NCBI RefSeq assembly: GCF_003862495.1 | Contig: NZ_RRCH01000012.1 | Location: forward strand, 1-64,000 | Origin: Halocatena pleomorpha | Lineage (GTDB): Archaea > Halobacteriota > Halobacteria > Halobacteriales > Haloarculaceae | DNA: 64,000 nt | Direction: 5' to 3' | In this document: one piece after another, positions 1 to 64,000 of the stretch | Layout of the letters: every line of letters begins with the position of its first letter | Position numbering within the stretch: position 1 is the stretch's first letter | Translations under genes and position numbers: made by a program | The notes under the pieces: generated by a model | What the model was told of the DNA's origin: nothing | Seen by the model: only the letters and a program-made list of their open reading frames with translations | Database searches by the model: none

Positions 1-179
1 GCGTGAGTGCCCCGTTGGCCGACGTGACGAGCGATTCCATCGCCGCAAGCGTGGGCGACGTAGCGGTCGACCTTCAAGCCGCGGGCGTCGATCGCTCCTC
101 GTCCTCGCTGTCGCTCCGGCTCAACTTCTGGGGCGGTGGCAGTTCCACACTCCAGATCGAGGAGGTCCGTCTCCAGTAG
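1..179 (+). CDS. 3' end of a secreted protein with a C-terminal carbohydrate-binding-like domain (partial)
   Basis: The gene starts before the window. Only the last 58 codons are visible, read from base 3 and ending at TAG 177-179. The peptide is nearly the same as the C-terminus of the GH12 enzyme at 2742-4142: 179 bases align without gaps to 3964-4142, with about 21 mismatches by my count. The same domain ends the GH5 at 230-2557, so the missing part is probably another Tat-exported glycoside hydrolase, though no catalytic residue is visible. The next gene starts 50 nt downstream on the same strand, consistent with one operon. Confidence 0.85.
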   Translation, partial: VSAPLADVTSDSIAASVGDVAVDLQAAGVDRSSSSLSLRLNFWGGGSSTLQIEEVRLQ

Positions 180-229
180 AGCGGCCGGTCTAGCCACTGC
201 GTGATCGCAACCAACCCAACAACGAACCC

Positions 230-2557
230 ATGACCCACGATAGACGAACAACTGAGACGGGATCGAATCATGACCGAGTCGTCGACACGCTGTCCCGACG
301 CGATGTCCTGAGATCCACGGTAGCAGCCGGTGCGCTCGCTGCCGGCATCGGAACCAGTGCCGTCGGCACAGCGGGAGCCGAGGTGATCCCGACGCCGCCG
401 CTGCACGTCGACGGCAATCTGATCAAGGATCCGGACGGCGCGACGGTCAAAATTCGCGGTATCAACATCGCTGACCCAAAGCGAATCAACGTGACGGCCG
501 AGGCACGCGGGAAGACGGCCGAGCAGGTTGTCACAATGCTGACCGATACGAGCCGGGATTGGCACTCCCGTGCGATCCGGATTCCGGTCCAGCCTGTCGA
601 TATCGGTGAGCATTCCCCCGGTCAGGGACCGCCGCCAGTGGCGTTCACCCAGAGTCAGTTAGAGAGTTATCTCACGAATCACCTCGATCCACTGATCGAG
701 CACTGTTTATCGCGGGGCGTGTACGCCATCATCGACTATCACCGTCACCGTGATGTTCAGTGGACCGATACGTCGCTTCACGACGAGATCGAACTGTTCT
801 GGGAGACGGTTGCCCCAAGGTACGCTGACCAGCCCCACGTCATGTACGAGTTGTACAACGAGCCACAAGAACCCGGTATGTGGGGCGATCCTACACAAAG
901 TTCGAACTGGGCCGACGTGTGGCGCAACTGGAAATCGACCGCCCAGCCGTGGGTTGATCTGATCCGATCGCACGCGCCGGACACCCTCGTCCTGATCGGC
1001 TCGCCAAGCTGGGCCCAGAGTCCGGAAGGGGCGCTCGTCGAACCGTTCGATGGTAGCAATCTGGCGTACACCTATCACGTCTATCCAGGTCATCAGGTGA
1101 GCCAGCCAAGTTGCCACTGTTGGGATGACGCCACGGTGAACGGGGAGGGCGTCGCCAGCGTGTACGAGGAGTATCCGCTGTTTGTCACTGAGTTCGGCTG
1201 GCAAGAGGGTGGCGGGCAGTGGATCGGCGGCACGGACACCTTCGGCACGGCGTTTCTCGATTGGCTGGAACAAAGCGACGGCATCCACTGGACGGCATGG
1301 TGTGGTGATCCAGTGTGGTTGCCTGCGACGTTCGATACGCCGTTCACTGACAGCAGCTGGGAGGACAACATCGGAAACCCCTATGAGGAGACGGTTCCGA
1401 CGGAGTGCTCGAACCTCCCGTGTGAGTGGTCGCTACTCACCGGAGACGGATACATGGGTGACAACGTTAAGAACATCCTGTATGATCTCCGAAACGACAG
1501 TCCGCCGACCGTTCCCTACGACCAGCAGACACCGCCGACGCCGTCGGGACTCACTGTTGGGGGTGTGACTGAAACCACCGTCGACGTATCGTGGTCGGCC
1601 GTGACCGACGCCGGCGACGCCGGCTTGAGTCACTACAACGTGTATTTCGACGGCGAAAAACACACGGACGTTCCGGCGGGCACGACGAGCGCGACGATCT
1701 CGGGTCTCGTCTCAGACACGACGTACACGATCGGTGTGAGTGCGGTCGACCGCGCTCGTAACGAGTCATCGACAGTGACGGCGCAAGCGACGACCGACAT
1801 CTTCGAGGACTCGACGGCCCCGTCGGTGCCGGGGAGCGTCTCCTCACCATCGACCACCTATCGGTCGGTCACGCTCTCTTGGGACGCGTCGACTGACGCG
1901 GGCGACGCCGAGACGGCTGGTCTGTCCCATTACAACGTTTATGTTGACGGTAGCAAAGAAACCGAAATCGCGGCCGGGACGACCGAGACCACCCTGACCG
2001 GGCTGGATTCCGACACCACTTACGAGATCGGTGTGAGTGCGGTCGACCGAGCTGGTAACGAGTCCGCACGAGCGACACTGTCGGTGACGACCGAGTTGGC
2101 CGCCGCCGGTCCGGACGACCTGCTGATCAACGATTATGACGGCTCGCCAGCGTGGCCTGACTCGAATGATCTCGGCAACTGGACCGGAGCGGGCGGCTTC
2201 GAGAGCATCGGCGTCACCGACGGCACACTGCGAGTCGACTACGACGGGAGCGGCTGGTACGGCACGCAACTCTCCCAAGATATCACCGAGTATCCGATCC
2301 TTCGGATGAAAGTCGTCGGTGACAACGGTGGGGAACACCGGGACATCCAGCTCGATTTCGGCGGTGTTCTGGGAATGTTGAACCAGCTGACCGACGACAC
2401 GATCGAAACGACGCCAACGATCGTGTCGGTGGATCTCGCGGCCGCTGGTGTGGACCTCGCCTCACCGGGACAGCTCAACCTCAAGTTCTACAACGGGGGC
2501 AACAGCGCTATCGAGATTGAGGAACTGTGGCTCGAACACGACGGAAGTAGCGACTGA
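230..2557 (+). CDS. Tat-exported GH5 endoglucanase-type enzyme with two FN3 domains and a C-terminal carbohydrate-binding-like domain
   Basis: A 775-residue secreted enzyme expected to cut beta-1,4-glucan or a related polysaccharide outside the cell. A Tat motif (SRRDVLR, about residues 22-28) precedes a hydrophobic stretch ending in alanines. The GH5 domain spans about residues 55-420. Glu211 in YNEP fits the acid/base and Glu321 in VTEFGW the nucleophile. Two fibronectin type III domains follow at about 434-522 and 529-619. Residues about 630-775 form a domain starting with INDYDG that is shared with the GH12 neighbour and the gene ending at 179. Substrate is inferred from the family; mannan or xyloglucan are possible. 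Just beyond the TGA stop, the same frame still encodes a relic of this domain's tail. Confidence 0.93.
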   Translation: MTHDRRTTETGSNHDRVVDTLSRRDVLRSTVAAGALAAGIGTSAVGTAGAEVIPTPPLHVDGNLIKDPDGATVKIRGINIADPKRINVTAEARGKTAEQVVTMLTDTSRDWHSRAIRIPVQPVDIGEHSPGQGPPPVAFTQSQLESYLTNHLDPLIEHCLSRGVYAIIDYHRHRDVQWTDTSLHDEIELFWETVAPRYADQPHVMYELYNEPQEPGMWGDPTQSSNWADVWRNWKSTAQPWVDLIRSHAPDTLVLIGSPSWAQSPEGALVEPFDGSNLAYTYHVYPGHQVSQPSCHCWDDATVNGEGVASVYEEYPLFVTEFGWQEGGGQWIGGTDTFGTAFLDWLEQSDGIHWTAWCGDPVWLPATFDTPFTDSSWEDNIGNPYEETVPTECSNLPCEWSLLTGDGYMGDNVKNILYDLRNDSPPTVPYDQQTPPTPSGLTVGGVTETTVDVSWSAVTDAGDAGLSHYNVYFDGEKHTDVPAGTTSATISGLVSDTTYTIGVSAVDRARNESSTVTAQATTDIFEDSTAPSVPGSVSSPSTTYRSVTLSWDASTDAGDAETAGLSHYNVYVDGSKETEIAAGTTETTLTGLDSDTTYEIGVSAVDRAGNESARATLSVTTELAAAGPDDLLINDYDGSPAWPDSNDLGNWTGAGGFESIGVTDGTLRVDYDGSGWYGTQLSQDITEYPILRMKVVGDNGGEHRDIQLDFGGVLGMLNQLTDDTIETTPTIVSVDLAAAGVDLASPGQLNLKFYNGGNSAIEIEELWLEHDGSSD

Positions 2558-2662
2558 GGCAGAGTGACCTCCTACGCTACGCTACTGCACGTACGCGATC
2601 AACAGGACATCTGGCAAGACGGCAACTCGACACTCGATATCGAGGAGGTCAAGCTCGACTAA
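2558..2662 (+). pseudogene. Relic of a C-terminal carbohydrate-binding-like domain tail, in frame after the GH5 stop
   Basis: Reading on from the TGA at 2555-2557 in the same frame gives 34 open codons to a TAA at 2660-2662. The last residues (NSTLDIEEVKLD) match the characteristic end of the neighbouring domain (SSTLQIEEIALV in the GH12, NSAIEIEELWLE in this GH5). I read this as a fossil of a second domain copy left by recombination between repeats. Alternatively the GH5 once ended at 2662 and a nearer stop was acquired. It has no start codon or RBS of its own. Confidence 0.6.
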
Positions 2663-2741
2663 CACACGACCATTCCAACCCACTGATCGACCTGTCCGAT
2701 CGACGGACGGTGAAACGGTGGGTTCTGTGAACACGAAAAAC

Positions 2742-4142
2742 ATGACACAAGACAATCACAATACTGACACGACGGACGACCGATCGACCGACGGCACTCG
2801 GTCCTCGTGGCACCGCCTATCGGGCGTGTTCGAGGACAGTTCTCGACGAGAGTTCCTGAGAGCCGGTGCCGCTATTGGCGCTGGTGGTCTCGCACTCGGG
2901 CTTGGAAACACCGCGACGGCTGCGAAGGTTGAGGAGATATGCAACTCGGATTACGGCACGATTGACGTTGCCGACGGCTTTACACTGATGGACAACCGAT
3001 GGGGGAATCAGAACGCTCACCAGTGTATCTGGTACAATGACGACGGGAGCTATGGATACGATTTTGACGCCTCGAACACGGGTGGCGGAATCAACTACCC
3101 CGAGGTGTTCATCGGGACGCGTCCGTGGGGTGCCAGCACAGGCGTTGTCGAGTTCCCCATTCAGCGCCACGACGTTGATGAGTTCGTGATGGAGGTGGAT
3201 GCCGACCTCGATATCTCCGGCGGTGAGTGGGACTGGGCCGAGGAGTGGTGGCTAATGGAGCAACCCCCCACCCAACAGCCCGAGACTCACCAGTACGAAG
3301 TCATGTTGCTTCTCGACTGGGGTGGCGGCCACGACCACGGTGCGGTACAAGATCCCAGCGCGTGGACCGATCGATTCGGCAACACGATCGACCTTTGGAC
3401 CACCTACGACTCCGGCGGTACGGACGCCTATTTCTACATCTTCCGGATTCAGGGTGGTCACGACGGCGGGAAGATCGATATGGCGGAGATCGTTGAATAT
3501 CTCAGTAGCAACGAGGGCGTTAGAGGCGATCTGTGGCTTTCTGGCATCGAACTCGGGAACGAGTACTGGGCAGGTGCTGTCGGAGAAACCACGTACAACA
3601 CGTTCAACGTCACAATCAATGGCTCAACGTACACCAGTGGGACCGGTGACGGTGGCTCCCCGCCGACCGATACGCCGACGGACACGCCGACTGATACACC
3701 GGGCGACGGATTGGTGATCAACGATTACGACGGCGATCCGTCGTGGTCGAGCAACACGAACGACCTGGGTCAGTGGTGCGGCGCTGGGTCGTTCGCCAAC
3801 GGGAGCGGCACCGTCAGCAACGGGGCGCTCGTCCTGGAATACGACAACGGCGGGTGGTACCAAGAGCAGCTCAACCAGTCGGTCACCGACTACTCGACGC
3901 TGGTCTTGCGCGTGAGCGGTGCCAGCGGTGGCGAAGAGAGCGACATCACCGTCGAGATGGGTGGCGTGAGTGCTCCGTTGGCCGACGTGACGAGCGATTC
4001 CATCGCCACGAATATGAGCGACGTGGCGATCGATCTTCAAGCCGCGGGCGTCGATCGCTCCTCGTCCTCGCTGTCGCTCCGACTCAACTTCTGGGGCGGT
4101 GGCAGTTCCACACTCCAGATCGAGGAAATCGCCCTAGTGTAA
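2742..4142 (+). CDS. Tat-exported GH12 endoglucanase/xyloglucanase-type enzyme with C-terminal carbohydrate-binding-like domain
   Basis: A 466-residue secreted beta-glucanase of family GH12. The ATG at 2742 is preferred because sibling genes also begin MT(H/Q); an in-frame GTG at 2718 would add 8 residues. The Tat motif SRREFLR lies at residues 34-40. The GH12 fold is suggested by NRWG near the mature N-terminus, YEVMLLL with Glu186 as likely nucleophile, and GNEYW with Glu274 as likely acid/base. A threonine/proline linker (repeats of PTDT) leads to the INDYDG-type domain at about 324-466. The enzyme lies between two GH5 genes on the same strand, as expected for a glucan-degradation operon. 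Specificity (cellulose, xyloglucan or mixed-linkage glucan) cannot be read from sequence. Confidence 0.88.
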   Translation: MTQDNHNTDTTDDRSTDGTRSSWHRLSGVFEDSSRREFLRAGAAIGAGGLALGLGNTATAAKVEEICNSDYGTIDVADGFTLMDNRWGNQNAHQCIWYNDDGSYGYDFDASNTGGGINYPEVFIGTRPWGASTGVVEFPIQRHDVDEFVMEVDADLDISGGEWDWAEEWWLMEQPPTQQPETHQYEVMLLLDWGGGHDHGAVQDPSAWTDRFGNTIDLWTTYDSGGTDAYFYIFRIQGGHDGGKIDMAEIVEYLSSNEGVRGDLWLSGIELGNEYWAGAVGETTYNTFNVTINGSTYTSGTGDGGSPPTDTPTDTPTDTPGDGLVINDYDGDPSWSSNTNDLGQWCGAGSFANGSGTVSNGALVLEYDNGGWYQEQLNQSVTDYSTLVLRVSGASGGEESDITVEMGGVSAPLADVTSDSIATNMSDVAIDLQAAGVDRSSSSLSLRLNFWGGGSSTLQIEEIALV

Positions 4143-4169
4143 CTGCAACTCCAACGATAATTACTATAA

Positions 4170-5354
4170 ATGACACAAAACGAACGAGTGCACGGCAGCG
4201 ATACGACAATTCAGGGTAACGTTGTTTCCCGGCGTGACGTTTTAGGTGCGGCGGCTGCTGGTGCTGTGGCGTTCACCGCGCCCGGCGTCGTCGGCAGCGC
4301 GGCTGCAGGGATTCCGACGCCGTGGCTCCATCGAGACGGCAATCTGATCAAGGATCCCAGCGGCAACACAGTGATCCTTCGTGGGGTCAACGTTCCTGAT
4401 CCAAAGCGGATGGACACCAAAGCGTTCCGTCCGGATGCAGATGAAACGATCCAGCGGGTGACGAACGACAGTGATGACTGGTACGCCCGCGTCGTCCGGC
4501 TCCCGGTGCAGCCCGTCGACATCGGTGACCACAGTCCTGGCGGGATCCCGCCGGTGCCTGGCTTTACGAAGCGCCAACTGGAGCGCTACGTCAGCGAGCA
4601 TCTCCGTCCAGCGGTCGATGTCTGTGCCGAACAAGGGGTATACTGCATCGTCGATTATCACCGCCACCGTGGTCAAGACGATTCACACGCGTACACTAGT
4701 CAGGGAATCCACGACGAACTCACGATGTTCTGGGAGACGGTTGCTCCGGAGTTCGCTGCGGACTCACACGTCTTATTCGAGGTGTACAACGAACCGATCC
4801 ATCCGTTCCAAGGGCACTACGACCCGAACGTCGATGTCGATCCGACCGACGACGAAGCGATCGAAACGTGGAATACGTGGAAGGACGCGGCCCAGCCGTG
4901 GGTCGACACGATCCGTGCGAACGCACCGCAGAACGTGATCCTGATCGGCTCGCCACGCTGGTCTCAGTGGACCTATCAGGCACCCAGAAACGAATTCGAC
5001 GGCGACAACCTCGCGTACACGGGCCACGTGTACGCCCATCCGTCTCTCCGACCGCTCTCGACGTACTTCGGTGAACCCTCACAACACGTCCCGGTCTTCA
5101 TGACCGAATTCGGATGGGGCCCCTACGGCGCGGAGTGGCTGAAGGGGACCGCCGAAGTGGAAGGCGAGGAGTTCAAAGCGTTCTTCGAGAACTACGACGT
5201 TCACTGGCAGGTCTGGTGTTTCGACAGCAAGTGGTCGCCCGCAATGCTCGATCACGACTGGTCGGTCAACAGCTACGGCACCTTCTGGCAGGACGTTCTC
5301 GCACAGCGGCGTGGTTCTGATCTCCCTGCAACCGGAGCTACTGGATTCGAATAG
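4170..5354 (+). CDS. Tat-exported single-domain GH5 endoglucanase-type enzyme
   Basis: A 394-residue secreted GH5 that closely resembles the catalytic domain of the enzyme at 230-2557 (shared GNLIKDP, PVQPVDIGDHSPG, VDYHRHR and YNEP segments) but has no FN3 or binding domain. The Tat motif SRRDVLG begins near residue 20. Glu208 in VYNEP is the likely acid/base and Glu313 in MTEFGW the likely nucleophile. The gene starts 28 nt after the GH12 stop and ends 29 nt before the next GH5, so it is probably co-transcribed. Lacking a binding module, it may act on soluble or amorphous glucan. That is an inference. Confidence 0.92.
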   Translation: MTQNERVHGSDTTIQGNVVSRRDVLGAAAAGAVAFTAPGVVGSAAAGIPTPWLHRDGNLIKDPSGNTVILRGVNVPDPKRMDTKAFRPDADETIQRVTNDSDDWYARVVRLPVQPVDIGDHSPGGIPPVPGFTKRQLERYVSEHLRPAVDVCAEQGVYCIVDYHRHRGQDDSHAYTSQGIHDELTMFWETVAPEFAADSHVLFEVYNEPIHPFQGHYDPNVDVDPTDDEAIETWNTWKDAAQPWVDTIRANAPQNVILIGSPRWSQWTYQAPRNEFDGDNLAYTGHVYAHPSLRPLSTYFGEPSQHVPVFMTEFGWGPYGAEWLKGTAEVEGEEFKAFFENYDVHWQVWCFDSKWSPAMLDHDWSVNSYGTFWQDVLAQRRGSDLPATGATGFE

Positions 5355-5383
5355 CGCGACAACAACCCTTCACTCCGAAACCA

Positions 5384-6967
5384 ATGGCACGGAACGATAC
5401 ACCCGAACTGGAATCGAACACCGATCACCGATCCGACGGGACGACCCCTCGACGCAATACCGTCTCACCGACGCTCCGACGCCGAAGCGTCCTGCAAGCG
5501 CTGGGCACTGGCGTGGCGTTCGGATTGTTCGGCGTTGGGTCGACGAGCGGCGCACCGGCCAGCTTCGGTGATGGTGTGAATCTCCAACCCTCCTACTTCT
5601 GTGATGGTGATCAGAACTTAGGCTGGGGTCTAATGAACCAGTATCCGGACATCCAGACGGTGCGGATCGAGATCGAGCCGTTCTCGTTTAACGAGATCGC
5701 AACGACGCGAGATGATGCGAAACGCTGGATCGACGAGGCTGCCAGTCACGGATACGACGTGATCGCGAGCTACCACCACTATCCGGACAACGGGTCGGCT
5801 GACTCACAGGCGCTACAGTCTGCAGCCGATTGGTGGGTGGAACAGTACGACTACCTCACACAAGACTCGTCGATCACTATCAACATGATGAACGAGTGGG
5901 GTGACCACACCGTCACCGCTGGTCAGTACGCATCGGCGTACAACGACGCGATCAGTACGGTGCGCGATGGCACTGACTACACCGGTCCGATCGTCTGTGA
6001 CGCACCCGGCTGGGGACAGGAAACCCACCGGCTCGCTGACGCCGTCTCACAGATCGACGACGACGATCTCATTCTTTCGGTGCACGTCTATCCGAGCGGG
6101 TGGAACCAGGAGGCAAACGAGGCGCTCCAGCCCGCACACCTGGATATCGTGGACGAAACTGGCTATCCCTGTATGATCGGTGAATTCGGGAACTGGGCGG
6201 CAAACCCCAGCGGGGCCGACTGGTCAGCGATCGTCGATCACGCCAAATCGCTGGGCTGGCCGGTCATCGGCTGGGCATGGAATGGCGACGGATCGGACGA
6301 CCCGATGAACATGTCCTCTCCGTATTGGGGCAATGACTGTGGTGCCACTTCCTACTCGGCGTCGTCGTATTTCAACGTCGTGTACGACAAGCTCGGAAGC
6401 GGTGGCAGCGGTGATGACACGACAGCACCGAGTTCGCCGTCAAACCTGTCTGTCACGGGGACGACGAACTCCTCGGTGTCGCTCGGCTGGGATGGCGCTA
6501 CCGATACTGGTGGTTCGGGGCTGAGCCAGTACGTCATCACCGTGGACGGCAGCCGTGATCACACCGTCTCGGCTGGCACGACGCGCACGACAGTATCCGG
6601 ACTGTCCGCAGGAACGAGCTACGAGATCGGTGTGCGTGCGGTCGACGGCGCAGGCAACGAATCGACGGCGGCCACCGTCACAGCGACGACCGCCGAGAAC
6701 GGTGACTCGGCGGAGCTACTGGCGGAGATCGCTTCAAGCACGACGACGGCGGCGGTGGACGAACGGATCACGTTCCAAGTTGAGGACACGTCGGGCAGCG
6801 GGCAGTGGATCACCGCGTTGGATTGGGCGTTCGGTGACGGCACCACCGCCACGGGATGGTGGAACGAACACGCGTACGACGCGGCTGGCACCTACACCGT
6901 TGCGTTGACCGCGACCGACAACGAAGACGATACGACCACGCACGAAGTCACCATCACTGTCTCATGA
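5384..6967 (+). CDS. Tat-exported GH5 beta-mannanase-type enzyme with FN3 and PKD domains
   Basis: A 527-residue secreted enzyme with a GH5 domain unlike the other three here. NMMNEWG supplies Glu171 as likely acid/base and MIGEFGNWA supplies Glu267 as likely nucleophile. The nearby IGWAWNGDG resembles the WSW(S/K)GN segment of GH5 subfamily 8 mannanases. The Tat signal is LRRRSVL at about 31-37. After a Gly/Ser linker an FN3 domain (about 346-432) and a PKD domain (about 437-527, ending ITVS) follow. Mannan as substrate is inferred from the motif resemblance; glucan remains possible. The FN3-PKD block is almost duplicated in the next gene. Confidence 0.87.
   Translation: MARNDTPELESNTDHRSDGTTPRRNTVSPTLRRRSVLQALGTGVAFGLFGVGSTSGAPASFGDGVNLQPSYFCDGDQNLGWGLMNQYPDIQTVRIEIEPFSFNEIATTRDDAKRWIDEAASHGYDVIASYHHYPDNGSADSQALQSAADWWVEQYDYLTQDSSITINMMNEWGDHTVTAGQYASAYNDAISTVRDGTDYTGPIVCDAPGWGQETHRLADAVSQIDDDDLILSVHVYPSGWNQEANEALQPAHLDIVDETGYPCMIGEFGNWAANPSGADWSAIVDHAKSLGWPVIGWAWNGDGSDDPMNMSSPYWGNDCGATSYSASSYFNVVYDKLGSGGSGDDTTAPSSPSNLSVTGTTNSSVSLGWDGATDTGGSGLSQYVITVDGSRDHTVSAGTTRTTVSGLSAGTSYEIGVRAVDGAGNESTAATVTATTAENGDSAELLAEIASSTTTAAVDERITFQVEDTSGSGQWITALDWAFGDGTTATGWWNEHAYDAAGTYTVALTATDNEDDTTTHEVTITVS
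6413..6967 (+). repeat. FN3-PKD coding repeat, copy 1
   Basis: This 555-bp block aligns without gaps to 8154-8708. The encoded 184 residues differ at about 17 positions by my count. It points to recent duplication or gene conversion between neighbouring glycoside hydrolase genes. Confidence 0.9.
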
Positions 6968-7011
6968 TCGAGAATAGACGCAGAGAATACGACTACCGAA
7001 AAAAGACAACA

Positions 7012-8708
7012 ATGATGGATACGAGACAATCAGCTGACGACGGCGAATTGAGCGACAATGACGGGTATCGTACCGAAATGACGCCGTTTTCTCGGCGCAC
7101 GTTCCTGCAAGCTACTGGTGCTAGTATCGCGGGACTCGCCATCGGAAACGGAGTCGGAACGGGGGCTGCGGCTTCCGGCCGGCTCCATACTGAGGGCCGG
7201 TGGATTCGAGACGCCGACGGCAACGACGTACGCCTCCAAGGGATGGCTCCCGCAGATCCGGGATTTTACCGGCGGTTCCACGCCAAGACGTTCGAGGAGG
7301 TGCTCGAATGGGCGACCGACGAGAGTCGGGGGTGGTATCCGAACGTCGTCCGTCTTCCGTTCACGAAAGACTCAGTCGACCATTTCGGTTTGGAGACCTA
7401 CGTGACTGAGATCATGCGCCCGGCGGTCGATCTCCTCGCAACACGGGGGGTCTACGCGCTGGTCGACTACCATCTCATTCGGCCGTACACACAGGCAGCG
7501 ACCGACGAGTATAACAACGAAAACGATGAGAATCTTGATCCGATCAACGACGTGATGGAGTCGTTTTGGGACCGAGTCGCCTCCGAGTTCGCTGCTGACG
7601 AACACGTCATTTTCGAACTGTTCAACGAGCCGACGCAGCCGGCACTGTACGGCGACGATCCCGGTGCGTGGCAGACGTGGCGCGAGGCAGCCCAGCCGTG
7701 GGTTGATCTGATCCGTTCACACGCGGCGGAGACACCGATCATCATCGGCTCACCGCGGTGGACATCCGTCACTCACATGGCTCCAGAGTACCCCTTCGAT
7801 GGGGAGAACCTGATCTATGCTGGCCACATTTATCCATCGAACGCGCGCCGTCGGAGTTCGACCAGTACTACGGCCAGCCAGCGAATGATGTCCCCGTCGT
7901 TATCACGGAATTCGGCTGGGATCCAGCAGGCGGCAGCGTCGACCAAGGCACTACCTCCGGTTGGGGCGAACCGTTCCGTAACTGGGTCGAAGGCTACGGG
8001 AACATGGGTTGGATCTCGTGGTGTTTCGATGATTCGTGGGCACCGACGTTCTTCGACTCCCCTGATGCGGGTGCCAACGAGCCATGGACGCTGAAGGACG
8101 ACCCTGAACAGATGGGTGGCTACATCAAGACGTGGCTCGGAGGAACGGGGAGTGATGACACGACGGCCCCGACGGCTCCCTCGAACTTGTCGGTCACTGG
8201 GATGACGAACTCCTCGGTGTCGCTCGGCTGGGAGAGCGCTTCAGACGCTGGTGGCTCAGGACTGAGCCAGTACGTCATCACCGTGGACGGCAGCCGTGAT
8301 CACACTGTTTTGGCGGGTACGACGAGCACGACAGTGTCGGGGCTGTCGGCTGGAACGAGCTACGAGATCGGTGTGCGTGCGGTCGACGGCGCAGGCAACG
8401 AATCGGCGGCGGCCACCGTCACAGCGACGACCGCCGAGAACGGTGGCTCGGCGGAGTTACTGGCGGAGATCGCTCCAAGCACGACGACGGCGGCGGTGGG
8501 CGAACGGATCACGTTCCAAGTTGAGGACACGTCGGGCAGCGGGCAGTGGATCACCGCGTTGGATTGGTCGTTCGGTGACGGTACTACTGCCACGGGATGG
8601 TGGAACGAACACGCGTACGACGCGGCTGGCACCTACACCGTTGCGTTGACTGCCACCGACAACGAGAGCGACACCACCACCCACGAGATTACTGTTACCG
8701 TCTCCTAA
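7012..8708 (+). pseudogene. Tat-exported GH5 with FN3-PKD tail, broken by a frameshift in the catalytic domain
   Basis: The first frame runs from ATG 7012 (next codon also ATG) through a Tat signal (SRRTFLQ, residues 27-33), the GH5 core and Glu206 in FNEP, then loses homology after GHIYPSN. Homology resumes in another frame from about 7848 (APSEFDQYYG), reaches the nucleophile segment VITEFGW, and continues through FN3 and PKD to TAA 8706-8708. At 7841-7850 the sequence reads AACGCGCGCCG where AACGCGCCG would restore the frame, so two extra bases in a CG run explain the break. Without repair the product stops at 8094 lacking the nucleophile and both accessory domains. A sequencing error is possible, but otherwise intact domains suggest a young lesion or phase variation. 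Confidence 0.85.
8154..8708 (+). repeat. FN3-PKD coding repeat, copy 2
   Basis: Partner of 6413-6967 at a constant offset of 1741 bp, about 91% identical at protein level by my count. It lies downstream of the frameshift, so it is no longer in frame with its own start codon. Confidence 0.9.
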
Positions 8709-8852
8709 ACCGGACCGCCCTGAACCCTTCGACGGTGTTCCCCCACGCCCCTGTCGAATCGTGATTGACTATATAAGTATAAAACAATAAATTATTAATC
8801 TAGATACTATTTTTAATAGTTAAATTTAAGTTTTAGAAATATAATATATAAT

Positions 8853-10082
8853 ATGGTCAGACGACGGACCATACTGAAAAGTAGCATCGCCTTCGGAACA
8901 TTCGGCCTTGCGAGTGTGGTGACCGGACAGTCCGCACCAACATTCGAGGCGACGGCAGACGATCAGCTTCCTTCGACGATAACGGCTGACACGACGATTG
9001 AGGAGTTGTGTCCTCAGTACAACGATCCGTACTACGTTCCACGGGACTTCCTTGATTACCTTCCTACGCAGTATTCGTCGGATTCTGCGAAGGCCACGCA
9101 GTTCGGTTACGACGCTGAGGCAGTTCAGAATTCAGTCGGGGACGGAACGTTGACTCTCGGTGATCTCGGAACGCAAGCCCTCCCGATCGTTCAGACCCTT
9201 GCGGCGGCGGATTTTCCGGCGCACGCGACTGCCAAGCTCCTTCCTCGGTTGGCTCTCTTGCCCGACGAAACGGAGTCGTTGTCACTGCACAATCAGCCCC
9301 AGAGCGTTTGGGCGGAGACTGCTGGACCGACCGTTGCGAGCAACAGTCCATCTCAGTTCACACAAAGCCAGTGGCCGACAGATGCTCGAACGTACATCCC
9401 CGAGGAAGTTGCTGAGCGCGATCGTGTCCATGATCAACCCCAAAACGAGGAATGGGGGAGCGCCGCACCGCTTCCGGACGATGTCCTGCACAACGACGCG
9501 AACCCAGTTCTCGACGCGGCGAGCGAAAAGATCCACCCTGTGAGCGGTGAGTCGCTCGGTGGCGATGGCTTCACCGCCACCGCACCGATGACAGCCGAGA
9601 TCAGAATGCACGTCCTCAACGACGGCTACTGGTACCAGTATTTGGAGTTCGAGAACGTCAGCTCAGTCCCCTACCACCTAGACGGGGCGGTTCTCTGGTG
9701 GCTCGGACCGTCGGGAATGGGTTCGAACCTGGCCGACGGCCACTACAATAATGTCCAGCGCCCAAATTCCTCGCTCGGTCACCCCCAACGCGACGTTATT
9801 GAAGTTGTTCACGGGGACCATGAGGGACTTTCGGTGTATGCGACCCGGTTGGCGTTCCACGACCAACCCTACCACATGCGCACCGCTTACCCCAATCAGC
9901 GCTGGTCACTTGAGATCGGCACGCCAGTGTATGCCACTGATGTCTCCTTCCCCACTTCGGAGGAGCGTCAACAGCTTCTTGATACGATGTTGGACTCGCT
10001 CCACGTCGAACTGGAGACGAACATGGACCGAAACGACGACCTCGTGGAGGCAGTTGATCTGAAACACCGCGTTCCGAACTAA
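8853..10082 (+). CDS. Tat-type secreted protein of unknown function
   Basis: A 409-residue protein beginning MVRRRTILKSS followed by a hydrophobic stretch and GQSAP, which fits a short Tat signal. I do not recognise a family. The mature part has no evident TM segment. Residues about 245-300 are rich in aromatic residues (GYWYQYLEFEN, LDGAVLWWLGPSG), which would suit a beta-sandwich or sugar-binding surface. Histidines recur near residues 340-365. It has its own AT-rich upstream region (8760-8852) and is therefore probably a separate transcription unit from the GH genes. Proximity to the GH cluster suggests a role with extracellular polysaccharide, but that is guesswork. A hairpin follows the stop. 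Confidence 0.85.
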   Translation: MVRRRTILKSSIAFGTFGLASVVTGQSAPTFEATADDQLPSTITADTTIEELCPQYNDPYYVPRDFLDYLPTQYSSDSAKATQFGYDAEAVQNSVGDGTLTLGDLGTQALPIVQTLAAADFPAHATAKLLPRLALLPDETESLSLHNQPQSVWAETAGPTVASNSPSQFTQSQWPTDARTYIPEEVAERDRVHDQPQNEEWGSAAPLPDDVLHNDANPVLDAASEKIHPVSGESLGGDGFTATAPMTAEIRMHVLNDGYWYQYLEFENVSSVPYHLDGAVLWWLGPSGMGSNLADGHYNNVQRPNSSLGHPQRDVIEVVHGDHEGLSVYATRLAFHDQPYHMRTAYPNQRWSLEIGTPVYATDVSFPTSEERQQLLDTMLDSLHVELETNMDRNDDLVEAVDLKHRVPN

Positions 10083-10083
10083 A

Positions 10084-10107
10084 TCCGATCGAATATCTCC
10101 GATCGGA
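10084..10107 (+). terminator. Hairpin directly after the secreted-protein stop codon
   Basis: TCCGATCG at 10084-10091 and CGATCGGA at 10100-10107 form a perfect 8-bp stem with an 8-nt loop, two bases after the stop codon. No long T-run follows immediately, so this may be a weak terminator or an mRNA 3'-end stabiliser. Confidence 0.45.
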
Positions 10108-10407
10108 ACTCGAAGAGATCGTATCACTACAGAGCTGAGGATTCATATAATAATCGATCTTTGATAGCACGAGTATAGGTAAATATGTTTTCATATATTA
10201 TTGCTGTCTAATTATGAGGGCGTCACCCGATCCAGTACAAGAATACGACTTATAGTCGATAAGTAACGGATATTATCTACTCGAAAGGACACACAACGAT
10301 CAATAAACATAACTAACATTCGTTATGATATCTGTCTATCTTTCATTTCTATCAAACAAAATCTGAGTTCAGCGAGCATTTTAGTCGTTGAGATACGTTC
10401 GATATGT
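10108..10407. other. AT-rich intergenic region
   Basis: No convincing gene on either strand. The sequence is AT-rich and presumably carries the promoter of the MFS gene. GCATTTTAGTC about 25-30 nt before ATG 10408 is a possible TATA element. Confidence 0.5.
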
Positions 10408-11679
10408 ATGTCACATTTCTTTTCTGATCAGTCACTTTTGATTCGGTACTATCTGTACCGAGCCACGATGTCGGTCGGATTCATCACGCCGATTTTCACG
10501 TTGTTCCTGTTGCGGTCGTTGACGTACACACAGTTTGCGGTGCTATCGTCGTTGTACTCGGTGTTGGCGGTCGTCAGCGAGGTGCCGACAGGGTATGTGA
10601 GTGATCGGTTGGGTCGGCGGGCGAGTTTGCTACTCAGTGTAGCGTTCACCGTCAGTTCAGTTGCTGGATTCGTGATCACGAACGGATTCGTGCCATACGC
10701 CTGCTTGTACGCGCTGTGGGCGCTCGCGTTGACGTTCCGCTCAGGAAGTATCGACGCGTGGTTGTACGACATTCTCGGTGAGCGATCTGACGCCGATCAG
10801 TTCAGTCGTGTTCGCGGACGAGGAGATGCGATACAGAATTGGACCGCAGCGATATCGATGGTCGGCGGTGGCCTACTATACGGAATCGAGCCGACGTATC
10901 CGTTTATCGCTGCTGCCGTGTTCAACAGCGTCGGCTTCGTTGCGCTGCTTTCTCTCCCAAAAAACAGCCAGTACGCTGAGGGTGGGACCGCGGATCGGCC
11001 TGGTCCATTGGCGGCGTTCAGCGTCATTCGTGATCACCTAGTCCGCCCCTCGTTGTGGTCGCTGGTCGTGTACATCGGGTTGTTTTACGCCGTTGTCGGT
11101 GTGGCGCAAGGCTACATCCAACCGATGGTGATCGAGACTGTGGCCCCTGCTGTTACGGCGTTCGGTGTTGATCTCCCGCAGGGTCCGACGGCTGCGCGTA
11201 CTGGACAGGCGGGACCGACGCTGGCGTTCGGTGTCGGGGTGTTGTCTGCCGCTCTTACCGCGGTGGCCGCTCTGGGTGGTTACTATGCAGGACGGATCGA
11301 AAATCGATTCGGGGTTCGTCGGGCTGTGGTGGGCGTGTCAATGATCACAGCCGCCATGCTCGTGGTCCCTCTCTGGGTCGGCGTGGTAGCGTTGCCGACG
11401 TTCGCAGCGATGCGAACCTCGATGCCGATCCTCAAACCCATTGCCAACGGCTACATCAATGATCACACTCAGACAGTCGGGCGGGCGACGACGCTCTCGG
11501 TAGTGTCGATGGGATACATGGCACTGCGAACTCCACTGTCGCTCGGAACCGGAGTGGTGGCTGATGCAACCACGGCGACCACTGCGGTCGCCGCACTCGG
11601 TGTTCTTTTTCTTGCAGGCGGCAGCACTGTGTGGCTGTTCGGCTCCGTCGCGCCGAAATCGAATCGATACCGTAACTGA
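10408..11679 (+). CDS. Major facilitator superfamily transporter
   Basis: A 423-residue polytopic protein with about 12 predicted TM helices. The loop between helices 2 and 3 carries GYVSDRLGRRAS, which matches the MFS signature G-x-x-x-D-R-x-G-R-R. A second-half counterpart is visible in YYAGRIENRFGVRRA. Substrate is unknown. Its position after secreted glycan-degrading enzymes would fit sugar or oligosaccharide uptake, but it is separated by an independent gene and two intergenic regions, and drug efflux is equally possible. Confidence 0.9.
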   Translation: MSHFFSDQSLLIRYYLYRATMSVGFITPIFTLFLLRSLTYTQFAVLSSLYSVLAVVSEVPTGYVSDRLGRRASLLLSVAFTVSSVAGFVITNGFVPYACLYALWALALTFRSGSIDAWLYDILGERSDADQFSRVRGRGDAIQNWTAAISMVGGGLLYGIEPTYPFIAAAVFNSVGFVALLSLPKNSQYAEGGTADRPGPLAAFSVIRDHLVRPSLWSLVVYIGLFYAVVGVAQGYIQPMVIETVAPAVTAFGVDLPQGPTAARTGQAGPTLAFGVGVLSAALTAVAALGGYYAGRIENRFGVRRAVVGVSMITAAMLVVPLWVGVVALPTFAAMRTSMPILKPIANGYINDHTQTVGRATTLSVVSMGYMALRTPLSLGTGVVADATTATTAVAALGVLFLAGGSTVWLFGSVAPKSNRYRN

Positions 11680-11755
11680 TCCGGTTCCGTAGTTCGCCTT
11701 TCTTACTGTTCGTGCTTCGATGGCTGTTCGTACAGTGCCAACAGTTTGTACGGTA

Positions 11756-12679
11756 TCAACGGTTCGTCGTGGTGGTATCAGTCACCCCCGAATCGCGCGG
11801 TCCTTTATCCACAATCTCGATGCCCGAGACGATGGGATTTTCCTCTCCCCGGTGGAACTGGATCGTCAGCGTACCATCTTCTGAGGTCGTCTGGAAAGCG
11901 TTGACGCCGCCCACGTCGTGACCGTGTTCGAGGAACGGGTTGTATCCTCTGAGGACAGTTTCGTTCTCGATGCTCACGTCGAACGACCGCGGGCCGGCTT
12001 CGGTGTAGGCCGCTTCGTCTGACTGTTGTGGTTCTCCGTCGGTGAGGTACTCTTCCATGACGTAGATACGGACTTCATACTCGCGGTCGGGATCGACAGG
12101 GAACGTCCAGGTCATCTCCTCGGATGGGTTGAAGAGCCCGCTTCCCTGTTCGAAGCGGTTCGTTTTAAACATCTTCTGGGGCACTGACTCGGACACGTTG
12201 TCTTCGACGGTGATCGGATCGGTAGTGTTGCTGACGGTTGTCTCCGACGCCTCGTGGTTCAGATACGTCGCTGGAGAGTTCGCGCTGTCAGCGATCCAAT
12301 CCGGACCGTCGGGCGCGTCGAGTCGTTGCCCACCGACGTTGACACGGTATTCGACGCGTTCGGTTGGTGTTGGCGTCGTTGTCGGTGTCGCTGTCGGCGT
12401 CGTTGTCGGTGTCGGTGTCGGTGTTGCTGTCGGGGTGGGTGTCACTGTTGTCTGTGGTGTTTCAGTGCTCGGTGTCGAGGTGCTGTTCAAGACACCACCG
12501 AGCGGAATCCCTGATCCCATGATGACGACGATCGTTCCGATCAGGAAGATTCCTCCGACGCCGAACAGTAACCACTGCTGCCAGTTGCTTGAATTCTGAT
12601 TCCGGCTTCGATCTCGATTTCGATTCCGACCTCGCTTTCGGGATCGGGAAGCACGGTTTGGGGGCAAAGAGCGAGACAC
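11756..12679 (-). CDS. Membrane-anchored malectin-like carbohydrate-binding protein
   Basis: A 307-residue protein with a strongly basic Arg/Asn-rich N-terminus (residues 1-30), one TM helix (about 36-54), a Thr/Pro low-complexity linker (about 67-106) and a C-terminal globular domain. That domain opens with YRVNVGG and includes DGPDWIADS, YEVRIYVMEEY, RSFDVSIENE and GIEIVDKG, the pattern of malectin-type domains that bind glucose disaccharides. Topology is probably N-in with the domain displayed outside. A role in binding oligosaccharides released by the upstream hydrolases is attractive but inferred. It converges with the MFS gene. No catalytic motif is seen. Confidence 0.8.
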   Translation of the reverse strand: MSRSLPPNRASRSRKRGRNRNRDRSRNQNSSNWQQWLLFGVGGIFLIGTIVVIMGSGIPLGGVLNSTSTPSTETPQTTVTPTPTATPTPTPTTTPTATPTTTPTPTERVEYRVNVGGQRLDAPDGPDWIADSANSPATYLNHEASETTVSNTTDPITVEDNVSESVPQKMFKTNRFEQGSGLFNPSEEMTWTFPVDPDREYEVRIYVMEEYLTDGEPQQSDEAAYTEAGPRSFDVSIENETVLRGYNPFLEHGHDVGGVNAFQTTSEDGTLTIQFHRGEENPIVSGIEIVDKGPRDSGVTDTTTTNR

Positions 12680-12776
12680 GAATATCGGCTCGATTTAACC
12701 AGCACGCCCAATTATATCTCACGTTTTTGTATTCCAAGCGACAGCGATCCGTCAAGTACAGTGAGTGATGGAATGG

Positions 12777-13508
12777 CTAGAGGGACCGCGCCATCATCAG
12801 CTCGGCAGTGAATTCCCCGTCGATCATATACTGTTCCTTACGGATGGCTTCGGTCTCGAAGCCGTGATCCTCAAGGAATCGAGCGGCTTCTTGGTTCGTT
12901 GCTGGGATCGAGTTGTACACCCGCTGGTACCCATGGCTTGTCGCCCATTCCAGACTCCGGTGAAGGAGATGTCCACCGATTCCGTGTCGACGGTACTCAT
13001 CAAGGACTCCAACAGTCAGTTTCGCGGCGTGGCTGAGCTTTTCGAGTTCGGGCGCTTCGATGTGTGCCCACCCGACGACGTCGTCTGCCACGGTAGCGAC
13101 AAAGAACATCCGCGTCTCCACATCGTTGTGGCGGATGAGAACGCCTTCGAAATCAACCTGTTGGGCGACGCTCTCGGCCACGAGATACGTCTTTTCACTG
13201 GTGATCGTTCGCATCACGCCGACGATTCCAGAAAGGTCCTCCTGACGCGCGGGCCGAATCGTGTATCCGACGCCATCACTGCTGTACTCTTCCGCAGCAC
13301 CGGCTTCGAGTGCAACACGCAGCGTGTCGTCGTGCTCTTCGAGATACCCATCGCGCTTGAGCACCGCCAGCTCGTGATGGAACTGCTCGGGATCCATTCC
13401 GAGTGCTTCGGCCGTCTCACGAGGCGTGGCTGTTCCCTGCTGTTCGACGTACTCGTAAATTCGTCGGTGATCCGGCGTTTCGAACGCAGGTGTTTGACGG
13501 GCTTGCAT
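12777..13508 (-). CDS. Winged-helix / GNAT acetyltransferase fusion
   Basis: A 243-residue two-domain protein. Residues about 1-68 form a winged helix-turn-helix (YEYVEQQGTATPRETAEALG followed by a recognition region). Residues about 81-243 form a GNAT N-acetyltransferase domain with the acetyl-CoA-binding motif RRHGIGG and the C-terminal ARFLEDHGF segment. This HTH-GNAT arrangement occurs in haloarchaea. The acceptor is unknown. A TATA-like element 26-36 nt upstream of the ATG suggests a leaderless transcript. Confidence 0.9.
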   Translation of the reverse strand: MQARQTPAFETPDHRRIYEYVEQQGTATPRETAEALGMDPEQFHHELAVLKRDGYLEEHDDTLRVALEAGAAEEYSSDGVGYTIRPARQEDLSGIVGVMRTITSEKTYLVAESVAQQVDFEGVLIRHNDVETRMFFVATVADDVVGWAHIEAPELEKLSHAAKLTVGVLDEYRRHGIGGHLLHRSLEWATSHGYQRVYNSIPATNQEAARFLEDHGFETEAIRKEQYMIDGEFTAELMMARSL

Positions 13509-13533
13509 GGTCGTGATGACTAATCGCTCCGTG

Positions 13534-13544
13534 AGTATTTATCT
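13534..13544 (-). promoter_or_regulatory. TATA element of the HTH-GNAT gene
   Basis: On the minus strand the sequence reads AGATAAATACT, 26-36 nt before the ATG at 13508. This spacing suits a leaderless archaeal transcript. Confidence 0.5.
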
Positions 13545-13875
13545 TTGGTGCATGGTGCCTATTATCATGATCGTGTGGAGTGATTGGTTGGTTGGTTCCG
13601 GCTGTATGCAGGTCTAAGCGTTCCCCTTTTACTCGAAACAGAAAACCGTGAACCACAAACATCAATTCGGTATGTATCTGCACTGAAACACAGGTCGGTC
13701 TTTTGCCGTGATCGTTTTCGTTACCCTGTTCTCGGTGTTCGGTGGTACCACCCACCACTCGATTCTACAACGATCGAGAGCGGCTTTGGGACCAACGGCG
13801 CACCGTCGGCTGTAGTCGTCGTCTTGCTGCTTGTAGGCGTGTTGTTCGCTCTCGGACTCCGAACCTGAACCGATC
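13545..13875. other. Intergenic region, possible short plus-strand membrane peptide
   Basis: No family-supported gene. One plus-strand reading (13584-13868, 94 codons) ends in GFG followed by about 20 hydrophobic residues and LRT, which looks like a C-terminal membrane anchor. The upstream part has no recognisable composition, and the frame is also open on the opposite strand. I do not call it a gene. Confidence 0.3.
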
Positions 13876-15612
13876 TCACTCGAACCGGTCTGGGTGGAAC
13901 CGTTCGTACCGGACGATGGCGTCGAACGCCGCGTTGGATGGCCGACTGTCGCTTGCAATTTCGCGGTCGGTACGGAGGTACGACCCGATGAACTGGCGGG
14001 CGACGAGTGCTTTGCGGGCGTCGTCGTCTTCTGTGAGTTGCCACTGCGCTTGTTCGAGCAAGATCGCGGCGGTCGTCACGTCGAAGACGTAGTCAGTGAG
14101 TTCCTTGGCCCGGTGTTGGGCAGACTCGATGCTGGTGGACCCGACGCTGGCGATTGCGGTTTCGAGTTTCTCGCGTTCGGAGCGGACGACAGCGGCCAGT
14201 GCATCGAGTGCCGGGTTGGCGACCGTGTCGAGTCGCTCGTCAATCAGCGATAGCAACGGTTCGTGTGCTGCTTCGCGAGCCATCGCTCGGAGCACGTCGA
14301 GCGCCATTACGTTCGACGGTCCTTCCCAGATCGGTAGAACCTGAGCGTTACGTAACAACCGGGGATGGACAAATTCCTCGACGTAGCCATCACCACCTTT
14401 GATCTCCATGGCATACGATGCGGTGTCGACAGCCAGTCTCGCCGTGCGGTACTTCGCAATCGGGATGAGAATACGCGCAAGCCGGCGGGCCGTCTCCGCG
14501 TCGGTACGCTCTCGACGGTGGAACGCTTCGACGGCTTCGAAGGTGAACGCCAGTGCTGCCTCGTGGTCGACTGCCATTTCGAGAAGGTCCCGACGCAACA
14601 GGGGGTGTTCATCGAGTCGCTTGCCGAACGCCTCACGGTTGGCGGCGTGGACCTTTGACTCCAACACCGACCGTCCCATTCCACCGCAGGCGGAAACGGC
14701 GTTATACAGCCGCTCGACATTCAACATCTCTGACATCTGTTTGAACCCGTTTTCCGGCTCTCCGATCAGGTACGCCTCGCTGCCCTCGAACACGACTTCA
14801 CCGGTCGGTACGGTTTGGGTGCCGAGTTTGTCTTTCAGACGACGGAATCGGTAGTCGGTCGGCTCTCCGTCTCGGTCGTGGGTCGAGACGAGAAAGAGCG
14901 ACAGTCCGTCGGTCCCGTCCGGAGCGTCGGGTCGGCGGGCCAACACGAGTGCGGCCTCTGAATCGAGATTCGAGCAGAACCACTTTTCTCCGTACAGCTT
15001 GTACGTGCCGTCGTTCTGTTGCTCGGCGGTCACCTCGTTTGCGCCAACATCACTTCCGCCTTGCTTTTCGGTGAGAAACATCGCCCCGGTCATCAACTCC
15101 TCGTACTTCCGTGCTGTCAGTCCATCGTAAAACTCCTGTAGTGTGCCGTCATCGAACGCGTCCAGAACTAGGGCCGCACCTCCCGTCATCGCTGCCGGAC
15201 AGCCAAGTCCGACACTTGACGCGTACTCCATCAGGTAGAACTGCCCGAAATGATAGGGAACGGAAACGGGTGTCTCTCGACCCGGTGGTGCCTCAAAGAC
15301 ATCGGCAATGATTCCGGCTTCGTACACCAACCGTTCGTTTTCGAGATGGGCTGGATGGTACTTGATCTCGTTCGTGCGTTCGCCATGCTTGTTGTGGGTT
15401 TGGAGGGTCGGCGGATTGTTGTCAGCGATGTCTGCGTTGTCGACCACGGTGTGCCCGATTGTCTCACCGAACTCGCGCAAGCGGGGTGTGCCCCAGTCGA
15501 GTTCCTCGCTCTCACACCGGCGTCGAAGTTCGAACTGGAGCGCTCGGTCGTAGGTGTAGTAGTTGCAGTGTCGTCCCTCTTCCAATGCGGCGTAATTTAT
15601 GGGCGTTGTCAT
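13876..15612 (-). CDS. AidB-type acyl-CoA dehydrogenase family flavoprotein
   Basis: A 578-residue protein, longer than the usual ~380-residue acyl-CoA dehydrogenases and matching the AidB-like branch. Family segments include TEKQGGSDV, GEKWFCSN, LNVERLYNA, the substrate-loop region GGDGYVEEF and LPIWEGPSNV. The Glu in WEGPSN occupies the position of the catalytic base of many dehydrogenases. An extra C-terminal domain of about 130 residues follows, as in AidB. The expected role is oxidation of an acyl-CoA or an alkylation-response function; the sequence does not decide. It lies alone between two divergent or unrelated genes, with a TATA element at the right distance for a leaderless start. 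Confidence 0.9.
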   Translation of the reverse strand: MTTPINYAALEEGRHCNYYTYDRALQFELRRRCESEELDWGTPRLREFGETIGHTVVDNADIADNNPPTLQTHNKHGERTNEIKYHPAHLENERLVYEAGIIADVFEAPPGRETPVSVPYHFGQFYLMEYASSVGLGCPAAMTGGAALVLDAFDDGTLQEFYDGLTARKYEELMTGAMFLTEKQGGSDVGANEVTAEQQNDGTYKLYGEKWFCSNLDSEAALVLARRPDAPDGTDGLSLFLVSTHDRDGEPTDYRFRRLKDKLGTQTVPTGEVVFEGSEAYLIGEPENGFKQMSEMLNVERLYNAVSACGGMGRSVLESKVHAANREAFGKRLDEHPLLRRDLLEMAVDHEAALAFTFEAVEAFHRRERTDAETARRLARILIPIAKYRTARLAVDTASYAMEIKGGDGYVEEFVHPRLLRNAQVLPIWEGPSNVMALDVLRAMAREAAHEPLLSLIDERLDTVANPALDALAAVVRSEREKLETAIASVGSTSIESAQHRAKELTDYVFDVTTAAILLEQAQWQLTEDDDARKALVARQFIGSYLRTDREIASDSRPSNAAFDAIVRYERFHPDRFE

Positions 15613-15633
15613 ACGCGGTTATGATTGCACCGT

Positions 15634-15643
15634 GATTTTATTC
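15634..15643 (-). promoter_or_regulatory. TATA element of the acyl-CoA dehydrogenase gene
   Basis: GAATAAAATC on the minus strand, 22-31 nt upstream of the ATG at 15612, consistent with an archaeal TATA box and a leaderless transcript. Confidence 0.5.
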
Positions 15644-15932
15644 TTTTGCCCTCTATACCGTGTGCTTCACTGTTACTCGATTACTGTGCATCTGTATTTG
15701 TCACTCACGACCATAGAACCACCCGACGCTGCTGAACCGTTCTTGCTCATCGCGACTCGAACGCTCTATTGGTTCAAGTCAGGATATCGGTTCGAACGGG
15801 GCGCTTGGAACCAGTTCACTGTTGCCGCGTGTGCCGTCACCGAGCGGTCGTTTTGCGGAACAACCGTAGAGACAGTGATTGGATGGAGGGTGTCACCGAG
15901 TGATGTAAGTACAATCCGCATACAGTACGTGC
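15644..15932. other. Divergent intergenic region before the TrmB regulator
   Basis: Non-coding space between divergent genes. I see no supported gene and no clear operator. It should contain the TrmB-family gene promoter. Confidence 0.5.
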
Positions 15933-16991
15933 ATGGACGACACATCGCTTAAGGAATCGTTGCGCGGACTCGGGTTTTCGGCCAAGGAAGTGGACACGTA
16001 TCTCTCGATTCTGGAACTCGGCGGGGGGAAGGCGAGCACGATCGCTGAGGAGGCGGGTGTCTCTAAACGATACGTTTACAGCATCGCTGAGCGGTTGTCT
16101 GATCGAGGATTCGTGGAAGTAAACGACCACGTCGTTCCGACGACGATCCGACCACACTCCCCTGAGCACGTCATAACTGGACTGACTGACGATCTCGAAG
16201 CGATGCAACCGGCGCTCGAATCGCGGCTTTCACGATCGCCATCCAGGTCTGAGCGATTTGAGGTCATCAAATCCCGCGTAACTGTTCTCAAGCGTATTGC
16301 AGACCGGATCGATCGCGCTGAGCGGGAAATTACGCTCTCAATCCCGTACCGACTGCTTGATGAGGTTGCTGATGATCTCCGTGCAGCAGTCGACCGCGAC
16401 GTATTGGTGCTCTTGCTCGTCACCGGTGTTGATCCGGACGCCAATCTCGCATTCGATGGCGTGGCGTCTGTCGTCCGAGCGTGGAAACAACCGATGCCGA
16501 CGATGCTAACGGTTGATCAGGAGACGGGTCTCGTTGTGCCTGATAAGATGTTTACACAGTCTAACAGCCCTGCTCAGGCCATCGCCTTCGAACAACAACA
16601 GCTTAGTCCGGTCATCGTCGGCTCGTTTCTGGGCAACTATTTCCCCATGGCAACCCCCGTGTACACTGCCGATCCCGTCGATCTCCCAGCCACGTACCGG
16701 AACTTCCGACACGCGGTGCTTCAGACGAGACTTCATCGGTCTGCTGGCCGTTCAGTTCGCGCTCGGATCACGGGTCACACTGTTTCTGAGGAAAGCGCAC
16801 AGACAGAACTCGAAGGCGTCGTCGTCGATGTCTGCCAATCGCTTCTCGACCCGCAGACGAGCTCGTTCCCGGTTGAGAATACACTGATCGTCGAATCCGA
16901 CGACAAGACGTACAGTGTCGGTGGAACGGGAGCGTTTGTCGAGGATATCGAGGCAACAGTGGTTGAACTCCGTCCGGCCGATGCGGTGTGA
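15933..16991 (+). CDS. TrmB-family transcriptional regulator
   Basis: A 352-residue regulator. The N-terminal winged HTH (about 10-65) includes LGFSAKEVDTYLSIL and AGVSKRYVYSIAERL. The rest matches the C-terminal TrmB effector domain, which in characterised archaeal members binds sugars. Several haloarchaeal TrmB proteins control sugar metabolism genes. It lies between an acyl-CoA dehydrogenase and an AEC transporter, so its targets cannot be named. Regulation of the neighbouring carrier or of the polysaccharide locus 8 kb upstream is possible. Confidence 0.9.
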   Translation: MDDTSLKESLRGLGFSAKEVDTYLSILELGGGKASTIAEEAGVSKRYVYSIAERLSDRGFVEVNDHVVPTTIRPHSPEHVITGLTDDLEAMQPALESRLSRSPSRSERFEVIKSRVTVLKRIADRIDRAEREITLSIPYRLLDEVADDLRAAVDRDVLVLLLVTGVDPDANLAFDGVASVVRAWKQPMPTMLTVDQETGLVVPDKMFTQSNSPAQAIAFEQQQLSPVIVGSFLGNYFPMATPVYTADPVDLPATYRNFRHAVLQTRLHRSAGRSVRARITGHTVSEESAQTELEGVVVDVCQSLLDPQTSSFPVENTLIVESDDKTYSVGGTGAFVEDIEATVVELRPADAV

Positions 16992-17080
16992 GTCCCGGCG
17001 CACGGCTGCGAACGCTACCTCGGGTGCTTCGTCTCTACCGAATATGAACACTCAAAGTCGTCGCCTCGGTACTGAAGACT

Positions 17081-17986
17081 ATGCCTGTTTTCGAGCGTTT
17101 GATGGCTCTTCTTGGGTTGTTGATGGTCGGAACCGGACTGCGAGTGACCGGTGTTCTCGATGACAACCGAGCCGCTCAACTCAACACCCTCACGTATTAC
17201 GTCGCCCTTCCGGCGCTCATCTTTATCTCGACGTACCAGCGATCGATCTCTGCGCTCCTTTCACCAGCTCTTCTGGAGGGACTCGTTCTCGTGGTGGTCG
17301 TGACAGTGGGGCTTGCGTGGCTCATCCACCGAAACGCCGCAACCCAGTACCGGAGCGTTGCACTCGTCCAATCGTATCACTCCAACCTCGGTTATCTCGG
17401 ATTACCGCTCGTAGCAGCGACGTTCGAGCCCCGAGTGACGGCGATTGCGAGCGTGATTCTTGGCGTTGTCTCGTTGATCCAAGTGCCGTTGACGGTTCTC
17501 ATTCTTACCACGATGAGTGGTACCGACACCCGGTTTCTCAACGAACTGCAACGACTCATCACAAACCCGGTGTTAGTCTCGCTGCTCGTTGGCCTCGCTG
17601 TCGGCTCCACCGGGCTTGCAGTTCCGTCTGTGGTCGCTTCCGGACTCGACGCCATCGGTACACTCGCATTACCGTTGGCGTTGCTCTGTGTCGGTTCTTC
17701 TCTCAAGGTCGACCTCTCAGCGGTCGATCTGAGTGCGACCGGCTGGGTCGTTGCACTCAAAAATGGCTGTATGCCAGCACTCGCTTGGGGAGTTTTCTCC
17801 CTTCTCACCGTCAATCCTGCGACGTTTACTGCGAGTGTGGTCATGTTCGGCACACCGACCGCTGTGTCGACGTTCGTGTACGCGAACGAACTCGGTGGTG
17901 ACGAACAGTTTGCGTCATTGAACGTTTTTATAACCACACTTATCTCTACTGGAACCCTGTTCGTTCTTATCCGCTTGGTTAGTTAA
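17081..17986 (+). CDS. AEC-family (auxin efflux carrier type) transporter
   Basis: A 301-residue membrane protein with about 8-10 hydrophobic helices. It carries AEC hallmarks: YYVALPALIF in the first half, SNLGYLGLPLV, ALPLALLCVGSSLK, and PTAVSTFVYANELGGD near the end. Family members move organic anions such as malate or malonate, or related metabolites. It begins 89 nt after the TrmB gene on the same strand and may be co-transcribed. Substrate is unknown. Confidence 0.88.
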   Translation: MPVFERLMALLGLLMVGTGLRVTGVLDDNRAAQLNTLTYYVALPALIFISTYQRSISALLSPALLEGLVLVVVVTVGLAWLIHRNAATQYRSVALVQSYHSNLGYLGLPLVAATFEPRVTAIASVILGVVSLIQVPLTVLILTTMSGTDTRFLNELQRLITNPVLVSLLVGLAVGSTGLAVPSVVASGLDAIGTLALPLALLCVGSSLKVDLSAVDLSATGWVVALKNGCMPALAWGVFSLLTVNPATFTASVVMFGTPTAVSTFVYANELGGDEQFASLNVFITTLISTGTLFVLIRLVS

Positions 17987-18450
17987 TTGCATTTTATTGT
18001 GTATGGAGATACGAAAACAAATGTTCGATTGTGTAAATAGTTGGACAATATATACTTAATACGGTGGAAGAAGTCGAGTCTGGAGATAGTTATTGGTCAA
18101 TTTTATTATGAGCATAGCCTTCTAATGCTTGGCAGATAATAATATATACTGGCAGGTATTCTATCAGAATAATTTGATTAGGTATACCTAAGTGTGTTGG
18201 TGACGGATAGCACTAGTAAAATAGATTACCTGTCGTCTATATCGAATCCGCAATACAAACCATAATACACAAAATACATAATTCAATAAATATGTAGTGG
18301 TAACAGTTGTTATCGGGTTAGATCATTGATCTCAGCAGGAATGGTTACAACTGTACGTTTGTAATCGACGCGTCTCTTCGTACGATCTTCGAATACGCCC
18401 CGCGTACAGAGTTGTTCGGCCTTACCGAAGCAAAGTATGCCGAACGAAGA
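17987..18450. other. AT-rich intergenic region
   Basis: About 460 bases of AT-rich sequence without a supported gene, lying between the AEC gene and the decayed IclR gene. I see no clear repeat or hairpin. Its composition differs sharply from the neighbouring genes. Confidence 0.5.
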
Positions 18451-19174
18451 TTATTGGAGGCTCATATTGATTTCTATTTCTTGGGCCGCTCGGAGGAGTA
18501 ATTCGGGGAGCTCTGTCCGAAAGTATTCTCCTTTGATCCGGTTTGCTGGACCGGTGATCGACAGGGCGCCGAACAGTCTTCCGCTTTCCTCACCACAGAG
18601 GGCACTCCGATGCCGCGCATTCCTTCGATCCGTTCGCTGTCATTGAGCGCATACCCCTGCTCGTGTACCGTCGCCAACTCCTTGTGGAGAACGTCACGAT
18701 CGGTGATCGTGTTCACCGTTCGCTCCGGGAGTCCGTGCGTATCGATGATATGATCGACTCGTTCGTCTGGCATGGCGGCCAACATCGCTTTTTCTGGTTC
18801 CGGTACAGTGCATCGGGAGTTCCGAGGTAGAGATCGGTCGTGACGAGCGCCAATTCTTAGGTTTGTTTTGCTACTGTATCCACCGTCTGTTTCGCCGTTC
18901 GATACAGGTGTCGCCGGTCACGAGCGTGACCGCCGAAGCGCAGCCACTGCAACCCAACGTGGTACGTGTCCCCCTGTTTCACCCCGTAACCGTTGTGTTG
19001 TAACGCCGCAAGATGATTGTAGATAGTACTTTTTGTCAGGTCGAGACGTGTATCGAGCTCCGACACTCGTGCCCCATTTGACTGCTCAACTGCTTCAACA
19101 ATCGCTAATGCGTGTTCAACCGTCTGGATCGGGTTCGTTGGATTGTTTTCTATACCCTTTGTATTACTATCCAT
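18451..19174 (-). pseudogene. Decayed IclR-family transcriptional regulator
   Basis: The N-terminal HTH part is intact from ATG 19174 (VEHALAIVEAVEQ, STIYNHLAALQHNGY, YHVGLQWLRFGG) and ends at a TAA (18857-18859). The C-terminal effector domain reappears in a second frame at about 18785-18600 (PDERVDHIIDTHGLPE, LNDSERIEGMRGIGVP) and ends in a third frame (LFGALSITGPANRIKG, then FRTELPELLL) with a stop at 18451-18453. At least one stop and two frameshifts are present, and the central segment is too short for IclR. A short HTH-only protein might still be made. It lies next to a CoA-transferase gene, a common IclR target type. Confidence 0.85.
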
Positions 19175-19249
19175 ACTACAAATCTCGTTTGATGTAGCCG
19201 CATTCCCTGTATCGGTTGTCTTCCGAATCCGCCCATTGAATGGCCCTGG

Positions 19250-20410
19250 TTAGGTAACCGCTCCAGTCTCCCGCAACCGTTCGATCGCCGCCGCGTCGTA
19301 GTTCGCCGCTCGGAGCAGTTCCTCTGTGTGTTCTCCATGGTCAGGAATAGATTCGTCGCTAGCGGGAAGATCACACACGGCAGGGAACCCGATCCGCGGC
19401 GGGGCGTCGCCGTCTTGGATGAGTCCGCGAGCGCGGCACTGCGTCGATTCGACCGCCTCGCTAGGGGTATAAACACCGTCGACAGTCGCGTCCACGTCGT
19501 CGAACGCTTTGACCCACTCCTCACGGGTCCGTTCACAGAAGACGGCCTCCAACTCCTCACGAAGGACCTGTCGCTCGGCTGGACCTGATATCATGTGCTT
19601 GTCACACAAGTCTTTTCGGTCGATCGCTCTACAGAACGCTCCCCAGAACTGTGGTTCGAGTGCTGCGAGTGTGACGTACTTCCCATCGGCGGTTTCATAG
19701 ATGTCGTACCACGGAAGCTCACCGGTGAGCGGTGTTTCGCTGGGACGAGGTGATTCCTCGGAAAATACGCCAGCCGTGAGCGACTGGGCAAACGAGAGCA
19801 CAACGTCGGTCATCCCTACATCGATGTATTCGCCTGTGCCGTCGCTGAGTTCGCGCGAGCAGAGCGCGCCGACGATGGCGAACGCCGCGAACAAGCCACC
19901 ACCCATGTCTGCTACCTGATAGCCCGGAACGACCGGCGTGGAATTCTCGTCTCCCCGCGTCATATCGAGTAGCCCTGCCCGTCCGACGTAGTTGAGATCG
20001 TGTCCTGCTTGCTCGGCAAGCGGTCCTGTTTGTCCGTAGCCCGAGAGTGAACAGTAGACGATCGAAGGATTTTGTTCGTAGACGGTCTCGTATTCAATCC
20101 CGAGCCGCTCGGTTACACCAGGACGGAAGCTTTCGATCACCACGTCAGCGTCATTAAGCAACCGATAAAACGCTTCACGACCCCCATCAGTTTTGAGATC
20201 GAGTCCGACACTTTTCTTTCCGCGGTTAACCGCATCGAACAGTGATCCGACACCACGAGTGGTCATCGGCGGCATGGATCGGGCGTAGTCTCCGCTGTCC
20301 GTGTCTTCGATTTTGATGACGTCTGCACCCGCGTCACAGAGCAGTTGGGTAGCGTACGGTCCCGGAAGAAGTCGCGTGAGATCAAGCACACGAATGCTAT
20401 CGAGTTGCAC
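19250..20410 (-). CDS. CaiB/BaiF (class III) CoA-transferase or alpha-methylacyl-CoA racemase-like enzyme
   Basis: A 386-residue protein with the family start LDSIRVLDLTRLLPGPYATQLLCDAGADVIKIE and conserved SLSGYGQTGP. The segment GHDLNY (His137, Asp138) and VADMGGG (Asp168) match the His/Asp pair of alpha-methylacyl-CoA racemases, which favours racemase or epimerase activity over oxalate/carnitine-type CoA transfer. Length is normal. The decayed IclR gene lies 75 nt downstream on the same strand. A CoA-linked branched-chain or sterol-like acid is a plausible substrate but unproven. Confidence 0.9.
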   Translation of the reverse strand: MQLDSIRVLDLTRLLPGPYATQLLCDAGADVIKIEDTDSGDYARSMPPMTTRGVGSLFDAVNRGKKSVGLDLKTDGGREAFYRLLNDADVVIESFRPGVTERLGIEYETVYEQNPSIVYCSLSGYGQTGPLAEQAGHDLNYVGRAGLLDMTRGDENSTPVVPGYQVADMGGGLFAAFAIVGALCSRELSDGTGEYIDVGMTDVVLSFAQSLTAGVFSEESPRPSETPLTGELPWYDIYETADGKYVTLAALEPQFWGAFCRAIDRKDLCDKHMISGPAERQVLREELEAVFCERTREEWVKAFDDVDATVDGVYTPSEAVESTQCRARGLIQDGDAPPRIGFPAVCDLPASDESIPDHGEHTEELLRAANYDAAAIERLRETGAVT

Positions 20411-20575
20411 ACTATCAAGTCAGCTGTCACCACCGTAAAACTACGTGATATCTCTGAGAAACAGGCTCTTGCAGGTGCTATAAAGACTGCATCAAACTTT
20501 ATATCTCTTGTAAACATACAAAATAAACAAAAATTCTCGTAATATTTTTCAGAGTAAGTCCCTAAACAAAAATCG

Positions 20576-21637
20576 ATGATTCGTGGGTCTACTCGTCGAG
20601 GATTTCTCGTGACCGTGGGTGCAGGGACAGCGTCTTTGGCCGGTTGTTTTACGCAGCAGGGAGATAACGATCGAGACGGTTCGGAACCGACCAGAACTAG
20701 CGACCGGCGCAAAACCGATCAAAACGGTGTGCCAGTCGAGAAAGGGGCTGTCGAGTCCGTCGTTCCCCCGGAGAATGGAGCTGTGGTTTTCGTGTACGAC
20801 GATGGGCCGATGACGGACTACACAGAGGCGTTCCCTGCGCATCAATCATACGACGCACCAGCCACGGTTGGGATTGTCAGCGAGTGGGTCGGTCGCACAA
20901 ACTTCATGGAGCGGGAGTGGATGGATGTTGATCATCTCACGAAACTCGTGGACGCCGGCTGGGAAATTGCGTCTCATACGGCCGAGCACACGACTGTGGG
21001 GACGTACGAACTGGTCGAAGACGTTGCTCCAACTGACGAACGCGTCTATCCGACGGCCGTTCGACACGGATTTTGGACCCCAAAAGACGTAGAGATCACT
21101 ACTGGAGACCGAACGGTGCGCACGAGTGCTGTCGGTAGGGGGAGCGACGATATTGGTCGATACGTCGAACTCGGAGATCCCGTCGGTGCCTCGTTTGCCG
21201 CCGAGGAAGCGGTCATACGGTATCCACCGAGTGTGATGGAACACGCACTCGCTAGGTCGAAACGGGATCTAGAGGGATTCGGGTTCGATGTCAAGACGTT
21301 CCTTGCGCCGTACGACGATTTCGACGCGTGGTCGCAGCGCTTCGTCGATGATTTTTACATTGGGGTTGCCAACGGCGATCACGGGAACCGAATCAATGAT
21401 CCTGATGCGTTTTCCCCTTACCAGACTCGGAGAGCGTATTTCGTTGAATTTACCGAACCGAAGTTCGTCAAACGCGATCTCGACGCGATCGCCAACCGTG
21501 GCGCACTGGGTGTTTTTGGTGCGCACACGCATAAGGATTCTGTCACAAAGGATCGAATCCGAACGACCCTCGAATGGGTCGAAAAACGAAATATCGAGGT
21601 GATGACACTCCGTGACGCGATCGAAATCTACGCCTGA
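20576..21637 (+). CDS. Tat lipoprotein polysaccharide deacetylase
   Basis: A 353-residue exported protein. STRRGFLVT (residues 5-13) and a lipobox LAGC with Cys24 predict a Tat-exported, lipid-anchored protein, a common haloarchaeal arrangement. The NodB-type deacetylase domain has YDDGPM (Asp75/Asp76) and SHTAEH (His134, His138), fitting the metal-binding Asp and His-x-x-x-His motifs. It probably removes acetyl groups from a polysaccharide outside the membrane. It opens the surface-glycan region and lies divergent from the CoA-transferase. The exact sugar is unknown. Confidence 0.88.
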   Translation: MIRGSTRRGFLVTVGAGTASLAGCFTQQGDNDRDGSEPTRTSDRRKTDQNGVPVEKGAVESVVPPENGAVVFVYDDGPMTDYTEAFPAHQSYDAPATVGIVSEWVGRTNFMEREWMDVDHLTKLVDAGWEIASHTAEHTTVGTYELVEDVAPTDERVYPTAVRHGFWTPKDVEITTGDRTVRTSAVGRGSDDIGRYVELGDPVGASFAAEEAVIRYPPSVMEHALARSKRDLEGFGFDVKTFLAPYDDFDAWSQRFVDDFYIGVANGDHGNRINDPDAFSPYQTRRAYFVEFTEPKFVKRDLDAIANRGALGVFGAHTHKDSVTKDRIRTTLEWVEKRNIEVMTLRDAIEIYA

Positions 21638-21799
21638 GCAGTGACAACACTCCTTCTCTATTTCGACGGTTTCGTCACCGACCTTACGGGTGACGACCCC
21701 ACACCGAGTTGACTGTTCAGCCGTTTTCATGATTCAACGAGTCGATTGACGCGTTTATGCCCTCATTGATTATCTGTGGGTGGCCCGAAACGGAACTGT

Positions 21800-23944
21800 A
21801 TGCCCACCTTTTCGAACCGAACTGTTTTTGGGATACTCTCCGTACTGATCTCGTATCTGCTGCTCGATGCCGTTTTGGGTGGTGTATTACCAGGGAGTCC
21901 CCTGCTACGGTCTCTTTTCGGGTTTGTTCTCCTCACAGTAGCACCGGGATATTTGTTCGTCATGTTGCTGGGGATCCGGGGTCGACCACCGGGCCGAATC
22001 CTTCTCTACTCGGTCGGCCTCAGTCTGTTCGTCGTGGTTGTCCTTTCAGCCTTACTCAACAGTCTGTTATCACTGTTCTCGTTCGCTCGCCCGCTCTCTT
22101 CAGTGAGTCTGACAGTCGCCGTGTTGGTGCTCGTACTCAGTATGGCTGCGGTGTGCTACGTCGCTGGTTCGACTCTTCGATCACCGTTGCGGTCGTTGTC
22201 ACTGTCACATTGTGATCAAATCGCTGTCGTGGTCGTGAGCCTTCTGCCGATGGTTTCGATCCTTCTTACCGTGTTCTCTACGATTCCACGGTTCGATCAG
22301 TTGCAGCTTGTATTGTTATGTCTCCTCTCGACCGTACCACTGGTGCTTCAGCAGTGGGACAGATCGCCTGCTCTCTCCCCGTACGCGATCTGGGCGGTTT
22401 CAGCGGCTGTGCTGTTCCAGATGACGCTCGTTTCAGGCCACCTCTGGGGCTTCGATATCCACTTCGAGTATGCTACAGCTGCGAACATCCTCCACGATGG
22501 CTACTGGGATCCGGGAGCGAGCAACCCGAGCAACTCGTTGGCGACGGTCACACTGCTGGCGGCCGTCTACTCGATGGTGACCGGCTTGGATCTCGTCTGG
22601 GTGTACAAGTTCGTCTATCCAGTACTCGTTTCGCTCCTCCCGCTTGGCGTCTGGTACGTCGTACGGAGCACCTTTGAGGATCGATCGATCGCTACGCTTG
22701 CCCCGTTCGCCCTCGTGTTCTACTACGGATTTTTCAAAGACATGCCTGATAAACAACTGGTCGCTGGACTGTTCGCCGTCTTCCTACTCATCGTGTTTCT
22801 CGATACGGAACTATCCCCCACCCAGCGGTGGACTGTCGGTCTCGCGTTCGCCGTCGCGCTCACGCTCTCCCACTACGGTGTCAGTCTGTTGTTCACCGCG
22901 TTTCTCGGGAGTGCCCTTCTGGCTCGCTACGCAGTGCAAATGCTGCCGACGGCTGATGTCGACGCTCGCCTTACTCGCCCCGCGCTCGTTGGATTTCTCG
23001 GCGTATTCTGGGTCGTGTGGTATCTGTTTACCGCTTCCGGCGTGAACTTCTACCGCGTCGTTGGGGTCGGCTACGAACTCCTCTCGACGCTTCCGTTCCC
23101 GATGGCAGAACGGAGTGGGGCGGCTTATGCGACTGCGGGGTTCACGTCGGTGTACTGGATTATTTATAAATTCCTGCACATCGTTCTGGCCGGGCTCATC
23201 GGGATCGGAATGTTTGACGCCTTGTCTGCTGTCGTTACCGATCGTGACGGCCCTTCTTCCGTCGAGTACTCCCTGTTTTCGGCAGGCGTACTCGCTTTCC
23301 TCGGCGCGTCGGTGGTTTTCACATTCGGAATGGGCTTCGACAGAACGTTCCAAATCGCCCTGTTCGTGGTGGCTCCGTTTGCGATCACCGGCGCGCGAAC
23401 CGTCATCTCGGTCGTCTCACGAGGTGCTGTTCATCTGCCACTAACTGGTCTCCGCGCGCACATTGCTGCCGTTCCAGTCGACAGTCTCTTTGCAGTGTTT
23501 CTTGCCGTGTTGTTCCTGTTCAGTTCGGGCACCGTTTTCGCGGTTGCGGGCGAGCAGCTCCCACCGTACAACATCAACGTTGACGAGGACGCTGGCTGGC
23601 CAGTGTACTCTCAAAGCGAAGTCGACGCCACGCGATGGTTGGCGACACACACCGATACCAACGATACGATCGCGGTTTACAACGAGTGGGACCAGATCAA
23701 AAGCCGAGACGGTTTGCTTGTGAGTGAAGTCGTTCCCGCGGACAAACTAGAACCGATCTGGCTGAACCGTACGACGCTGAATCGGAGCGGATACGTTTAC
23801 GTGAGTCACAAACCCATGTTGCAGTTGGGCAGCGATACGGAGTATATCGACGCCCGTAATACACCGTTCTATCGGGATACGCTCTCGACTGCTGAGACGG
23901 TGTACACCGACCGGAACGTGACGATCTACTACGTTGAAGCGTGA
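21800..23944 (+). CDS. Large polytopic membrane protein (DUF2206-like), probable glycan-assembly component
   Basis: About 714 residues with more than a dozen TM helices and a soluble C-terminal tail of about 130 residues. An in-frame GTG at 21776 would add 8 residues; the ATG at 21800 is preferred. The segment SGHLWGFDIHFEY in the first large loop, with clustered Asp/His/Glu, resembles the first external loop of GT-C-like membrane glycosyltransferases. The overall layout fits archaeal DUF2206 proteins found in exopolysaccharide loci. I infer transfer or polymerisation of lipid-linked sugars, without proof. It shares direction with the upstream deacetylase (162-nt gap). Confidence 0.75.
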   Translation: MPTFSNRTVFGILSVLISYLLLDAVLGGVLPGSPLLRSLFGFVLLTVAPGYLFVMLLGIRGRPPGRILLYSVGLSLFVVVVLSALLNSLLSLFSFARPLSSVSLTVAVLVLVLSMAAVCYVAGSTLRSPLRSLSLSHCDQIAVVVVSLLPMVSILLTVFSTIPRFDQLQLVLLCLLSTVPLVLQQWDRSPALSPYAIWAVSAAVLFQMTLVSGHLWGFDIHFEYATAANILHDGYWDPGASNPSNSLATVTLLAAVYSMVTGLDLVWVYKFVYPVLVSLLPLGVWYVVRSTFEDRSIATLAPFALVFYYGFFKDMPDKQLVAGLFAVFLLIVFLDTELSPTQRWTVGLAFAVALTLSHYGVSLLFTAFLGSALLARYAVQMLPTADVDARLTRPALVGFLGVFWVVWYLFTASGVNFYRVVGVGYELLSTLPFPMAERSGAAYATAGFTSVYWIIYKFLHIVLAGLIGIGMFDALSAVVTDRDGPSSVEYSLFSAGVLAFLGASVVFTFGMGFDRTFQIALFVVAPFAITGARTVISVVSRGAVHLPLTGLRAHIAAVPVDSLFAVFLAVLFLFSSGTVFAVAGEQLPPYNINVDEDAGWPVYSQSEVDATRWLATHTDTNDTIAVYNEWDQIKSRDGLLVSEVVPADKLEPIWLNRTTLNRSGYVYVSHKPMLQLGSDTEYIDARNTPFYRDTLSTAETVYTDRNVTIYYVEA

Positions 23945-23962
23945 GCGTGCTGTTCGATGTGC

Positions 23963-25282
23963 TCAGGCAGCATTGAGATTTCCCTCGCTAGTCCACCCGT
24001 TGGAGAGGTCGAGTTTCGAATCGGTCAGCACCCCGGTGAATACGTTGTTCGTGAACGCACAGTCGATAAACGAACCGTTCTCTGCGTGTGCGACGATCCC
24101 ATTGCTTGCGTTTCCACCGCTTTGAATCGTGTTCCCGCGAACTTGCAGCGCGGTAATGTCGTTCGACTCGGCAACACACCGGATCGCTGATCGATAGTTT
24201 CCTCGGAAGTCGTTGTTTTTGATCTGATTGCCGACACTGGTAGCTCCCTCGGCCGCTCGCACGATGACGTGATCCCGGTCAGAGTGCTCCATGTAGCTGT
24301 CACAGCCGCTGACGGTCGAATAACTGCAACGATCGAGTTCGATCGACGCGCCTTGTGCGGCAGCGTTGCGATAGAGTTTGGCGTTTGTGATTCGCCACGC
24401 GTTCCCTCGGGCGACGATCGCAGGCCCGCTGTTGTTCCCAAACCAGTTGGTGTCTACGCGCACGACACCGACGGCCGGATGTGACTCCTTGTTGGCACCG
24501 CCCCGGAGTCCCGTCCCCCTGTTCGTGATGAACCGACACCCGGCGAAGTAGTTGTCATCGGTGCTCGCTGTGGAGCCAGCCAGCCAAAAACCAGTTTCAG
24601 GGGCGGAGTGAAATCCACAGTTGATGAATCGACTGTTCCAGAACGCTCCATACACGACGTTGCCGGCGCTGTTGTTCCCCTTGTTGCCGTCGAAGGTGAT
24701 GTTTCGGAGTGTACACTGCATCACGTTGTTCCGGGGCGGATCGGGTGTCGTTATCAGATCGGCGTTCGCGTCGTCTTTGAGTTTGATCGTGGTTGCGTTA
24801 CAGCCCGAACCGTGGAGTGTGACACCGTGGGCGAGTGTGAGTTCGCTTCCGACGTACGTTCCGGGTGCGAGACGCACGACGACGTTCCCTCCTGTTCGAT
24901 CGATCACGTCCTGAATCCCTTCGACGCCGTCCTCCGGTGTGAGATAATACTCTCCCGGTCGCTTCGATTCGGATTCGATGTTCAACGTGATCCACCGGTC
25001 GCCGTCCGAGAGCGTCCGCCGAGTCGTATCGGTCTGTTTCCCGTCGGTTACCTCCCAGATCGTGCCTTTAGCCTCGTTCGCTGGGGGACGGTCCCGCTTC
25101 GGTCCAACGTAGTACTGTCGTGTGATTTGATAAACTCGATCGATATCCATTGGTGATACAGGCGTAGTGTGGTGTCGATCGGTGGCGAGTTGACTCGTTA
25201 CCGAGCCGGCGACGACGGCGCTTCCTGCGCTTACGATCGCTAAGAACGTCCGTCGTCGAATCGACACCGACTCCCGGGCCAT
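23963..25282 (-). CDS. Tat-exported right-handed beta-helix protein
   Basis: A 439-residue secreted protein. The Tat motif IRRRTFLA is at residues 8-15. From about residue 115 (EDGVEGIQDVID, APGTYVGSELTLAHGVTLHG) it shows the start of a pectate-lyase-like parallel beta-helix, followed by many short turns with Asn ladders (NNSAGNVV, FRGNYRSA, IQSGGNASNG). Such proteins bind, cut or epimerise acidic polysaccharides. No catalytic triad can be assigned. It lies inside the glycan locus and converges with the DUF2206-like gene, so it may act on the exported polymer. Confidence 0.85.
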   Translation of the reverse strand: MARESVSIRRRTFLAIVSAGSAVVAGSVTSQLATDRHHTTPVSPMDIDRVYQITRQYYVGPKRDRPPANEAKGTIWEVTDGKQTDTTRRTLSDGDRWITLNIESESKRPGEYYLTPEDGVEGIQDVIDRTGGNVVVRLAPGTYVGSELTLAHGVTLHGSGCNATTIKLKDDANADLITTPDPPRNNVMQCTLRNITFDGNKGNNSAGNVVYGAFWNSRFINCGFHSAPETGFWLAGSTASTDDNYFAGCRFITNRGTGLRGGANKESHPAVGVVRVDTNWFGNNSGPAIVARGNAWRITNAKLYRNAAAQGASIELDRCSYSTVSGCDSYMEHSDRDHVIVRAAEGATSVGNQIKNNDFRGNYRSAIRCVAESNDITALQVRGNTIQSGGNASNGIVAHAENGSFIDCAFTNNVFTGVLTDSKLDLSNGWTSEGNLNAA

Positions 25283-25383
25283 TCACGAACTGTTTTTTCC
25301 GGAACGGATTGACTATTGTGTCGTTGAGTATTCGAAACAATTGGCTAGTGAGTCATTGAGTACGACTGAACTACTGGCACTCG

Positions 25384-26379
25384 TCAGTAGGCGATTATCT
25401 CGTATGCTTTCTGTACGATGTCCATCAATTTCCCCGATTTGATGAGGTAATGTGGAACCGGTTCCGCGTCGTACTTGCTTTTGTAGTGAGCGAGCGGTTC
25501 GAGATTCGCGTTGCCAAGGTCGTACCGATCGATCGACCCCAGTTCCGGGTCGGTGAGTATGTCCTCAATGATTCGCCAGTGCAACAGTTCGTTGGCGTTC
25601 CCGTTTCGTTCGGTGCGTGTTCCGCCCTGAAAGAAATATCCTTTATCGTTTGAGTACACAACCGTGATACCACTGAGGAACGCTCCGGCGGCCGTTTCTG
25701 CGACGTAGACGCGAATGCGATCCCCGAGCGTCTCTACGAGATCACGGGTGTACTCCCACGACACGGGATAGTTGTCTCCCTGTTCATTCCGACGAGTTCT
25801 ATGAGCGTCGTAAACGGCGCGTGCGTCCTCGATACCGCCTTGTGAAACGGTGATCCCCGCCTCCTCAGCGTTGTGGACTCCACGCCGGGCTTCCCGACTG
25901 AACGACTGTAGAACCCGCTTTGGGGTCGTCGATCGTAAAGCGAGTTGGTAGGTAAAGCGTGACTCGACATCGAAACCGGCCCAGAGATAGGGTCGTGGGT
26001 CGGTGTACGTAGTGCTACAGGACACCCCGAACAGCGTACACGGGTCGTGGGCTGCCACGGTTTCGAGTATCGCCTGCGTGAACTCTTTGTTTACTATCTC
26101 TCGTTTGCGTTGTTTCGGACTCGTCGGCATCAGTATCGGTCCCATCTGTGGAATGCCGAATCCGGGTGGTGGAGAGATGATTGCCGTCGCGAACAACTCT
26201 GTTCGAACGACAGCAGGCAACAATCCGACCAACTGTTGGCCCTTGTATCCGCCGTACAGACACACATCTTTCGCGTGCCTATCGAGGACTCGAAGTGTTT
26301 CGGGGGTGTGAGACCACTCGAAACCGGTGGCAGGAAGCGCCTTCCCCCAGTCGGAGAACGTGAGTGTTTCGATGTGCAT
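25384..26379 (-). CDS. FemAB-like GNAT-fold transferase, copy 1
   Basis: A 331-residue protein of the FemAB/GNAT type. It shows FSREARRGVHNAEEAGITVS, YVAETAAGAFLSG, YFFQGGTRTERNGNANELLHWRIIED and a terminal YKSKYDAEPVPHY, all typical of FemAB-like proteins in polysaccharide loci. Bacterial FemX/MurM use aminoacyl-tRNA to add amino acids to a glycopeptide; other relatives have unknown donors. A second member (28667-29698) lies 2.3 kb away. It is on the opposite strand from the core operon and 101 nt upstream of the beta-helix gene. Confidence 0.82.
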   Translation of the reverse strand: MHIETLTFSDWGKALPATGFEWSHTPETLRVLDRHAKDVCLYGGYKGQQLVGLLPAVVRTELFATAIISPPPGFGIPQMGPILMPTSPKQRKREIVNKEFTQAILETVAAHDPCTLFGVSCSTTYTDPRPYLWAGFDVESRFTYQLALRSTTPKRVLQSFSREARRGVHNAEEAGITVSQGGIEDARAVYDAHRTRRNEQGDNYPVSWEYTRDLVETLGDRIRVYVAETAAGAFLSGITVVYSNDKGYFFQGGTRTERNGNANELLHWRIIEDILTDPELGSIDRYDLGNANLEPLAHYKSKYDAEPVPHYLIKSGKLMDIVQKAYEIIAY

Positions 26380-26709
26380 GCTATGTAGTACCTGTACGAA
26401 TGTCGAGAACTACTGTTGGTCGCCAATATTTTAAACGGAACTGATGGTTTAGCTCCGTTCGACGCGATGAACCATATAACACTCCAATAAATAACTCTAT
26501 CGATTCAATAAACTTGCTGTTAACTATGTTCATTCATTTTAGTAACTGTTCAGTCTTACCCTTCGAATGTTGTTCTATCGTACTCGCATCTCCTCTAACA
26601 GTGAATAACCACGTGTTACTTGATATTTGATAATATAATAGGCGATTTCATTGATCTAATTAGATGATATTTACTACTCGCGGTAACTAGTTCACAGCCA
26701 TGAGGAACG
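26380..26709. other. AT-rich divergent intergenic region upstream of the core glycan operon
   Basis: About 330 AT-rich bases between divergent genes, with no supported gene. It must hold promoters for the FemAB-like gene (minus) and the GT2-led operon (plus). Confidence 0.5.
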
Positions 26710-27819
26710 ATGACAGAAGGAACGGATAATACAGCGTGCGGTACTTCTTCTGATAAGCGGACAGGAGTGATCGAAACCACTATCGAGGATGGCGTCGCTG
26801 GACCACCAGGCAATATCACTACAAACAGGAACGCGGGTCACGAACACATCCCGAGGCAGCAGTTCGAATTAGAGATTTCGGAGTCGATCTGTTCCGTTCT
26901 CGTAGCAATTCCTGCGTACAATGAAGCAGCGACCATCGGTGACGTCGTCCAGACTGCTAGTGAGTACGCTGATTATGTGCTCGTTATCGACGACGGAAGT
27001 GAGGACGATACGGCCGTTCGGGCGACAGCAGTTGGTGGTGCTGTCATCAAACACCGGCAGAACCGAGGCTACGGAGCCGCCCTGAAGACGGCGTTTGAGG
27101 TCGCCTCCCGGTACAACGCTCACCACCTCGTTGTCCTCGACGGCGATGGACAGCACGACGCCGCGGACGTTCCTCGGTTGGTGGCCGCCCAAGAGCGTAC
27201 CGGCGCACACCTCGTCATCGGTAGCCGGTTCATCGAGGGGGCCACGTCGAACGCCCCGTTGTACCGCTGGATCGGTCTCAAAACAATCAACGGACTGACC
27301 AACTTGAGTCTTGGTGTCGTACGAGCTGCCTCACGGGTGAGTGACACGCAGAGTGGGTTTCGCGCGTACGACCAGACAGCGATTGAGACGCTCGCTGCAG
27401 ACAGAAGCATTGGGAACTGGATGGACGCAAGCACGGATATCCTCTATCACGCCCATCATCACAGCTACTCCATTGAAGAGGTCCCTATCACAGTGACGTA
27501 CGATGTGGCGAACGCGAGCACCCGAGCACCTTTGTCTCATGGCGTCGTCCTCATGCGGAACATCCTGAAAACGATTGAGCGCGAGCGCCCCCTGACAGCG
27601 TTGGCTGTGCCGGGCTTTGGACTCACGTTCGGCGGAATGGGCGTCGGATATATGTCTCTAGATAATTATATACAATCAGGGACGTTTCCAGTTGGTCTCG
27701 CGCTTACCGCTGCCGTTCTCATGCTCATCGGAACATTCGCTTGTTTCACCGCGATTGTGCTCCACGCGCTCAGTACTTACTTTGCGAACACGGGTATGGG
27801 GGACAGACGGATTCGATGA
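26710..27819 (+). CDS. Family 2 glycosyltransferase with C-terminal membrane segment
   Basis: A 369-residue GT-A enzyme. VLVAIPAYNEAATIG (about 63-77), VIDDGSEDD (92-100) and the metal-binding DGD of VLDGDGQHD (144-146) identify GT2. The later SGFRAYD and the overall order match dolichol-phosphate-mannose synthase-like enzymes. Two C-terminal TM helices (about 300-320 and 330-360) anchor it. A low-complexity N-terminal extension of about 55 residues is unusual. It probably charges a polyprenyl or dolichyl phosphate with a sugar. It starts a run of five overlapping genes; its TGA overlaps the next ATG (ATGA at 27816-27819). Confidence 0.92.
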   Translation: MTEGTDNTACGTSSDKRTGVIETTIEDGVAGPPGNITTNRNAGHEHIPRQQFELEISESICSVLVAIPAYNEAATIGDVVQTASEYADYVLVIDDGSEDDTAVRATAVGGAVIKHRQNRGYGAALKTAFEVASRYNAHHLVVLDGDGQHDAADVPRLVAAQERTGAHLVIGSRFIEGATSNAPLYRWIGLKTINGLTNLSLGVVRAASRVSDTQSGFRAYDQTAIETLAADRSIGNWMDASTDILYHAHHHSYSIEEVPITVTYDVANASTRAPLSHGVVLMRNILKTIERERPLTALAVPGFGLTFGGMGVGYMSLDNYIQSGTFPVGLALTAAVLMLIGTFACFTAIVLHALSTYFANTGMGDRRIR

Positions 27820-28670
27820 GCGTATCGAACGTCCTCTCGTTCGATCTTGAGCATTGGTATTCAGCCACCCTGCTCCGTGATTCTGTGTGTGATAAAGACA
27901 CACACATCGAAGAATCGGTAGACATCGTCCTTGATATCCTCGCTGACTATGATGTGACAGCGACGTTCTTCGTTGTCGGTGATGTCGCACGCCGATATCC
28001 GGAACTCGTTGCCAGCATTGCCGATGCCGGCCACGAGATCGGATCACACGGTGATACGCACCGACCACTGTTTGATCTCTCCCCGAAACAGTTCGCCGCG
28101 GAACTTGATCGCAGCACTCAGGCAATCCGCGATGCGGTTGGGTCGACACCGGTGGGTTTCCGTGCCCCGAATTTCTCCGTAACACCCCAGACACAGTGGG
28201 CGATCGAGGTGCTCGAAGCGGCCGGATATCGCTACGATTCGAGCGTGTTCCCGGTTCGAACGCCGATGTACGGCGTCTCCGGTGCACCTATCCGACCGTA
28301 CACTCTCGATCCGAATGCTCCCTTCGAAGAACGCGAAGGGGGTGGACAACTCACAGAGTTGCCACTTGCGGTGTTCCACCCCCGACTCAAACTGCCGGTG
28401 GCTGGCGGATTTTACGCTCGTCTGCTTCCTACGTGGCTGTTGAAACGAGGAGTACGCACCCTCAATGCGCACGGACTTCCAGCGACGATGTACTTTCATC
28501 CCTGGGAGTTCAATCCTGCTGTGAGAACGACAGCGGTCTCTGCCCACGAGCGCCTTATCAGCTTCCACGGTATTGACGGGCTGCAAACGAAACTTGCCAC
28601 GTTGCTCGATGCGTTCGCGTTTACGACGGCCGACGCCGTTGTCCAACGTGCTGACGGTGATGAACGATGA
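27816..28670 (+). CDS. Polysaccharide deacetylase with DUF3473-type C-terminus (XrtA-locus type)
   Basis: The start at 27816 is chosen because ATGA overlaps the GT2 stop and homology begins at once (MSVSNVLSFDLEHW). NodB motifs are FDLEHW (Asp10) and SHGDTH (His78, His82), plus FRAPNFSV. The C-terminal part contains TMYFHPWEFNP, the hallmark of DUF3473 deacetylases found beside exosortase/EPS genes in bacteria. About 284 residues, apparently cytoplasmic because there is no signal peptide. It probably deacetylates a lipid-linked sugar or nascent polymer. The next gene again overlaps by ATGA. Confidence 0.92.
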   Translation: MSVSNVLSFDLEHWYSATLLRDSVCDKDTHIEESVDIVLDILADYDVTATFFVVGDVARRYPELVASIADAGHEIGSHGDTHRPLFDLSPKQFAAELDRSTQAIRDAVGSTPVGFRAPNFSVTPQTQWAIEVLEAAGYRYDSSVFPVRTPMYGVSGAPIRPYTLDPNAPFEEREGGGQLTELPLAVFHPRLKLPVAGGFYARLLPTWLLKRGVRTLNAHGLPATMYFHPWEFNPAVRTTAVSAHERLISFHGIDGLQTKLATLLDAFAFTTADAVVQRADGDER

Positions 28671-29698
28671 CTGAGACGAGTACCCTCACAGTGCGATCGG
28701 TTTGTCCCGATCGCACCCCCGAGTGGCAAACCTTCGTTGAGACCCATCCTGATGCAACGGTGTTTCACACCGCAGAATGGTTACACGCTATTGAAACGGT
28801 GTTCGGATACGAACCCCGCCACGTACTTCTCACTGACGGCGGAACGGTTCGTGCGCTCGTGCCAGGCTTCGTCGTGTTCGAGGGCTTCGGTTGGAGTGTG
28901 CTCAATCCCTTCTGTGAATACGGCTTTCCGCTGATCGGGGAGGGCACAATGGACGCGGCAGTGCTCTCTGCGCTTCAACGCACCGACGACACACGCGTTG
29001 TCAAAGACGTTAGCTGGAGCGGTGTCAGCGGGTACACCACGACTGACTTCGGTGGCGTTCCGACCGGCTCGTCGATCCGTCTGTCGATCGACCGATCATT
29101 CACGGTGCTCTGGGAGACGGTTTTCGACAAGGATGTTCGCCGCTGTGTCCGGACCGCACGCGATCACGGTGTCAGCGTGACCGACGGCACTGTTGATGAG
29201 TTCTACCCGCTCTATCTCGAAACGATGCGTCGGCTGGGCAGCCCACAGTTTCCAGAGCGGTTTTTCGCGTCGCTCGCAGACGCCTTCAGAGAGTCGGTTG
29301 CTATCTTACTCGCTCGACACGACGGCGAACCGATTGCAGGCGTGTTCTTGTTTGAGTGGGGTGATGCGACGATCATCTGGACGCCTGCCTCGAAGCGAAC
29401 CCACTGGGACTACCGGCCGAACCATCTGCTCTACCTCGAAGCGATCGAACGGGCCTGTCAGGCTAATCGGTCGGTCGTTGACTTTGGACGGTCACGTCGT
29501 GGCTCTAGCGTTCACGGGTTCAAAGCCCAGTTCGGTGGCGTCGGCTATCCGCTCATGAGCTTCGTCACGCCGCCACACCGGGCTGGTCGCGCTTCGCTCG
29601 ACGGCTACGGCCGACTGTCCGCGGTCACTCCGTATCTCGCACCGGTTATTACTAACCCTTCTGTAGGAACACGATTAAAACGATTTATCCATGAATAA
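28667..29698 (+). CDS. FemAB-like GNAT-fold transferase, copy 2
   Basis: A 343-residue protein matching FemAB-related proteins of EPS loci. Segments are VFHTAEWLHAIETVFGYEPRHVLL, the double-GNAT layout, IAGVFLFEWGD, RPNHLLYLEAIERA, VDFGRSRRGSSVHGFKAQFG and a basic C-terminus. In bacterial EPS loci such proteins accompany DUF3473 deacetylases, as here. Expected chemistry is transfer of an aminoacyl or acyl group to an amino sugar exposed by deacetylation. The donor is unknown. It overlaps the deacetylase by 4 nt and the next gene by 8 nt, so it is translationally coupled to both. Confidence 0.88.
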   Translation: MTETSTLTVRSVCPDRTPEWQTFVETHPDATVFHTAEWLHAIETVFGYEPRHVLLTDGGTVRALVPGFVVFEGFGWSVLNPFCEYGFPLIGEGTMDAAVLSALQRTDDTRVVKDVSWSGVSGYTTTDFGGVPTGSSIRLSIDRSFTVLWETVFDKDVRRCVRTARDHGVSVTDGTVDEFYPLYLETMRRLGSPQFPERFFASLADAFRESVAILLARHDGEPIAGVFLFEWGDATIIWTPASKRTHWDYRPNHLLYLEAIERACQANRSVVDFGRSRRGSSVHGFKAQFGGVGYPLMSFVTPPHRAGRASLDGYGRLSAVTPYLAPVITNPSVGTRLKRFIHE

Positions 29699-30353
29699 TA
29701 CGATACTCATTGGACTCGCTTCGGTTCTCGCTCTCGCTGGGACGACTGCCTACTGGTGGCGACGAGAGCGACTGGTCAAAGAGAGTTTGACTGCCAGCCG
29801 TGACTGGGAGACGAACACGAACGCCACGACTGCTGTTGCACACGAGGAACTGCGAGCGGCAACGAAAGCAGCCAAACGTCTCGATGCGCGCGTCACGGAT
29901 CTTCCAGAGCGGGTTATCGCGCTCGATGAGGAACGCCGAGGGCTGCGCCGCGAACTCGATGCTGTTCGGGAGCGGTGGGCTGACTCGTGGTTGTCACACG
30001 TCGATATGACAGCGGACGGCGACCCACCTGTTCGAGTGGTCGTGTTCGATTCTTGGGAAATCGATGACGTACGGGCGTTCGCAAAACGCGCCATGAACGA
30101 GGATGCGATCACCGTGGTTGTCGGTGGCGACAATTCGTTCGCTGTCGCTGTCGGTGACTCGTTGAGCGACGAGTGTAGCGCGACCGAGATCGCCGGCAGT
30201 ATCACCGAGTGCGCTGGCGGAGGTGCTGGTGGCACTGATCGATTGGCTATCGGCGGCGGAGCGACTGGTGCGCTCGATACCGCCTGTCGAAACGTCAAAC
30301 ACTCCCGCATACAGTCTGCTACGGTTTACCCCAACCCCGAAAACGATGCGTGA
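29691..30353 (+). CDS. Membrane-anchored coiled-coil plus DHHA1-like (alanyl-tRNA synthetase C-terminal type) protein
   Basis: A 220-residue protein. One N-terminal TM helix (about 5-23) ends in YWWRRER, predicting a cytoplasmic C-terminus. Residues about 45-105 form a charged coiled coil (RVTDLPERVIALDEERRG). Residues about 112-205 resemble DHHA1: VVVGGDNSFAVAVGDSL, then AGGGAGGTDRLAIGGG, close to the GGkGGGrpdlAqGGG signature of the tRNA-binding C-Ala domain. No aminoacylation or editing domain is present. It sits directly after a FemAB-like transferase, overlapping it by 8 nt, and overlaps the next gene by 8 nt. A tRNA-tethering role at the membrane is an inference; DHHA1 may have been reused for oligomerisation. 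Confidence 0.78.
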   Translation: MNNTILIGLASVLALAGTTAYWWRRERLVKESLTASRDWETNTNATTAVAHEELRAATKAAKRLDARVTDLPERVIALDEERRGLRRELDAVRERWADSWLSHVDMTADGDPPVRVVVFDSWEIDDVRAFAKRAMNEDAITVVVGGDNSFAVAVGDSLSDECSATEIAGSITECAGGGAGGTDRLAIGGGATGALDTACRNVKHSRIQSATVYPNPENDA

Positions 30354-31233
30354 CCGGCGAGCGGATTCGACTGACAGTGCAGCTCGGTCCGGGAATTCTT
30401 GTTCCCATGCTGTGAAACACCGTCTTCTGAACACCGCGTCTCGGCTCACTGACCGATACAACGCGCTGTCGCCTCTCAACGAACTCTATTGGGCGGTCGA
30501 CACCGCGTACTGTTTGACCCGGGTCGCACTCTGTGGTGGTCTGATGACCGTTCGGATCGGTGAGGAACCGATCCGGTTTGGGGTTTCTACGAGGTCAGAG
30601 TATCGCAGAACCACGGATCTGGGCGGTGAACGGCCCGTGATCGAGGCCCTGTTGGCGGAGCTACGCGGCTCCGAGACGGTTTGGGATATCGGTGCTTGTA
30701 TCGGAACGTACACGTGTCCTGTTGCAAGTACTCTCACCACTGGGAGCGTCGTCGGATTCGAACCCGAGTCCACGAATCGTTCCCGACTCCGGCGGAATCT
30801 CGAACGGAACACACTCACTACCGACTGGACCGTCTCTTCGATCGCGCTCTCAGACCACGATGGTGCGTGCACGCTCTCCTCGGAGTTCGTGGCAGCTGGA
30901 GCGGGCCATCACTATCTCTCCTCAGTACCGAACGGCTCGACTGTCGAAACGAAACGAGGTGATTCGCTGATCAAGGATGAAGGATACACGCCGCCTGATG
31001 TGATTAAAATTGACGTTCAGGGGGCGGAACTGTGCGTTTTACGAGGATTACGAGGAGTGCTCACAGAAGTTAGATCTCTCTACCTCGAAGTTCATCCGAG
31101 CAAGTGCCGCCGATACGGGACGACTGCCGAGGAAATCGAAGCGTTCCTTACCAAGGCCGGATTTTCGATCACTGTTCTCGGCCCACCTACGAACCGACGA
31201 TCTGGTGTTTATTTTGTTCGCGCCCAACGATGA
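30346..31233 (+). CDS. FkbM-family SAM-dependent methyltransferase
   Basis: The ATG at 30346 overlaps the previous stop by 8 nt and gives 295 residues. Upstream in-frame codons lie inside the preceding gene. The SAM-binding motif VWDIGACIGTYTCPVAS, the acidic VVGFEPES and the FkbM signature IKIDVQGAELCVLRGL are clear, followed by LYLEVHPSK. FkbM enzymes O-methylate sugars or lipids. In this operon the likely acceptor is the glycan being assembled. Confidence 0.92.
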   Translation: MRDRRADSTDSAARSGNSCSHAVKHRLLNTASRLTDRYNALSPLNELYWAVDTAYCLTRVALCGGLMTVRIGEEPIRFGVSTRSEYRRTTDLGGERPVIEALLAELRGSETVWDIGACIGTYTCPVASTLTTGSVVGFEPESTNRSRLRRNLERNTLTTDWTVSSIALSDHDGACTLSSEFVAAGAGHHYLSSVPNGSTVETKRGDSLIKDEGYTPPDVIKIDVQGAELCVLRGLRGVLTEVRSLYLEVHPSKCRRYGTTAEEIEAFLTKAGFSITVLGPPTNRRSGVYFVRAQR

Positions 31234-31345
31234 TGGATCTCCACCCTCCATTTCTATCCATGTACCATTATACTATCATAAAGTTTATGTTATTAATATA
31301 ATTCATCTGGGAAACTATTATATCACGACAACATCTCTACGTAGT

Positions 31346-32599
31346 ATGAATGGGAAAGCTGAGAGCGATCGATCAGTCCTTCTTCCGGTCAACGATTCTG
31401 GGAGCAGCGTTTCGTGTGTCCGGTCGCTCAGCAAGCACGGCGTTCATACGGTGGTCGTTTCGGAGCATCCGGATAGACCAGTGTTTGCGTCGCGGTACTG
31501 TGATGAGGTGCTCACTGTTCCCTCGCCCTACGACGATCTGATCGCGTACAAGGACGCCCTGTTGTCGGCCGCAGAGCGCCCGGACGTGTACACGATCATT
31601 CCTCATCGAGAGATGGACAGCTACGTTCTTGGGAAGTACCGAGCCGAATTCGAAGAGCACGTCGTTCCGTTGTGGCCCTCTTTCGAGAACATCCGGACCG
31701 TCCACGATGGGCTTCGAATGGTTGAGGCTGCCCGAGAAGCGGAGATCCCGATTCCCGAAACGTGGTCGTTCGAGGACGTGGTGGACTGGGACCGCGAACT
31801 GATCGTTAAACCCCGGTATTCGATTCTGACGAGCGACTACGTGAATTCACTGTCTCCGAATGATTGTGAAGGAAAAATGGAGCCGATATACGTTCCGCCC
31901 GGCACTGAACCGGATTTGAAGACGATTCAAGCAGCGATGCACACAAGTGATTGCCACGCGCCGGATCACATCCCAATCGTTCAGGAACTCATTCGAGACA
32001 CACGCACTGAATACGGCTTTCGTGGACTCTGTACGGACGGCACGTCGGTGTTGACCTGCCAAAAGCGTCAAATAAGGGGAACGTCGTACGCTGGCGGTGC
32101 AAGCGCGTTTCGAAAGACCATGCACGATCCCCGTTTAGAAGAACTCGGACGGACGTTGCTTGAACACCTCGGATGGAACGGTCTCGCTTCGGTGCAGTTC
32201 CTTCGGGACCCCGACTCTGGTGAGTATAGATTCACTGAGATCAATCCCCGTGTGTGGGCGTCGATCGAAATGGATGTGCTCGCGGGTGCTGACTTTCCGT
32301 ACGCTCACTGGTTAGTGGCGACGGACAACGCGGATCGCATTGAGTCGGATTACGAATTGGACACCGGCAACCATCTTCTCATCGGTGAACTCCAGTATCT
32401 CTGGAGCGTTCTCCGGGACGAGTATCCGCTCATCGAACCGCCGCGATTCCGCCGTGCGTTGTGGGCGGTGGTTTCCTCGTGCTACGATCAACCGCATTTC
32501 GATTTCGTCCATCTCGACGATCCCGGTCCTTTCGTTCGCGGCGTCCTTAATCAGTTGTCGATCGGCGGTCGTCCAACAGGAGAAACCGCCGGAGAGTGA
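31346..32599 (+). CDS. ATP-grasp domain ligase of the glycan locus
   Basis: The ATG at 31346 opens a 417-residue protein that starts SVLLPVNDSGSSVSCVRSL, an N-terminal nucleotide-binding-like fold. Further in-frame coding extends upstream but overlaps the FkbM gene and lacks homology. ATP-grasp features are ELIVKPRYS, PIVQELIRD, and the metal-binding TEINPRVWASIEMDVLAGADFP region (Glu and Asn). It resembles carboxylate-amine ligases found in EPS loci. It follows FkbM by 112 AT-rich nt on the same strand. It could attach an amino acid or activate a carboxylate on the glycan. Confidence 0.85.
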   Translation: MNGKAESDRSVLLPVNDSGSSVSCVRSLSKHGVHTVVVSEHPDRPVFASRYCDEVLTVPSPYDDLIAYKDALLSAAERPDVYTIIPHREMDSYVLGKYRAEFEEHVVPLWPSFENIRTVHDGLRMVEAAREAEIPIPETWSFEDVVDWDRELIVKPRYSILTSDYVNSLSPNDCEGKMEPIYVPPGTEPDLKTIQAAMHTSDCHAPDHIPIVQELIRDTRTEYGFRGLCTDGTSVLTCQKRQIRGTSYAGGASAFRKTMHDPRLEELGRTLLEHLGWNGLASVQFLRDPDSGEYRFTEINPRVWASIEMDVLAGADFPYAHWLVATDNADRIESDYELDTGNHLLIGELQYLWSVLRDEYPLIEPPRFRRALWAVVSSCYDQPHFDFVHLDDPGPFVRGVLNQLSIGGRPTGETAGE

Positions 32600-32633
32600 T
32601 CGCTTGGTCCTGCTATCACCGATACCGCGCGGC

Positions 32634-34115
32634 TTACGCTTTTATTCTCAGCAGGCTTCGGAACACGTCTGCCGTCGCAATCCGGACCCGTTCGACCAAT
32701 AGGAGCACCGACACGGCGTAAATCGCTGCTCCGAGGCTGATAAATACGATCGTTTCGAACGGAAGAAGCGTTGATGAGACGGGAACGAGAAACCACAGAC
32801 AGGCCCCCATTATCAGGGCAGAGAGTACCTCTAAAAGGATCTCCTCTATCGGCACGGAAAACGTGAGTATCGAGCGAATGTAGCGGTACGACAACCCCGT
32901 TTTGAGAATCATCGCCCCGGTTGTCGCGAGCGCGGCACCGACCCATCCGATGGTCGTCACGGCCACGACGTTCAACACGAGGTTGACGAGAATGAACACG
33001 ACGTTCGTCCGGAACATCAGATCTGGTCGGTCAAGCGCGTTGATCACGTTTCCGAAAACCACTTCGTAGCTGTGAAACAGTCGTGAGAGGATCAAAACGG
33101 CAACGACTGTCGCCCCGACCCGATACTCCTCACCGAAGATGGCAAGGAGAGGTTCAGCAAAGATCATTCCTCCGACCACCCCCGGAATCGCAAGGATCCC
33201 GGTGTAGACAAGCGAGCGTTCGAGTAGGTCCGTTATCCGTTCGGTCTCGTCGTGGATCGAAAGCTCACTGATATTGGCGAACAACGTCGAGCTGATCGCT
33301 GAAGCGAGCAGAAAGAGCACACCGGTTATCTGCCAGCTGAGTTCGTACACTCCAATGAATGAGGATACGACGAACAATCCGAGAACGAGGGTGTCCGTCC
33401 AAATCCATGACTGGGTTGTCACTGCTCCTATCCAGCTGTATTTCGCAAACTCGAACAGGCTCCGAAAATGCTGCACTGTGGGCCGTTTCAATCGGAGTTC
33501 GAGCAACAACAGCCCAACCACGCTGGCGACCGTCTGTCCGATGACATACCCCAAGAGAACACCGAACAGTCCGTAACCAAACGAGACGAAGAGAATCCAC
33601 GACATCAACTGTCCGATGGCGTACACTGATTGGAGCAATCCTGCCTGAGCGACCTTCTTTTCACCGACCAATCCGGCTTCGATCGTCTTCCGAACGAGGA
33701 AGGTGAACGATCCGGCGAAGAGGAACGGCACCACCAACCCGCTTCCGATGTAGGTGGCGATCTGCTGGTGGTAGATTGTGACACTGATGCCAACGGGGAC
33801 AAATAAACCAAGGCGAACCACTAGCGTAGCAGTGAAAAATTCGTCCCGCTCAGTCCCTTCGCTGATCCGCTTCTGGGCAGCCTCGGAGATTCCGACGTTG
33901 GTCAGCAGATCGAGTACTCGAATGACAGCGATGAATAACGAATAGATTCCGAGCACTACCGGGCTTGTGGCCACCGCGAGATAGAAGATACCCAGAAAGA
34001 CCGCTACTGACAGGCCGATCCTCGTCACAAACGTTCCGAGCGACGACCGCAGTACGTTCGTATAATTCATTGTCGTTTGAGTACGGCTCCCAGACTGAGC
34101 GATGTCGTACGACAC
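32634..34115 (-). CDS. Wzx-type polysaccharide flippase (MOP superfamily)
   Basis: A 493-residue protein with about 12-14 TM helices. Its order (LGTFVTRIGLSVAVFLGIFYLA, SPVVLGIYSLF, NVGISEAAQKRISEG, FGEEYRVGATVVAVL, NALDRPDLMFRTNVVFI) matches oligosaccharide flippases. An alternative start is Met16 (MNYTNVLRSS). It should move lipid-linked oligosaccharides from the inner to the outer leaflet. It converges with the ATP-grasp gene and precedes no close partner on its strand; the GT4 gene lies 231 nt further on and is read the same way. Confidence 0.92.
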   Translation of the reverse strand: MSYDIAQSGSRTQTTMNYTNVLRSSLGTFVTRIGLSVAVFLGIFYLAVATSPVVLGIYSLFIAVIRVLDLLTNVGISEAAQKRISEGTERDEFFTATLVVRLGLFVPVGISVTIYHQQIATYIGSGLVVPFLFAGSFTFLVRKTIEAGLVGEKKVAQAGLLQSVYAIGQLMSWILFVSFGYGLFGVLLGYVIGQTVASVVGLLLLELRLKRPTVQHFRSLFEFAKYSWIGAVTTQSWIWTDTLVLGLFVVSSFIGVYELSWQITGVLFLLASAISSTLFANISELSIHDETERITDLLERSLVYTGILAIPGVVGGMIFAEPLLAIFGEEYRVGATVVAVLILSRLFHSYEVVFGNVINALDRPDLMFRTNVVFILVNLVLNVVAVTTIGWVGAALATTGAMILKTGLSYRYIRSILTFSVPIEEILLEVLSALIMGACLWFLVPVSSTLLPFETIVFISLGAAIYAVSVLLLVERVRIATADVFRSLLRIKA

Positions 34116-34346
34116 AGTGATACCGACATTCCTGCTCTCAGCTCACTGTGTGATACGCTTAGTTGTGGAAAACCATTGTTTTGTACTCATACTGTCGTAC
34201 TGCACACGGATCGATCATAAATATAACCTCGTTAGGACGTTCCGGCGGGATGTTCTGTCATGATCGTCCGGACTTGAGTTCGTTTAACGACGAGTTATAC
34301 GACGGAATCGGCTGTTTCAAACTGTTTACAGAGGCGATGTGATCCG

Positions 34347-35516
34347 TTACTGTGTGTGATGTTCTTCGATTACGTGCTTATACACCTCGATATGGCGGTC
34401 GGCAATGTTCTCCCACGACAGTCGTTCGGCCTGTTGTGCGCTGTTGTGAGCCATCTCTGTCCGTCGCTCTTCGTTTTCGAGAAGTTCGGTGATGGCGTTT
34501 GCGAGTGCTGCCGGATCCGCAGGGGGAACGACCAACCCGGAATCTGATTCACCAACCTGCGTGGGAAAATCACCGATTGACGTGGTTACGACTGGTTTTC
34601 CGAAGGCGTAGGCTGTCGAGAGTGCACCGCTGTGACCCTTCGTGCCTTCTGTATGCGCTTCTCGATACGGTAACACGACAACCGCAGCCCGTGAAAAAAA
34701 TTCACCCACAGTTTCGTTCGGGACAAAGTAGTTGTGAACCTCAAAACAGTCCCTTTCGTTCTCGATGATCCGTTTTGTTTCCGATGCGAGCCGACCATCC
34801 CCAGCGATGAGGAGCGTCACGTCGGGAATCTCTCGTTTTACCATCCTGACCGCTTCGGCCAGCACGTCGAGACCTTTTGCTGGAAAAATGTTCCCGAAAA
34901 AGAGTATCGTTGTCGGGTTTTCAGGATGTTGCTGATAGTCATGCTCTGTAAAGAACTCATAGACGCCGTGTGGGATAACTTCGATGTCAAGTCGACTAAG
35001 CCGGCGGGCGAACGTCGTCCGTTGCTGGTCGCTGTGAACGATGATCTGATCGAGATCAGCGTCCGGAATTGCTGTGTTGAGGAGTTCTTCTGCTGCTCCC
35101 AAGGGATTCGACACCGAGGTTACCGGGGGCGGGACTTCGTGGTAAGTTACCACCGTCGGATAGGCTGCGTCTAATCGGTAGAGCTTCGTGAAGAACTTCA
35201 CCTGTGGGAAGAAATCTGTGGGATCGTGAATGATGTCTGGATCATACTCCCGAATCTGTTTTAGATTTCGGTAGGACGCTAACCCTCGCAGGTTGTTTGT
35301 AACTTCAAAGTCGAGTGAATACATATCAGGAATAGATATGTTCATACTTCTAAATATATTGACTGTTTCGACATCCTCCGAAAAGATGTCATCTGCTGTC
35401 GTCTCTGCTGGCTTAAACACCGTGACCTCGGCGTGACGGGCAACAGCGTTAGCGAGTTCTGCAGCGTAGTGTGGAAGTCCACCCTTGTTTTGAGAAAGCA
35501 CGTACGCGATCTTCAT
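34347..35516 (-). CDS. Family 4 glycosyltransferase
   Basis: A 389-residue GT-B enzyme. It starts MKIAYVLSQNKGGLPHYAAELA, contains VTYHEVPPPV, IPHGVYEFF, ILFFGNIFPAKGLDVLAEA and AGDGRLASE, and ends with the nucleotide-sugar-binding EGTKGHSGALSTAYAFGKPVV. It is a retaining transferase using a nucleotide sugar on the cytoplasmic face. It is on the same strand as the flippase and preceded by a good TATA box. Confidence 0.93.
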   Translation of the reverse strand: MKIAYVLSQNKGGLPHYAAELANAVARHAEVTVFKPAETTADDIFSEDVETVNIFRSMNISIPDMYSLDFEVTNNLRGLASYRNLKQIREYDPDIIHDPTDFFPQVKFFTKLYRLDAAYPTVVTYHEVPPPVTSVSNPLGAAEELLNTAIPDADLDQIIVHSDQQRTTFARRLSRLDIEVIPHGVYEFFTEHDYQQHPENPTTILFFGNIFPAKGLDVLAEAVRMVKREIPDVTLLIAGDGRLASETKRIIENERDCFEVHNYFVPNETVGEFFSRAAVVVLPYREAHTEGTKGHSGALSTAYAFGKPVVTTSIGDFPTQVGESDSGLVVPPADPAALANAITELLENEERRTEMAHNSAQQAERLSWENIADRHIEVYKHVIEEHHTQ

Positions 35517-35539
35517 GGCTCAAACGAACTCTCCAAGCG

Positions 35540-35550
35540 GCTTATATACT
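35540..35550 (-). promoter_or_regulatory. TATA box of the GT4 gene
   Basis: AGTATATAAGC on the minus strand lies 24-34 nt before the ATG at 35516, ideal for a leaderless haloarchaeal transcript. Confidence 0.6.
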
Positions 35551-35726
35551 GTAGTTAGTTGGTATTTATTTGGTACAAACAGTGAATTGTTCGTCCCATT
35601 TGACAGAGCTAACCACTCGTTGAGACCCGTACTACGAGTGCATATCTATGTGTATTGCCGCTATAGCAGTGCCAATGAGAGGCAGATTCATTGGGTGCGT
35701 AAATCACTAGCATACAGATGTATAAA
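35551..35726. other. Intergenic region upstream of the GT4 gene
   Basis: About 175 bases with no supported gene, upstream of the GT4 promoter and before a possible small membrane protein. Confidence 0.4.
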
Positions 35727-35921
35727 ATGATTGGGTACTATAAGTTATTACAAACTGTCCATTCCGTCCTCTTCGTCTTTCCAGGGCTAAAACCCAAGGC
35801 AGTAAAGCGAAATGTACTGATAGTGTTGTTCTACCTTCTGGTGCTCGGTATCGGTGTCTCATTATACATCCACAGCGCGCACTTTTGGTCGATACTCTCC
35901 GTCGAAAGCTGGTTGTGGTAA
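35727..35921 (+). CDS. Possible small membrane protein, unknown function
   Basis: A 64-residue reading frame (MIGYYKLLQTVHS) with a hydrophobic helix NVLIVLFYLLVLGIGVSLY flanked by Lys/Arg (KPKAVKR) on one side. The positive-inside pattern is sensible for a membrane protein. It ends 9 nt before the convergent HTH-TM gene. I recognise no family, and there is no homologous neighbour to test it, so it may be chance. Confidence 0.35.
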   Translation: MIGYYKLLQTVHSVLFVFPGLKPKAVKRNVLIVLFYLLVLGIGVSLYIHSAHFWSILSVESWLW

Positions 35922-35930
35922 CGAGTAGCG

Positions 35931-36500
35931 TTAGTCGTTATCTCGGGGACGGAGCACGTCGAGATAGATCGACTCGTGACTCACTCGTTGGTACAGTGCA
36001 GAGAGACCGAGCAACGCAAAGAACAGTATCGCCCATTCTGTTGCTGAGAGCGCGGCAAACACTGGAAATCTCACGTTCGAAAGCGTGATTACTATCAATG
36101 CTACTACTCCCACAGTTAGATAGTACGTTGCCCAAGTAACGTCATCAGCTGAAACCACTTCCATGTAAAGAGTAACTTGTTGGAACCTCTCGGCTTGTGC
36201 GACAATCTTCCGGTCAACGTGGTACTCGACAATTCCAAGCTCATCCAGCTTTGGCAAGTGGGTTTGGTGTAAGGAGTTATAGACGCTTTCTCTGATGTTC
36301 CGGGGCGGTGGTGTCTCGCCTGTTTCGACAGCTGCCACCTTTTCGGACAACTCCCGCAACGATATCGGTTTCCGTGTTTGTTGAAGTTGTTCTAGCACCC
36401 ATGTCCGTCGTCTATTCCGGAGTACATCGTGGATTTCATACTTCGTGAGTTGGGGTGTCCCCTGAACGCTAGCCATCGATGCTTGTTCGTTGATTTTCAT
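35931..36500 (-). CDS. Winged-helix protein with two C-terminal TM helices (DUF7344 type)
   Basis: About 189 residues from ATG 36500; alternative starts are 36554 and 36476. The N-terminal domain (YEIHDVLRNRRRTWVLEQL, LSEKVAAVETGE, VYNSLHQTHLPKLDELGIVEY) is the winged HTH seen in haloarchaeal DUF7344 proteins. Two TM helices follow (about TYYLTVGVVALIVITL and TEWAILFFALLGLSALY). Such proteins are often found beside surface-polysaccharide genes and may be membrane-tethered regulators. The start context (TTAATATTG 14-23 nt upstream) does not decide between starts. Confidence 0.82.
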   Translation of the reverse strand: MKINEQASMASVQGTPQLTKYEIHDVLRNRRRTWVLEQLQQTRKPISLRELSEKVAAVETGETPPPRNIRESVYNSLHQTHLPKLDELGIVEYHVDRKIVAQAERFQQVTLYMEVVSADDVTWATYYLTVGVVALIVITLSNVRFPVFAALSATEWAILFFALLGLSALYQRVSHESIYLDVLRPRDND

Positions 36501-36554
36501 CGGCAACGTGGTGGTTAATATTGTTTTCCGTTGTGCGCTCCTCAATCCGTTCAT

Positions 36555-37034
36555 TCATACCGTCTGTCTCATACTAAAACGAGGGCGCCGATAGCGTCGT
36601 CTTCGTGCAGTTCGTGAACGTGTTTGTGCATATTCACTTCCACAAACGAACGATACACGTTCCATCATCGGCGTGGGTGATCTCGTGATATACACAGTGT
36701 GTCGATGACATTGGCTACTTTCCATTATATGAGTATTTGATTGTATATCTATGTAATAAGCTTTCTGCCCACTGTTAAGAATACTTATGATTATGGAAAA
36801 CAACGTCGGCAAGCTAATTCTCAATATCACAAAATATAAAATAAATAATACACACAAAAATATTATCTATAATATAACAAATTAAAAACATTATATTTTA
36901 ATATATTTATTTCGGGGGTTGACGATAGCCACGCTGTTTTTCTGACTGATTTCGACCCGAACCGACCACGGCAGTAGGTACGCAAGTACTACGCATGGTC
37001 TCACGGGTTCTTCGCTCGTCGTTCGGGACCGCGA
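36555..37034. other. Very AT-rich intergenic region
   Basis: About 480 bases without a supported gene; 36780-36910 is almost purely A/T. A minus-strand reading at 36555-36857 has no protein-like composition. The AT-rich core may mark a recombination junction at the glycan locus edge or hold promoter elements. Confidence 0.5.
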
Positions 37035-38369
37035 TTATATTTGGGGAAGTAATTCATCGTAATCTGCAGGTGGAACAGGTCCTTCGAGCAGCGGGTCGGA
37101 TGTGTTTCTCATCCAACGCACCAACCGTCCTCGAAGTTGGTCGCGGACGTGTTCGTACTGCGGATCGTTGACCAAGTTGGTTTGCTCGTACGGATCTTCC
37201 TCAAGATCATACAGTTCTTCGTAGGGTCGTCGCCCGGATCGCAGTTGTTCGTGGACCTCACGGCCAGCCTTGCTTTTTAAGATATCGTCCGTGAAGTAGA
37301 TCAATGGTAGGTGCCAGAAGTTTCTAATGTATTTGTATTGATTGGTCCGGATTGCCCGCATTGGATTGTACGTATCGTGCCAAGTCATTTCGGCAAACAA
37401 GTTATCGCGGGGGTAGTACACCTCTTCGGTTAACAGGGGCAGGAAACTCTGTCCCTCGATCGTTTCTGGAACGTCCTCACCGAGTAGATTGAGCAAGGTG
37501 GGAAGCACGTCAACGTTACTCACGAGTTCATCACACCGTTGTCCGCTGTCGATTACGTCCGGATACCGCATGACGAGAGCAGCCTCAATACCGGTATCAT
37601 AACATGTCCCTTTCGCCCGGGGGAAAGCGATCCCGTGTTCGGTCGTGAATATGACGAGCGTTTCATCAGCGAGTTGCGCCGCTTCGAGTGCGATGGTGAT
37701 CGTGCCTACTGCGTCGTCGATCGCCCGAATCATTCCGTGCATCGCGGCGATATCCTCTCTGATACCTTGTTTGTCGGGAAGATACGCTAGTGGTTCGACT
37801 TCGCTGGGATCGGCAGCCTCATACTCCGCGTCCACGAATCCGTACAGTCCGTTGTTCTGTCTGCGGTGGGTTTCGAAAAACCCGATCGAGGCGAAAAACG
37901 GTTCCTCGAACGTGTCCTTCTCGAAGAAGACATCAATCGTGTCAGCGATATCCCGCGCCCGGTTGATTTCGTGGATCGCAGGTGAGACGGCTGGTGAGAG
38001 GCTTCCGCCGGAATGGATGTGTTTGTATCCGAGTCGATCGAGATTGTCGGTGACGTGCTGTAACCCAAACAAGTGTGTACTGTATCCGCTCTGATTTAGG
38101 TACTCTGGCAGTGTCTGCTCGTTGGGATGCAGATCCCAGTCTTCGTGAGCCAACCCCATCAGACCATTAACGTGTGGGTATCGGCCAGTCATCAAACTCC
38201 CACGGCTCGGTGAACACTGCGGGGCCGTCGCGTAGTGGTTTTCGAAGAGGACACCCTCGTTGGCGAGTGCATCGATGTTCGGCGTGTCGACATCCTGCCC
38301 GTAACAGCCGAGATACTGGCCGAGGTCGTGACAATGGATCAAAAGGATGTTCGGTGTATTGTTCGCCAT
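37035..38369 (-). CDS. Sulfatase (formylglycine-dependent, heparan N-sulfatase-like)
   Basis: A 444-residue sulfatase. CSPSR (Cys52 to Arg56) is the formylglycine motif. NILLIHCHDLGQYLGCYG supplies the N-terminal metal ligands (Asp15), with His14 where many sulfatases have a second Asp, as in some N-sulfatase-type groups. TTEHGIAFPRAKGT and ELYDLEEDPYEQTNL are further family marks. No signal peptide is visible, so it is probably cytoplasmic or exported by another route. It likely edits sulfate on sugars of the surface polymer, or desulfates imported glycans. Anaerobic or FGE-type maturation partners are not in the window. Confidence 0.92.
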   Translation of the reverse strand: MANNTPNILLIHCHDLGQYLGCYGQDVDTPNIDALANEGVLFENHYATAPQCSPSRGSLMTGRYPHVNGLMGLAHEDWDLHPNEQTLPEYLNQSGYSTHLFGLQHVTDNLDRLGYKHIHSGGSLSPAVSPAIHEINRARDIADTIDVFFEKDTFEEPFFASIGFFETHRRQNNGLYGFVDAEYEAADPSEVEPLAYLPDKQGIREDIAAMHGMIRAIDDAVGTITIALEAAQLADETLVIFTTEHGIAFPRAKGTCYDTGIEAALVMRYPDVIDSGQRCDELVSNVDVLPTLLNLLGEDVPETIEGQSFLPLLTEEVYYPRDNLFAEMTWHDTYNPMRAIRTNQYKYIRNFWHLPLIYFTDDILKSKAGREVHEQLRSGRRPYEELYDLEEDPYEQTNLVNDPQYEHVRDQLRGRLVRWMRNTSDPLLEGPVPPADYDELLPQI

Positions 38370-38588
38370 TATTCCGTGTATGAGCTATGCATGATTAATG
38401 GTTATGCTGGCTTGTTCCAGCACACGGCATCTCCGGCGGACGGTACAGATACGGTGCAGAAACCCTTCTATCTTTTTCAACCACTCCGTAGTACACAGTG
38501 GGCTGGTGCCACCAGCTTTCGATTACAAGCGTATGCTTGTAACGGTCGTGTGTACGGGTTGGGACTGTCGACAGCAGCATTGACGCAG

Positions 38589-39614
38589 TTATAGATAGCC
38601 CAAATTGTCTAGCTGGCTTCTCACGTCTTCGGCTGTACGAGCTTGCGTGCCGTCGGTTCCCGCGTATTCCGATCTGAGTGCGGGTTCGTCGACGGTTGGA
38701 TTGCTCGTCGTGACAGCTTCGATCACGGAACGGATGTCATAGACGGACGCCGCGCCGTCAAGGAGGTGTTTCTCGGTAGTGCCAAAAAACGCGGCGTGTG
38801 TGTGCTCTCCTTCTTGCAGACCGTGATCAGAGACACACATCAGCCGATCGCTTTCCTGCAGGGAGTGTTTGATTTCCTCCGTCCACTTTGCGGCCATTCG
38901 GTAGGCGCGTTCTTGCCACCCTGAATCAGTTTCGGCTGCGACGGGCGCAACATGACCGATCGTATCAAGAAATCCCAACCAGACGAAGATGAGATCGTAT
39001 TCGCGCTGGATGGCTGAATGGACGACGCCGAGCTTTCCTAACGCTTCGGTAGCGAGGCGCTCTTCGAGTTGAGAGAGCGATGCTGTTGGAACGGGTTGAG
39101 TGTTCCCATTGCCGGTATCTTTGATGTTGAGGAATTTTTTGAGGTGAGCGCCTCGATCGAAAACGATTCCGAGTTCGTCGTCGGCTGGCACTCGGTAGTT
39201 CGGGATCGCAACGGGGCGAGCTGTTCGCCCGTCGAACACCGTCGAGATGCCCTGTGAATCGTAGTAGTCCGCGGATTTGAAATCGAACTGCATACCTTGG
39301 TTCTGGAGCCGTCGCCCGAACTTGGCCCGGATGCGTCGGGGAACGATCCCCTTGGCCGTTCGACTGACCGCCGCAACGGCCGGGTTCTTCCAGTCGACAC
39401 CGTTTTTCGATTCGACGTGAATCCCGTGTTCCTCCGGTGGTACTCCTGTAATGATCGACGGCCACACCTCGTAGGTGTGGGGTTCACCGAGATGCGGATT
39501 GTCGAATGTTTCGAGCTGCGAGCAATACGGCCCGAACGTTTCTGTGAGCCCGAACGTTTCGACTAATTCGTAGTCTAGAGCATCCCATCCTAGCACAATC
39601 GTCATTCCATCCAT
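38589..39614 (-). CDS. Alkaline-phosphatase-superfamily phosphodiesterase/phosphatase
   Basis: A 341-residue protein. VLGWDALDYELVETF provides the first metal-binding Asp (Asp11), YEVWPSIITGVPPEEHGI the nucleophile region, and CVSDHGLQEGEHTH the later Asp/His ligands. This matches the type I phosphodiesterase/nucleotide pyrophosphatase group common near archaeal polysaccharide genes. It is read in the same direction as the sulfatase, 219 nt upstream. Together they suggest trimming of sulfate and phosphate substituents. Confidence 0.9.
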   Translation of the reverse strand: MDGMTIVLGWDALDYELVETFGLTETFGPYCSQLETFDNPHLGEPHTYEVWPSIITGVPPEEHGIHVESKNGVDWKNPAVAAVSRTAKGIVPRRIRAKFGRRLQNQGMQFDFKSADYYDSQGISTVFDGRTARPVAIPNYRVPADDELGIVFDRGAHLKKFLNIKDTGNGNTQPVPTASLSQLEERLATEALGKLGVVHSAIQREYDLIFVWLGFLDTIGHVAPVAAETDSGWQERAYRMAAKWTEEIKHSLQESDRLMCVSDHGLQEGEHTHAAFFGTTEKHLLDGAASVYDIRSVIEAVTTSNPTVDEPALRSEYAGTDGTQARTAEDVRSQLDNLGYL

Positions 39615-39906
39615 ATCAAGATTTGACGTATGTCTTCTATTACTCTTTGGCTTGCAGTGGCAGCTACGTTCAGCGCTATAGGCCCTGTGTCGGGCGAAAA
39701 TCGGGTTCTAGTGCCCTGATCTCGGATTCGCTGTTAGTCGTTGAGTGCCGACGGCACTCCGTCTGTTCTCCTGACTCACGCGATAGTCCTGTTTCGTCGG
39801 CTACTCGAATCAGACCTGAAAAGAGCTGTATCGCGGTTATCCTTTCTGAAACTGAGGTATTAGCCGACGAATCCTTTTGTCGGTCAACGCCGTACCCTCT
39901 GTTGTG

Positions 39907-40482
39907 ATGAACGCCCAGGCCGAGGACTCGACAAAGGATAGTATCGGTGGTAGCCTGAACTGGTTGCTCGGCGGTGCTGTCGGGGGCGTCGTCGGAGCGT
40001 TGATTTTCGGTGGACTGCTGTGGATGATTGATCCGGAAATCGTGATCGAGACCATTCCAGCCATATATGGATTATCGCCCGCCGGCCCTCTCGGATGGGT
40101 ATTTCATTTGACACACGGTCTCGTTCTCGGTATCGTCTTCGGCTTTCTCGTTTCTCGATCCGTGATCTTTACTACCCTGACTGCTGATGTGGAGACAGAT
40201 ATCATTGCAACGACGGGTCCTCGGCTACGATTCATCGCCGCCGGAATCGTCTACGGGCTTGCTGTTTGGACCGTGCTGCCGGTGACTGCCTTGTCGATTT
40301 GGATAGCGGTCGGTGGCGTGAACGATCCTGCGTTTCCGGCGACCGCCATCGAAAGCCTTCTCGGACACGTGCTGTACGGACTCCTTCTCGGGGCACTCTT
40401 CTCGATCCTTGTCGACATAACTCCGGAAGCCGAGGAATCTGACGCCCCGTTCAGGGAAGCCTCTGATCCACCACGGAAGTAA
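39907..40482 (+). CDS. Uncharacterised four-TM haloarchaeal membrane protein
   Basis: About 191 residues from ATG 39907 (an in-frame ATG-like start at 39877 adds 10 residues). Four TM helices are expected at about 17-40, 62-84, 108-135 and 148-168. Repeating motifs VFHLTHGLVLGIVFGFLVS and LLGHVLYGLLLGALFSIL suggest an internal duplication of a His-Gly helix. The C-terminus is acidic and soluble. I do not assign a function. It is convergent with the universal stress protein gene. Confidence 0.82.
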   Translation: MNAQAEDSTKDSIGGSLNWLLGGAVGGVVGALIFGGLLWMIDPEIVIETIPAIYGLSPAGPLGWVFHLTHGLVLGIVFGFLVSRSVIFTTLTADVETDIIATTGPRLRFIAAGIVYGLAVWTVLPVTALSIWIAVGGVNDPAFPATAIESLLGHVLYGLLLGALFSILVDITPEAEESDAPFREASDPPRK

Positions 40483-40573
40483 CAGTCGGGTCTGCCGTGA
40501 CGATTGGTATCAGTTATACATGGTTTCGGTCTTTTCTCTGCGGACTGTTTCGACGGAGACGACCGATGGGCGG

Positions 40574-41431
40574 TTATGTGACGACGACGAGCACCGGTAT
40601 GTCTACTGTCTGCAAAACGTGGTCCGTAACGCTTCCGAGCGTCTGGCTGGCCAGGTTCGATTTCCCTTCTGAGGCGATAACGAGCAGATCAATTCCGCTT
40701 TCGGTAATGTACTCACTGATAGCTGTATGCGACGTTCCTCGTACCACAGACGATTCTACCGTGATAGCTGGGTCGTCGATGTGTCGTGCGAGTCGCTCGA
40801 CTGCTGTTTGACCATCTGCTTCGAGTCGTTCGATGAATTCGGTAGTCACCCCGCCGGCGTCAAAGACACCTGCTTGTGCCTGCACGTCGGCAACGTTGAG
40901 TAGATGCAGTGTCCCGTCCACGTGTTGCGTAATGCTGACACCGTACGGGAGTGCGCGTTCAGCGTTTTCACTTCCGTCCGTCGTGAGAAGGATATCGTCG
41001 TAAGCATCTGTGGCGGCGACTTCCGCTGCGACGGTCGCCACTGGTGTATTGGTCCGGCGCAACACGCGATCAGTGATGGTCCCGAGCAGGTGCTCCCCGA
41101 ATCCGCTTCGATCACGACGGCCCATCACGACGAGATCTATATCGTTCTCGTCTATATGCTCAGCAATGGACGTGGGCGATTGTCCTTCGACGAGATGGGT
41201 GTCGCAGTCGACATCCCCATTGCAAGCGATTTTCGATATTTCATCGAGTATTTCGCGCCCTCGCTCCTTCTTCTCTTCTACCTGTGACCTGTTTCGTATC
41301 CGGGAACCGCTTTCGAAGACGTGGAGTATATCGATACGTGCGTCGTAGTACTCTGCGATCTTCCGTCCGAACGCGGCGGCGCGCTTCGCACTTTCACTTT
41401 CGCCTGCTGGTATGAGTATCGTATCGAACAT
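40574..41431 (-). CDS. Tandem UspA-domain universal stress protein
   Basis: A 285-residue protein with two Usp domains (about 1-140 and 146-285). Each carries the nucleotide-binding pattern: VVMGRRDRSGFGEHLLGTITDRVL in the first (G-x2-G-x9-G-S/T type) and ASEGKSNLASQTLGSVTDHVL in the second, which lacks the usual first Gly. So the first domain is more likely to bind ATP. Role: stress adaptation by an unknown mechanism. It stands alone, with a long AT-rich region upstream. Confidence 0.93.
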   Translation of the reverse strand: MFDTILIPAGESESAKRAAAFGRKIAEYYDARIDILHVFESGSRIRNRSQVEEKKERGREILDEISKIACNGDVDCDTHLVEGQSPTSIAEHIDENDIDLVVMGRRDRSGFGEHLLGTITDRVLRRTNTPVATVAAEVAATDAYDDILLTTDGSENAERALPYGVSITQHVDGTLHLLNVADVQAQAGVFDAGGVTTEFIERLEADGQTAVERLARHIDDPAITVESSVVRGTSHTAISEYITESGIDLLVIASEGKSNLASQTLGSVTDHVLQTVDIPVLVVVT

Positions 41432-42195
41432 GACCTTTCCTCACTAGTTGTTATTTGTCCCCCACAGAAAAGATATTTTCGGATCTGAATATAATTCATC
41501 AATGGGGTGGGAACCGATTACAATGGTCTCCGATTCCTTCGCCAAAATCTCCTTGACTGTGCTATAGCTATTTCGATACACCCGTTGTGACCGTGGAGGT
41601 GGGTTGAGGTGACTCGTCTTAGTAGTCTTATCCTATATCTCTTTTCCACACAAATACTAGATATTGGTGAGGTGATATATAAATTTTAATAATGTTGTAT
41701 ATGATCGAGAGGTTCCACTCCTGTCAGACTGTGTTGGTTGTTCGCATTCAGTATGGGCCGTTGTGCGGTCTATCCATCTAATGAGTACTTACCGGTGCTC
41801 GCCGTTTCTCTGGTCGACACTCAGCGATGCCGTCTTGTGTAGCAGATTTAATCAGTTCATTCGGTGGGCTGGATCGCCTCATGGTCACTCCGAAGGATAC
41901 GATCGGAATCATGATCGTTCCTGTAATATAATAATGATATTTATTATTGTAATATCGTCCTGTTCTGTTGTATAGGACAACATATAATGTTCAGGGAATC
42001 CACTGTTGTGGGTGGCTAGAGGGTGTGTCTGCCCGTGTTGTCAACTGGGAATTCGCTCCGCTGTACGTCGGATACGTCGCTGTCGTTCCTTCCAGGCTAT
42101 CGATCTCCTCGTCAGACTCCCGATCGTGAGAAAATCCATATCAGGGCCTGCTGGCTGCTTCTACGAATCAGCGCCGACGCGTTCCGCGTGGGACG
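41432..42195. other. Long intergenic region without a supported gene
   Basis: About 760 bases. The part at 41620-41990 is AT-rich and unlike coding DNA. Short readings at 41763-41975 and 42006-42293 have no family signal. It separates the stress protein from the CBS-domain protein and should contain the stress-protein promoter. I see no repeat or RNA gene, but a small RNA could be missed. Confidence 0.5.
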
Positions 42196-43518
42196 TTATG
42201 AGTCCTCCGTCTGTTCTGCCGGGCGGATCACGACCGACGCGATTCGAGCTCCTTCCACCTCAGCGACCGAAAGCACGTAGTCATCGACAGTGATCCGGTC
42301 TCCGACATCGGGTGCTCGGCCCAACTGGTCCAAAACAAGACCACCGATAGTTCCGAACTCGTCGGTCTCGAAGTCAGTGTCCAGTCGTTCGTTGACTGCA
42401 GAGACGGTTACGGCTCCATCGACGACGTAGGCGTCTTCACGACGGTCGATCGATGGTTCGTCGGTGTCAAACTCATCGCGGATGTCGCCGACGACCTGCT
42501 CAATGATGTCTTCGATGGTCACGAGTCCTTCAAAGACACCCCACTCGTCGATCACTACAGCCATCTGTCCTCGTTCGCGCTGGAACTGAGCCAAGATGTC
42601 AGAAATTGGTGTAGTTTCTGGCACGACTGGTATGTCACGAACGATGTCTCTGGCTGTCGTGTCGGGGCTTCTGTCGTCGGATTCGGTCGCTCGCAACACG
42701 TCCTTAACGTCGATGAAACCGATCACCTGATTCGGGTCCTCGGCGTCAAGGACGGGATACCGGGTGTGGTCTGCCTCCAAAATCAGCGAGCGGACCTCTG
42801 CCAGCGATCGATCACTCTCGATCGTCACGACATCTGGTCGGGGAACCATCACGGCTCGGGCGGTCGTGTCGTCGAGCATGAATACCCGTTCGATCATCTC
42901 CACCTCGGTCGTATCGATCTGTCCCTCACGACCGGCCCGGCTCAGCACGGTCCTGATCTCCTCTTCGGTGAGTGTCTCCTCACTTTCCGAAGCTGGTGGG
43001 ATTCCGATCAGTCGTGTGAAACGATTCGCTGTTCCATTGAAGAGTATAATCCCAGGAACGAACAGGTAATAAAAGAGCTTCATCGCGGGTGAGACGACCA
43101 AAGCGATCCGCTCGGGCTGAGCGATAGAGATCGTTTTGGGTGCGAGCTCACCGAAGACGACGTGAAGGAACGTGATGACGCTGAATCCGACGGCGAAGGC
43201 GACGAGATGAAGTACGCTTTCAGGAAGGACTGGTGTCAACACCGGTTCGAGAAGGGCTGCAACAGCCGGTTCACCGAGCCAGCCGAGACCGAGTGAGGCG
43301 ATGGTGATCCCGAGTTGCGTCACCGCCAGGTAGTCATCGAGGTTGTCCACTGCTTCTTGGAGCGTTGCCGATCCGGTTCGACCCTCGTCGACGAGTTGCT
43401 TAACCGCCGATGAACGCACGCGCACGTATGCAAATTCCGCGGCGACGAAGAAGCCGTTCATGAACACCAGTATGAGTGCTCCGACGAGTCGCGTGACAGA
43501 GACAATGATATCTACCAT
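42196..43518 (-). CDS. CorC/HlyC-type membrane protein with CNNM, CBS pair and CorC_HlyC domains
   Basis: A 440-residue protein. The N-terminal CNNM/DUF21 domain (about 1-195) has several TM helices, including LILVFMNGFFVAAEFAYVRV and HVVFGELAPKTI. The CBS pair follows (about 210-345, ARAVMVPRPDVVTIESD and GFIDVKDVL, then EWGVFEGLVTIEDIIEQVVGDI), and a C-terminal CorC_HlyC domain (about 355-435). Homologues are linked to Mg/Co efflux. Length and order are normal. Confidence 0.95.
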   Translation of the reverse strand: MVDIIVSVTRLVGALILVFMNGFFVAAEFAYVRVRSSAVKQLVDEGRTGSATLQEAVDNLDDYLAVTQLGITIASLGLGWLGEPAVAALLEPVLTPVLPESVLHLVAFAVGFSVITFLHVVFGELAPKTISIAQPERIALVVSPAMKLFYYLFVPGIILFNGTANRFTRLIGIPPASESEETLTEEEIRTVLSRAGREGQIDTTEVEMIERVFMLDDTTARAVMVPRPDVVTIESDRSLAEVRSLILEADHTRYPVLDAEDPNQVIGFIDVKDVLRATESDDRSPDTTARDIVRDIPVVPETTPISDILAQFQRERGQMAVVIDEWGVFEGLVTIEDIIEQVVGDIRDEFDTDEPSIDRREDAYVVDGAVTVSAVNERLDTDFETDEFGTIGGLVLDQLGRAPDVGDRITVDDYVLSVAEVEGARIASVVIRPAEQTEDS

Positions 43519-43807
43519 CGTTTCTCGTGAGTTTCCTGTGTAATCATGAATTCTGTCAACGTGAGAGTTGTCTCGACTGTCCCTGTCGAACTCAGTGTGT
43601 GCATACCTCTCAGTAGCTACTGCAGGGTAAATAGTTCCGTGGAACTGCGACTGTGATCCTCCGCGTCAGTGGACTGCCGCCGGCTACGATCCATTGCCAC
43701 TAGATCGTTCGGCGCGTGCTTTTGTTTCAATTACTAATTCACTTGGTGTAATGTGTCTGACCATTTTCGATACAGTTTTACGGACGTTTCTTGATACTCG
43801 TCTTACG

Positions 43808-44452
43808 ATGATTGAGAGTATTCGGTCTATCGCCCGAACCTACTTTCGGCCCGAAATGAACCCTGCGCACGATTGGTTTCATGTACAGAGAGTCGAGAGG
43901 AATGCTGATGAACTCCTACGCGACTATCCTCACGTGGATGCAACGCGTATCCGGCTTTCGGTGCTGCTTCATGATATCGGCCGAGCGAAAGAGGACCGAG
44001 GCGACATCGAGGACCATGCTGAATGGGGAGCGACCGAAAGCGCACGAATTCTCGACGAACACGGTGCCAGCGAGGAGACGATCGATGCTGTCACTCACTG
44101 TATTCGCGCACACCGCTATTCCACCCACATCGCTCCCAAGACCACTGAAGCGAAGATCGTTAGCGACGCGGACAACCTCGATGCGCTCGGAGCGATCGGG
44201 ATTGCACGCTGCTTCACTTACGGAGGCGAACGAGGCTTGTCGATACACAACCCATCGTTGCCGCCCGAAGAGGACGCCTCGACTGCTGGAACGACGCAGT
44301 TCAACCACCTTTATAATAAAATCCTCGACCTTCCGAACCGGATGTACACCGACGCCGGAAAAGAACTCGCTGAAGAACGAAGCGAATTCGTAAGGAGATT
44401 CACACAACGATTCAAAAAAGAGACAACGGGACGGTCGACTGAATCACATTAA
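43808..44452 (+). CDS. HD-domain phosphohydrolase, copy 1
   Basis: The ATG at 43808 is chosen because homology begins at once (MIESIRSIARTYF); earlier in-frame ATGs at 43694 and 43751 add a non-conserved segment. 214 residues. The metal ligands are visible in HDWFHVQRV, LLHDIGRAKED, HCIRAHRYS and VSDADNLDALGAIGIAR. This is the small HD hydrolase group related to YedJ, with unknown substrate. A paralogue lies at 62246-62956 with the same DADNLDAxGAxGIAR motif. Confidence 0.9.
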   Translation: MIESIRSIARTYFRPEMNPAHDWFHVQRVERNADELLRDYPHVDATRIRLSVLLHDIGRAKEDRGDIEDHAEWGATESARILDEHGASEETIDAVTHCIRAHRYSTHIAPKTTEAKIVSDADNLDALGAIGIARCFTYGGERGLSIHNPSLPPEEDASTAGTTQFNHLYNKILDLPNRMYTDAGKELAEERSEFVRRFTQRFKKETTGRSTESH

Positions 44453-44642
44453 GACTGTTATCCGGGTTGCAGTCTCTGACGATTAAGGTTCAGTATAGCG
44501 GTATTCAATTCATTTTATCCAGCCACGATCGAAAACCTGTGGTGAACGCGACAAAGGGGTGATTGGCACGAGATTACATCATTACTATTGTAATTGGCAT
44601 CCCGAATCCATCTCGCATCATCCCTTTTGGCACTATCCAATC

Positions 44643-45941
44643 TTAACCGCGTTCCGTCGAAATAAACCGCGCTTTGCCGTCGTCGAAGCGGAGTGTCACG
44701 GTCCCTTCTGTGCGGACAGCTCCGGGTGACTCTTCTGCGAGCGCCGTTGAGACCCGAAACGAGGAGAGCTGGTCGGTCGTTCGTATCCAGGCGACGCGGA
44801 TCGTTCGTGGATCGTACGGACCGACAGTAGAGACCGCACCACGCAGTGCGTGCTCCTCGTCGGGAAGCACGACCGGAAGGCGGGCTTTCGAGAGGGAGCT
44901 ACTCGTGAGCGCGTTCGTGTACATCTGATCGAAATCGAGTTGTTCTACCACGTTCCGGGTTGTAACGTCGGCAAGGCCGATCCCTTGTCCGTTGCCGTGT
45001 GTCGATTCGGTCAGTCCGAGGACGACGATCCGATCGATGTCGGGCGTCGCCGGGTCTTCCGTGTTGAGTACCTGATAGCGACCGATGACGTTCGTATCCA
45101 TCCCGGCACCGCTGATATCTTTCCCGATCTTCTCGACGACGAGTACGTCGAGATCGTCATACGGCAACGTCGGCATCTGTTTGGCGGCACGTTCTAACAG
45201 GGCTGTTTCTCCATCGGGAAGCGCCGTCGCTCGAAGCGACTCGACCGCCGCGGTTCGGTCATTGAAGTTCTCGACGATAGCGATACCTCCCAGGAATGGA
45301 GTCCGTTCCCGAACGACTGAAAACGCCTGTTCGAGTGCCTTGACGTATCCCTCGGCCAGTGCTTGGTTGTGGATTGCTTGCGCTCCAGACTGTTTTCCTA
45401 ATCCGACTGTCGACATCTTGACAAGACCGCTTTCGAACCGACCGGTAAAGTTCGTGTGGGGTTTCACCCGATTAACGACGATGATTCCGTCGGCCGACAG
45501 GGCTGCTGTTGCGAAGTGGACGGCGTCACCCGTTGGCGTCTCACCGATCACTGTCGTCTCCATGCTGGCGTCGATTCGACAGCCCACTTGATCGGCCGTC
45601 AGACCGAGCTCTGCGAGCGTTCGGCGCTGTCCCTCGGCTGTGGCTCCGCCGTGGCTTCCCATTGCTGGTACGACGATCGGTGTATAACCGGCTTCTTGTA
45701 GCGTCTTGACGATTCTCGACGTGATCGGTACGATGTCGTGGACGCCACGGCTTCCGAGTCCGACGGCGATCGATCCACCGTGTGGCACACGATCCAACGG
45801 GAGATCATAGATCGCGTTTTCGGCTACCGTCGCTGGGTTCTCAAGCACCGGTGTCGGTGGCTCGTAGCGAACGTCGACGAACTCAGGAAACTCGGGATCG
45901 GGAAGCACACCGGTGAACACGTCGGCTGTGGGAAATTCCAT
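44643..45941 (-). CDS. DUF2088 / LarA-like protein
   Basis: A 432-residue protein close in length to nickel-dependent lactate racemase LarA. GLGSRGVHDIVPITS, VPAMGSHGGATAEGQ (His), VNRVKPHTNF (His) and GLVKMSTVGLGKQSG are counterparts of LarA nucleotide and substrate regions. The PHTNF pattern puts it in a DUF2088 branch distinct from classic LarA. No larB, larC or larE genes for making the nickel-pincer cofactor are nearby, so lactate racemase activity should not be assumed. A TATA-like element sits 33-43 nt upstream. Confidence 0.88.
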   Translation of the reverse strand: MEFPTADVFTGVLPDPEFPEFVDVRYEPPTPVLENPATVAENAIYDLPLDRVPHGGSIAVGLGSRGVHDIVPITSRIVKTLQEAGYTPIVVPAMGSHGGATAEGQRRTLAELGLTADQVGCRIDASMETTVIGETPTGDAVHFATAALSADGIIVVNRVKPHTNFTGRFESGLVKMSTVGLGKQSGAQAIHNQALAEGYVKALEQAFSVVRERTPFLGGIAIVENFNDRTAAVESLRATALPDGETALLERAAKQMPTLPYDDLDVLVVEKIGKDISGAGMDTNVIGRYQVLNTEDPATPDIDRIVVLGLTESTHGNGQGIGLADVTTRNVVEQLDFDQMYTNALTSSSLSKARLPVVLPDEEHALRGAVSTVGPYDPRTIRVAWIRTTDQLSSFRVSTALAEESPGAVRTEGTVTLRFDDGKARFISTERG

Positions 45942-45973
45942 GCTGTGTGTCTATTTCTGGTACACGTTCGGAT

Positions 45974-45984
45974 ATCTTATAAGG
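45974..45984 (-). promoter_or_regulatory. TATA element of the DUF2088 gene
   Basis: CCTTATAAGAT on the minus strand, 33-43 nt before the ATG at 45941, suggests a short 5' leader of about 8-10 nt. Confidence 0.5.
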
Positions 45985-46101
45985 GTGGTGCTCCAATGAA
46001 ACGACTCGAATTATTGATGGTATCTCTCTCGTCTTCGGTCGCTACGCCTCACAGGTTGCCTGTTGAGAAACTCTTTCAATAATCACACGACATGCTGTGG
46101 T

Positions 46102-46890
46102 ATGGATCTACAGATCGACGGAAACGTTGCGTTGGTGACGGCGTCTTCAAGTGGACTCGGAAAGGCGTCAGCGACGGCACTCGCGCGTGAAGGGGCGAAC
46201 GTCGTCATCAACGGGCGGGACGAAGAACAGTTACGGCAGGCAAAAGCGGAAATCGAAGCGGTTGCGGACGGTGACGTTCGTTCGATCGCAGGGGACATCA
46301 CCAACAGCGACGACATCACCACGCTCGTCGAGGAAACGGTCGAGGAATTCGGACGACTCGATCATCTCATAACGAGTGCCGGCGGCCCTCCGTCGGGAGC
46401 GTTCCTCGAAACGGACGACGAAGATTGGCACGAAGCGTACGAACTCCTCGTGATGAGCGTCGTTCGACTCGCGCGCGAGTCCCATCCGTATCTCCGTGAT
46501 GATGGTGGTGGAACCATCGTGACCATCACTTCACGAAGCGTCAAAGAAGCCCTTGACAGTCTCGTGTTGTCGAATTCGGTTCGAATGGGTGTTATCGGCC
46601 TTGAGAAAACGCTTGCCACGGAATTCGCTCCGGAAGTCCGTGCAAACGCCGTATTGCCCGGCTCCCACGAAACCGCCCGTATCGAGGAACTCGTCAACCA
46701 AGCGGTCGAACGCGGTGAGTACGATTCCTACGAGGCTGGAATGGACGATTGGGCAAACAATCCTCTGGACCGTATCGGGGATCCGATGGAACTCGGCAAC
46801 GCGGTCGCGTTTCTCTCCTCACCGGTGTCGGGATACATCAATGGAACAGCGATTCCGATCGACGGCGGTTCCACTGGAGCGAACCTGTAA
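46102..46890 (+). CDS. Short-chain dehydrogenase/reductase family protein lacking the catalytic Tyr
   Basis: Start at 46102 (MDLQIDGNVALVTASSSGLGKA) gives 262 residues; an ATG at 46063 adds a non-conserved 13. The nucleotide-binding TASSSGLG motif and ITSAGG segment are present. The active-site region reads ITSRSVKEALDSLVLSNSVRMGVIG: the Ser is present, but the usual Tyr-x-x-x-Lys is replaced by Ser-Asn-Ser-Val-Arg. This matches a known atypical SDR branch. Classical SDR reduction is therefore doubtful; it may bind NAD(P) for another reaction. Confidence 0.9.
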   Translation: MDLQIDGNVALVTASSSGLGKASATALAREGANVVINGRDEEQLRQAKAEIEAVADGDVRSIAGDITNSDDITTLVEETVEEFGRLDHLITSAGGPPSGAFLETDDEDWHEAYELLVMSVVRLARESHPYLRDDGGGTIVTITSRSVKEALDSLVLSNSVRMGVIGLEKTLATEFAPEVRANAVLPGSHETARIEELVNQAVERGEYDSYEAGMDDWANNPLDRIGDPMELGNAVAFLSSPVSGYINGTAIPIDGGSTGANL

Positions 46891-47070
46891 CGGATATTTT
46901 GGCGTTCCAGGGGTAACCACGAGTCAACGGCTATAGGTTACTAATATTATCATTCTAGTCATGTGGTAGGATATGAGTAATGGAATACATATTATACTTT
47001 CTTACGCCGTTTTTAGATACAAACTGATCGCTCTGTTTTTTCCGTGTAAAGCATCTGTTTCGGGCATTGG

Positions 47071-47391
47071 TCAGTGGCTACCAGTGAATTTCAGTCCGAT
47101 GACGCCCGTGATGATGAGTCCGATGAAGAGAAACCGCGTCACGTTTCGGGGCTCGTCGAAGAGAACAACACCAGCAATAGCAGTTCCGACTGCACCGATC
47201 CCCGTCCAAACGGCGTAAGCCGTTCCGATCGGAAGAACTTTGACTGCTTGTGCGAGCAATCCCATACTGATAACCATTGCACCGACGGTCAGTACGCTAG
47301 GGATGGGTCGGGTGAACCCCTTCGTGTATTCGAGACCGACCGCCCATCCGATTTCGAAGAGGGCAGCTGTGAGAAGATATGTCCACGACAT
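47071..47391 (-). CDS. sugE: SMR-family exporter of SugE/Gdx type
   Basis: A 106-residue protein with four TM helices. Glu13 (in [12 protein letters not shown]) is the conserved essential acidic residue of SMR transporters. [18 protein letters not shown] is the signature of the SugE/Gdx subgroup, whose characterised members export guanidinium. No guanidine riboswitch is expected in archaea, and I see none upstream. Other SMR genes usually paired with it are absent, so it probably acts as a homodimer. Confidence 0.92.
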
Positions 47392-47943
47392 CGCAGGTAC
47401 TTCTACCGAGAGAGGGATATAGATTGTCGATTCACTTGTTGTCTACCTGATGGCTCGTTCTGGCGATCTGAAGAATTTTCGTTGCTACTGAAATTCGAAC
47501 ATTTTGCTGGCGATTGCTTTTTGATCGGAGCGACCAGCGTCTCGATCGCGTTTCGGAATTTGTCCGTTTAGTGCCGATGGGACTGTGTACACGAACAGTG
47601 ACCGACTGTGCTGCTTCAAATCGGTTGATCGGCACTTTTGATGAATCACACCAGTCAACATCTCTATATTATTAGCAATTGGTACGGAGACTTCACTCTA
47701 AAACGAATGCAAATGATCTCTATACGTCATGAACAATCAAGTCAGACAGTACTCTGTGTAGATACGACTATGTATTGATCCTGAGCGTCGCTCAACTGCT
47801 CCATTCGATCTGAACGGCACGAGATTAATCGTCTCCTAGAAAATGGACTAGCAGTTATGTCTACTATCTACTACCGGTAAGCTTAGGAAAACAACTCATG
47901 TTTCGGCAGTTTAATATTTCTATATGTGTATTATATAAATACC
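47392..47943. other. Intergenic region without a supported gene
   Basis: About 550 bases between divergent genes. I see no family-supported reading frame. 47830-47943 is AT-rich and probably holds the promoter of the DUF7504-like gene. Confidence 0.45.
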
Positions 47944-48660
47944 ATGGGAGATGTGCCCCGCGGTCCGGTTTCTTCGAGCCGTGAAACGGCTCAGAATCGG
48001 GATTTATTCGCTGTCGAACTCATGGGACTCAAACGCCGTGGATGTTGTGTCCTCGTGACCGGATCCGTTAGCGAACGGGTGCGTGCCGCCCAATCTCGCC
48101 GGCTCTTCGGCGAGAGCGACACGTCTCGGCAGCGAATACTGATATTTACGGAACAAGCCTCCAGTCCCACAGCCCAGTATCTGCCTGACGGCATCCCGTC
48201 GACGCATCCCTCCGTGCGCATACTCGATTACACGGACCTCGTTGCTGATATGGCGGGAGATATCAGCTCTTCACAACAATCACTGGCGGACGTTGATCCG
48301 GACACACCAGAATCAATGACAGGTCTCTGTGTACTCCTGTGTGATCCGGTCTGTGACGCCGTTCCGAGCGATTCCCTTCCCCCTGGCGAACTTCGCCTCG
48401 GGATCACTACGCTTGGCACGCTCGTCGAGACTGACGGTCTCTCAGCAACCCGAGCGTTCGTTCGCTCGATCCGCTCCGATATCTTAGCTGCCAATGGGAT
48501 GGGTCACTTCCATTTCCCAGACGATCCCGATCCGGAACTACTCGCCGCATTGGATCCCGTGATCGACATTCACATCGAACTCCGGCAATCCGATGATGTT
48601 CCGGAACATCGCTGGCATCTGCTCGGAACGGAGCATTCGACCGGCTGGCTCCGACTGTGA
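47944..48660 (+). CDS. DUF7504-like haloarchaeal protein
   Basis: ATG 47944 gives 238 residues. The segment ELMGLKRRGCCVLVTGSVSERVRAAQSRRLFGESDTSRQRILIFTE resembles the degenerate RecA/KaiC-like DUF7504 proteins, which keep the beta-strand before the P-loop but lack a proper Walker A (here VTGSVSER). Cys-rich CVLLCDPVCDAVP follows. These proteins often sit near signalling or HTH genes in haloarchaea; their function is unknown. No partner is adjacent. Confidence 0.75.
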   Translation: MGDVPRGPVSSSRETAQNRDLFAVELMGLKRRGCCVLVTGSVSERVRAAQSRRLFGESDTSRQRILIFTEQASSPTAQYLPDGIPSTHPSVRILDYTDLVADMAGDISSSQQSLADVDPDTPESMTGLCVLLCDPVCDAVPSDSLPPGELRLGITTLGTLVETDGLSATRAFVRSIRSDILAANGMGHFHFPDDPDPELLAALDPVIDIHIELRQSDDVPEHRWHLLGTEHSTGWLRL

Positions 48661-48712
48661 CAGCGGCTCCGGCTTCGAGACTTGTGACGCTAGCTCCCAA
48701 GCGTGGTTTCGA

Positions 48713-49747
48713 TCAGTCGCTCTGAGTGACGGTAGCGTCCTCATCAAGGCGATCGTCAGCGCCACCGCTGTCTGCAGTCCGATCGTGACTGCTGTGTCCA
48801 CTGCCTTGCCGACGGACGCGACGGCGCGCCGTGACGGCCGCTGACCGAGCGAGAGCCGGGTAATCTAGCGTTTCGCTACCGATGACGGTGAAGCCACCGA
48901 AGATGATGAGGAAGCCGGCGACGGCGACCCCCGAGAGCCCTTCACCGAGCAGCGCCCAGCCGCCGATTGACGCAACGACCGGAACGACGTAGAAGACGAG
49001 ATTCGCGTGGATCGCACCAGTCGTATCGATGAGGTCGAAGTACGTAACGTACGCGACACCACCGGCGAAGACGCCGAGGTACGCGACTGCAGCCACAGCT
49101 GACGGTGTCCACGTGACACTTGCTGTTGACTCACCAGCAGCGATGCTCAGTAGATGGGCGAACACAGCGGCAAGCGGAAGCCCCCACGCCGTCCGAACCG
49201 TTGGCGAGAGTTCGCCGCCCGCCCACCGGATGAGGACGCTTCCGAGCGCACCGGCCGTCGCGGCAGCGAGCAACACCGCTTTGCCAACGACGCTCCCACC
49301 CAACAGGTTCGCTGGGTCAGGGCTGACGACGAGTGCGACGCCTGCTAACCCGAGCATCATTCCGACGGCACCCCTGTGTGTGAGACGTTCGTCCGAGACC
49401 AACACTGCTGCGAAGACTGGTGTCAAAATCGGGTTCAAACTGGCGATAATCGAGGCGACACCGCTGGTGACGTGCTGCTGGCCGACGAAGATCAAGGCGT
49501 TCGTCGCTCCGATCGTGACTATTCCGGTCGCAACAATAGCGACGATGTCATCACGCGTTTGTGGCTGCAACGCTGTGGACGGGAACCGCCAGATGGCGTA
49601 CCCACCAAGCACGAGCGCCGCGATGTCAAACCGCAACGCCAGTAGTAACAGTGGTGGCAGATAGGCGAGACCGGCTTTGGCACTAACAAACGTGCCGCCA
49701 AAGAACACACCTGTGATCAAGAAGAAAAGAACTGTCCGTCGATCCAT
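48713..49747 (-). CDS. DMT-superfamily (EamA) transporter
   Basis: A 344-residue protein with two EamA repeats and about 10 TM helices. GVFFGGTFVSAKAGL and the TNALIFVGQQHVTSGVASIIASLNPILTPVFAAVL segment mark the first repeat; VVPVVASIGGWALLGEGLSGVAVAGFLII the second. A charged C-terminal tail follows. Likely exports a small metabolite. It is convergent with the DUF7504-like gene and divergent from the HTH gene. Confidence 0.92.
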   Translation of the reverse strand: MDRRTVLFFLITGVFFGGTFVSAKAGLAYLPPLLLLALRFDIAALVLGGYAIWRFPSTALQPQTRDDIVAIVATGIVTIGATNALIFVGQQHVTSGVASIIASLNPILTPVFAAVLVSDERLTHRGAVGMMLGLAGVALVVSPDPANLLGGSVVGKAVLLAAATAGALGSVLIRWAGGELSPTVRTAWGLPLAAVFAHLLSIAAGESTASVTWTPSAVAAVAYLGVFAGGVAYVTYFDLIDTTGAIHANLVFYVVPVVASIGGWALLGEGLSGVAVAGFLIIFGGFTVIGSETLDYPALARSAAVTARRRVRRQGSGHSSHDRTADSGGADDRLDEDATVTQSD

Positions 49748-49965
49748 TCAGCAACCGACCCCCGGTGTTTCCGTCCAGTTCGATCGAACGAGGACGGTAC
49801 ACCAAAAGTCAAATCTTCTATACATTCTGTGTTGTTCTACGGACGGGAGAGGTATAGCTCCATTCAGAAAACGTTGCACTCTGGGGTGACTACCGCGTAC
49901 CGAGCGGTGTCTGCAGATGCTGAAAGAATTTCACAGGACGAAAACGGTTTTCGGATGGCCGTCCG

Positions 49966-50769
49966 ATGGTCGACATGAATGGAGTACTTGAGGAAGTCGA
50001 GTTTCTCGCTCGATCCGAACATCGGGTCGCAGTGCTCCGGTTGCTCGCTGACGAGAGCCACACGAGAGGAAATCTCGTGGACGCGACTGGTGCGTCCCAA
50101 GCCACGCTCAGTCGGATTCTCCGTGACTTCGAGGATCGATCGTGGATTCAGCGAGGAGACGGAACGTACAGCGCGACAGCGACCGGCTGCCTCATCGCGT
50201 ACGGATTCACCGATTTGCTCAACGTTCTCACAACGGAACGAGAACTACGGGACGTGGTTGAGCATCTCCCAACTGAGGAACTGCGGTTCGATCTCCGTCA
50301 TCTGACGGACGCGACGGTGACACTCCCGACGGGAACGCGTCCGGACGCACCCGTCGGACGGCTGTTGGAACTGGAACGGAACGCTGATCGGGTCCGGGCG
50401 TTCTCTCATGCGTTTAACGAACGAAGTCTCTCGCTGGTCACCCAGCGCGTTCATGACGAGGAACTGGTGTTCGAGGGCGTCTTCTCCTGTGATGCGATCG
50501 ACGCGCTGGCTACCGATCCCGGCCTTCGGGACCGACTGGTGAATCTGCTTGACGCTGACGGCGCGACTGTCCGCGTTCATGAGCAAACGGTTCCACTCGC
50601 TGTAACGGTCGCTGGTAGGACGGTTCACCTGCTTGTCCGTGACGCGAATGGCGTGCTCCGGGCGTCGATTGACACAGACGATTCGGCTGTTCGATCGTGG
50701 GCCATCGACGCCTTCGATGGGTACTGGGACCGTGGCAGGGATCTCAACCGGATCGACCTGTTTGAGTGA
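49966..50769 (+). CDS. Haloarchaeal winged-helix transcriptional regulator
   Basis: A 267-residue protein with an N-terminal wHTH (SEHRVAVLRLLADES, LVDATGASQATLSRILRDFEDRSWI), preceded by VEFLARSEHR, typical of a common haloarchaeal regulator group. The C-terminal 170 residues have a second domain with no known ligand motif. ATG 49966 and ATG 49975 are both possible. It faces away from the DMT transporter and may control it. Confidence 0.85.
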   Translation: MVDMNGVLEEVEFLARSEHRVAVLRLLADESHTRGNLVDATGASQATLSRILRDFEDRSWIQRGDGTYSATATGCLIAYGFTDLLNVLTTERELRDVVEHLPTEELRFDLRHLTDATVTLPTGTRPDAPVGRLLELERNADRVRAFSHAFNERSLSLVTQRVHDEELVFEGVFSCDAIDALATDPGLRDRLVNLLDADGATVRVHEQTVPLAVTVAGRTVHLLVRDANGVLRASIDTDDSAVRSWAIDAFDGYWDRGRDLNRIDLFE

Positions 50770-50999
50770 GTGCCGCCGAGTGAAGACGGCTCCTGCTCTC
50801 TGGAGTTGCATCCTTTGTCTCGCTCTGAAGCCGTTTTGTTCCAGTTTCGCCAGCCCTGTCAGATATATCCAGCACTTTTTATTATTCTATCATTACTTCG
50901 TCTTGCCGCGTGCTGTTGGCTCACCATGGCGTACGCGCCGGTTTCGGTCCGCCATCGGTGGCGGTGCCGACAGACGTGGCGACTCAGTTGGGGTGACGA

Positions 51000-51806
51000 T
51001 CAGGCCAGATCGCTGTTCTGAAATCGCAGATACGCGAGTCCGAGCGGAACGACGAGCCAGAACCCAACGATCACCCAGCCAAACCAGGGATCGAGATAGA
51101 AGGGAATCGGCTCTCTCACGAACCCGATCTCCATGAACGCTCTTCGTGGATTGAGACGCTGGAAGAGTGTCGTCCAGTTCGGTGCCGGTGTGCGCGTGAT
51201 TCTCGAACCTGTGGCGGGAATTGGGTGAACGAATTGGACGATCAACCCGGTCACGAAATCCCACAGAAACGAAAACAGGATCGTCAGTCCGAGCGCGCCA
51301 ATCGACGCTGTCATCGAGGTACGCATTGCCGTTGAGAACGCGATGGCGATCGCCACGAACAGGATTCCGAACAGCGTGATCTCGCCAGCCGCGAGGAGGA
51401 ATTCCGTCAGTGAGAAGAGATCGGTGAACAGGATCGTCTGAATCCCGATAAGGATGAATCCGACGGCCACCGTCACGACGACGATCGCTGACCGGCCGAG
51501 GAACTTGCCGAGCATGATATCCAGCCGTGAATGGGGCAACGTGAGCAACAGCGTGAGACTCCCCGATTCACGCTCTGCGACGATCGCGTTGTACCCAACC
51601 ATCACGCCGAGCACCGGCACGACGACCCCGAGCATCCCGACAATACCGTCGAACAGCGTGGTGAACGTCGGGTCCTCGCCTAACCGCGAACGATGATAGT
51701 GAAACACCAGCGTCGTGAACCCGACGAAAAACGCCACCAGCAACTGGAGTGTGCGTGCCCGGATCGCGTCCTCGAACTCCTTTTTCGCTATGACGAGCGT
51801 GCTCAT
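51000..51806 (-). CDS. ABC-2 type exporter permease (NosY-like), copy 1
   Basis: A 268-residue membrane protein with about six TM helices. It starts MSTLVIAKKEFEDAIRARTL and contains GYNAIVAERESGSLTLLLTLPHSRLDIMLGKFLGRS, the cytosolic coupling region of ABC-2 permeases. It is the last gene of a minus-strand set with a second permease and a small exported-type protein. The matching ATPase is at 54055-54969. Substrate is unknown. Confidence 0.92.
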   Translation of the reverse strand: MSTLVIAKKEFEDAIRARTLQLLVAFFVGFTTLVFHYHRSRLGEDPTFTTLFDGIVGMLGVVVPVLGVMVGYNAIVAERESGSLTLLLTLPHSRLDIMLGKFLGRSAIVVVTVAVGFILIGIQTILFTDLFSLTEFLLAAGEITLFGILFVAIAIAFSTAMRTSMTASIGALGLTILFSFLWDFVTGLIVQFVHPIPATGSRITRTPAPNWTTLFQRLNPRRAFMEIGFVREPIPFYLDPWFGWVIVGFWLVVPLGLAYLRFQNSDLA

Positions 51807-51843
51807 CTCCGTTCGACCTCGATAGTGTCCGTCATTTCTGTGT

Positions 51844-52362
51844 TCATTGTTTTCCTTCGAGCCACTGCTGTCCAGCGAATCCGAACAGCCCGATCGAGCC
51901 GACGAGTGATCCCAGTCGCAACGCCACCGCCTGCTGTGGCGGTCGTGGTTCGATGCGCCTGAGGACCACGAGATGGTAGTGATCGTCCTTTTTGACCTGA
52001 ATGTAGGTCATGACCGACTGGATTCGTTGTGTCTCGTTGGGGTGCTCGTTCGCAGTGGTACTCGTCTCGGGATCGTTCGGGATGAACGACGCCCATGGTT
52101 CCGGTGGACTGTCGATCGGGAGGACTTCGGCTGCCTGGGTTCGTTCACTCTGAGGGAGATCATCGAACCACCGCTGTGCCTCGGGTGAGAGAGTCCGGTA
52201 CTGTACCGTTTCGGTCGCTATCGTGTGGGACTGTGGGCTGCCGTTGGGATCCCGAAGCACTTCGACTGCCGGGTCCTGAGCGGGAACCGGCGAAACGAGC
52301 GGGAAGGCAAACAGCACCAATGCACCGACTAGCACGCCACCGAGGAGATGCCGGCGATTCAT
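51844..52362 (-). CDS. Small membrane/secreted protein of the ABC module
   Basis: A 172-residue protein: an N-terminal hydrophobic helix (about 5-25, then PVPAQDP), an external domain of about 115 residues and a C-terminal TM helix (about 150-166). No known family. Its ATG overlaps the stop of the upstream permease by 4 nt (ATGA), so it is translationally coupled to it and probably part of the transport complex. Confidence 0.8.
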   Translation of the reverse strand: MNRRHLLGGVLVGALVLFAFPLVSPVPAQDPAVEVLRDPNGSPQSHTIATETVQYRTLSPEAQRWFDDLPQSERTQAAEVLPIDSPPEPWASFIPNDPETSTTANEHPNETQRIQSVMTYIQVKKDDHYHLVVLRRIEPRPPQQAVALRLGSLVGSIGLFGFAGQQWLEGKQ

Positions 52363-53183
52363 GCCAGATCACCCCGTTCGAATCGCAGGTATGCCAGCCC
52401 GAGCGGGACGACGAGCCATACGCCCAGAATCACCACCGCGAACCATGGTTCGAGATAGAACACATCTAGCTCGACGCTGTATGGGGTGACGTCCTCGAAC
52501 GCGTGGCGCGGATTCAGGCGTTTGATGAGATAGTACCAGTCGGGCAGCTCTGAAACCGGCCCGACAGGACTGTTCTCCGGTGTCCGTTCTACGACCGATT
52601 CGACCAGCACGAGCACCGAGTCCCAGAGGAACACGAACAGCAACGTGAGACCGATCGCTCCCCACATCGCCATCATCGAGGTGCGCATCGCTGTCGAGAA
52701 CGCGATGGCGATCGCCACGAACGTTATCCCGATGATCGCCGTCTTTACGGCAGCCATCACATACACTGACAGCGAAAACAGCTCCGAACTGGCGGCGAAC
52801 TGGATCCCGACGAGAGCGAAGCCGAGCAGAACAGAGACGACCACCACGGCCGATCGGCCGAGGAACTTCCCGAGAACGACGTCTCGGCGCGTGTGTGGTA
52901 ACGTGAGCAACAACTGGAGGCTGCCTGATTCGCGCTCTGCGACGATCGCCTTATAGCCCAGCATTGTCCCCAACACCGGAACGAGGATGGTCATCTGTGT
53001 CCCGATCCACGAGATAACGCTCTCGGCAGTCCGAAGCTCCGCCATCTGGGCCGCCTGTGCGACGTACAGTTGATAGTACACCAACATCGCCAGTACCGCC
53101 GCAAACAGCGTCGTCATTACTATCAGTGCGCGCGATCGGATCGCGTCTTCGAATTCCTTTCTGGCGATTACGAACGTGCTCAC
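52359..53183 (-). CDS. ABC-2 type exporter permease (NosY-like), copy 2
   Basis: A 274-residue paralogue of copy 1 (start MSTFVIARKEFEDAIRSRAL; coupling segment GYKAIVAERESGSLQLLLTLPHTRRDVVLGKFLGRS; C-terminus GVWLVVPLGLAYLRFERGDLA). The pair probably forms a heterodimeric permease. The opposite-strand YdjM-like gene separates it from the ATPase gene. Confidence 0.92.
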   Translation of the reverse strand: MSTFVIARKEFEDAIRSRALIVMTTLFAAVLAMLVYYQLYVAQAAQMAELRTAESVISWIGTQMTILVPVLGTMLGYKAIVAERESGSLQLLLTLPHTRRDVVLGKFLGRSAVVVVSVLLGFALVGIQFAASSELFSLSVYVMAAVKTAIIGITFVAIAIAFSTAMRTSMMAMWGAIGLTLLFVFLWDSVLVLVESVVERTPENSPVGPVSELPDWYYLIKRLNPRHAFEDVTPYSVELDVFYLEPWFAVVILGVWLVVPLGLAYLRFERGDLA

Positions 53184-53463
53184 CGACGGTCACCCGACGT
53201 TCCATCGATCATGCTGTGTTGAATATGTCACTCTGTGGTGATTGAAATGGATATTATATGATGGTTTCGGTTTAGGTTGGCATTGATGGGCATTCAGTAT
53301 GCCGTTCCGGACAAATTACATTGTACATTTATTATTTATGGGAATAAGTCATGATCGGCATTACTCTCGGTGACGATCCACACGTTACTTATCGATTGGA
53401 TACCATCCCCGGCTATGCAACGGTTGCTATTCGATTGCTCCGTGCTGTCGAGGTGGGTTTGAG

Positions 53464-54042
53464 ATGTGGCCGTGGTCGCACGCGGCAGTGGGCTATCTCT
53501 GTTACTCGCTGGGCACGCGTTTCGTCGGTCGTCGCCCGACAGCGGGACCGACGGCTGCCGTGTTGTTCGGTGGGCTGCTCCCGGATCTGGTTGATAAGCC
53601 GCTCTCATGGGTGTTCGAGCTGGTTCCGCAGGGCTATGCTGTCGTCCATTCGGTGCTGGTCGCCATACCCTTGGGTATCGGTGCGTTCGTCGTGGCTCGC
53701 CAACGCGACCGTCGGCTACTGGGGATCGCGTTCATCGTCGGCTACTGGTCGCATCTGCTGGGTGACGTGGTGTTCGGCTGGTTGCGGTCGAGTCCACACG
53801 TCTTCGGACGCGTGCTCTGGCCGGTCGTGACGCTGCCGCCGTACGACCGCCCCGTGATCGTCCGCCTCAGTGAGTACGTCTCCGTGTTCACTGGCTTCCA
53901 AACGACCGACGACGCGATGCTCGTAATCCTCGGCGCTGCTGTGGTGTACGTAACGATCGGCGTCTGGTTCGTCGACGGCCGGCCCGGGTTGGCACCAATC
54001 AGGCGAGCGCTGGAACGGTCGTACGACGAGCCATCCGAGTAG
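53464..54042 (+). CDS. YdjM/DUF457-type membrane-bound metal-dependent hydrolase
   Basis: A 192-residue membrane protein with conserved polar residues: MWPWSHAAVGYL, LLPDLVDKPLSW, YAVVHSVLVA and YWSHLLGDVVFG. This His/Asp set matches the LexA-regulated YdjM-type putative metal-dependent hydrolase. It lies on the plus strand between the ATPase and permease genes of a minus-strand ABC module. Function unknown; an unrelated passenger or a membrane-lipid enzyme are both possible. Confidence 0.85.
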   Translation: MWPWSHAAVGYLCYSLGTRFVGRRPTAGPTAAVLFGGLLPDLVDKPLSWVFELVPQGYAVVHSVLVAIPLGIGAFVVARQRDRRLLGIAFIVGYWSHLLGDVVFGWLRSSPHVFGRVLWPVVTLPPYDRPVIVRLSEYVSVFTGFQTTDDAMLVILGAAVVYVTIGVWFVDGRPGLAPIRRALERSYDEPSE

Positions 54043-54054
54043 AAGGAGTAACTC

Positions 54055-54969
54055 TCAGGCGGTCTGCGGAGCCTCGCTGGTGTACTCGACAAACAGCTCT
54101 TCGAGTGACTGCTCTTCGGTGCTGAAATCCTCGACGCTGGCGTGTTCCTGAATCGTCGACAGTACGTCTCCTTTCGCGTCGTCGGTCGCTTTAACTGTGA
54201 TTTGTGTGCCATCGATAGCGACTGATTCGACGCCGCCGATGTCGCTGACCGTCGCTTCAAGCCCCGCTGGCACGTCCGAGAGTTGGAACACGAGTGTCGT
54301 TTGTGTGCCGAGTTGGTCCCGAAGCCCGCCGATCGTGTCTTGGGCGACCAGCTCTCCCTCCCGCATGATGCCGACTCGATCGCAGACCGCCTCGACCTGT
54401 TCGAGGATGTGGCTCGAAAAGAAGACGGTCGCACCGCGCTCGTTCTCCGCACGGATGATTTCGCGCATCTCTTGGGCGCCGTTCGGATCGAGTCCAGTTG
54501 TCGGTTCGTCAAGGATCAGTAGCTCCGGTGAGCCGACTAGCGCTATCCCCAATGCGAGTCGCTGTGTCATGCCCTTCGAGTAGCCCCCTGCGGGGCGATC
54601 GCCCGCGTCATCGAGTCCGACGCGGGAGAGCAACTCATCCGGATCGTCAGCTGCGCCTTTCGAGTCGATAGCGAACTGGATGTGCTTTCGCCCACTCAGC
54701 CGATTGTAGATGTCGTATCCCTCCGGAACGACACCGATGCGCTCGCGGATCGCCGTGGGCTCTTCATGGATATCGTATCCAAGCACGCTCGCATCGCCAG
54801 CCGTGGGTGTGATCAGATCTAACAGGACGTTGATTGTCGTGGATTTGCCCGCGCCGTTCGGTCCAAGAAAACCATAGATCTCTCCTGACTCGACTGTCAG
54901 ATCCAACTCGTCTACGGCTGTGACTTCACCGTACTGTTTGGTCACGCCCCGAAGTTCGATGGCTGCCAT
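54055..54969 (-). CDS. ABC transporter ATP-binding protein for the ABC-2 exporter
   Basis: ATG 54969 (MAAIELRGVTKQYGEV) gives 304 residues. Walker A GPNGAGKST, signature YSKGMTQRLALG, Walker B LLILDEPTTGLDP and the switch region are all intact. A further upstream ATG at 55002 adds 11 non-conserved residues. The C-terminal DUF4162-type domain (VFQLSDVPAGLE onward) is normal for this group. It energises the permeases at 51000-53183. Confidence 0.93.
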   Translation of the reverse strand: MAAIELRGVTKQYGEVTAVDELDLTVESGEIYGFLGPNGAGKSTTINVLLDLITPTAGDASVLGYDIHEEPTAIRERIGVVPEGYDIYNRLSGRKHIQFAIDSKGAADDPDELLSRVGLDDAGDRPAGGYSKGMTQRLALGIALVGSPELLILDEPTTGLDPNGAQEMREIIRAENERGATVFFSSHILEQVEAVCDRVGIMREGELVAQDTIGGLRDQLGTQTTLVFQLSDVPAGLEATVSDIGGVESVAIDGTQITVKATDDAKGDVLSTIQEHASVEDFSTEEQSLEELFVEYTSEAPQTA

Positions 54970-55280
54970 GGTCGGCAATCTAGCGCCCCGTGTATAGTTC
55001 ATTCGAGTTCAATTACCACTGATTGGAGGGATATGGTGTGAGAAATGTGGTATCGGAGTGGCTGCGTAGACGAGACTGCACGTTGATCACTCTGACCGAT
55101 AATGTCTCACTGCTACTGTTACTGTTAGTCCGACAATTTACTGTGTGCCTGTGGTGACTCTCCTGCTGTGTTTCTTTTTTGTCTCTCCCATGACTTCTAA
55201 ATATTATTGAATGAAATTAATTTTGTTGTGATTTGCGTAATACACTGCGGCGCTCGTCACGATCTGGTATCACTAAAGCG

Positions 55281-57947
55281 TTATCCATCGTTGAACTCCG
55301 ACAGTGACATTTCGACACCGATCATCTTCAGGTAGGTTTCGTCATCGGCCATTTCCGCTAGTCCCTCGCAGAGGGCTTGCAGTTCGTCCTCGTTCCAGCG
55401 TTCGAGATAATCACCTACCGATTTGCCCTGTTCGAAGCGGTATCGGAGGAAGTGTGCCTTGTCGAGGTTTGTGAGATTGCCATCGCTTTCTTCGACCGTA
55501 TCTTGGACGTACGCCTGACGTTTTTCGTCGTCCCACTGACAGAGGACGAAATCGTTGCCGTCCGTACGAAACAGTTGCATCTCCTTCATCTGCTTTTCCG
55601 ACGCGTCCGAGCGCTTGAGGTGTTTGTTCAGGGCGTCGTACGTCGGCTCCTGCTCTTGGAGTAGATCACGGTAGACATCCTGCTCACCACGGTCATTATC
55701 CTGAATGATACCGTATATTTCGTCCACCACCTTGCTCGCTGACATTATGTTACCAGCTCGGTAAACCTCTCCGTGGTGCTTGGAGTACTCCTGAAAGCAC
55801 TTCCCCATCTCGATGACCCCAATGTCACCGCTGGCGAGCTCTCGGTTCTCTTCAAGCGTTGTGCGAGTTTCCCTTGCAGTTCTAACGATTCGTCGGCGGA
55901 GCGAGTCCCACGAAATCGGCTGTCGATTTTCAGTTGGACGAGCGACGATGACGATATCGAATGCAACTGCCTCACCGCTGATGAATTTGTTTAGATCAGA
56001 GTTAATCGGGTACGTAGCAGTAATTTCAAAATTGTTGTCACACAACGACTCAAGAAGCTCCCCCCAAGATTCCGCGCTACTGTGATGATATGTAAATGAG
56101 AGAACGCCATCATCTTTCAAAGCGGTGTTTATCACATCCAACACTTCCCCCATCTCATGTTCGAAATCTTCGGCTGTCTTATTGTAATACGGATTGGTCA
56201 CTATGGACTCAGCGCGAGGAGTCTCCTCAGGGCTGAAACCAGAATACCTATCTTCAAGAATAATTTTTTGCCATACATAAAAATAATCTGATAATTCTGA
56301 ATATATTATATTATCATAGTACGGCGGATCAGTAATGACTGCATCATATTCGTTTTCGCTATGTATGTTCCTCATGTCCTTTTGCTGAATTTTTGTGTTT
56401 TTACCAATTGGTTGTGAAAAATCAGGAGTTTCTTTCATTCCATTAGGTGTGATACGACGCTCCGTTGGATGTTTTGCATATTCTACTCCCTTTATTATCA
56501 TATCCCACATCTTTGTAAAATTTCCTGTGCCGTATTTTGCACCCCAAACGTTGTTCTCAACTGGCCGCTGTGGAGGTCCAAAATTATTCCCTTTGAATAT
56601 ATTTGCTACCAAATTCTTCTCTGGATTGTAGAACGACATCATATTAGTGTAACGTAGTGATTCAGATACAGCTAGAAGCAAGTACTCTTGGGCATTACCG
56701 TTATCAATTTCAGATATTGACTTCATAAGAGATGATAAACATAACAATTGACGGTAATTAAACATATCTATCCATTTTTCGTAACCGTGTTCAAAAACGT
56801 CAGGTCCATCGATCTCAGATGAAACGGTTTTCGCTCCCTTCGATATGGCTTGGCTAGGAACAAACTCATTGAGATCTTGTCTATTGTTCCATTCCTCTTT
56901 TGCTTTTTTAAATAAATTTTTATCTTGTTGTTTAGCTTTTTTGTACCCCTTGCACTCGCTTTTTCGTTTGCCCTGTTGTTCACAGTGATCGCAGCAGTAT
57001 TCTATTGCGTAGAGTCGAGTATCGTAGGATCCGCTTTCACGCACGCCTTCAGTAACGGAGATCTTCTGTCCGCATTCAGGACAGTTGTAGTATCCGCCTT
57101 GTGTGACGTTGCCGTCTTTAGGATTAAAATTATATTTACATACTGTGCACGAACTTTCTTTTTGCCATTCGTCAACGAGTACAATCGAACCACAATCTGG
57201 ACAAAGGACATTGTATTTATCATCGTTCTCATAGCGCCCAGCAGCAATACGATAATCCGTGAAGAGTGGAACCGTATGACCGCAGGCCACACAGTCGAGT
57301 TCCTTCACCCAGAGGCTATACATCACGTCAGCGTTGTGTTCTCCGTTCGGACAGGAAGTCTGATAGTATTGAAGAATTTCCTCGGCAACATCCTCCTTGA
57401 CTTGTGTGAAGGCGTCTTCCAGTTCTTCAATGTCTGTCTGACCAGCGTCGAGTTCTTTTTTTGTGACGAACCACGCCACCGGGTTCAGATCCACGCCGAC
57501 CGAGTCAATATCGAACCGTGACGCCTCGACGAGCGACGTACCGCCGCCCATGAACGGGTCCAGAATCTTCTTGTCCTTGATCCGAATGTCCTTTGGATAA
57601 AAGTCCCACAGTAGCTCAGGATCGTCCATGTCGACTTTACCGATTGCCTCGACGAGGTCGTTCTCATTTAGCCTATTTCGTTCAGTCTGCTGATTTCTGG
57701 CTGGTTCGTAGACCGCAACGTCGTTTACAGTCGTGTGCTCATTGAGCAACGAGTACATCGAGATTGTACGGAAAAGACAGCCAGGTCTCCGAGCCCACCA
57801 CTTGTGCATGGTGTAGATCGGCCGATACCACTGTTTCGCATGACTCTCCTTTTCAGCGATTTCGTTCACACGCTCAACCGGAAAGCCGCGTTCGATTGGA
57901 AGTTCGGACCGTCCTTCTGACCGGTCTGATTGTTCCTGCTTAGACAT
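55281..57947 (-). CDS. DUF1156-type DNA methyltransferase with zinc ribbons (orphan)
   Basis: An 888-residue protein. The DUF1156 region (about 18-75, FPVERVNEIAEKES and MHKWWARRPG) precedes SAM motif I DPFMGGGTSLVEA (about 150). At least two zinc ribbons follow (CVACGHTV, CPDCGSIV, CTVCKYNF, CPECGQKI, CCDHCEQQ). The catalytic motif is DPPYYDN, as in N6-adenine or N4-cytosine methylases. This family often travels with DUF499/DUF3780 proteins and helicases in defence-type clusters, none of which is visible here. Bases 56200-57000 are clearly richer in A/T than the flanks, which suggests horizontal transfer. Confidence 0.9.
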   Translation of the reverse strand: MSKQEQSDRSEGRSELPIERGFPVERVNEIAEKESHAKQWYRPIYTMHKWWARRPGCLFRTISMYSLLNEHTTVNDVAVYEPARNQQTERNRLNENDLVEAIGKVDMDDPELLWDFYPKDIRIKDKKILDPFMGGGTSLVEASRFDIDSVGVDLNPVAWFVTKKELDAGQTDIEELEDAFTQVKEDVAEEILQYYQTSCPNGEHNADVMYSLWVKELDCVACGHTVPLFTDYRIAAGRYENDDKYNVLCPDCGSIVLVDEWQKESSCTVCKYNFNPKDGNVTQGGYYNCPECGQKISVTEGVRESGSYDTRLYAIEYCCDHCEQQGKRKSECKGYKKAKQQDKNLFKKAKEEWNNRQDLNEFVPSQAISKGAKTVSSEIDGPDVFEHGYEKWIDMFNYRQLLCLSSLMKSISEIDNGNAQEYLLLAVSESLRYTNMMSFYNPEKNLVANIFKGNNFGPPQRPVENNVWGAKYGTGNFTKMWDMIIKGVEYAKHPTERRITPNGMKETPDFSQPIGKNTKIQQKDMRNIHSENEYDAVITDPPYYDNIIYSELSDYFYVWQKIILEDRYSGFSPEETPRAESIVTNPYYNKTAEDFEHEMGEVLDVINTALKDDGVLSFTYHHSSAESWGELLESLCDNNFEITATYPINSDLNKFISGEAVAFDIVIVARPTENRQPISWDSLRRRIVRTARETRTTLEENRELASGDIGVIEMGKCFQEYSKHHGEVYRAGNIMSASKVVDEIYGIIQDNDRGEQDVYRDLLQEQEPTYDALNKHLKRSDASEKQMKEMQLFRTDGNDFVLCQWDDEKRQAYVQDTVEESDGNLTNLDKAHFLRYRFEQGKSVGDYLERWNEDELQALCEGLAEMADDETYLKMIGVEMSLSEFNDG

Positions 57948-57978
57948 GAATTAGCCGTATAAATCCTTTCCACAGGAA

Positions 57979-57990
57979 CTATATAAAAAT
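57979..57990 (-). promoter_or_regulatory. TATA box of the DNA methylase gene
   Basis: ATTTTTATATAG on the minus strand lies 32-43 nt before the methylase ATG (57947), giving a predicted short leader. Confidence 0.5.
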
Positions 57991-58141
57991 GCATAACTGC
58001 TATTATGGATTCATCCTCCAAAATATTTTCATCGAACCAAGGTACACCTTCTCCACGTGGGTTGTTGTCATCTGGATACCAGGAACGATCATGACGAATT
58101 TGATACATAATCTTTATTTCACTGAATGGTCATTTAGCTGT

Positions 58142-58464
58142 ATGGGCCACATTGAGCCGCATCATCATCCGCTCGCCATTATCTTGCTCAGTGCTATCGT
58201 CACTGGTTGGGGACACCCGTATCTCCGTCGACGACTCCAAGCATTCGGTTGGATCGCTGTGATTCCTGAAACACCTTTATTTCGCATCTTTCCACACGAA
58301 TATAGGGGAGGGAACAAATCATTGACGAGATGATCACCTTGTGTTCTGCTTGCCGTGGTGAACTTGATGCGACGCCGGAGCTCTGCTCTTAGTGTGCGAC
58401 TGAGTTCGAGACGCTGCACATCGTCAGACCGAACACAAACGACCACAACTCAATTATCAACTAA
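58142..58464 (+). pseudogene. Decayed small membrane protein with C-terminal zinc ribbon
   Basis: From ATG 58142 the frame reads HPLAIILLSAIVTGWGHPYLRRRLQAFGW, resembling the GlGHlYLRrwxRAlgW start of haloarchaeal TM plus zinc-ribbon proteins, then loses homology near 58270 and stops at 58331-58333. In another frame, 58330-58464 encodes LCSACRGELDATPELCS, a TAG (58390-58392), then CATEFETLHIV. The four Cys form a CxxC pair and a second pair interrupted by the TAG. The central part is missing. It therefore looks like a once complete gene with an internal deletion, frameshift and amber mutation. It directly abuts the TetR gene. Confidence 0.6.
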
Positions 58465-59072
58465 TGGCTATGGATTCAGTTGATCAGAAATGGAGCACCG
58501 CCGAGCGAGAGATCATGGAAGCAACCTACCGCGCGATGCTCGAACACGGGTATCCGGGACTCTCGATTTCGAGGATTGCCGAACAGTTCGACAAATCGAA
58601 GGCGTCGATATACTATCACTACGATTCAAAGGACGAACTTCTCGTCTCGTTTCTTGACTTCGTCGTCGATCAATTCAAGACTAATTTCGCCGAGGAAATC
58701 GATGAAGACCCCAGTAGTGCTCTCAACACTGTTATTGAAAGACTAGTCCCACTCCAGATGAACGACGAGGAGTTTCAGGGACGGATAGTGCTCATCGAAT
58801 TGCGATCACAGGCCACGAGAAACGAGGCTTTTCGTGAGAAGTTCACCGAAATCAACGAACTGTTAGTGACGAGCATTTGTGAGATTATCGAGCGCGGAAT
58901 CGAAGACGGGACGTTCCGTGATGTTGAGGCCGCCCGTGTTGCCGAACACATCGTTGCTACAGTCAACGGCTCAACGATCGATCGTGTCACGACCAACCGC
59001 GAAGTTGCTCCTGCTGCGGTTCGACTTTCACTCTCGTCGTACATCGACTCTGAATTGAAATCATGTCAGTAA
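58464..59072 (+). CDS. TetR-family transcriptional regulator
   Basis: A 202-residue regulator with an N-terminal HTH (MEATYRAMLEHGYPGLSISRIAEQFDKSKASIYYHYDSKDELLVSFL) and a TetR C-terminal domain (VAEHIVATVNGSTIDRV). Two ATGs, 58464 and 58470, are possible. It is followed by two P450 genes on the same strand, each preceded by a GAACGTTC site, so it is the likely regulator of both. The effector ligand is unknown. Confidence 0.92.
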   Translation: MAMDSVDQKWSTAEREIMEATYRAMLEHGYPGLSISRIAEQFDKSKASIYYHYDSKDELLVSFLDFVVDQFKTNFAEEIDEDPSSALNTVIERLVPLQMNDEEFQGRIVLIELRSQATRNEAFREKFTEINELLVTSICEIIERGIEDGTFRDVEAARVAEHIVATVNGSTIDRVTTNREVAPAAVRLSLSSYIDSELKSCQ

Positions 59073-59458
59073 GTGGTCAAGAACACGATGCTCGATATCG
59101 GTAACACGCGGCTCGCTGGCGGTCACAAAGAACCCATCGTCATCGCTCTGAGCATAATAGTGACGCAATGACACAACACCGCCACCGCCACAAAACCTGC
59201 GTGTCCCGACCTGGTCTCAGCCACGCTGTCGAGAAATACATTGGGAAGTTCTCTGGTAGCAATGTTGGTTTAGTGCATGATTCTGATGATACCCGGCGCA
59301 ACTGTAATTGTCCGGGTCCTGCAATCCTGAAGCTTATATCTTGCCCTACAATTAATAATAATAATTTTATATTATTGTATTGGTATTTTGATGGTTCTGT
59401 CGCGTTTGATTATTCTAGTTGCTTATAGCTGTGGTGAGTTAGCCAACAGATTGATGTT
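59073..59458. other. Intergenic region before the P450 pair
   Basis: About 390 bases without a supported gene. The later part (59340-59400) is AT-rich, and CTTATAG near 59422-59428 is a possible TATA element for the first P450. Confidence 0.45.
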
Positions 59459-59472
59459 AACCGAACGTTCAG
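59459..59472 (+). promoter_or_regulatory. Palindromic operator-like site upstream of P450 gene 1
   Basis: AACCGAACGTTCAG contains the perfect 8-bp palindrome GAACGTTC (59463-59470), ending 10 nt before the ATG at 59481. The same ACCGAACGTTC occurs at the same place before the next gene. A TetR dimer site is the obvious reading. Confidence 0.6.
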
Positions 59473-59480
59473 TAATTCGT

Positions 59481-60665
59481 ATGGCGTCCTCGAACCAAGA
59501 CGATGTGATTCAGGATCCCCTGCATCAGCCGCTCCCGGAAGCGTTATCCACAGAGGAGGCACAGCTCAATCGACCGAGTTGGTACGCTGAAATGCGTCAA
59601 GAACATCCCGTACGATACGACGAACAGCGCGAGCGGTGGGACGTGTTCCGATATGAGGATGTCAATCGAATCCTTCGTGATCACGAAACATTCGCTACTA
59701 CTCACAGTAGTAATGACGGGGGGAAGTCAATGATTTCTGAAGATCCACCCGAACACGGTCGACTTCGTAATTTCTCAAGTAGTTGGTTCTCTCCTCGTAC
59801 GCTGAGAGAAAAACGGGAACGTTTTGAAGAGATTGCTGATGAACTTATTGATGATATCGAACCCGGGCATGTCGATATCGTTCCTGAATTCACACACCCG
59901 TATCCGGTTACGATTATCGCGGAGTCACTCGGACTTCCAATAGACGACTACGAACAGTTCATTGAATGGTCTGATGCTGCCCTGCGTGTGCCAGCTCGAA
60001 CTGCTGACGAGGAAGAGGTAACTCCTGAAGAACAAGAGCAGGCGACCCAGGAAATGAGCCGTTATTTCTCAGAACTAATCGATGAGCGCTCTGATGGAAC
60101 TGACAATGACTTAATCACTATTGCTGCGACGAACGATGAGTTGAGTCACGAGGAAAAGATCACATTCTGTACGGGGATTCTCGTCGCAGGAAACGTTACT
60201 ACGATCAATCTTATCACGAACGCTCTCTGGTGTTTCGCAGAATTCGATTTGTTCGATGATATTCGTCGTGGAGCGGTTGACCGAGAACAAGCGATCGAAG
60301 AAGTCCTTCGCTACCGGTCGCCTGCCCAGTCGCTCAGGCGAATAGCGACACAGCCCGTAGAAATCGGCGGTAAAGAGATTGGAGAAGGTGAGTTAGTTGT
60401 TGCGTGGAATGGATCCGCGAACTACGACCCAGCAGTGTTTGACGCACCTGAGGAATTCCGTCCTGAACGAAAACCGAACCGTCATATCTCGTTCGGAGGG
60501 GGTATCCATACCTGCTTAGGAGCCCCTCTTGCCCGGCTAGAAGCAGATATCGCTCTTGAAAGGCTTCTCGACCGATTCGAAGTCATCGAACCGGACCTCT
60601 CTGATCTGTCTCCACAAGAAATTCCGTTTGGACTCAAATCTCTTCCTTGCTATCTTAAGAACTAG
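59481..60665 (+). CDS. Cytochrome P450, copy 1
   Basis: ATG 59481 gives 394 residues; further upstream in-frame codons include a hydrophobic, non-conserved stretch. The P450 hallmarks are intact: I-helix AGNVTT, ExxR in EEVLRYRSP, the PERKPNRH segment and the heme loop FGGGIHTCLGAPLAR with the Cys ligand. Soluble bacterial/archaeal class. Substrate unknown; no ferredoxin or ferredoxin reductase gene is adjacent. Confidence 0.95.
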   Translation: MASSNQDDVIQDPLHQPLPEALSTEEAQLNRPSWYAEMRQEHPVRYDEQRERWDVFRYEDVNRILRDHETFATTHSSNDGGKSMISEDPPEHGRLRNFSSSWFSPRTLREKRERFEEIADELIDDIEPGHVDIVPEFTHPYPVTIIAESLGLPIDDYEQFIEWSDAALRVPARTADEEEVTPEEQEQATQEMSRYFSELIDERSDGTDNDLITIAATNDELSHEEKITFCTGILVAGNVTTINLITNALWCFAEFDLFDDIRRGAVDREQAIEEVLRYRSPAQSLRRIATQPVEIGGKEIGEGELVVAWNGSANYDPAVFDAPEEFRPERKPNRHISFGGGIHTCLGAPLARLEADIALERLLDRFEVIEPDLSDLSPQEIPFGLKSLPCYLKN

Positions 60666-60688
60666 AGTGAGCCCAAAAGACTATAGAA

Positions 60689-60702
60689 TACCGAACGTTC
60701 GT
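60689..60702 (+). promoter_or_regulatory. Palindromic operator-like site upstream of P450 gene 2
   Basis: TACCGAACGTTCGT carries GAACGTTC (60693-60700), ending 9 nt before ATG 60710. CTATAG (60681-60686) just upstream fits a TATA box for a leaderless transcript, so a bound repressor would lie between TATA and start. Confidence 0.62.
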
Positions 60703-60709
60703 TCAGCAT

Positions 60710-61915
60710 ATGTCGTCAGACTCGGTCGTTGACAAAGGTCAGTTGCCGAACGGGATACGCAGCCGAGCGGGACAACTAGCGCCGTTCGAGTGGTATGCTC
60801 AAATGCGCCAAGAATCTCCCGTGCATTTCGATGAGCAGCGAGAACGGTGGGATCTCTTTCGATACGACGATGTCAACCGTGTGCTAACCGACCATGATTC
60901 GTTCACATCTGATAGGTCTCGGATGGGCACTGCGTCAGCGAGCGATACTGAAGATGGTGGATCGATACTTCAGACGATGATCAGTGTTGATCCACCAGAC
61001 CATAACCGACTCCGGGGCTTCGTCAACGAACGATTCCAGCCGGGGACACTACGTGACTACCAGCCTCGAATCGAGGAGCTGACGGGAACATTGCTGGACC
61101 AAATTGATGGCACCACATTCGACTTTGTCGATGAATTTGCGGTTCCTCTTCCGGTGATCATTATCGCTGAACTCCTAGGGATCCCTGCGGAACGTCGTGA
61201 TCAATTCAAAGAGTGGTCCGACGCACTTATTGCACGACCTGATGATAGGTCGACCACGACAGTCAAACAAGTCCGAGAACGCCGTCAACAGGCCCAACAA
61301 GAGATGGGACGGTATTTTGCCGAATTGCTTGCGGAGCGTCAGAACGGTACAGGGGACGATCTCATTACACTTGCGGCAACGACCGATGAATTAACTAGGG
61401 AGGAACAAATCGGATTCTGTATGCTCCTTCTCCTTGCGGGGAATATCACCACAACGAACCTCCTTACGAACGCTCTCTGGTGCTTCGAAGAACATGGGAT
61501 CACTGACGCGATTCGGACGGGCAAGATCGATCGCAAACAAGCGATTGAAGAGGTCCTTCGGTACCGATCACCGATTCAGTCGTTAGACCGTATCGCTGTC
61601 GAGGACGTTGAACTGAGCGGACAACGTATTCAGGCTGGAGATGTCATAACGGGGTGGCTTGGTGCCGCAAACCGCGATCCGGAACGATTCGATGCGCCGG
61701 AAGCGTTCCGTCCGGAGCGAAGTCCGAATCGTCATATTGCGTTCGGAACGGGTGTTCACTACTGTTTGGGTGCCCCCCTCGCACGGATCGAGGCAGATGT
61801 CGCATTTGAGATGCTTCTCGATAGATTTGAAACGATCGAGGCAGACTTGACGGATCTACAGCCAATACACAGCCTCTACGGTCTCGAATCGCTCATCTGT
61901 CATTACGAAGTGTAA
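60710..61915 (+). CDS. Cytochrome P450, copy 2
   Basis: A 401-residue paralogue of the preceding P450, sharing WYA(E/Q)MRQE(H/S)PV, (Y/F)DEQRERWD and NALWCF(A/E)E segments. I-helix AGNITT, ExxR in EEVLRYRSP and heme loop FGTGVHYCLGAPLAR with the Cys ligand are intact. The gene is separated from copy 1 by only 44 nt but has its own TATA and operator-like site, so it may be regulated both by readthrough and independently. Confidence 0.95.
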   Translation: MSSDSVVDKGQLPNGIRSRAGQLAPFEWYAQMRQESPVHFDEQRERWDLFRYDDVNRVLTDHDSFTSDRSRMGTASASDTEDGGSILQTMISVDPPDHNRLRGFVNERFQPGTLRDYQPRIEELTGTLLDQIDGTTFDFVDEFAVPLPVIIIAELLGIPAERRDQFKEWSDALIARPDDRSTTTVKQVRERRQQAQQEMGRYFAELLAERQNGTGDDLITLAATTDELTREEQIGFCMLLLLAGNITTTNLLTNALWCFEEHGITDAIRTGKIDRKQAIEEVLRYRSPIQSLDRIAVEDVELSGQRIQAGDVITGWLGAANRDPERFDAPEAFRPERSPNRHIAFGTGVHYCLGAPLARIEADVAFEMLLDRFETIEADLTDLQPIHSLYGLESLICHYEV

Positions 61916-62245
61916 CCGTGATCGGCTAGCAGGCTGTCGTTTCAGTGCTTCGGAACTATTGCTCTCAAGAATCTGGACTGAAGGGGTGCTTGAGAAACGT
62001 GGTGAATATGTTCTGCCCATGATCGGCCAACCATTCACGCCCTTTGAGAGTCGACTAGACCCAGTACCTCAGCTTCGGGACGGTCATTTCGACGGAACAG
62101 TCTTCGATCGAGATGTCTGCCGAGATGGCTTGAAAATGGTTATTGATTTTGGGAATCCGGAACGATGACGTATTATGTACAGTACTTATCTGATACCAAT
62201 CAGTGTACCCTAGTTTCACATCCAAGGATACGGTATAGAACATCG
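61916..62245. other. Intergenic region before the second HD gene
   Basis: About 330 bases. A short plus-strand reading (61959-62168, about 69 codons) has moderately protein-like composition but no recognisable family. GGTATAG at 62232-62238 is a weak TATA candidate for the HD gene. Confidence 0.4.
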
Positions 62246-62956
62246 ATGACGACGGAGACGCCTATTGATGATGAATCAAATGCGACACTGACCGACCCTG
62301 CTCCGATCGAAGGAGACCATCCAGGTGGTCCTCGTCACGACCGGCCACCGTTTCCTGCTGTTGCAGCGGGCGTCGACGCGTACCTCACAACGGACTTCTC
62401 AGGGCACGATATGCACCACGTCTGGCGGGTGTTTCGACTGACGCAGCGGTTCGCTGACGAGTTGAATGCCGATCACGACGTGGTTGGCTGTGCAGCGTTG
62501 ACCCACGACATTCATCGTGTTCTGGGTGATGGAACCGGCTGTGACCCTGAAGAAACGCTCACAACGGTCGCACACATTCTCAAAGAAACAGAACTGGATG
62601 AGGCACAGATCCGTGCTGTTGAGCACTGTGTCGCTGTCCATGACGATCTCGCATTTCGTGGTGAAACCCCCGAGCCAGAGACGATTGAAGCGAAGATCCT
62701 CCGAGACGCCGACAATCTTGACGCGATGGGGGCAGTCGGTATCGCTCGAACGTTCGCGTTCGGAGGTGTCCATGGAACTCCCTTGTGGGATCCCAGTGGT
62801 GAACAGTACTCACAGTTGTACCACTTCGAGGACAAACTTCTCCGGCTCCGCGACGAACTTCACACGGATCCCGCCCGGACACTGGCCGAGCAACGTCATG
62901 CATTTCTCGAAGCGTTCTACGATCGATTTCAGGCAGAATGGCACGGGAGGGCGTAA
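62246..62956 (+). CDS. HD-domain phosphohydrolase, copy 2
   Basis: ATG 62246 gives 236 residues; an earlier in-frame ATG at 62165 adds a poorly conserved segment. Motifs are HDMHHVWRV, LTHDIHRVLGDG, HCVAVHDDLAF and LRDADNLDAMGAVGIARTF. It is a paralogue of the HD protein at 43808-44452 with a longer, acidic N-terminus. Substrate unknown. Confidence 0.9.
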   Translation: MTTETPIDDESNATLTDPAPIEGDHPGGPRHDRPPFPAVAAGVDAYLTTDFSGHDMHHVWRVFRLTQRFADELNADHDVVGCAALTHDIHRVLGDGTGCDPEETLTTVAHILKETELDEAQIRAVEHCVAVHDDLAFRGETPEPETIEAKILRDADNLDAMGAVGIARTFAFGGVHGTPLWDPSGEQYSQLYHFEDKLLRLRDELHTDPARTLAEQRHAFLEAFYDRFQAEWHGRA

Positions 62957-63340
62957 CTGTTTCCTCCGTAAGCAACCTGGTGTTCCAATAAGCTGATTCC
63001 ATGCGGTAGTGAGTGACACAACTACTCGCTTGCAGTTTCTGTGTGGGAATTGCTGAAATGGATATAAGAATGAAGCTGGACGCCGATTTATCTTATAGAA
63101 GATATGTTTGGCGCTCTCGGATTCTAATTCGTTTGTATCAGCGTCAACAGCATTCGAGGAGTAGACTTTCTGTCTGACGGACCGTCGGTGCCGAGCCTCC
63201 GACGCTATTTGTTCAATCAATGTAAGATTGGGCACGGCAACGGCTGTCTCAAATCTCTGATGATGCGGCTGCAGAGGAATTGCCAGCAGCGTCACTATCA
63301 TACGACGCCTCTCGTTGATAATGAACTATCGAACGCGGAA
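62957..63340. other. Intergenic region without a supported gene
   Basis: About 380 bases between convergent genes. No supported gene, repeat or hairpin noticed. Confidence 0.45.
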
Positions 63341-64000
63341 TCACCCCAATTCAGCGTGCTTAAAGCGTCGGTATCCGATGAAGACAGGCACAGTCATCCA
63401 GACAGATAACACGACAATCCCGAACACATTCGGAGTGTGAGGTCCTGCTACCGTCGTGCCGTGTAGGAGTCCCGTGAGTAGATCTGGAATATAATGGCGC
63501 GCAGCATTGAACGCATTAGACGGACTGAGACGGTTTACGTACAGATACCACGTAGGCTCTTTGAGCGATCGCAAATACGTTAGCTGACTCGGTATCTGTC
63601 TACTTCCAGTGAAGATAAATGAACATATGGGGAGAACAAAGGATGTCCAAAGCGGTTCTACCAGTGCATAGATACCGATTAGGAGACCGATCGTCCGACT
63701 CTCACTGGCAACAGAACTTGACACGCCTACGGTCATCCCAATCCAGGCGAGCGCGTAAAGAAGGAGCGCTATTGTTCCGCCCAGCAGTTCAGTATACGCT
63801 ATTGTTCCAAAATCGGTGATCACGAGAACGGATAGTATCAATAAGGGAATCAGAACGGAAGCGACAAGGATCAATGACCGGCCAGCATATGTGCCAAATA
63901 CGACATCACGACGGGTACATGGTTGACCTAAAAGCACTCGAATACTCCCCGAACTGCGCTCACCGACGACTGATTTGAACCCAATACCAATCGCAGCGAG
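63341..64000 (-). CDS. ABC-2 type permease, 5' part missing (window edge)
   Basis: About 220 C-terminal residues. The frame stays open to the last base of the window, reading GFKSVVGERSSGSIRVLLGQP and then RRDVVFGTYAGRS. This is the same coupling segment as in the permeases at 51000 and 52359. It then has several TM helices and ends YRRFKHAELG, like the others. It is a third, more diverged member of the same family; its ATPase is presumably beyond the window. Confidence 0.88.
   Translation of the reverse strand, partial: LAAIGIGFKSVVGERSSGSIRVLLGQPCTRRDVVFGTYAGRSLILVASVLIPLLILSVLVITDFGTIAYTELLGGTIALLLYALAWIGMTVGVSSSVASESRTIGLLIGIYALVEPLWTSFVLPICSFIFTGSRQIPSQLTYLRSLKEPTWYLYVNRLSPSNAFNAARHYIPDLLTGLLHGTTVAGPHTPNVFGIVVLSVWMTVPVFIGYRRFKHAELG

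Follow-up and report, generated by a model that had tools for sequence, protein, structure and literature searches.

The product of the gene at positions 29691-30353 of the Halocatena pleomorpha contig analysed here (the window, 64,000 nucleotides long) is, judging by profile comparisons and a predicted structure, a genuine stand-alone C-Ala module placed behind a membrane helix. It is the obligate partner of the FemAB encoded immediately upstream, with strict co-occurrence and adjacency across haloarchaea. Alanyl-tRNA synthetase (AlaRS) binds tRNA mainly through C-Ala, its C-terminal module, of which the globular part lies at the tRNA elbow and the helical part dimerises (PMC10036535; PMC10485164). 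The presence of the C-Ala/FemAB pair in polysaccharide clusters suggests that charged tRNAs are used to attach amino acids to cell-surface sugars. From the sequences and models, the membrane-tethered C-Ala partner probably docks aminoacyl-tRNA for FemAB-catalysed aminoacylation of a surface glycan. Literature searches combining DHHA1 with FemAB and FemAB with haloarchaea found no description of the pairing.

The gene cluster

The reading frames, coordinates and overlaps of the five-gene run at 26710-31233 were all confirmed in the window (Table 1). The overlaps given in the preliminary description are correct: ATGA between the GT2 and deacetylase genes, ATGA between the deacetylase and FemAB-like genes, and 8 nt at each of the next two junctions. 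The GT2 protein is nearest to polyprenyl/dolichyl-phosphate sugar synthases, and the deacetylase carries the FDLEH, HGDTH and RAPN catalytic motifs. Both the deacetylase and the FemAB match profiles of the XrtA/PEP-CTERM system, in which the two genes also occur together, with scores under the curated cut-offs: 6.3e-64 and 215.7 bits against TIGR03006 (cut-off 276.2) and 3.5e-41 and 141.3 bits against TIGR03019 (cut-off 260.35). The FkbM gene adjoins the C-Ala gene only in Halocatena-type and Halococcus clusters. Weak Pfam matches to GCH_III and Arginase were dismissed as spurious.

Table 1. Features of the C-Ala/FemAB locus and the surrounding cluster, in window positions.
Feature	Position	Strand	Remarks
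Second FemAB/Acetyltransf_6 protein, distinct	25384..26379	-	Conserved in Halocatena-type clusters; without its own C-Ala partner
GT2 glycosyltransferase	26710..27819	+	PF00535 E 2.5e-19; hydrophobic segments at C-terminus
Polysaccharide deacetylase, XrtA-associated type	27816..28670	+	Polysacc_deac_1 6.4e-27 plus DUF3473
FemAB-like transferase, conserved partner of C-Ala protein	28667..29698	+	Acetyltransf_6 2.1e-20, FemAB 3.1e-8
FemAB stop / C-Ala start overlap, 8 nt, ATGAATAA	29691..29698	+	Kept in most of 20 loci
C-Ala protein, stand-alone, membrane-anchored	29691..30353	+	TM helix, two-helix coil, globular DHHA1/C-Ala domain
N-terminal membrane helix and basic WRRER flank, coding part	29691..29770	+	Hydropathy, K/R counts in 20 orthologues
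AGGGAGGTDRLAIGGG, C-Ala glycine motif near C-terminus (residues 175-190), coding part	30213..30260	+	
FkbM-type methyltransferase	30346..31233	+	FkbM 1.8e-16; 8-nt overlap with C-Ala gene
ATP-grasp protein	31347..32599 (start approximate)	+	Found in the same clusters as FkbM
Wzx/MurJ-like flippase of cluster	32634..34115	-	
GT4-type glycosyltransferase of cluster	34347..35516	-	

The C-Ala protein

The protein is 220 residues long and has a single hydrophobic segment (about residues 4-20) followed by the WRRER stretch; by the positive-inside rule its C-terminus is predicted to be cytoplasmic. In the AlphaFold2 model, helices at 46-63 and 68-101 lead into a mixed alpha/beta domain. These 220 residues include neither the catalytic nor the editing domain of AlaRS, the N-terminus being the membrane helix. 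The architecture first read from the window, namely one TM helix, a coil and an AlaRS-like C-terminal motif with no catalytic domain, is thus confirmed.

Against Pfam DHHA1 the protein scores 18.9 bits, under the 25.9-bit cut-off, and for this reason it was not returned by a search of its own genome with that family. The NCBIfam model of archaeal AlaRS matches residues 47-192 (E 8e-8), and the profile of the C-Ala family finds the C-Ala structures 2ZVF (1.7e-11), 3G98 (9.6e-11) and 3WQY (2.4e-10) in the PDB. The best 17 Foldseek matches of the model are all AlaRS C-Ala; the superposition on 3G98 covers 102 columns at 2.1 A, with a TM-score of 0.76 by target. When a profile built from the C-Ala domains of haloarchaeal AlaRS and AlaX is used, the 20 orthologues reach 31.7-80.3 bits and the 984 scored shuffled copies no more than 8.5, which rules out chance similarity of a glycine-rich stretch. 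A search of genome contigs with the C-Ala protein alone gave no matches; one with the alignment of the FemAB partner did.

Pairing with FemAB across haloarchaea

In a survey of 391 haloarchaeal genomes, the C-Ala protein was found in 18 (E below 1e-33; the next matches, at 9e-19, are AlaRS/AlaX), as was the specific FemAB (E at most 2.8e-73; next 6.4e-38). The C-Ala gene lies directly downstream at 18 of 18 specific FemAB loci, one of them at a contig end. Both proteins are present in 17 genomes, adjacent every time; for the eighteenth FemAB (genome G414) the contig stops within the start of the C-Ala gene, and this genome was therefore rejected as a FemAB-only case. The eighteenth C-Ala gene has as its neighbour, 117 bp away, a remote FemAB instead of the specific one. 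Most loci share the same 8-nt overlap, and the other cluster genes around the pair are variable. No C-Ala gene was found within the 1.5-kb flanks of 16 remote haloarchaeal FemABs. The link to the deacetylase is weaker than that between C-Ala and FemAB, because several loci (L041, L042, L075 and L081) have the pair without an adjacent deacetylase orthologue. An apparent fusion of FemAB to a 670-residue domain in L075 was rejected, since the additional reading frame seems to be open by chance.

The FemAB-like transferase

Compared with the PDB, the FemAB profile has as its best matches the aminoacyl-tRNA-dependent synthases Sbb17/Sba18 (1.2e-7), followed by FemX (3e-6), and the best 11 Foldseek matches of the FemAB model are all FemX, FemA or Sbb17/Sba18. 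A double GNAT, FemX-like fold is predicted; the models are of moderate confidence (pLDDT 74 and 71), with a FemAB-FemX TM-score of about 0.48. In the HMMER alignment F285-K286 correspond to F304-K305 of FemX(Wv), and K286, the equivalent of the FemX catalytic Lys305, is invariant in 15 of 15 orthologues. The FK motif is shared by a methanogen relative of the FemAB that has no C-Ala partner (L132); the lysine is therefore not diagnostic, and the motif was rejected as proof of an aminoacyl-tRNA donor.

A possible role in glycan aminoacylation

The preliminary description had proposed a tRNA-dependent aminoacylation of a surface glycan. Three contrary findings had been named beforehand, namely no fold match to AlaRS C-Ala, no FemAB neighbourhood and an active site unfit for aminoacyl donors. 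What was found instead is a structural match by AlphaFold2, Foldseek and profile comparison, a conserved neighbourhood at all specific FemAB loci with one further C-Ala locus beside a remote FemAB, and an active site whose closest solved relatives use aminoacyl-tRNA. Adjacency at 18 of 18 loci, aminoacyl-tRNA-dependent relatives and the kept catalytic lysine together give the idea strong genomic support; against it stand a partly changed glycine motif, methanogen relatives of FemAB that lack a C-Ala gene, and the weaker deacetylase link. Overall the proposal is supported in part.

In this mechanism, a C-Ala domain that has become separated from AlaRS or AlaX would be anchored at the membrane's inner face, would most likely dimerise through its helical part, and would grip the elbow of aminoacyl-tRNAs, holding them and the transferase together at the membrane. 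FemAB would then transfer the aminoacyl group of the tRNA onto an amine of a surface glycan that is either lipid-linked or nascent; where the cluster is complete, the overlapping deacetylase probably exposes this acceptor amine. The product would be an N-aminoacylated amino sugar, of the same type as the N-glycyl-glucosamine of Halococcus walls. The complete proposition, an archaeal pathway in which a tethered C-Ala delivers aminoacyl-tRNA to a FemAB making N-aminoacyl amino sugars, seems to us evenly balanced between right and wrong.

The glycine motif GGGxGG...A.GGG is kept in the C-Ala family, and G177, G180, G181, A186, G188 and G189 are invariant; the AQ-GG motif has mostly lost its Gln, which AlaRS and AlaX retain, and most orthologues have T/I/A there. 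The protein has no counterpart of the GG-motif lysine that contacts tRNA G18 in C. elegans C-Ala (PMC10485164). Haloarchaeal AlaRS (GGGGGGPPDFAQGGG) and AlaX likewise lack the basic residues of this motif, so these residues are not a defining feature in the haloarchaeal lineage. Some C-Ala domains bind DNA and not tRNA (PMC10485164). The partly changed GG-motif residues, the conserved membrane helix and coil, and the methanogen FemABs that need no such partner would suit a C-Ala fold that has lost tRNA binding and only anchors and dimerises FemAB, the transferase recruiting tRNA itself or using another donor. The globular domain and the invariant glycine-motif residues are kept better than a mere anchor needs, and the nearest solved FemAB relatives depend on aminoacyl-tRNA; we consider such a scaffold unlikely.

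Many GNAT-fold enzymes use acyl-CoA, and our searches found no experimentally tested donor for the FemAB of XrtA clusters, so that FemAB might instead N-acylate the deacetylated sugar from acyl-CoA or another acyl donor, with the C-Ala protein sensing tRNA or amino-acid supply and regulating the enzyme. No CoA P-loop [QR]xxGx[GA] is conserved among the 15 FemAB orthologues and there is no regulatory domain, which makes this account improbable. Marginally less probable still is a domain that binds a nucleotide or nucleotide sugar as the activated substrate of the transferase, like the DHHA1 domain of DHH phosphoesterases: Foldseek also matched the related DHHA1 domains of RecJ nucleases and other DHH enzymes (E from 2.5e-5), but sequence and fold are closer to AlaRS C-Ala, and the coil before the domain is AlaRS-like. 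Adjacency as inherited cluster structure with no functional coupling, which the whole cluster common to Halocatena and Halococcus might suggest, is very improbable, since the pair is kept in several families despite differing neighbours (L040, L041, L042, L075, L078-L081) and L077 is rearranged to a different FemAB.

Relation to known systems

The C-Ala domains of AlaRS (A. fulgidus 2ZVF/3WQY, A. aeolicus 3G98) share with the haloarchaeal protein the coil and globular fold, the glycine motif and similarity over residues 47-192, whereas the latter is detached from catalytic and editing domains, carries a membrane helix in front, is encoded with FemAB and has mostly lost the Gln of AQ-GG. The type II AlaX trans-editing proteins also have C-Ala outside AlaRS, in haloarchaea too, but retain an editing domain; the membrane C-Ala family forms a separate clade (89/94 support).

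With FemABX and Orf11/Sba18/Sbb17 the transferase shares the double GNAT fold, the position of the catalytic lysine and probably an amine acceptor; it differs in being archaeal, in lying in polysaccharide clusters and in its constant C-Ala partner, and we know of no FemABX enzyme with such a partner. Enzymes of the Orf11 type have an amino sugar as substrate: the FemX-like Orf11 glycylates the antibiotic precursor streptothrisamine from Gly-tRNA (PMC12945691). As trans-acting elbow-binding proteins, Arc1p and Trbp111 (named in PMC10485164) resemble the role proposed here. Arc1p helps other enzymes to use tRNA. Both are soluble, unrelated to C-Ala and not partners of a glycan transferase.

Implications for haloarchaeal surfaces

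The N-glycyl-glucosamine of the Halococcus wall was reportedly described in 1979. The wall of Halococcus morrhuae is cited in PMC4187196 as containing this compound. The C-Ala/FemAB pair is present in 4 of 10 Halococcus genomes, and the aminoacylation idea is thus directly testable in this genus; the literature examined yielded no known biosynthesis of the compound. Separately, a 5S insertion is genus-wide in Halococcus.

In bacteria, aminoacyl-tRNA is known to feed peptidoglycan bridges, lipids and some antibiotics. If the proposed mechanism is true, aminoacyl-tRNA would also feed archaeal surface polysaccharide synthesis, and a synthetase appendage would have been recruited as a membrane tRNA dock. 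To our knowledge, neither a FemABX enzyme with a subunit dedicated to tRNA recruitment nor an archaeal pathway of this kind has been described before, and the N-glycyl-glucosamine of Halococcus walls would have a specific pair of genes to which its origin could be traced.

A C-Ala domain at the membrane

The product of the fourth of five overlapping genes, whose positions and overlaps on re-reading of the window are exactly those of the preliminary description, carries a real C-Ala domain, the C-terminal domain of alanyl-tRNA synthetase (AlaRS). WRRER follows a hydrophobic segment and precedes a helical region; the mixed domain behind this ends with AGGGAGGTDRLAIGGG. The Pfam DHHA1 model gives only a sub-cut-off match, the NCBIfam archaeal AlaRS model covers residues 47-192 (E 8e-8), and the PDB, searched with the single sequence, yields the C-Ala of A. 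aeolicus (E 1e-3). A profile built from nine orthologues (A1) recovers from the PDB the C-Ala of A. fulgidus (E 1.7e-11) and of A. aeolicus (9.6e-11). The AlphaFold2 model obtained from A1 (mean pLDDT 74; mostly 80-92 within the globular part) bears out the likeness to AlaRS first noticed from the sequence: its first 17 Foldseek matches are AlaRS C-Ala entries, and the DHHA1 domains of RecJ rank below these. In the reverse direction, a profile of 16 haloarchaeal C-Ala sequences from AlaRS and AlaX (trans-editing relatives) gives 31.7-80.3 bits for 20 of 20 orthologues, and shuffled controls reach at most 8.5 bits (984 scored copies). The membrane C-Ala family forms a single clade separate from AlaRS and AlaX (support 89/94). 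In most orthologues the Lys and Arg residues next to the membrane helix lie mainly C-terminal to it; by the positive-inside rule this should place the C-Ala domain on the cytoplasmic side, the one on which tRNA is found.

Genes of the window discussed in the text
Feature	Position	Strand	Remarks
Two GH5 cellulase-like proteins and an fn3/PKD protein	230-6967		grouped upstream of the polysaccharide cluster
DUF2206 protein	21776-23944		multi-spanning membrane protein
Second FemAB/Acetyltransf_6 protein	25384-26379	opposite	
GT2	26710-27819		
Deacetylase	27816-28670		
FemAB	28667-29698	+	
C-Ala protein	29691-30353	+	fourth of five overlapping genes; 220 residues
FkbM	30346-31233		
ATP-grasp protein	31347-32599		

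Linkage of the C-Ala and FemAB genes

The FemAB gene lies immediately upstream of the C-Ala gene in all nine orthologous loci first examined. In 391 haloarchaeal genomes, surveyed independently with each profile, the C-Ala profile found a full-length member in 18 (E < 1e-33, followed by AlaRS/AlaX at about 1e-18) and the FemAB profile a close member in 18 (E <= 2.8e-73; next match 6e-38). Seventeen genomes carry both genes, in every case next to each other, and the conserved neighbourhood named as a check in the preliminary description is thus present; a literature search found no description of this pairing. At the eighteenth FemAB locus (genome G414) the contig stops 108 bases past the FemAB stop codon, and these last 108 bases encode MSNDRTTLTAIVSAIALLVTNLYWWRRERTVQESLTVS, the start of a C-Ala protein, with the overlap seen elsewhere. 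The eighteenth C-Ala gene (genome G278, locus L077) has no close FemAB; a remoter one lies divergently 117 bp away. This arrangement (L077 9605-11488), in which the C-Ala gene has a DegT aminotransferase as its other neighbour, is a possible partner swap. The 8-nt overlap, of the ATGAATAA type, is present in most of 20 loci, and as a control the C-Ala gene is absent within 1.5 kb on each side of 16 remoter haloarchaeal FemAB genes.

Carriers include Halocatena marina, Actinarchaeum halophilum, Halococcus thailandensis, Halobacterium bonnevillei, Halalkalicoccus paucihalophilus and a Salinarchaeum MAG, among others. Halocatena-type and Halococcus clusters are the only ones in which the FkbM and ATP-grasp genes stand beside the pair, a deacetylase orthologue is absent next to it in several loci, and in loci L040-L042 the pair is present and the remaining cluster genes differ. 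In genome G237 the FemAB gene is in two frames and apparently frameshifted (L080 8544-9718), and the adjoining C-Ala gene is intact. Genomes G040 and G041 share a contig, C1, that is equally long in both and matches at identical coordinates; as G040 is also larger and 9% contaminated, one of these assemblies probably contains the other.

The FemAB transferase

Against solved structures the best matches of the FemAB profile are Sbb17 and Sba18, aminoacyl-tRNA-dependent synthases with streptothrisamine bound in PDB entries, and then FemX of Weissella. The predicted model (pLDDT 71, with weak stretches in the N-terminal half and a weak C-terminus) has FemX, FemA and Sbb17/Sba18 as its first eleven Foldseek entries, other GNAT proteins following. 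F285-K286, both invariant in 15 orthologues, align by HMMER with F304-K305 of FemX, in which Lys305 is the catalytic residue (PMC12945691), and the FemAB orthologues show no conserved CoA P-loop motif. The suggestion that the enzyme uses an aminoacyl donor is thus supported in part: its nearest solved relatives are aminoacyl-tRNA-dependent and the lysine is kept, but the FK motif alone is no proof of a tRNA donor, because it is also kept in L132, a methanogen relative without a C-Ala partner. No C-Ala gene lies within the flanks of methanogen relatives L130-L134. At least two of these, L130 and L132 on the methanogen side of the phylum, stand directly beside an XrtA-type deacetylase, and the C-Ala partner therefore looks like a haloarchaeal addition.

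A proposed route to an aminoacylated glycan

In AlaRS, the globular part of C-Ala grips the tRNA elbow and the helical part dimerises (PMC10036535). Detached and tethered, the domain would form a membrane dock for charged tRNA and, through a putative contact with FemAB, would present it to that enzyme. FemAB would then transfer the amino acid, possibly glycine, to the amine of a glycan precursor, presumably an amino sugar; a plausible source of this amine in the window is the overlapping deacetylase, in which FDLEH, HGDTH and RAPN motifs are present. Orf11, a FemX-like enzyme, glycylates the amino-sugar compound streptothrisamine from Gly-tRNA (PMC12945691), so tRNA-dependent aminoacylation of an archaeal surface glycan, as proposed in the preliminary description, has a chemical precedent.

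Two features of the C-Ala family count against tRNA docking: it lacks a counterpart of the GG-motif lysine through which C. elegans C-Ala contacts tRNA (PMC10485164), and most members have another residue in place of the Gln of the AQ-GG motif. The missing lysine is a weak objection, since haloarchaeal AlaRS likewise lacks basic GG-motif residues. Nor is acidity an objection, as the C-Ala region (net charge -7) is less acidic than the C-terminal 160 residues of four AlaRS/AlaX proteins from haloarchaea (-15 to -24).

Neighboring genes and candidate product

The second FemAB/Acetyltransf_6 protein occurs in all Halocatena-type clusters, without a C-Ala partner. The DUF2206 protein, conserved at the cluster edge in Halocatena and Halococcus, is possibly a glycan polymerase or ligase. 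The ATP-grasp protein, beside FkbM in the clusters of both genera and in two copies in locus L073, could add a further amino acid or a carboxyl modification.

The wall of Halococcus morrhuae contains N-glycyl-glucosamine, with glycine at 100 nmol per mg wall (PMC4187196 and references therein). The pair is present in four of the ten Halococcus genomes of the collection, with a surrounding cluster much as in the window. N-glycyl-glucosamine is hence a candidate product, a genus-level lead rather than evidence that the window's organism makes this sugar, and the Halococcus link makes the idea of glycan aminoacylation testable.
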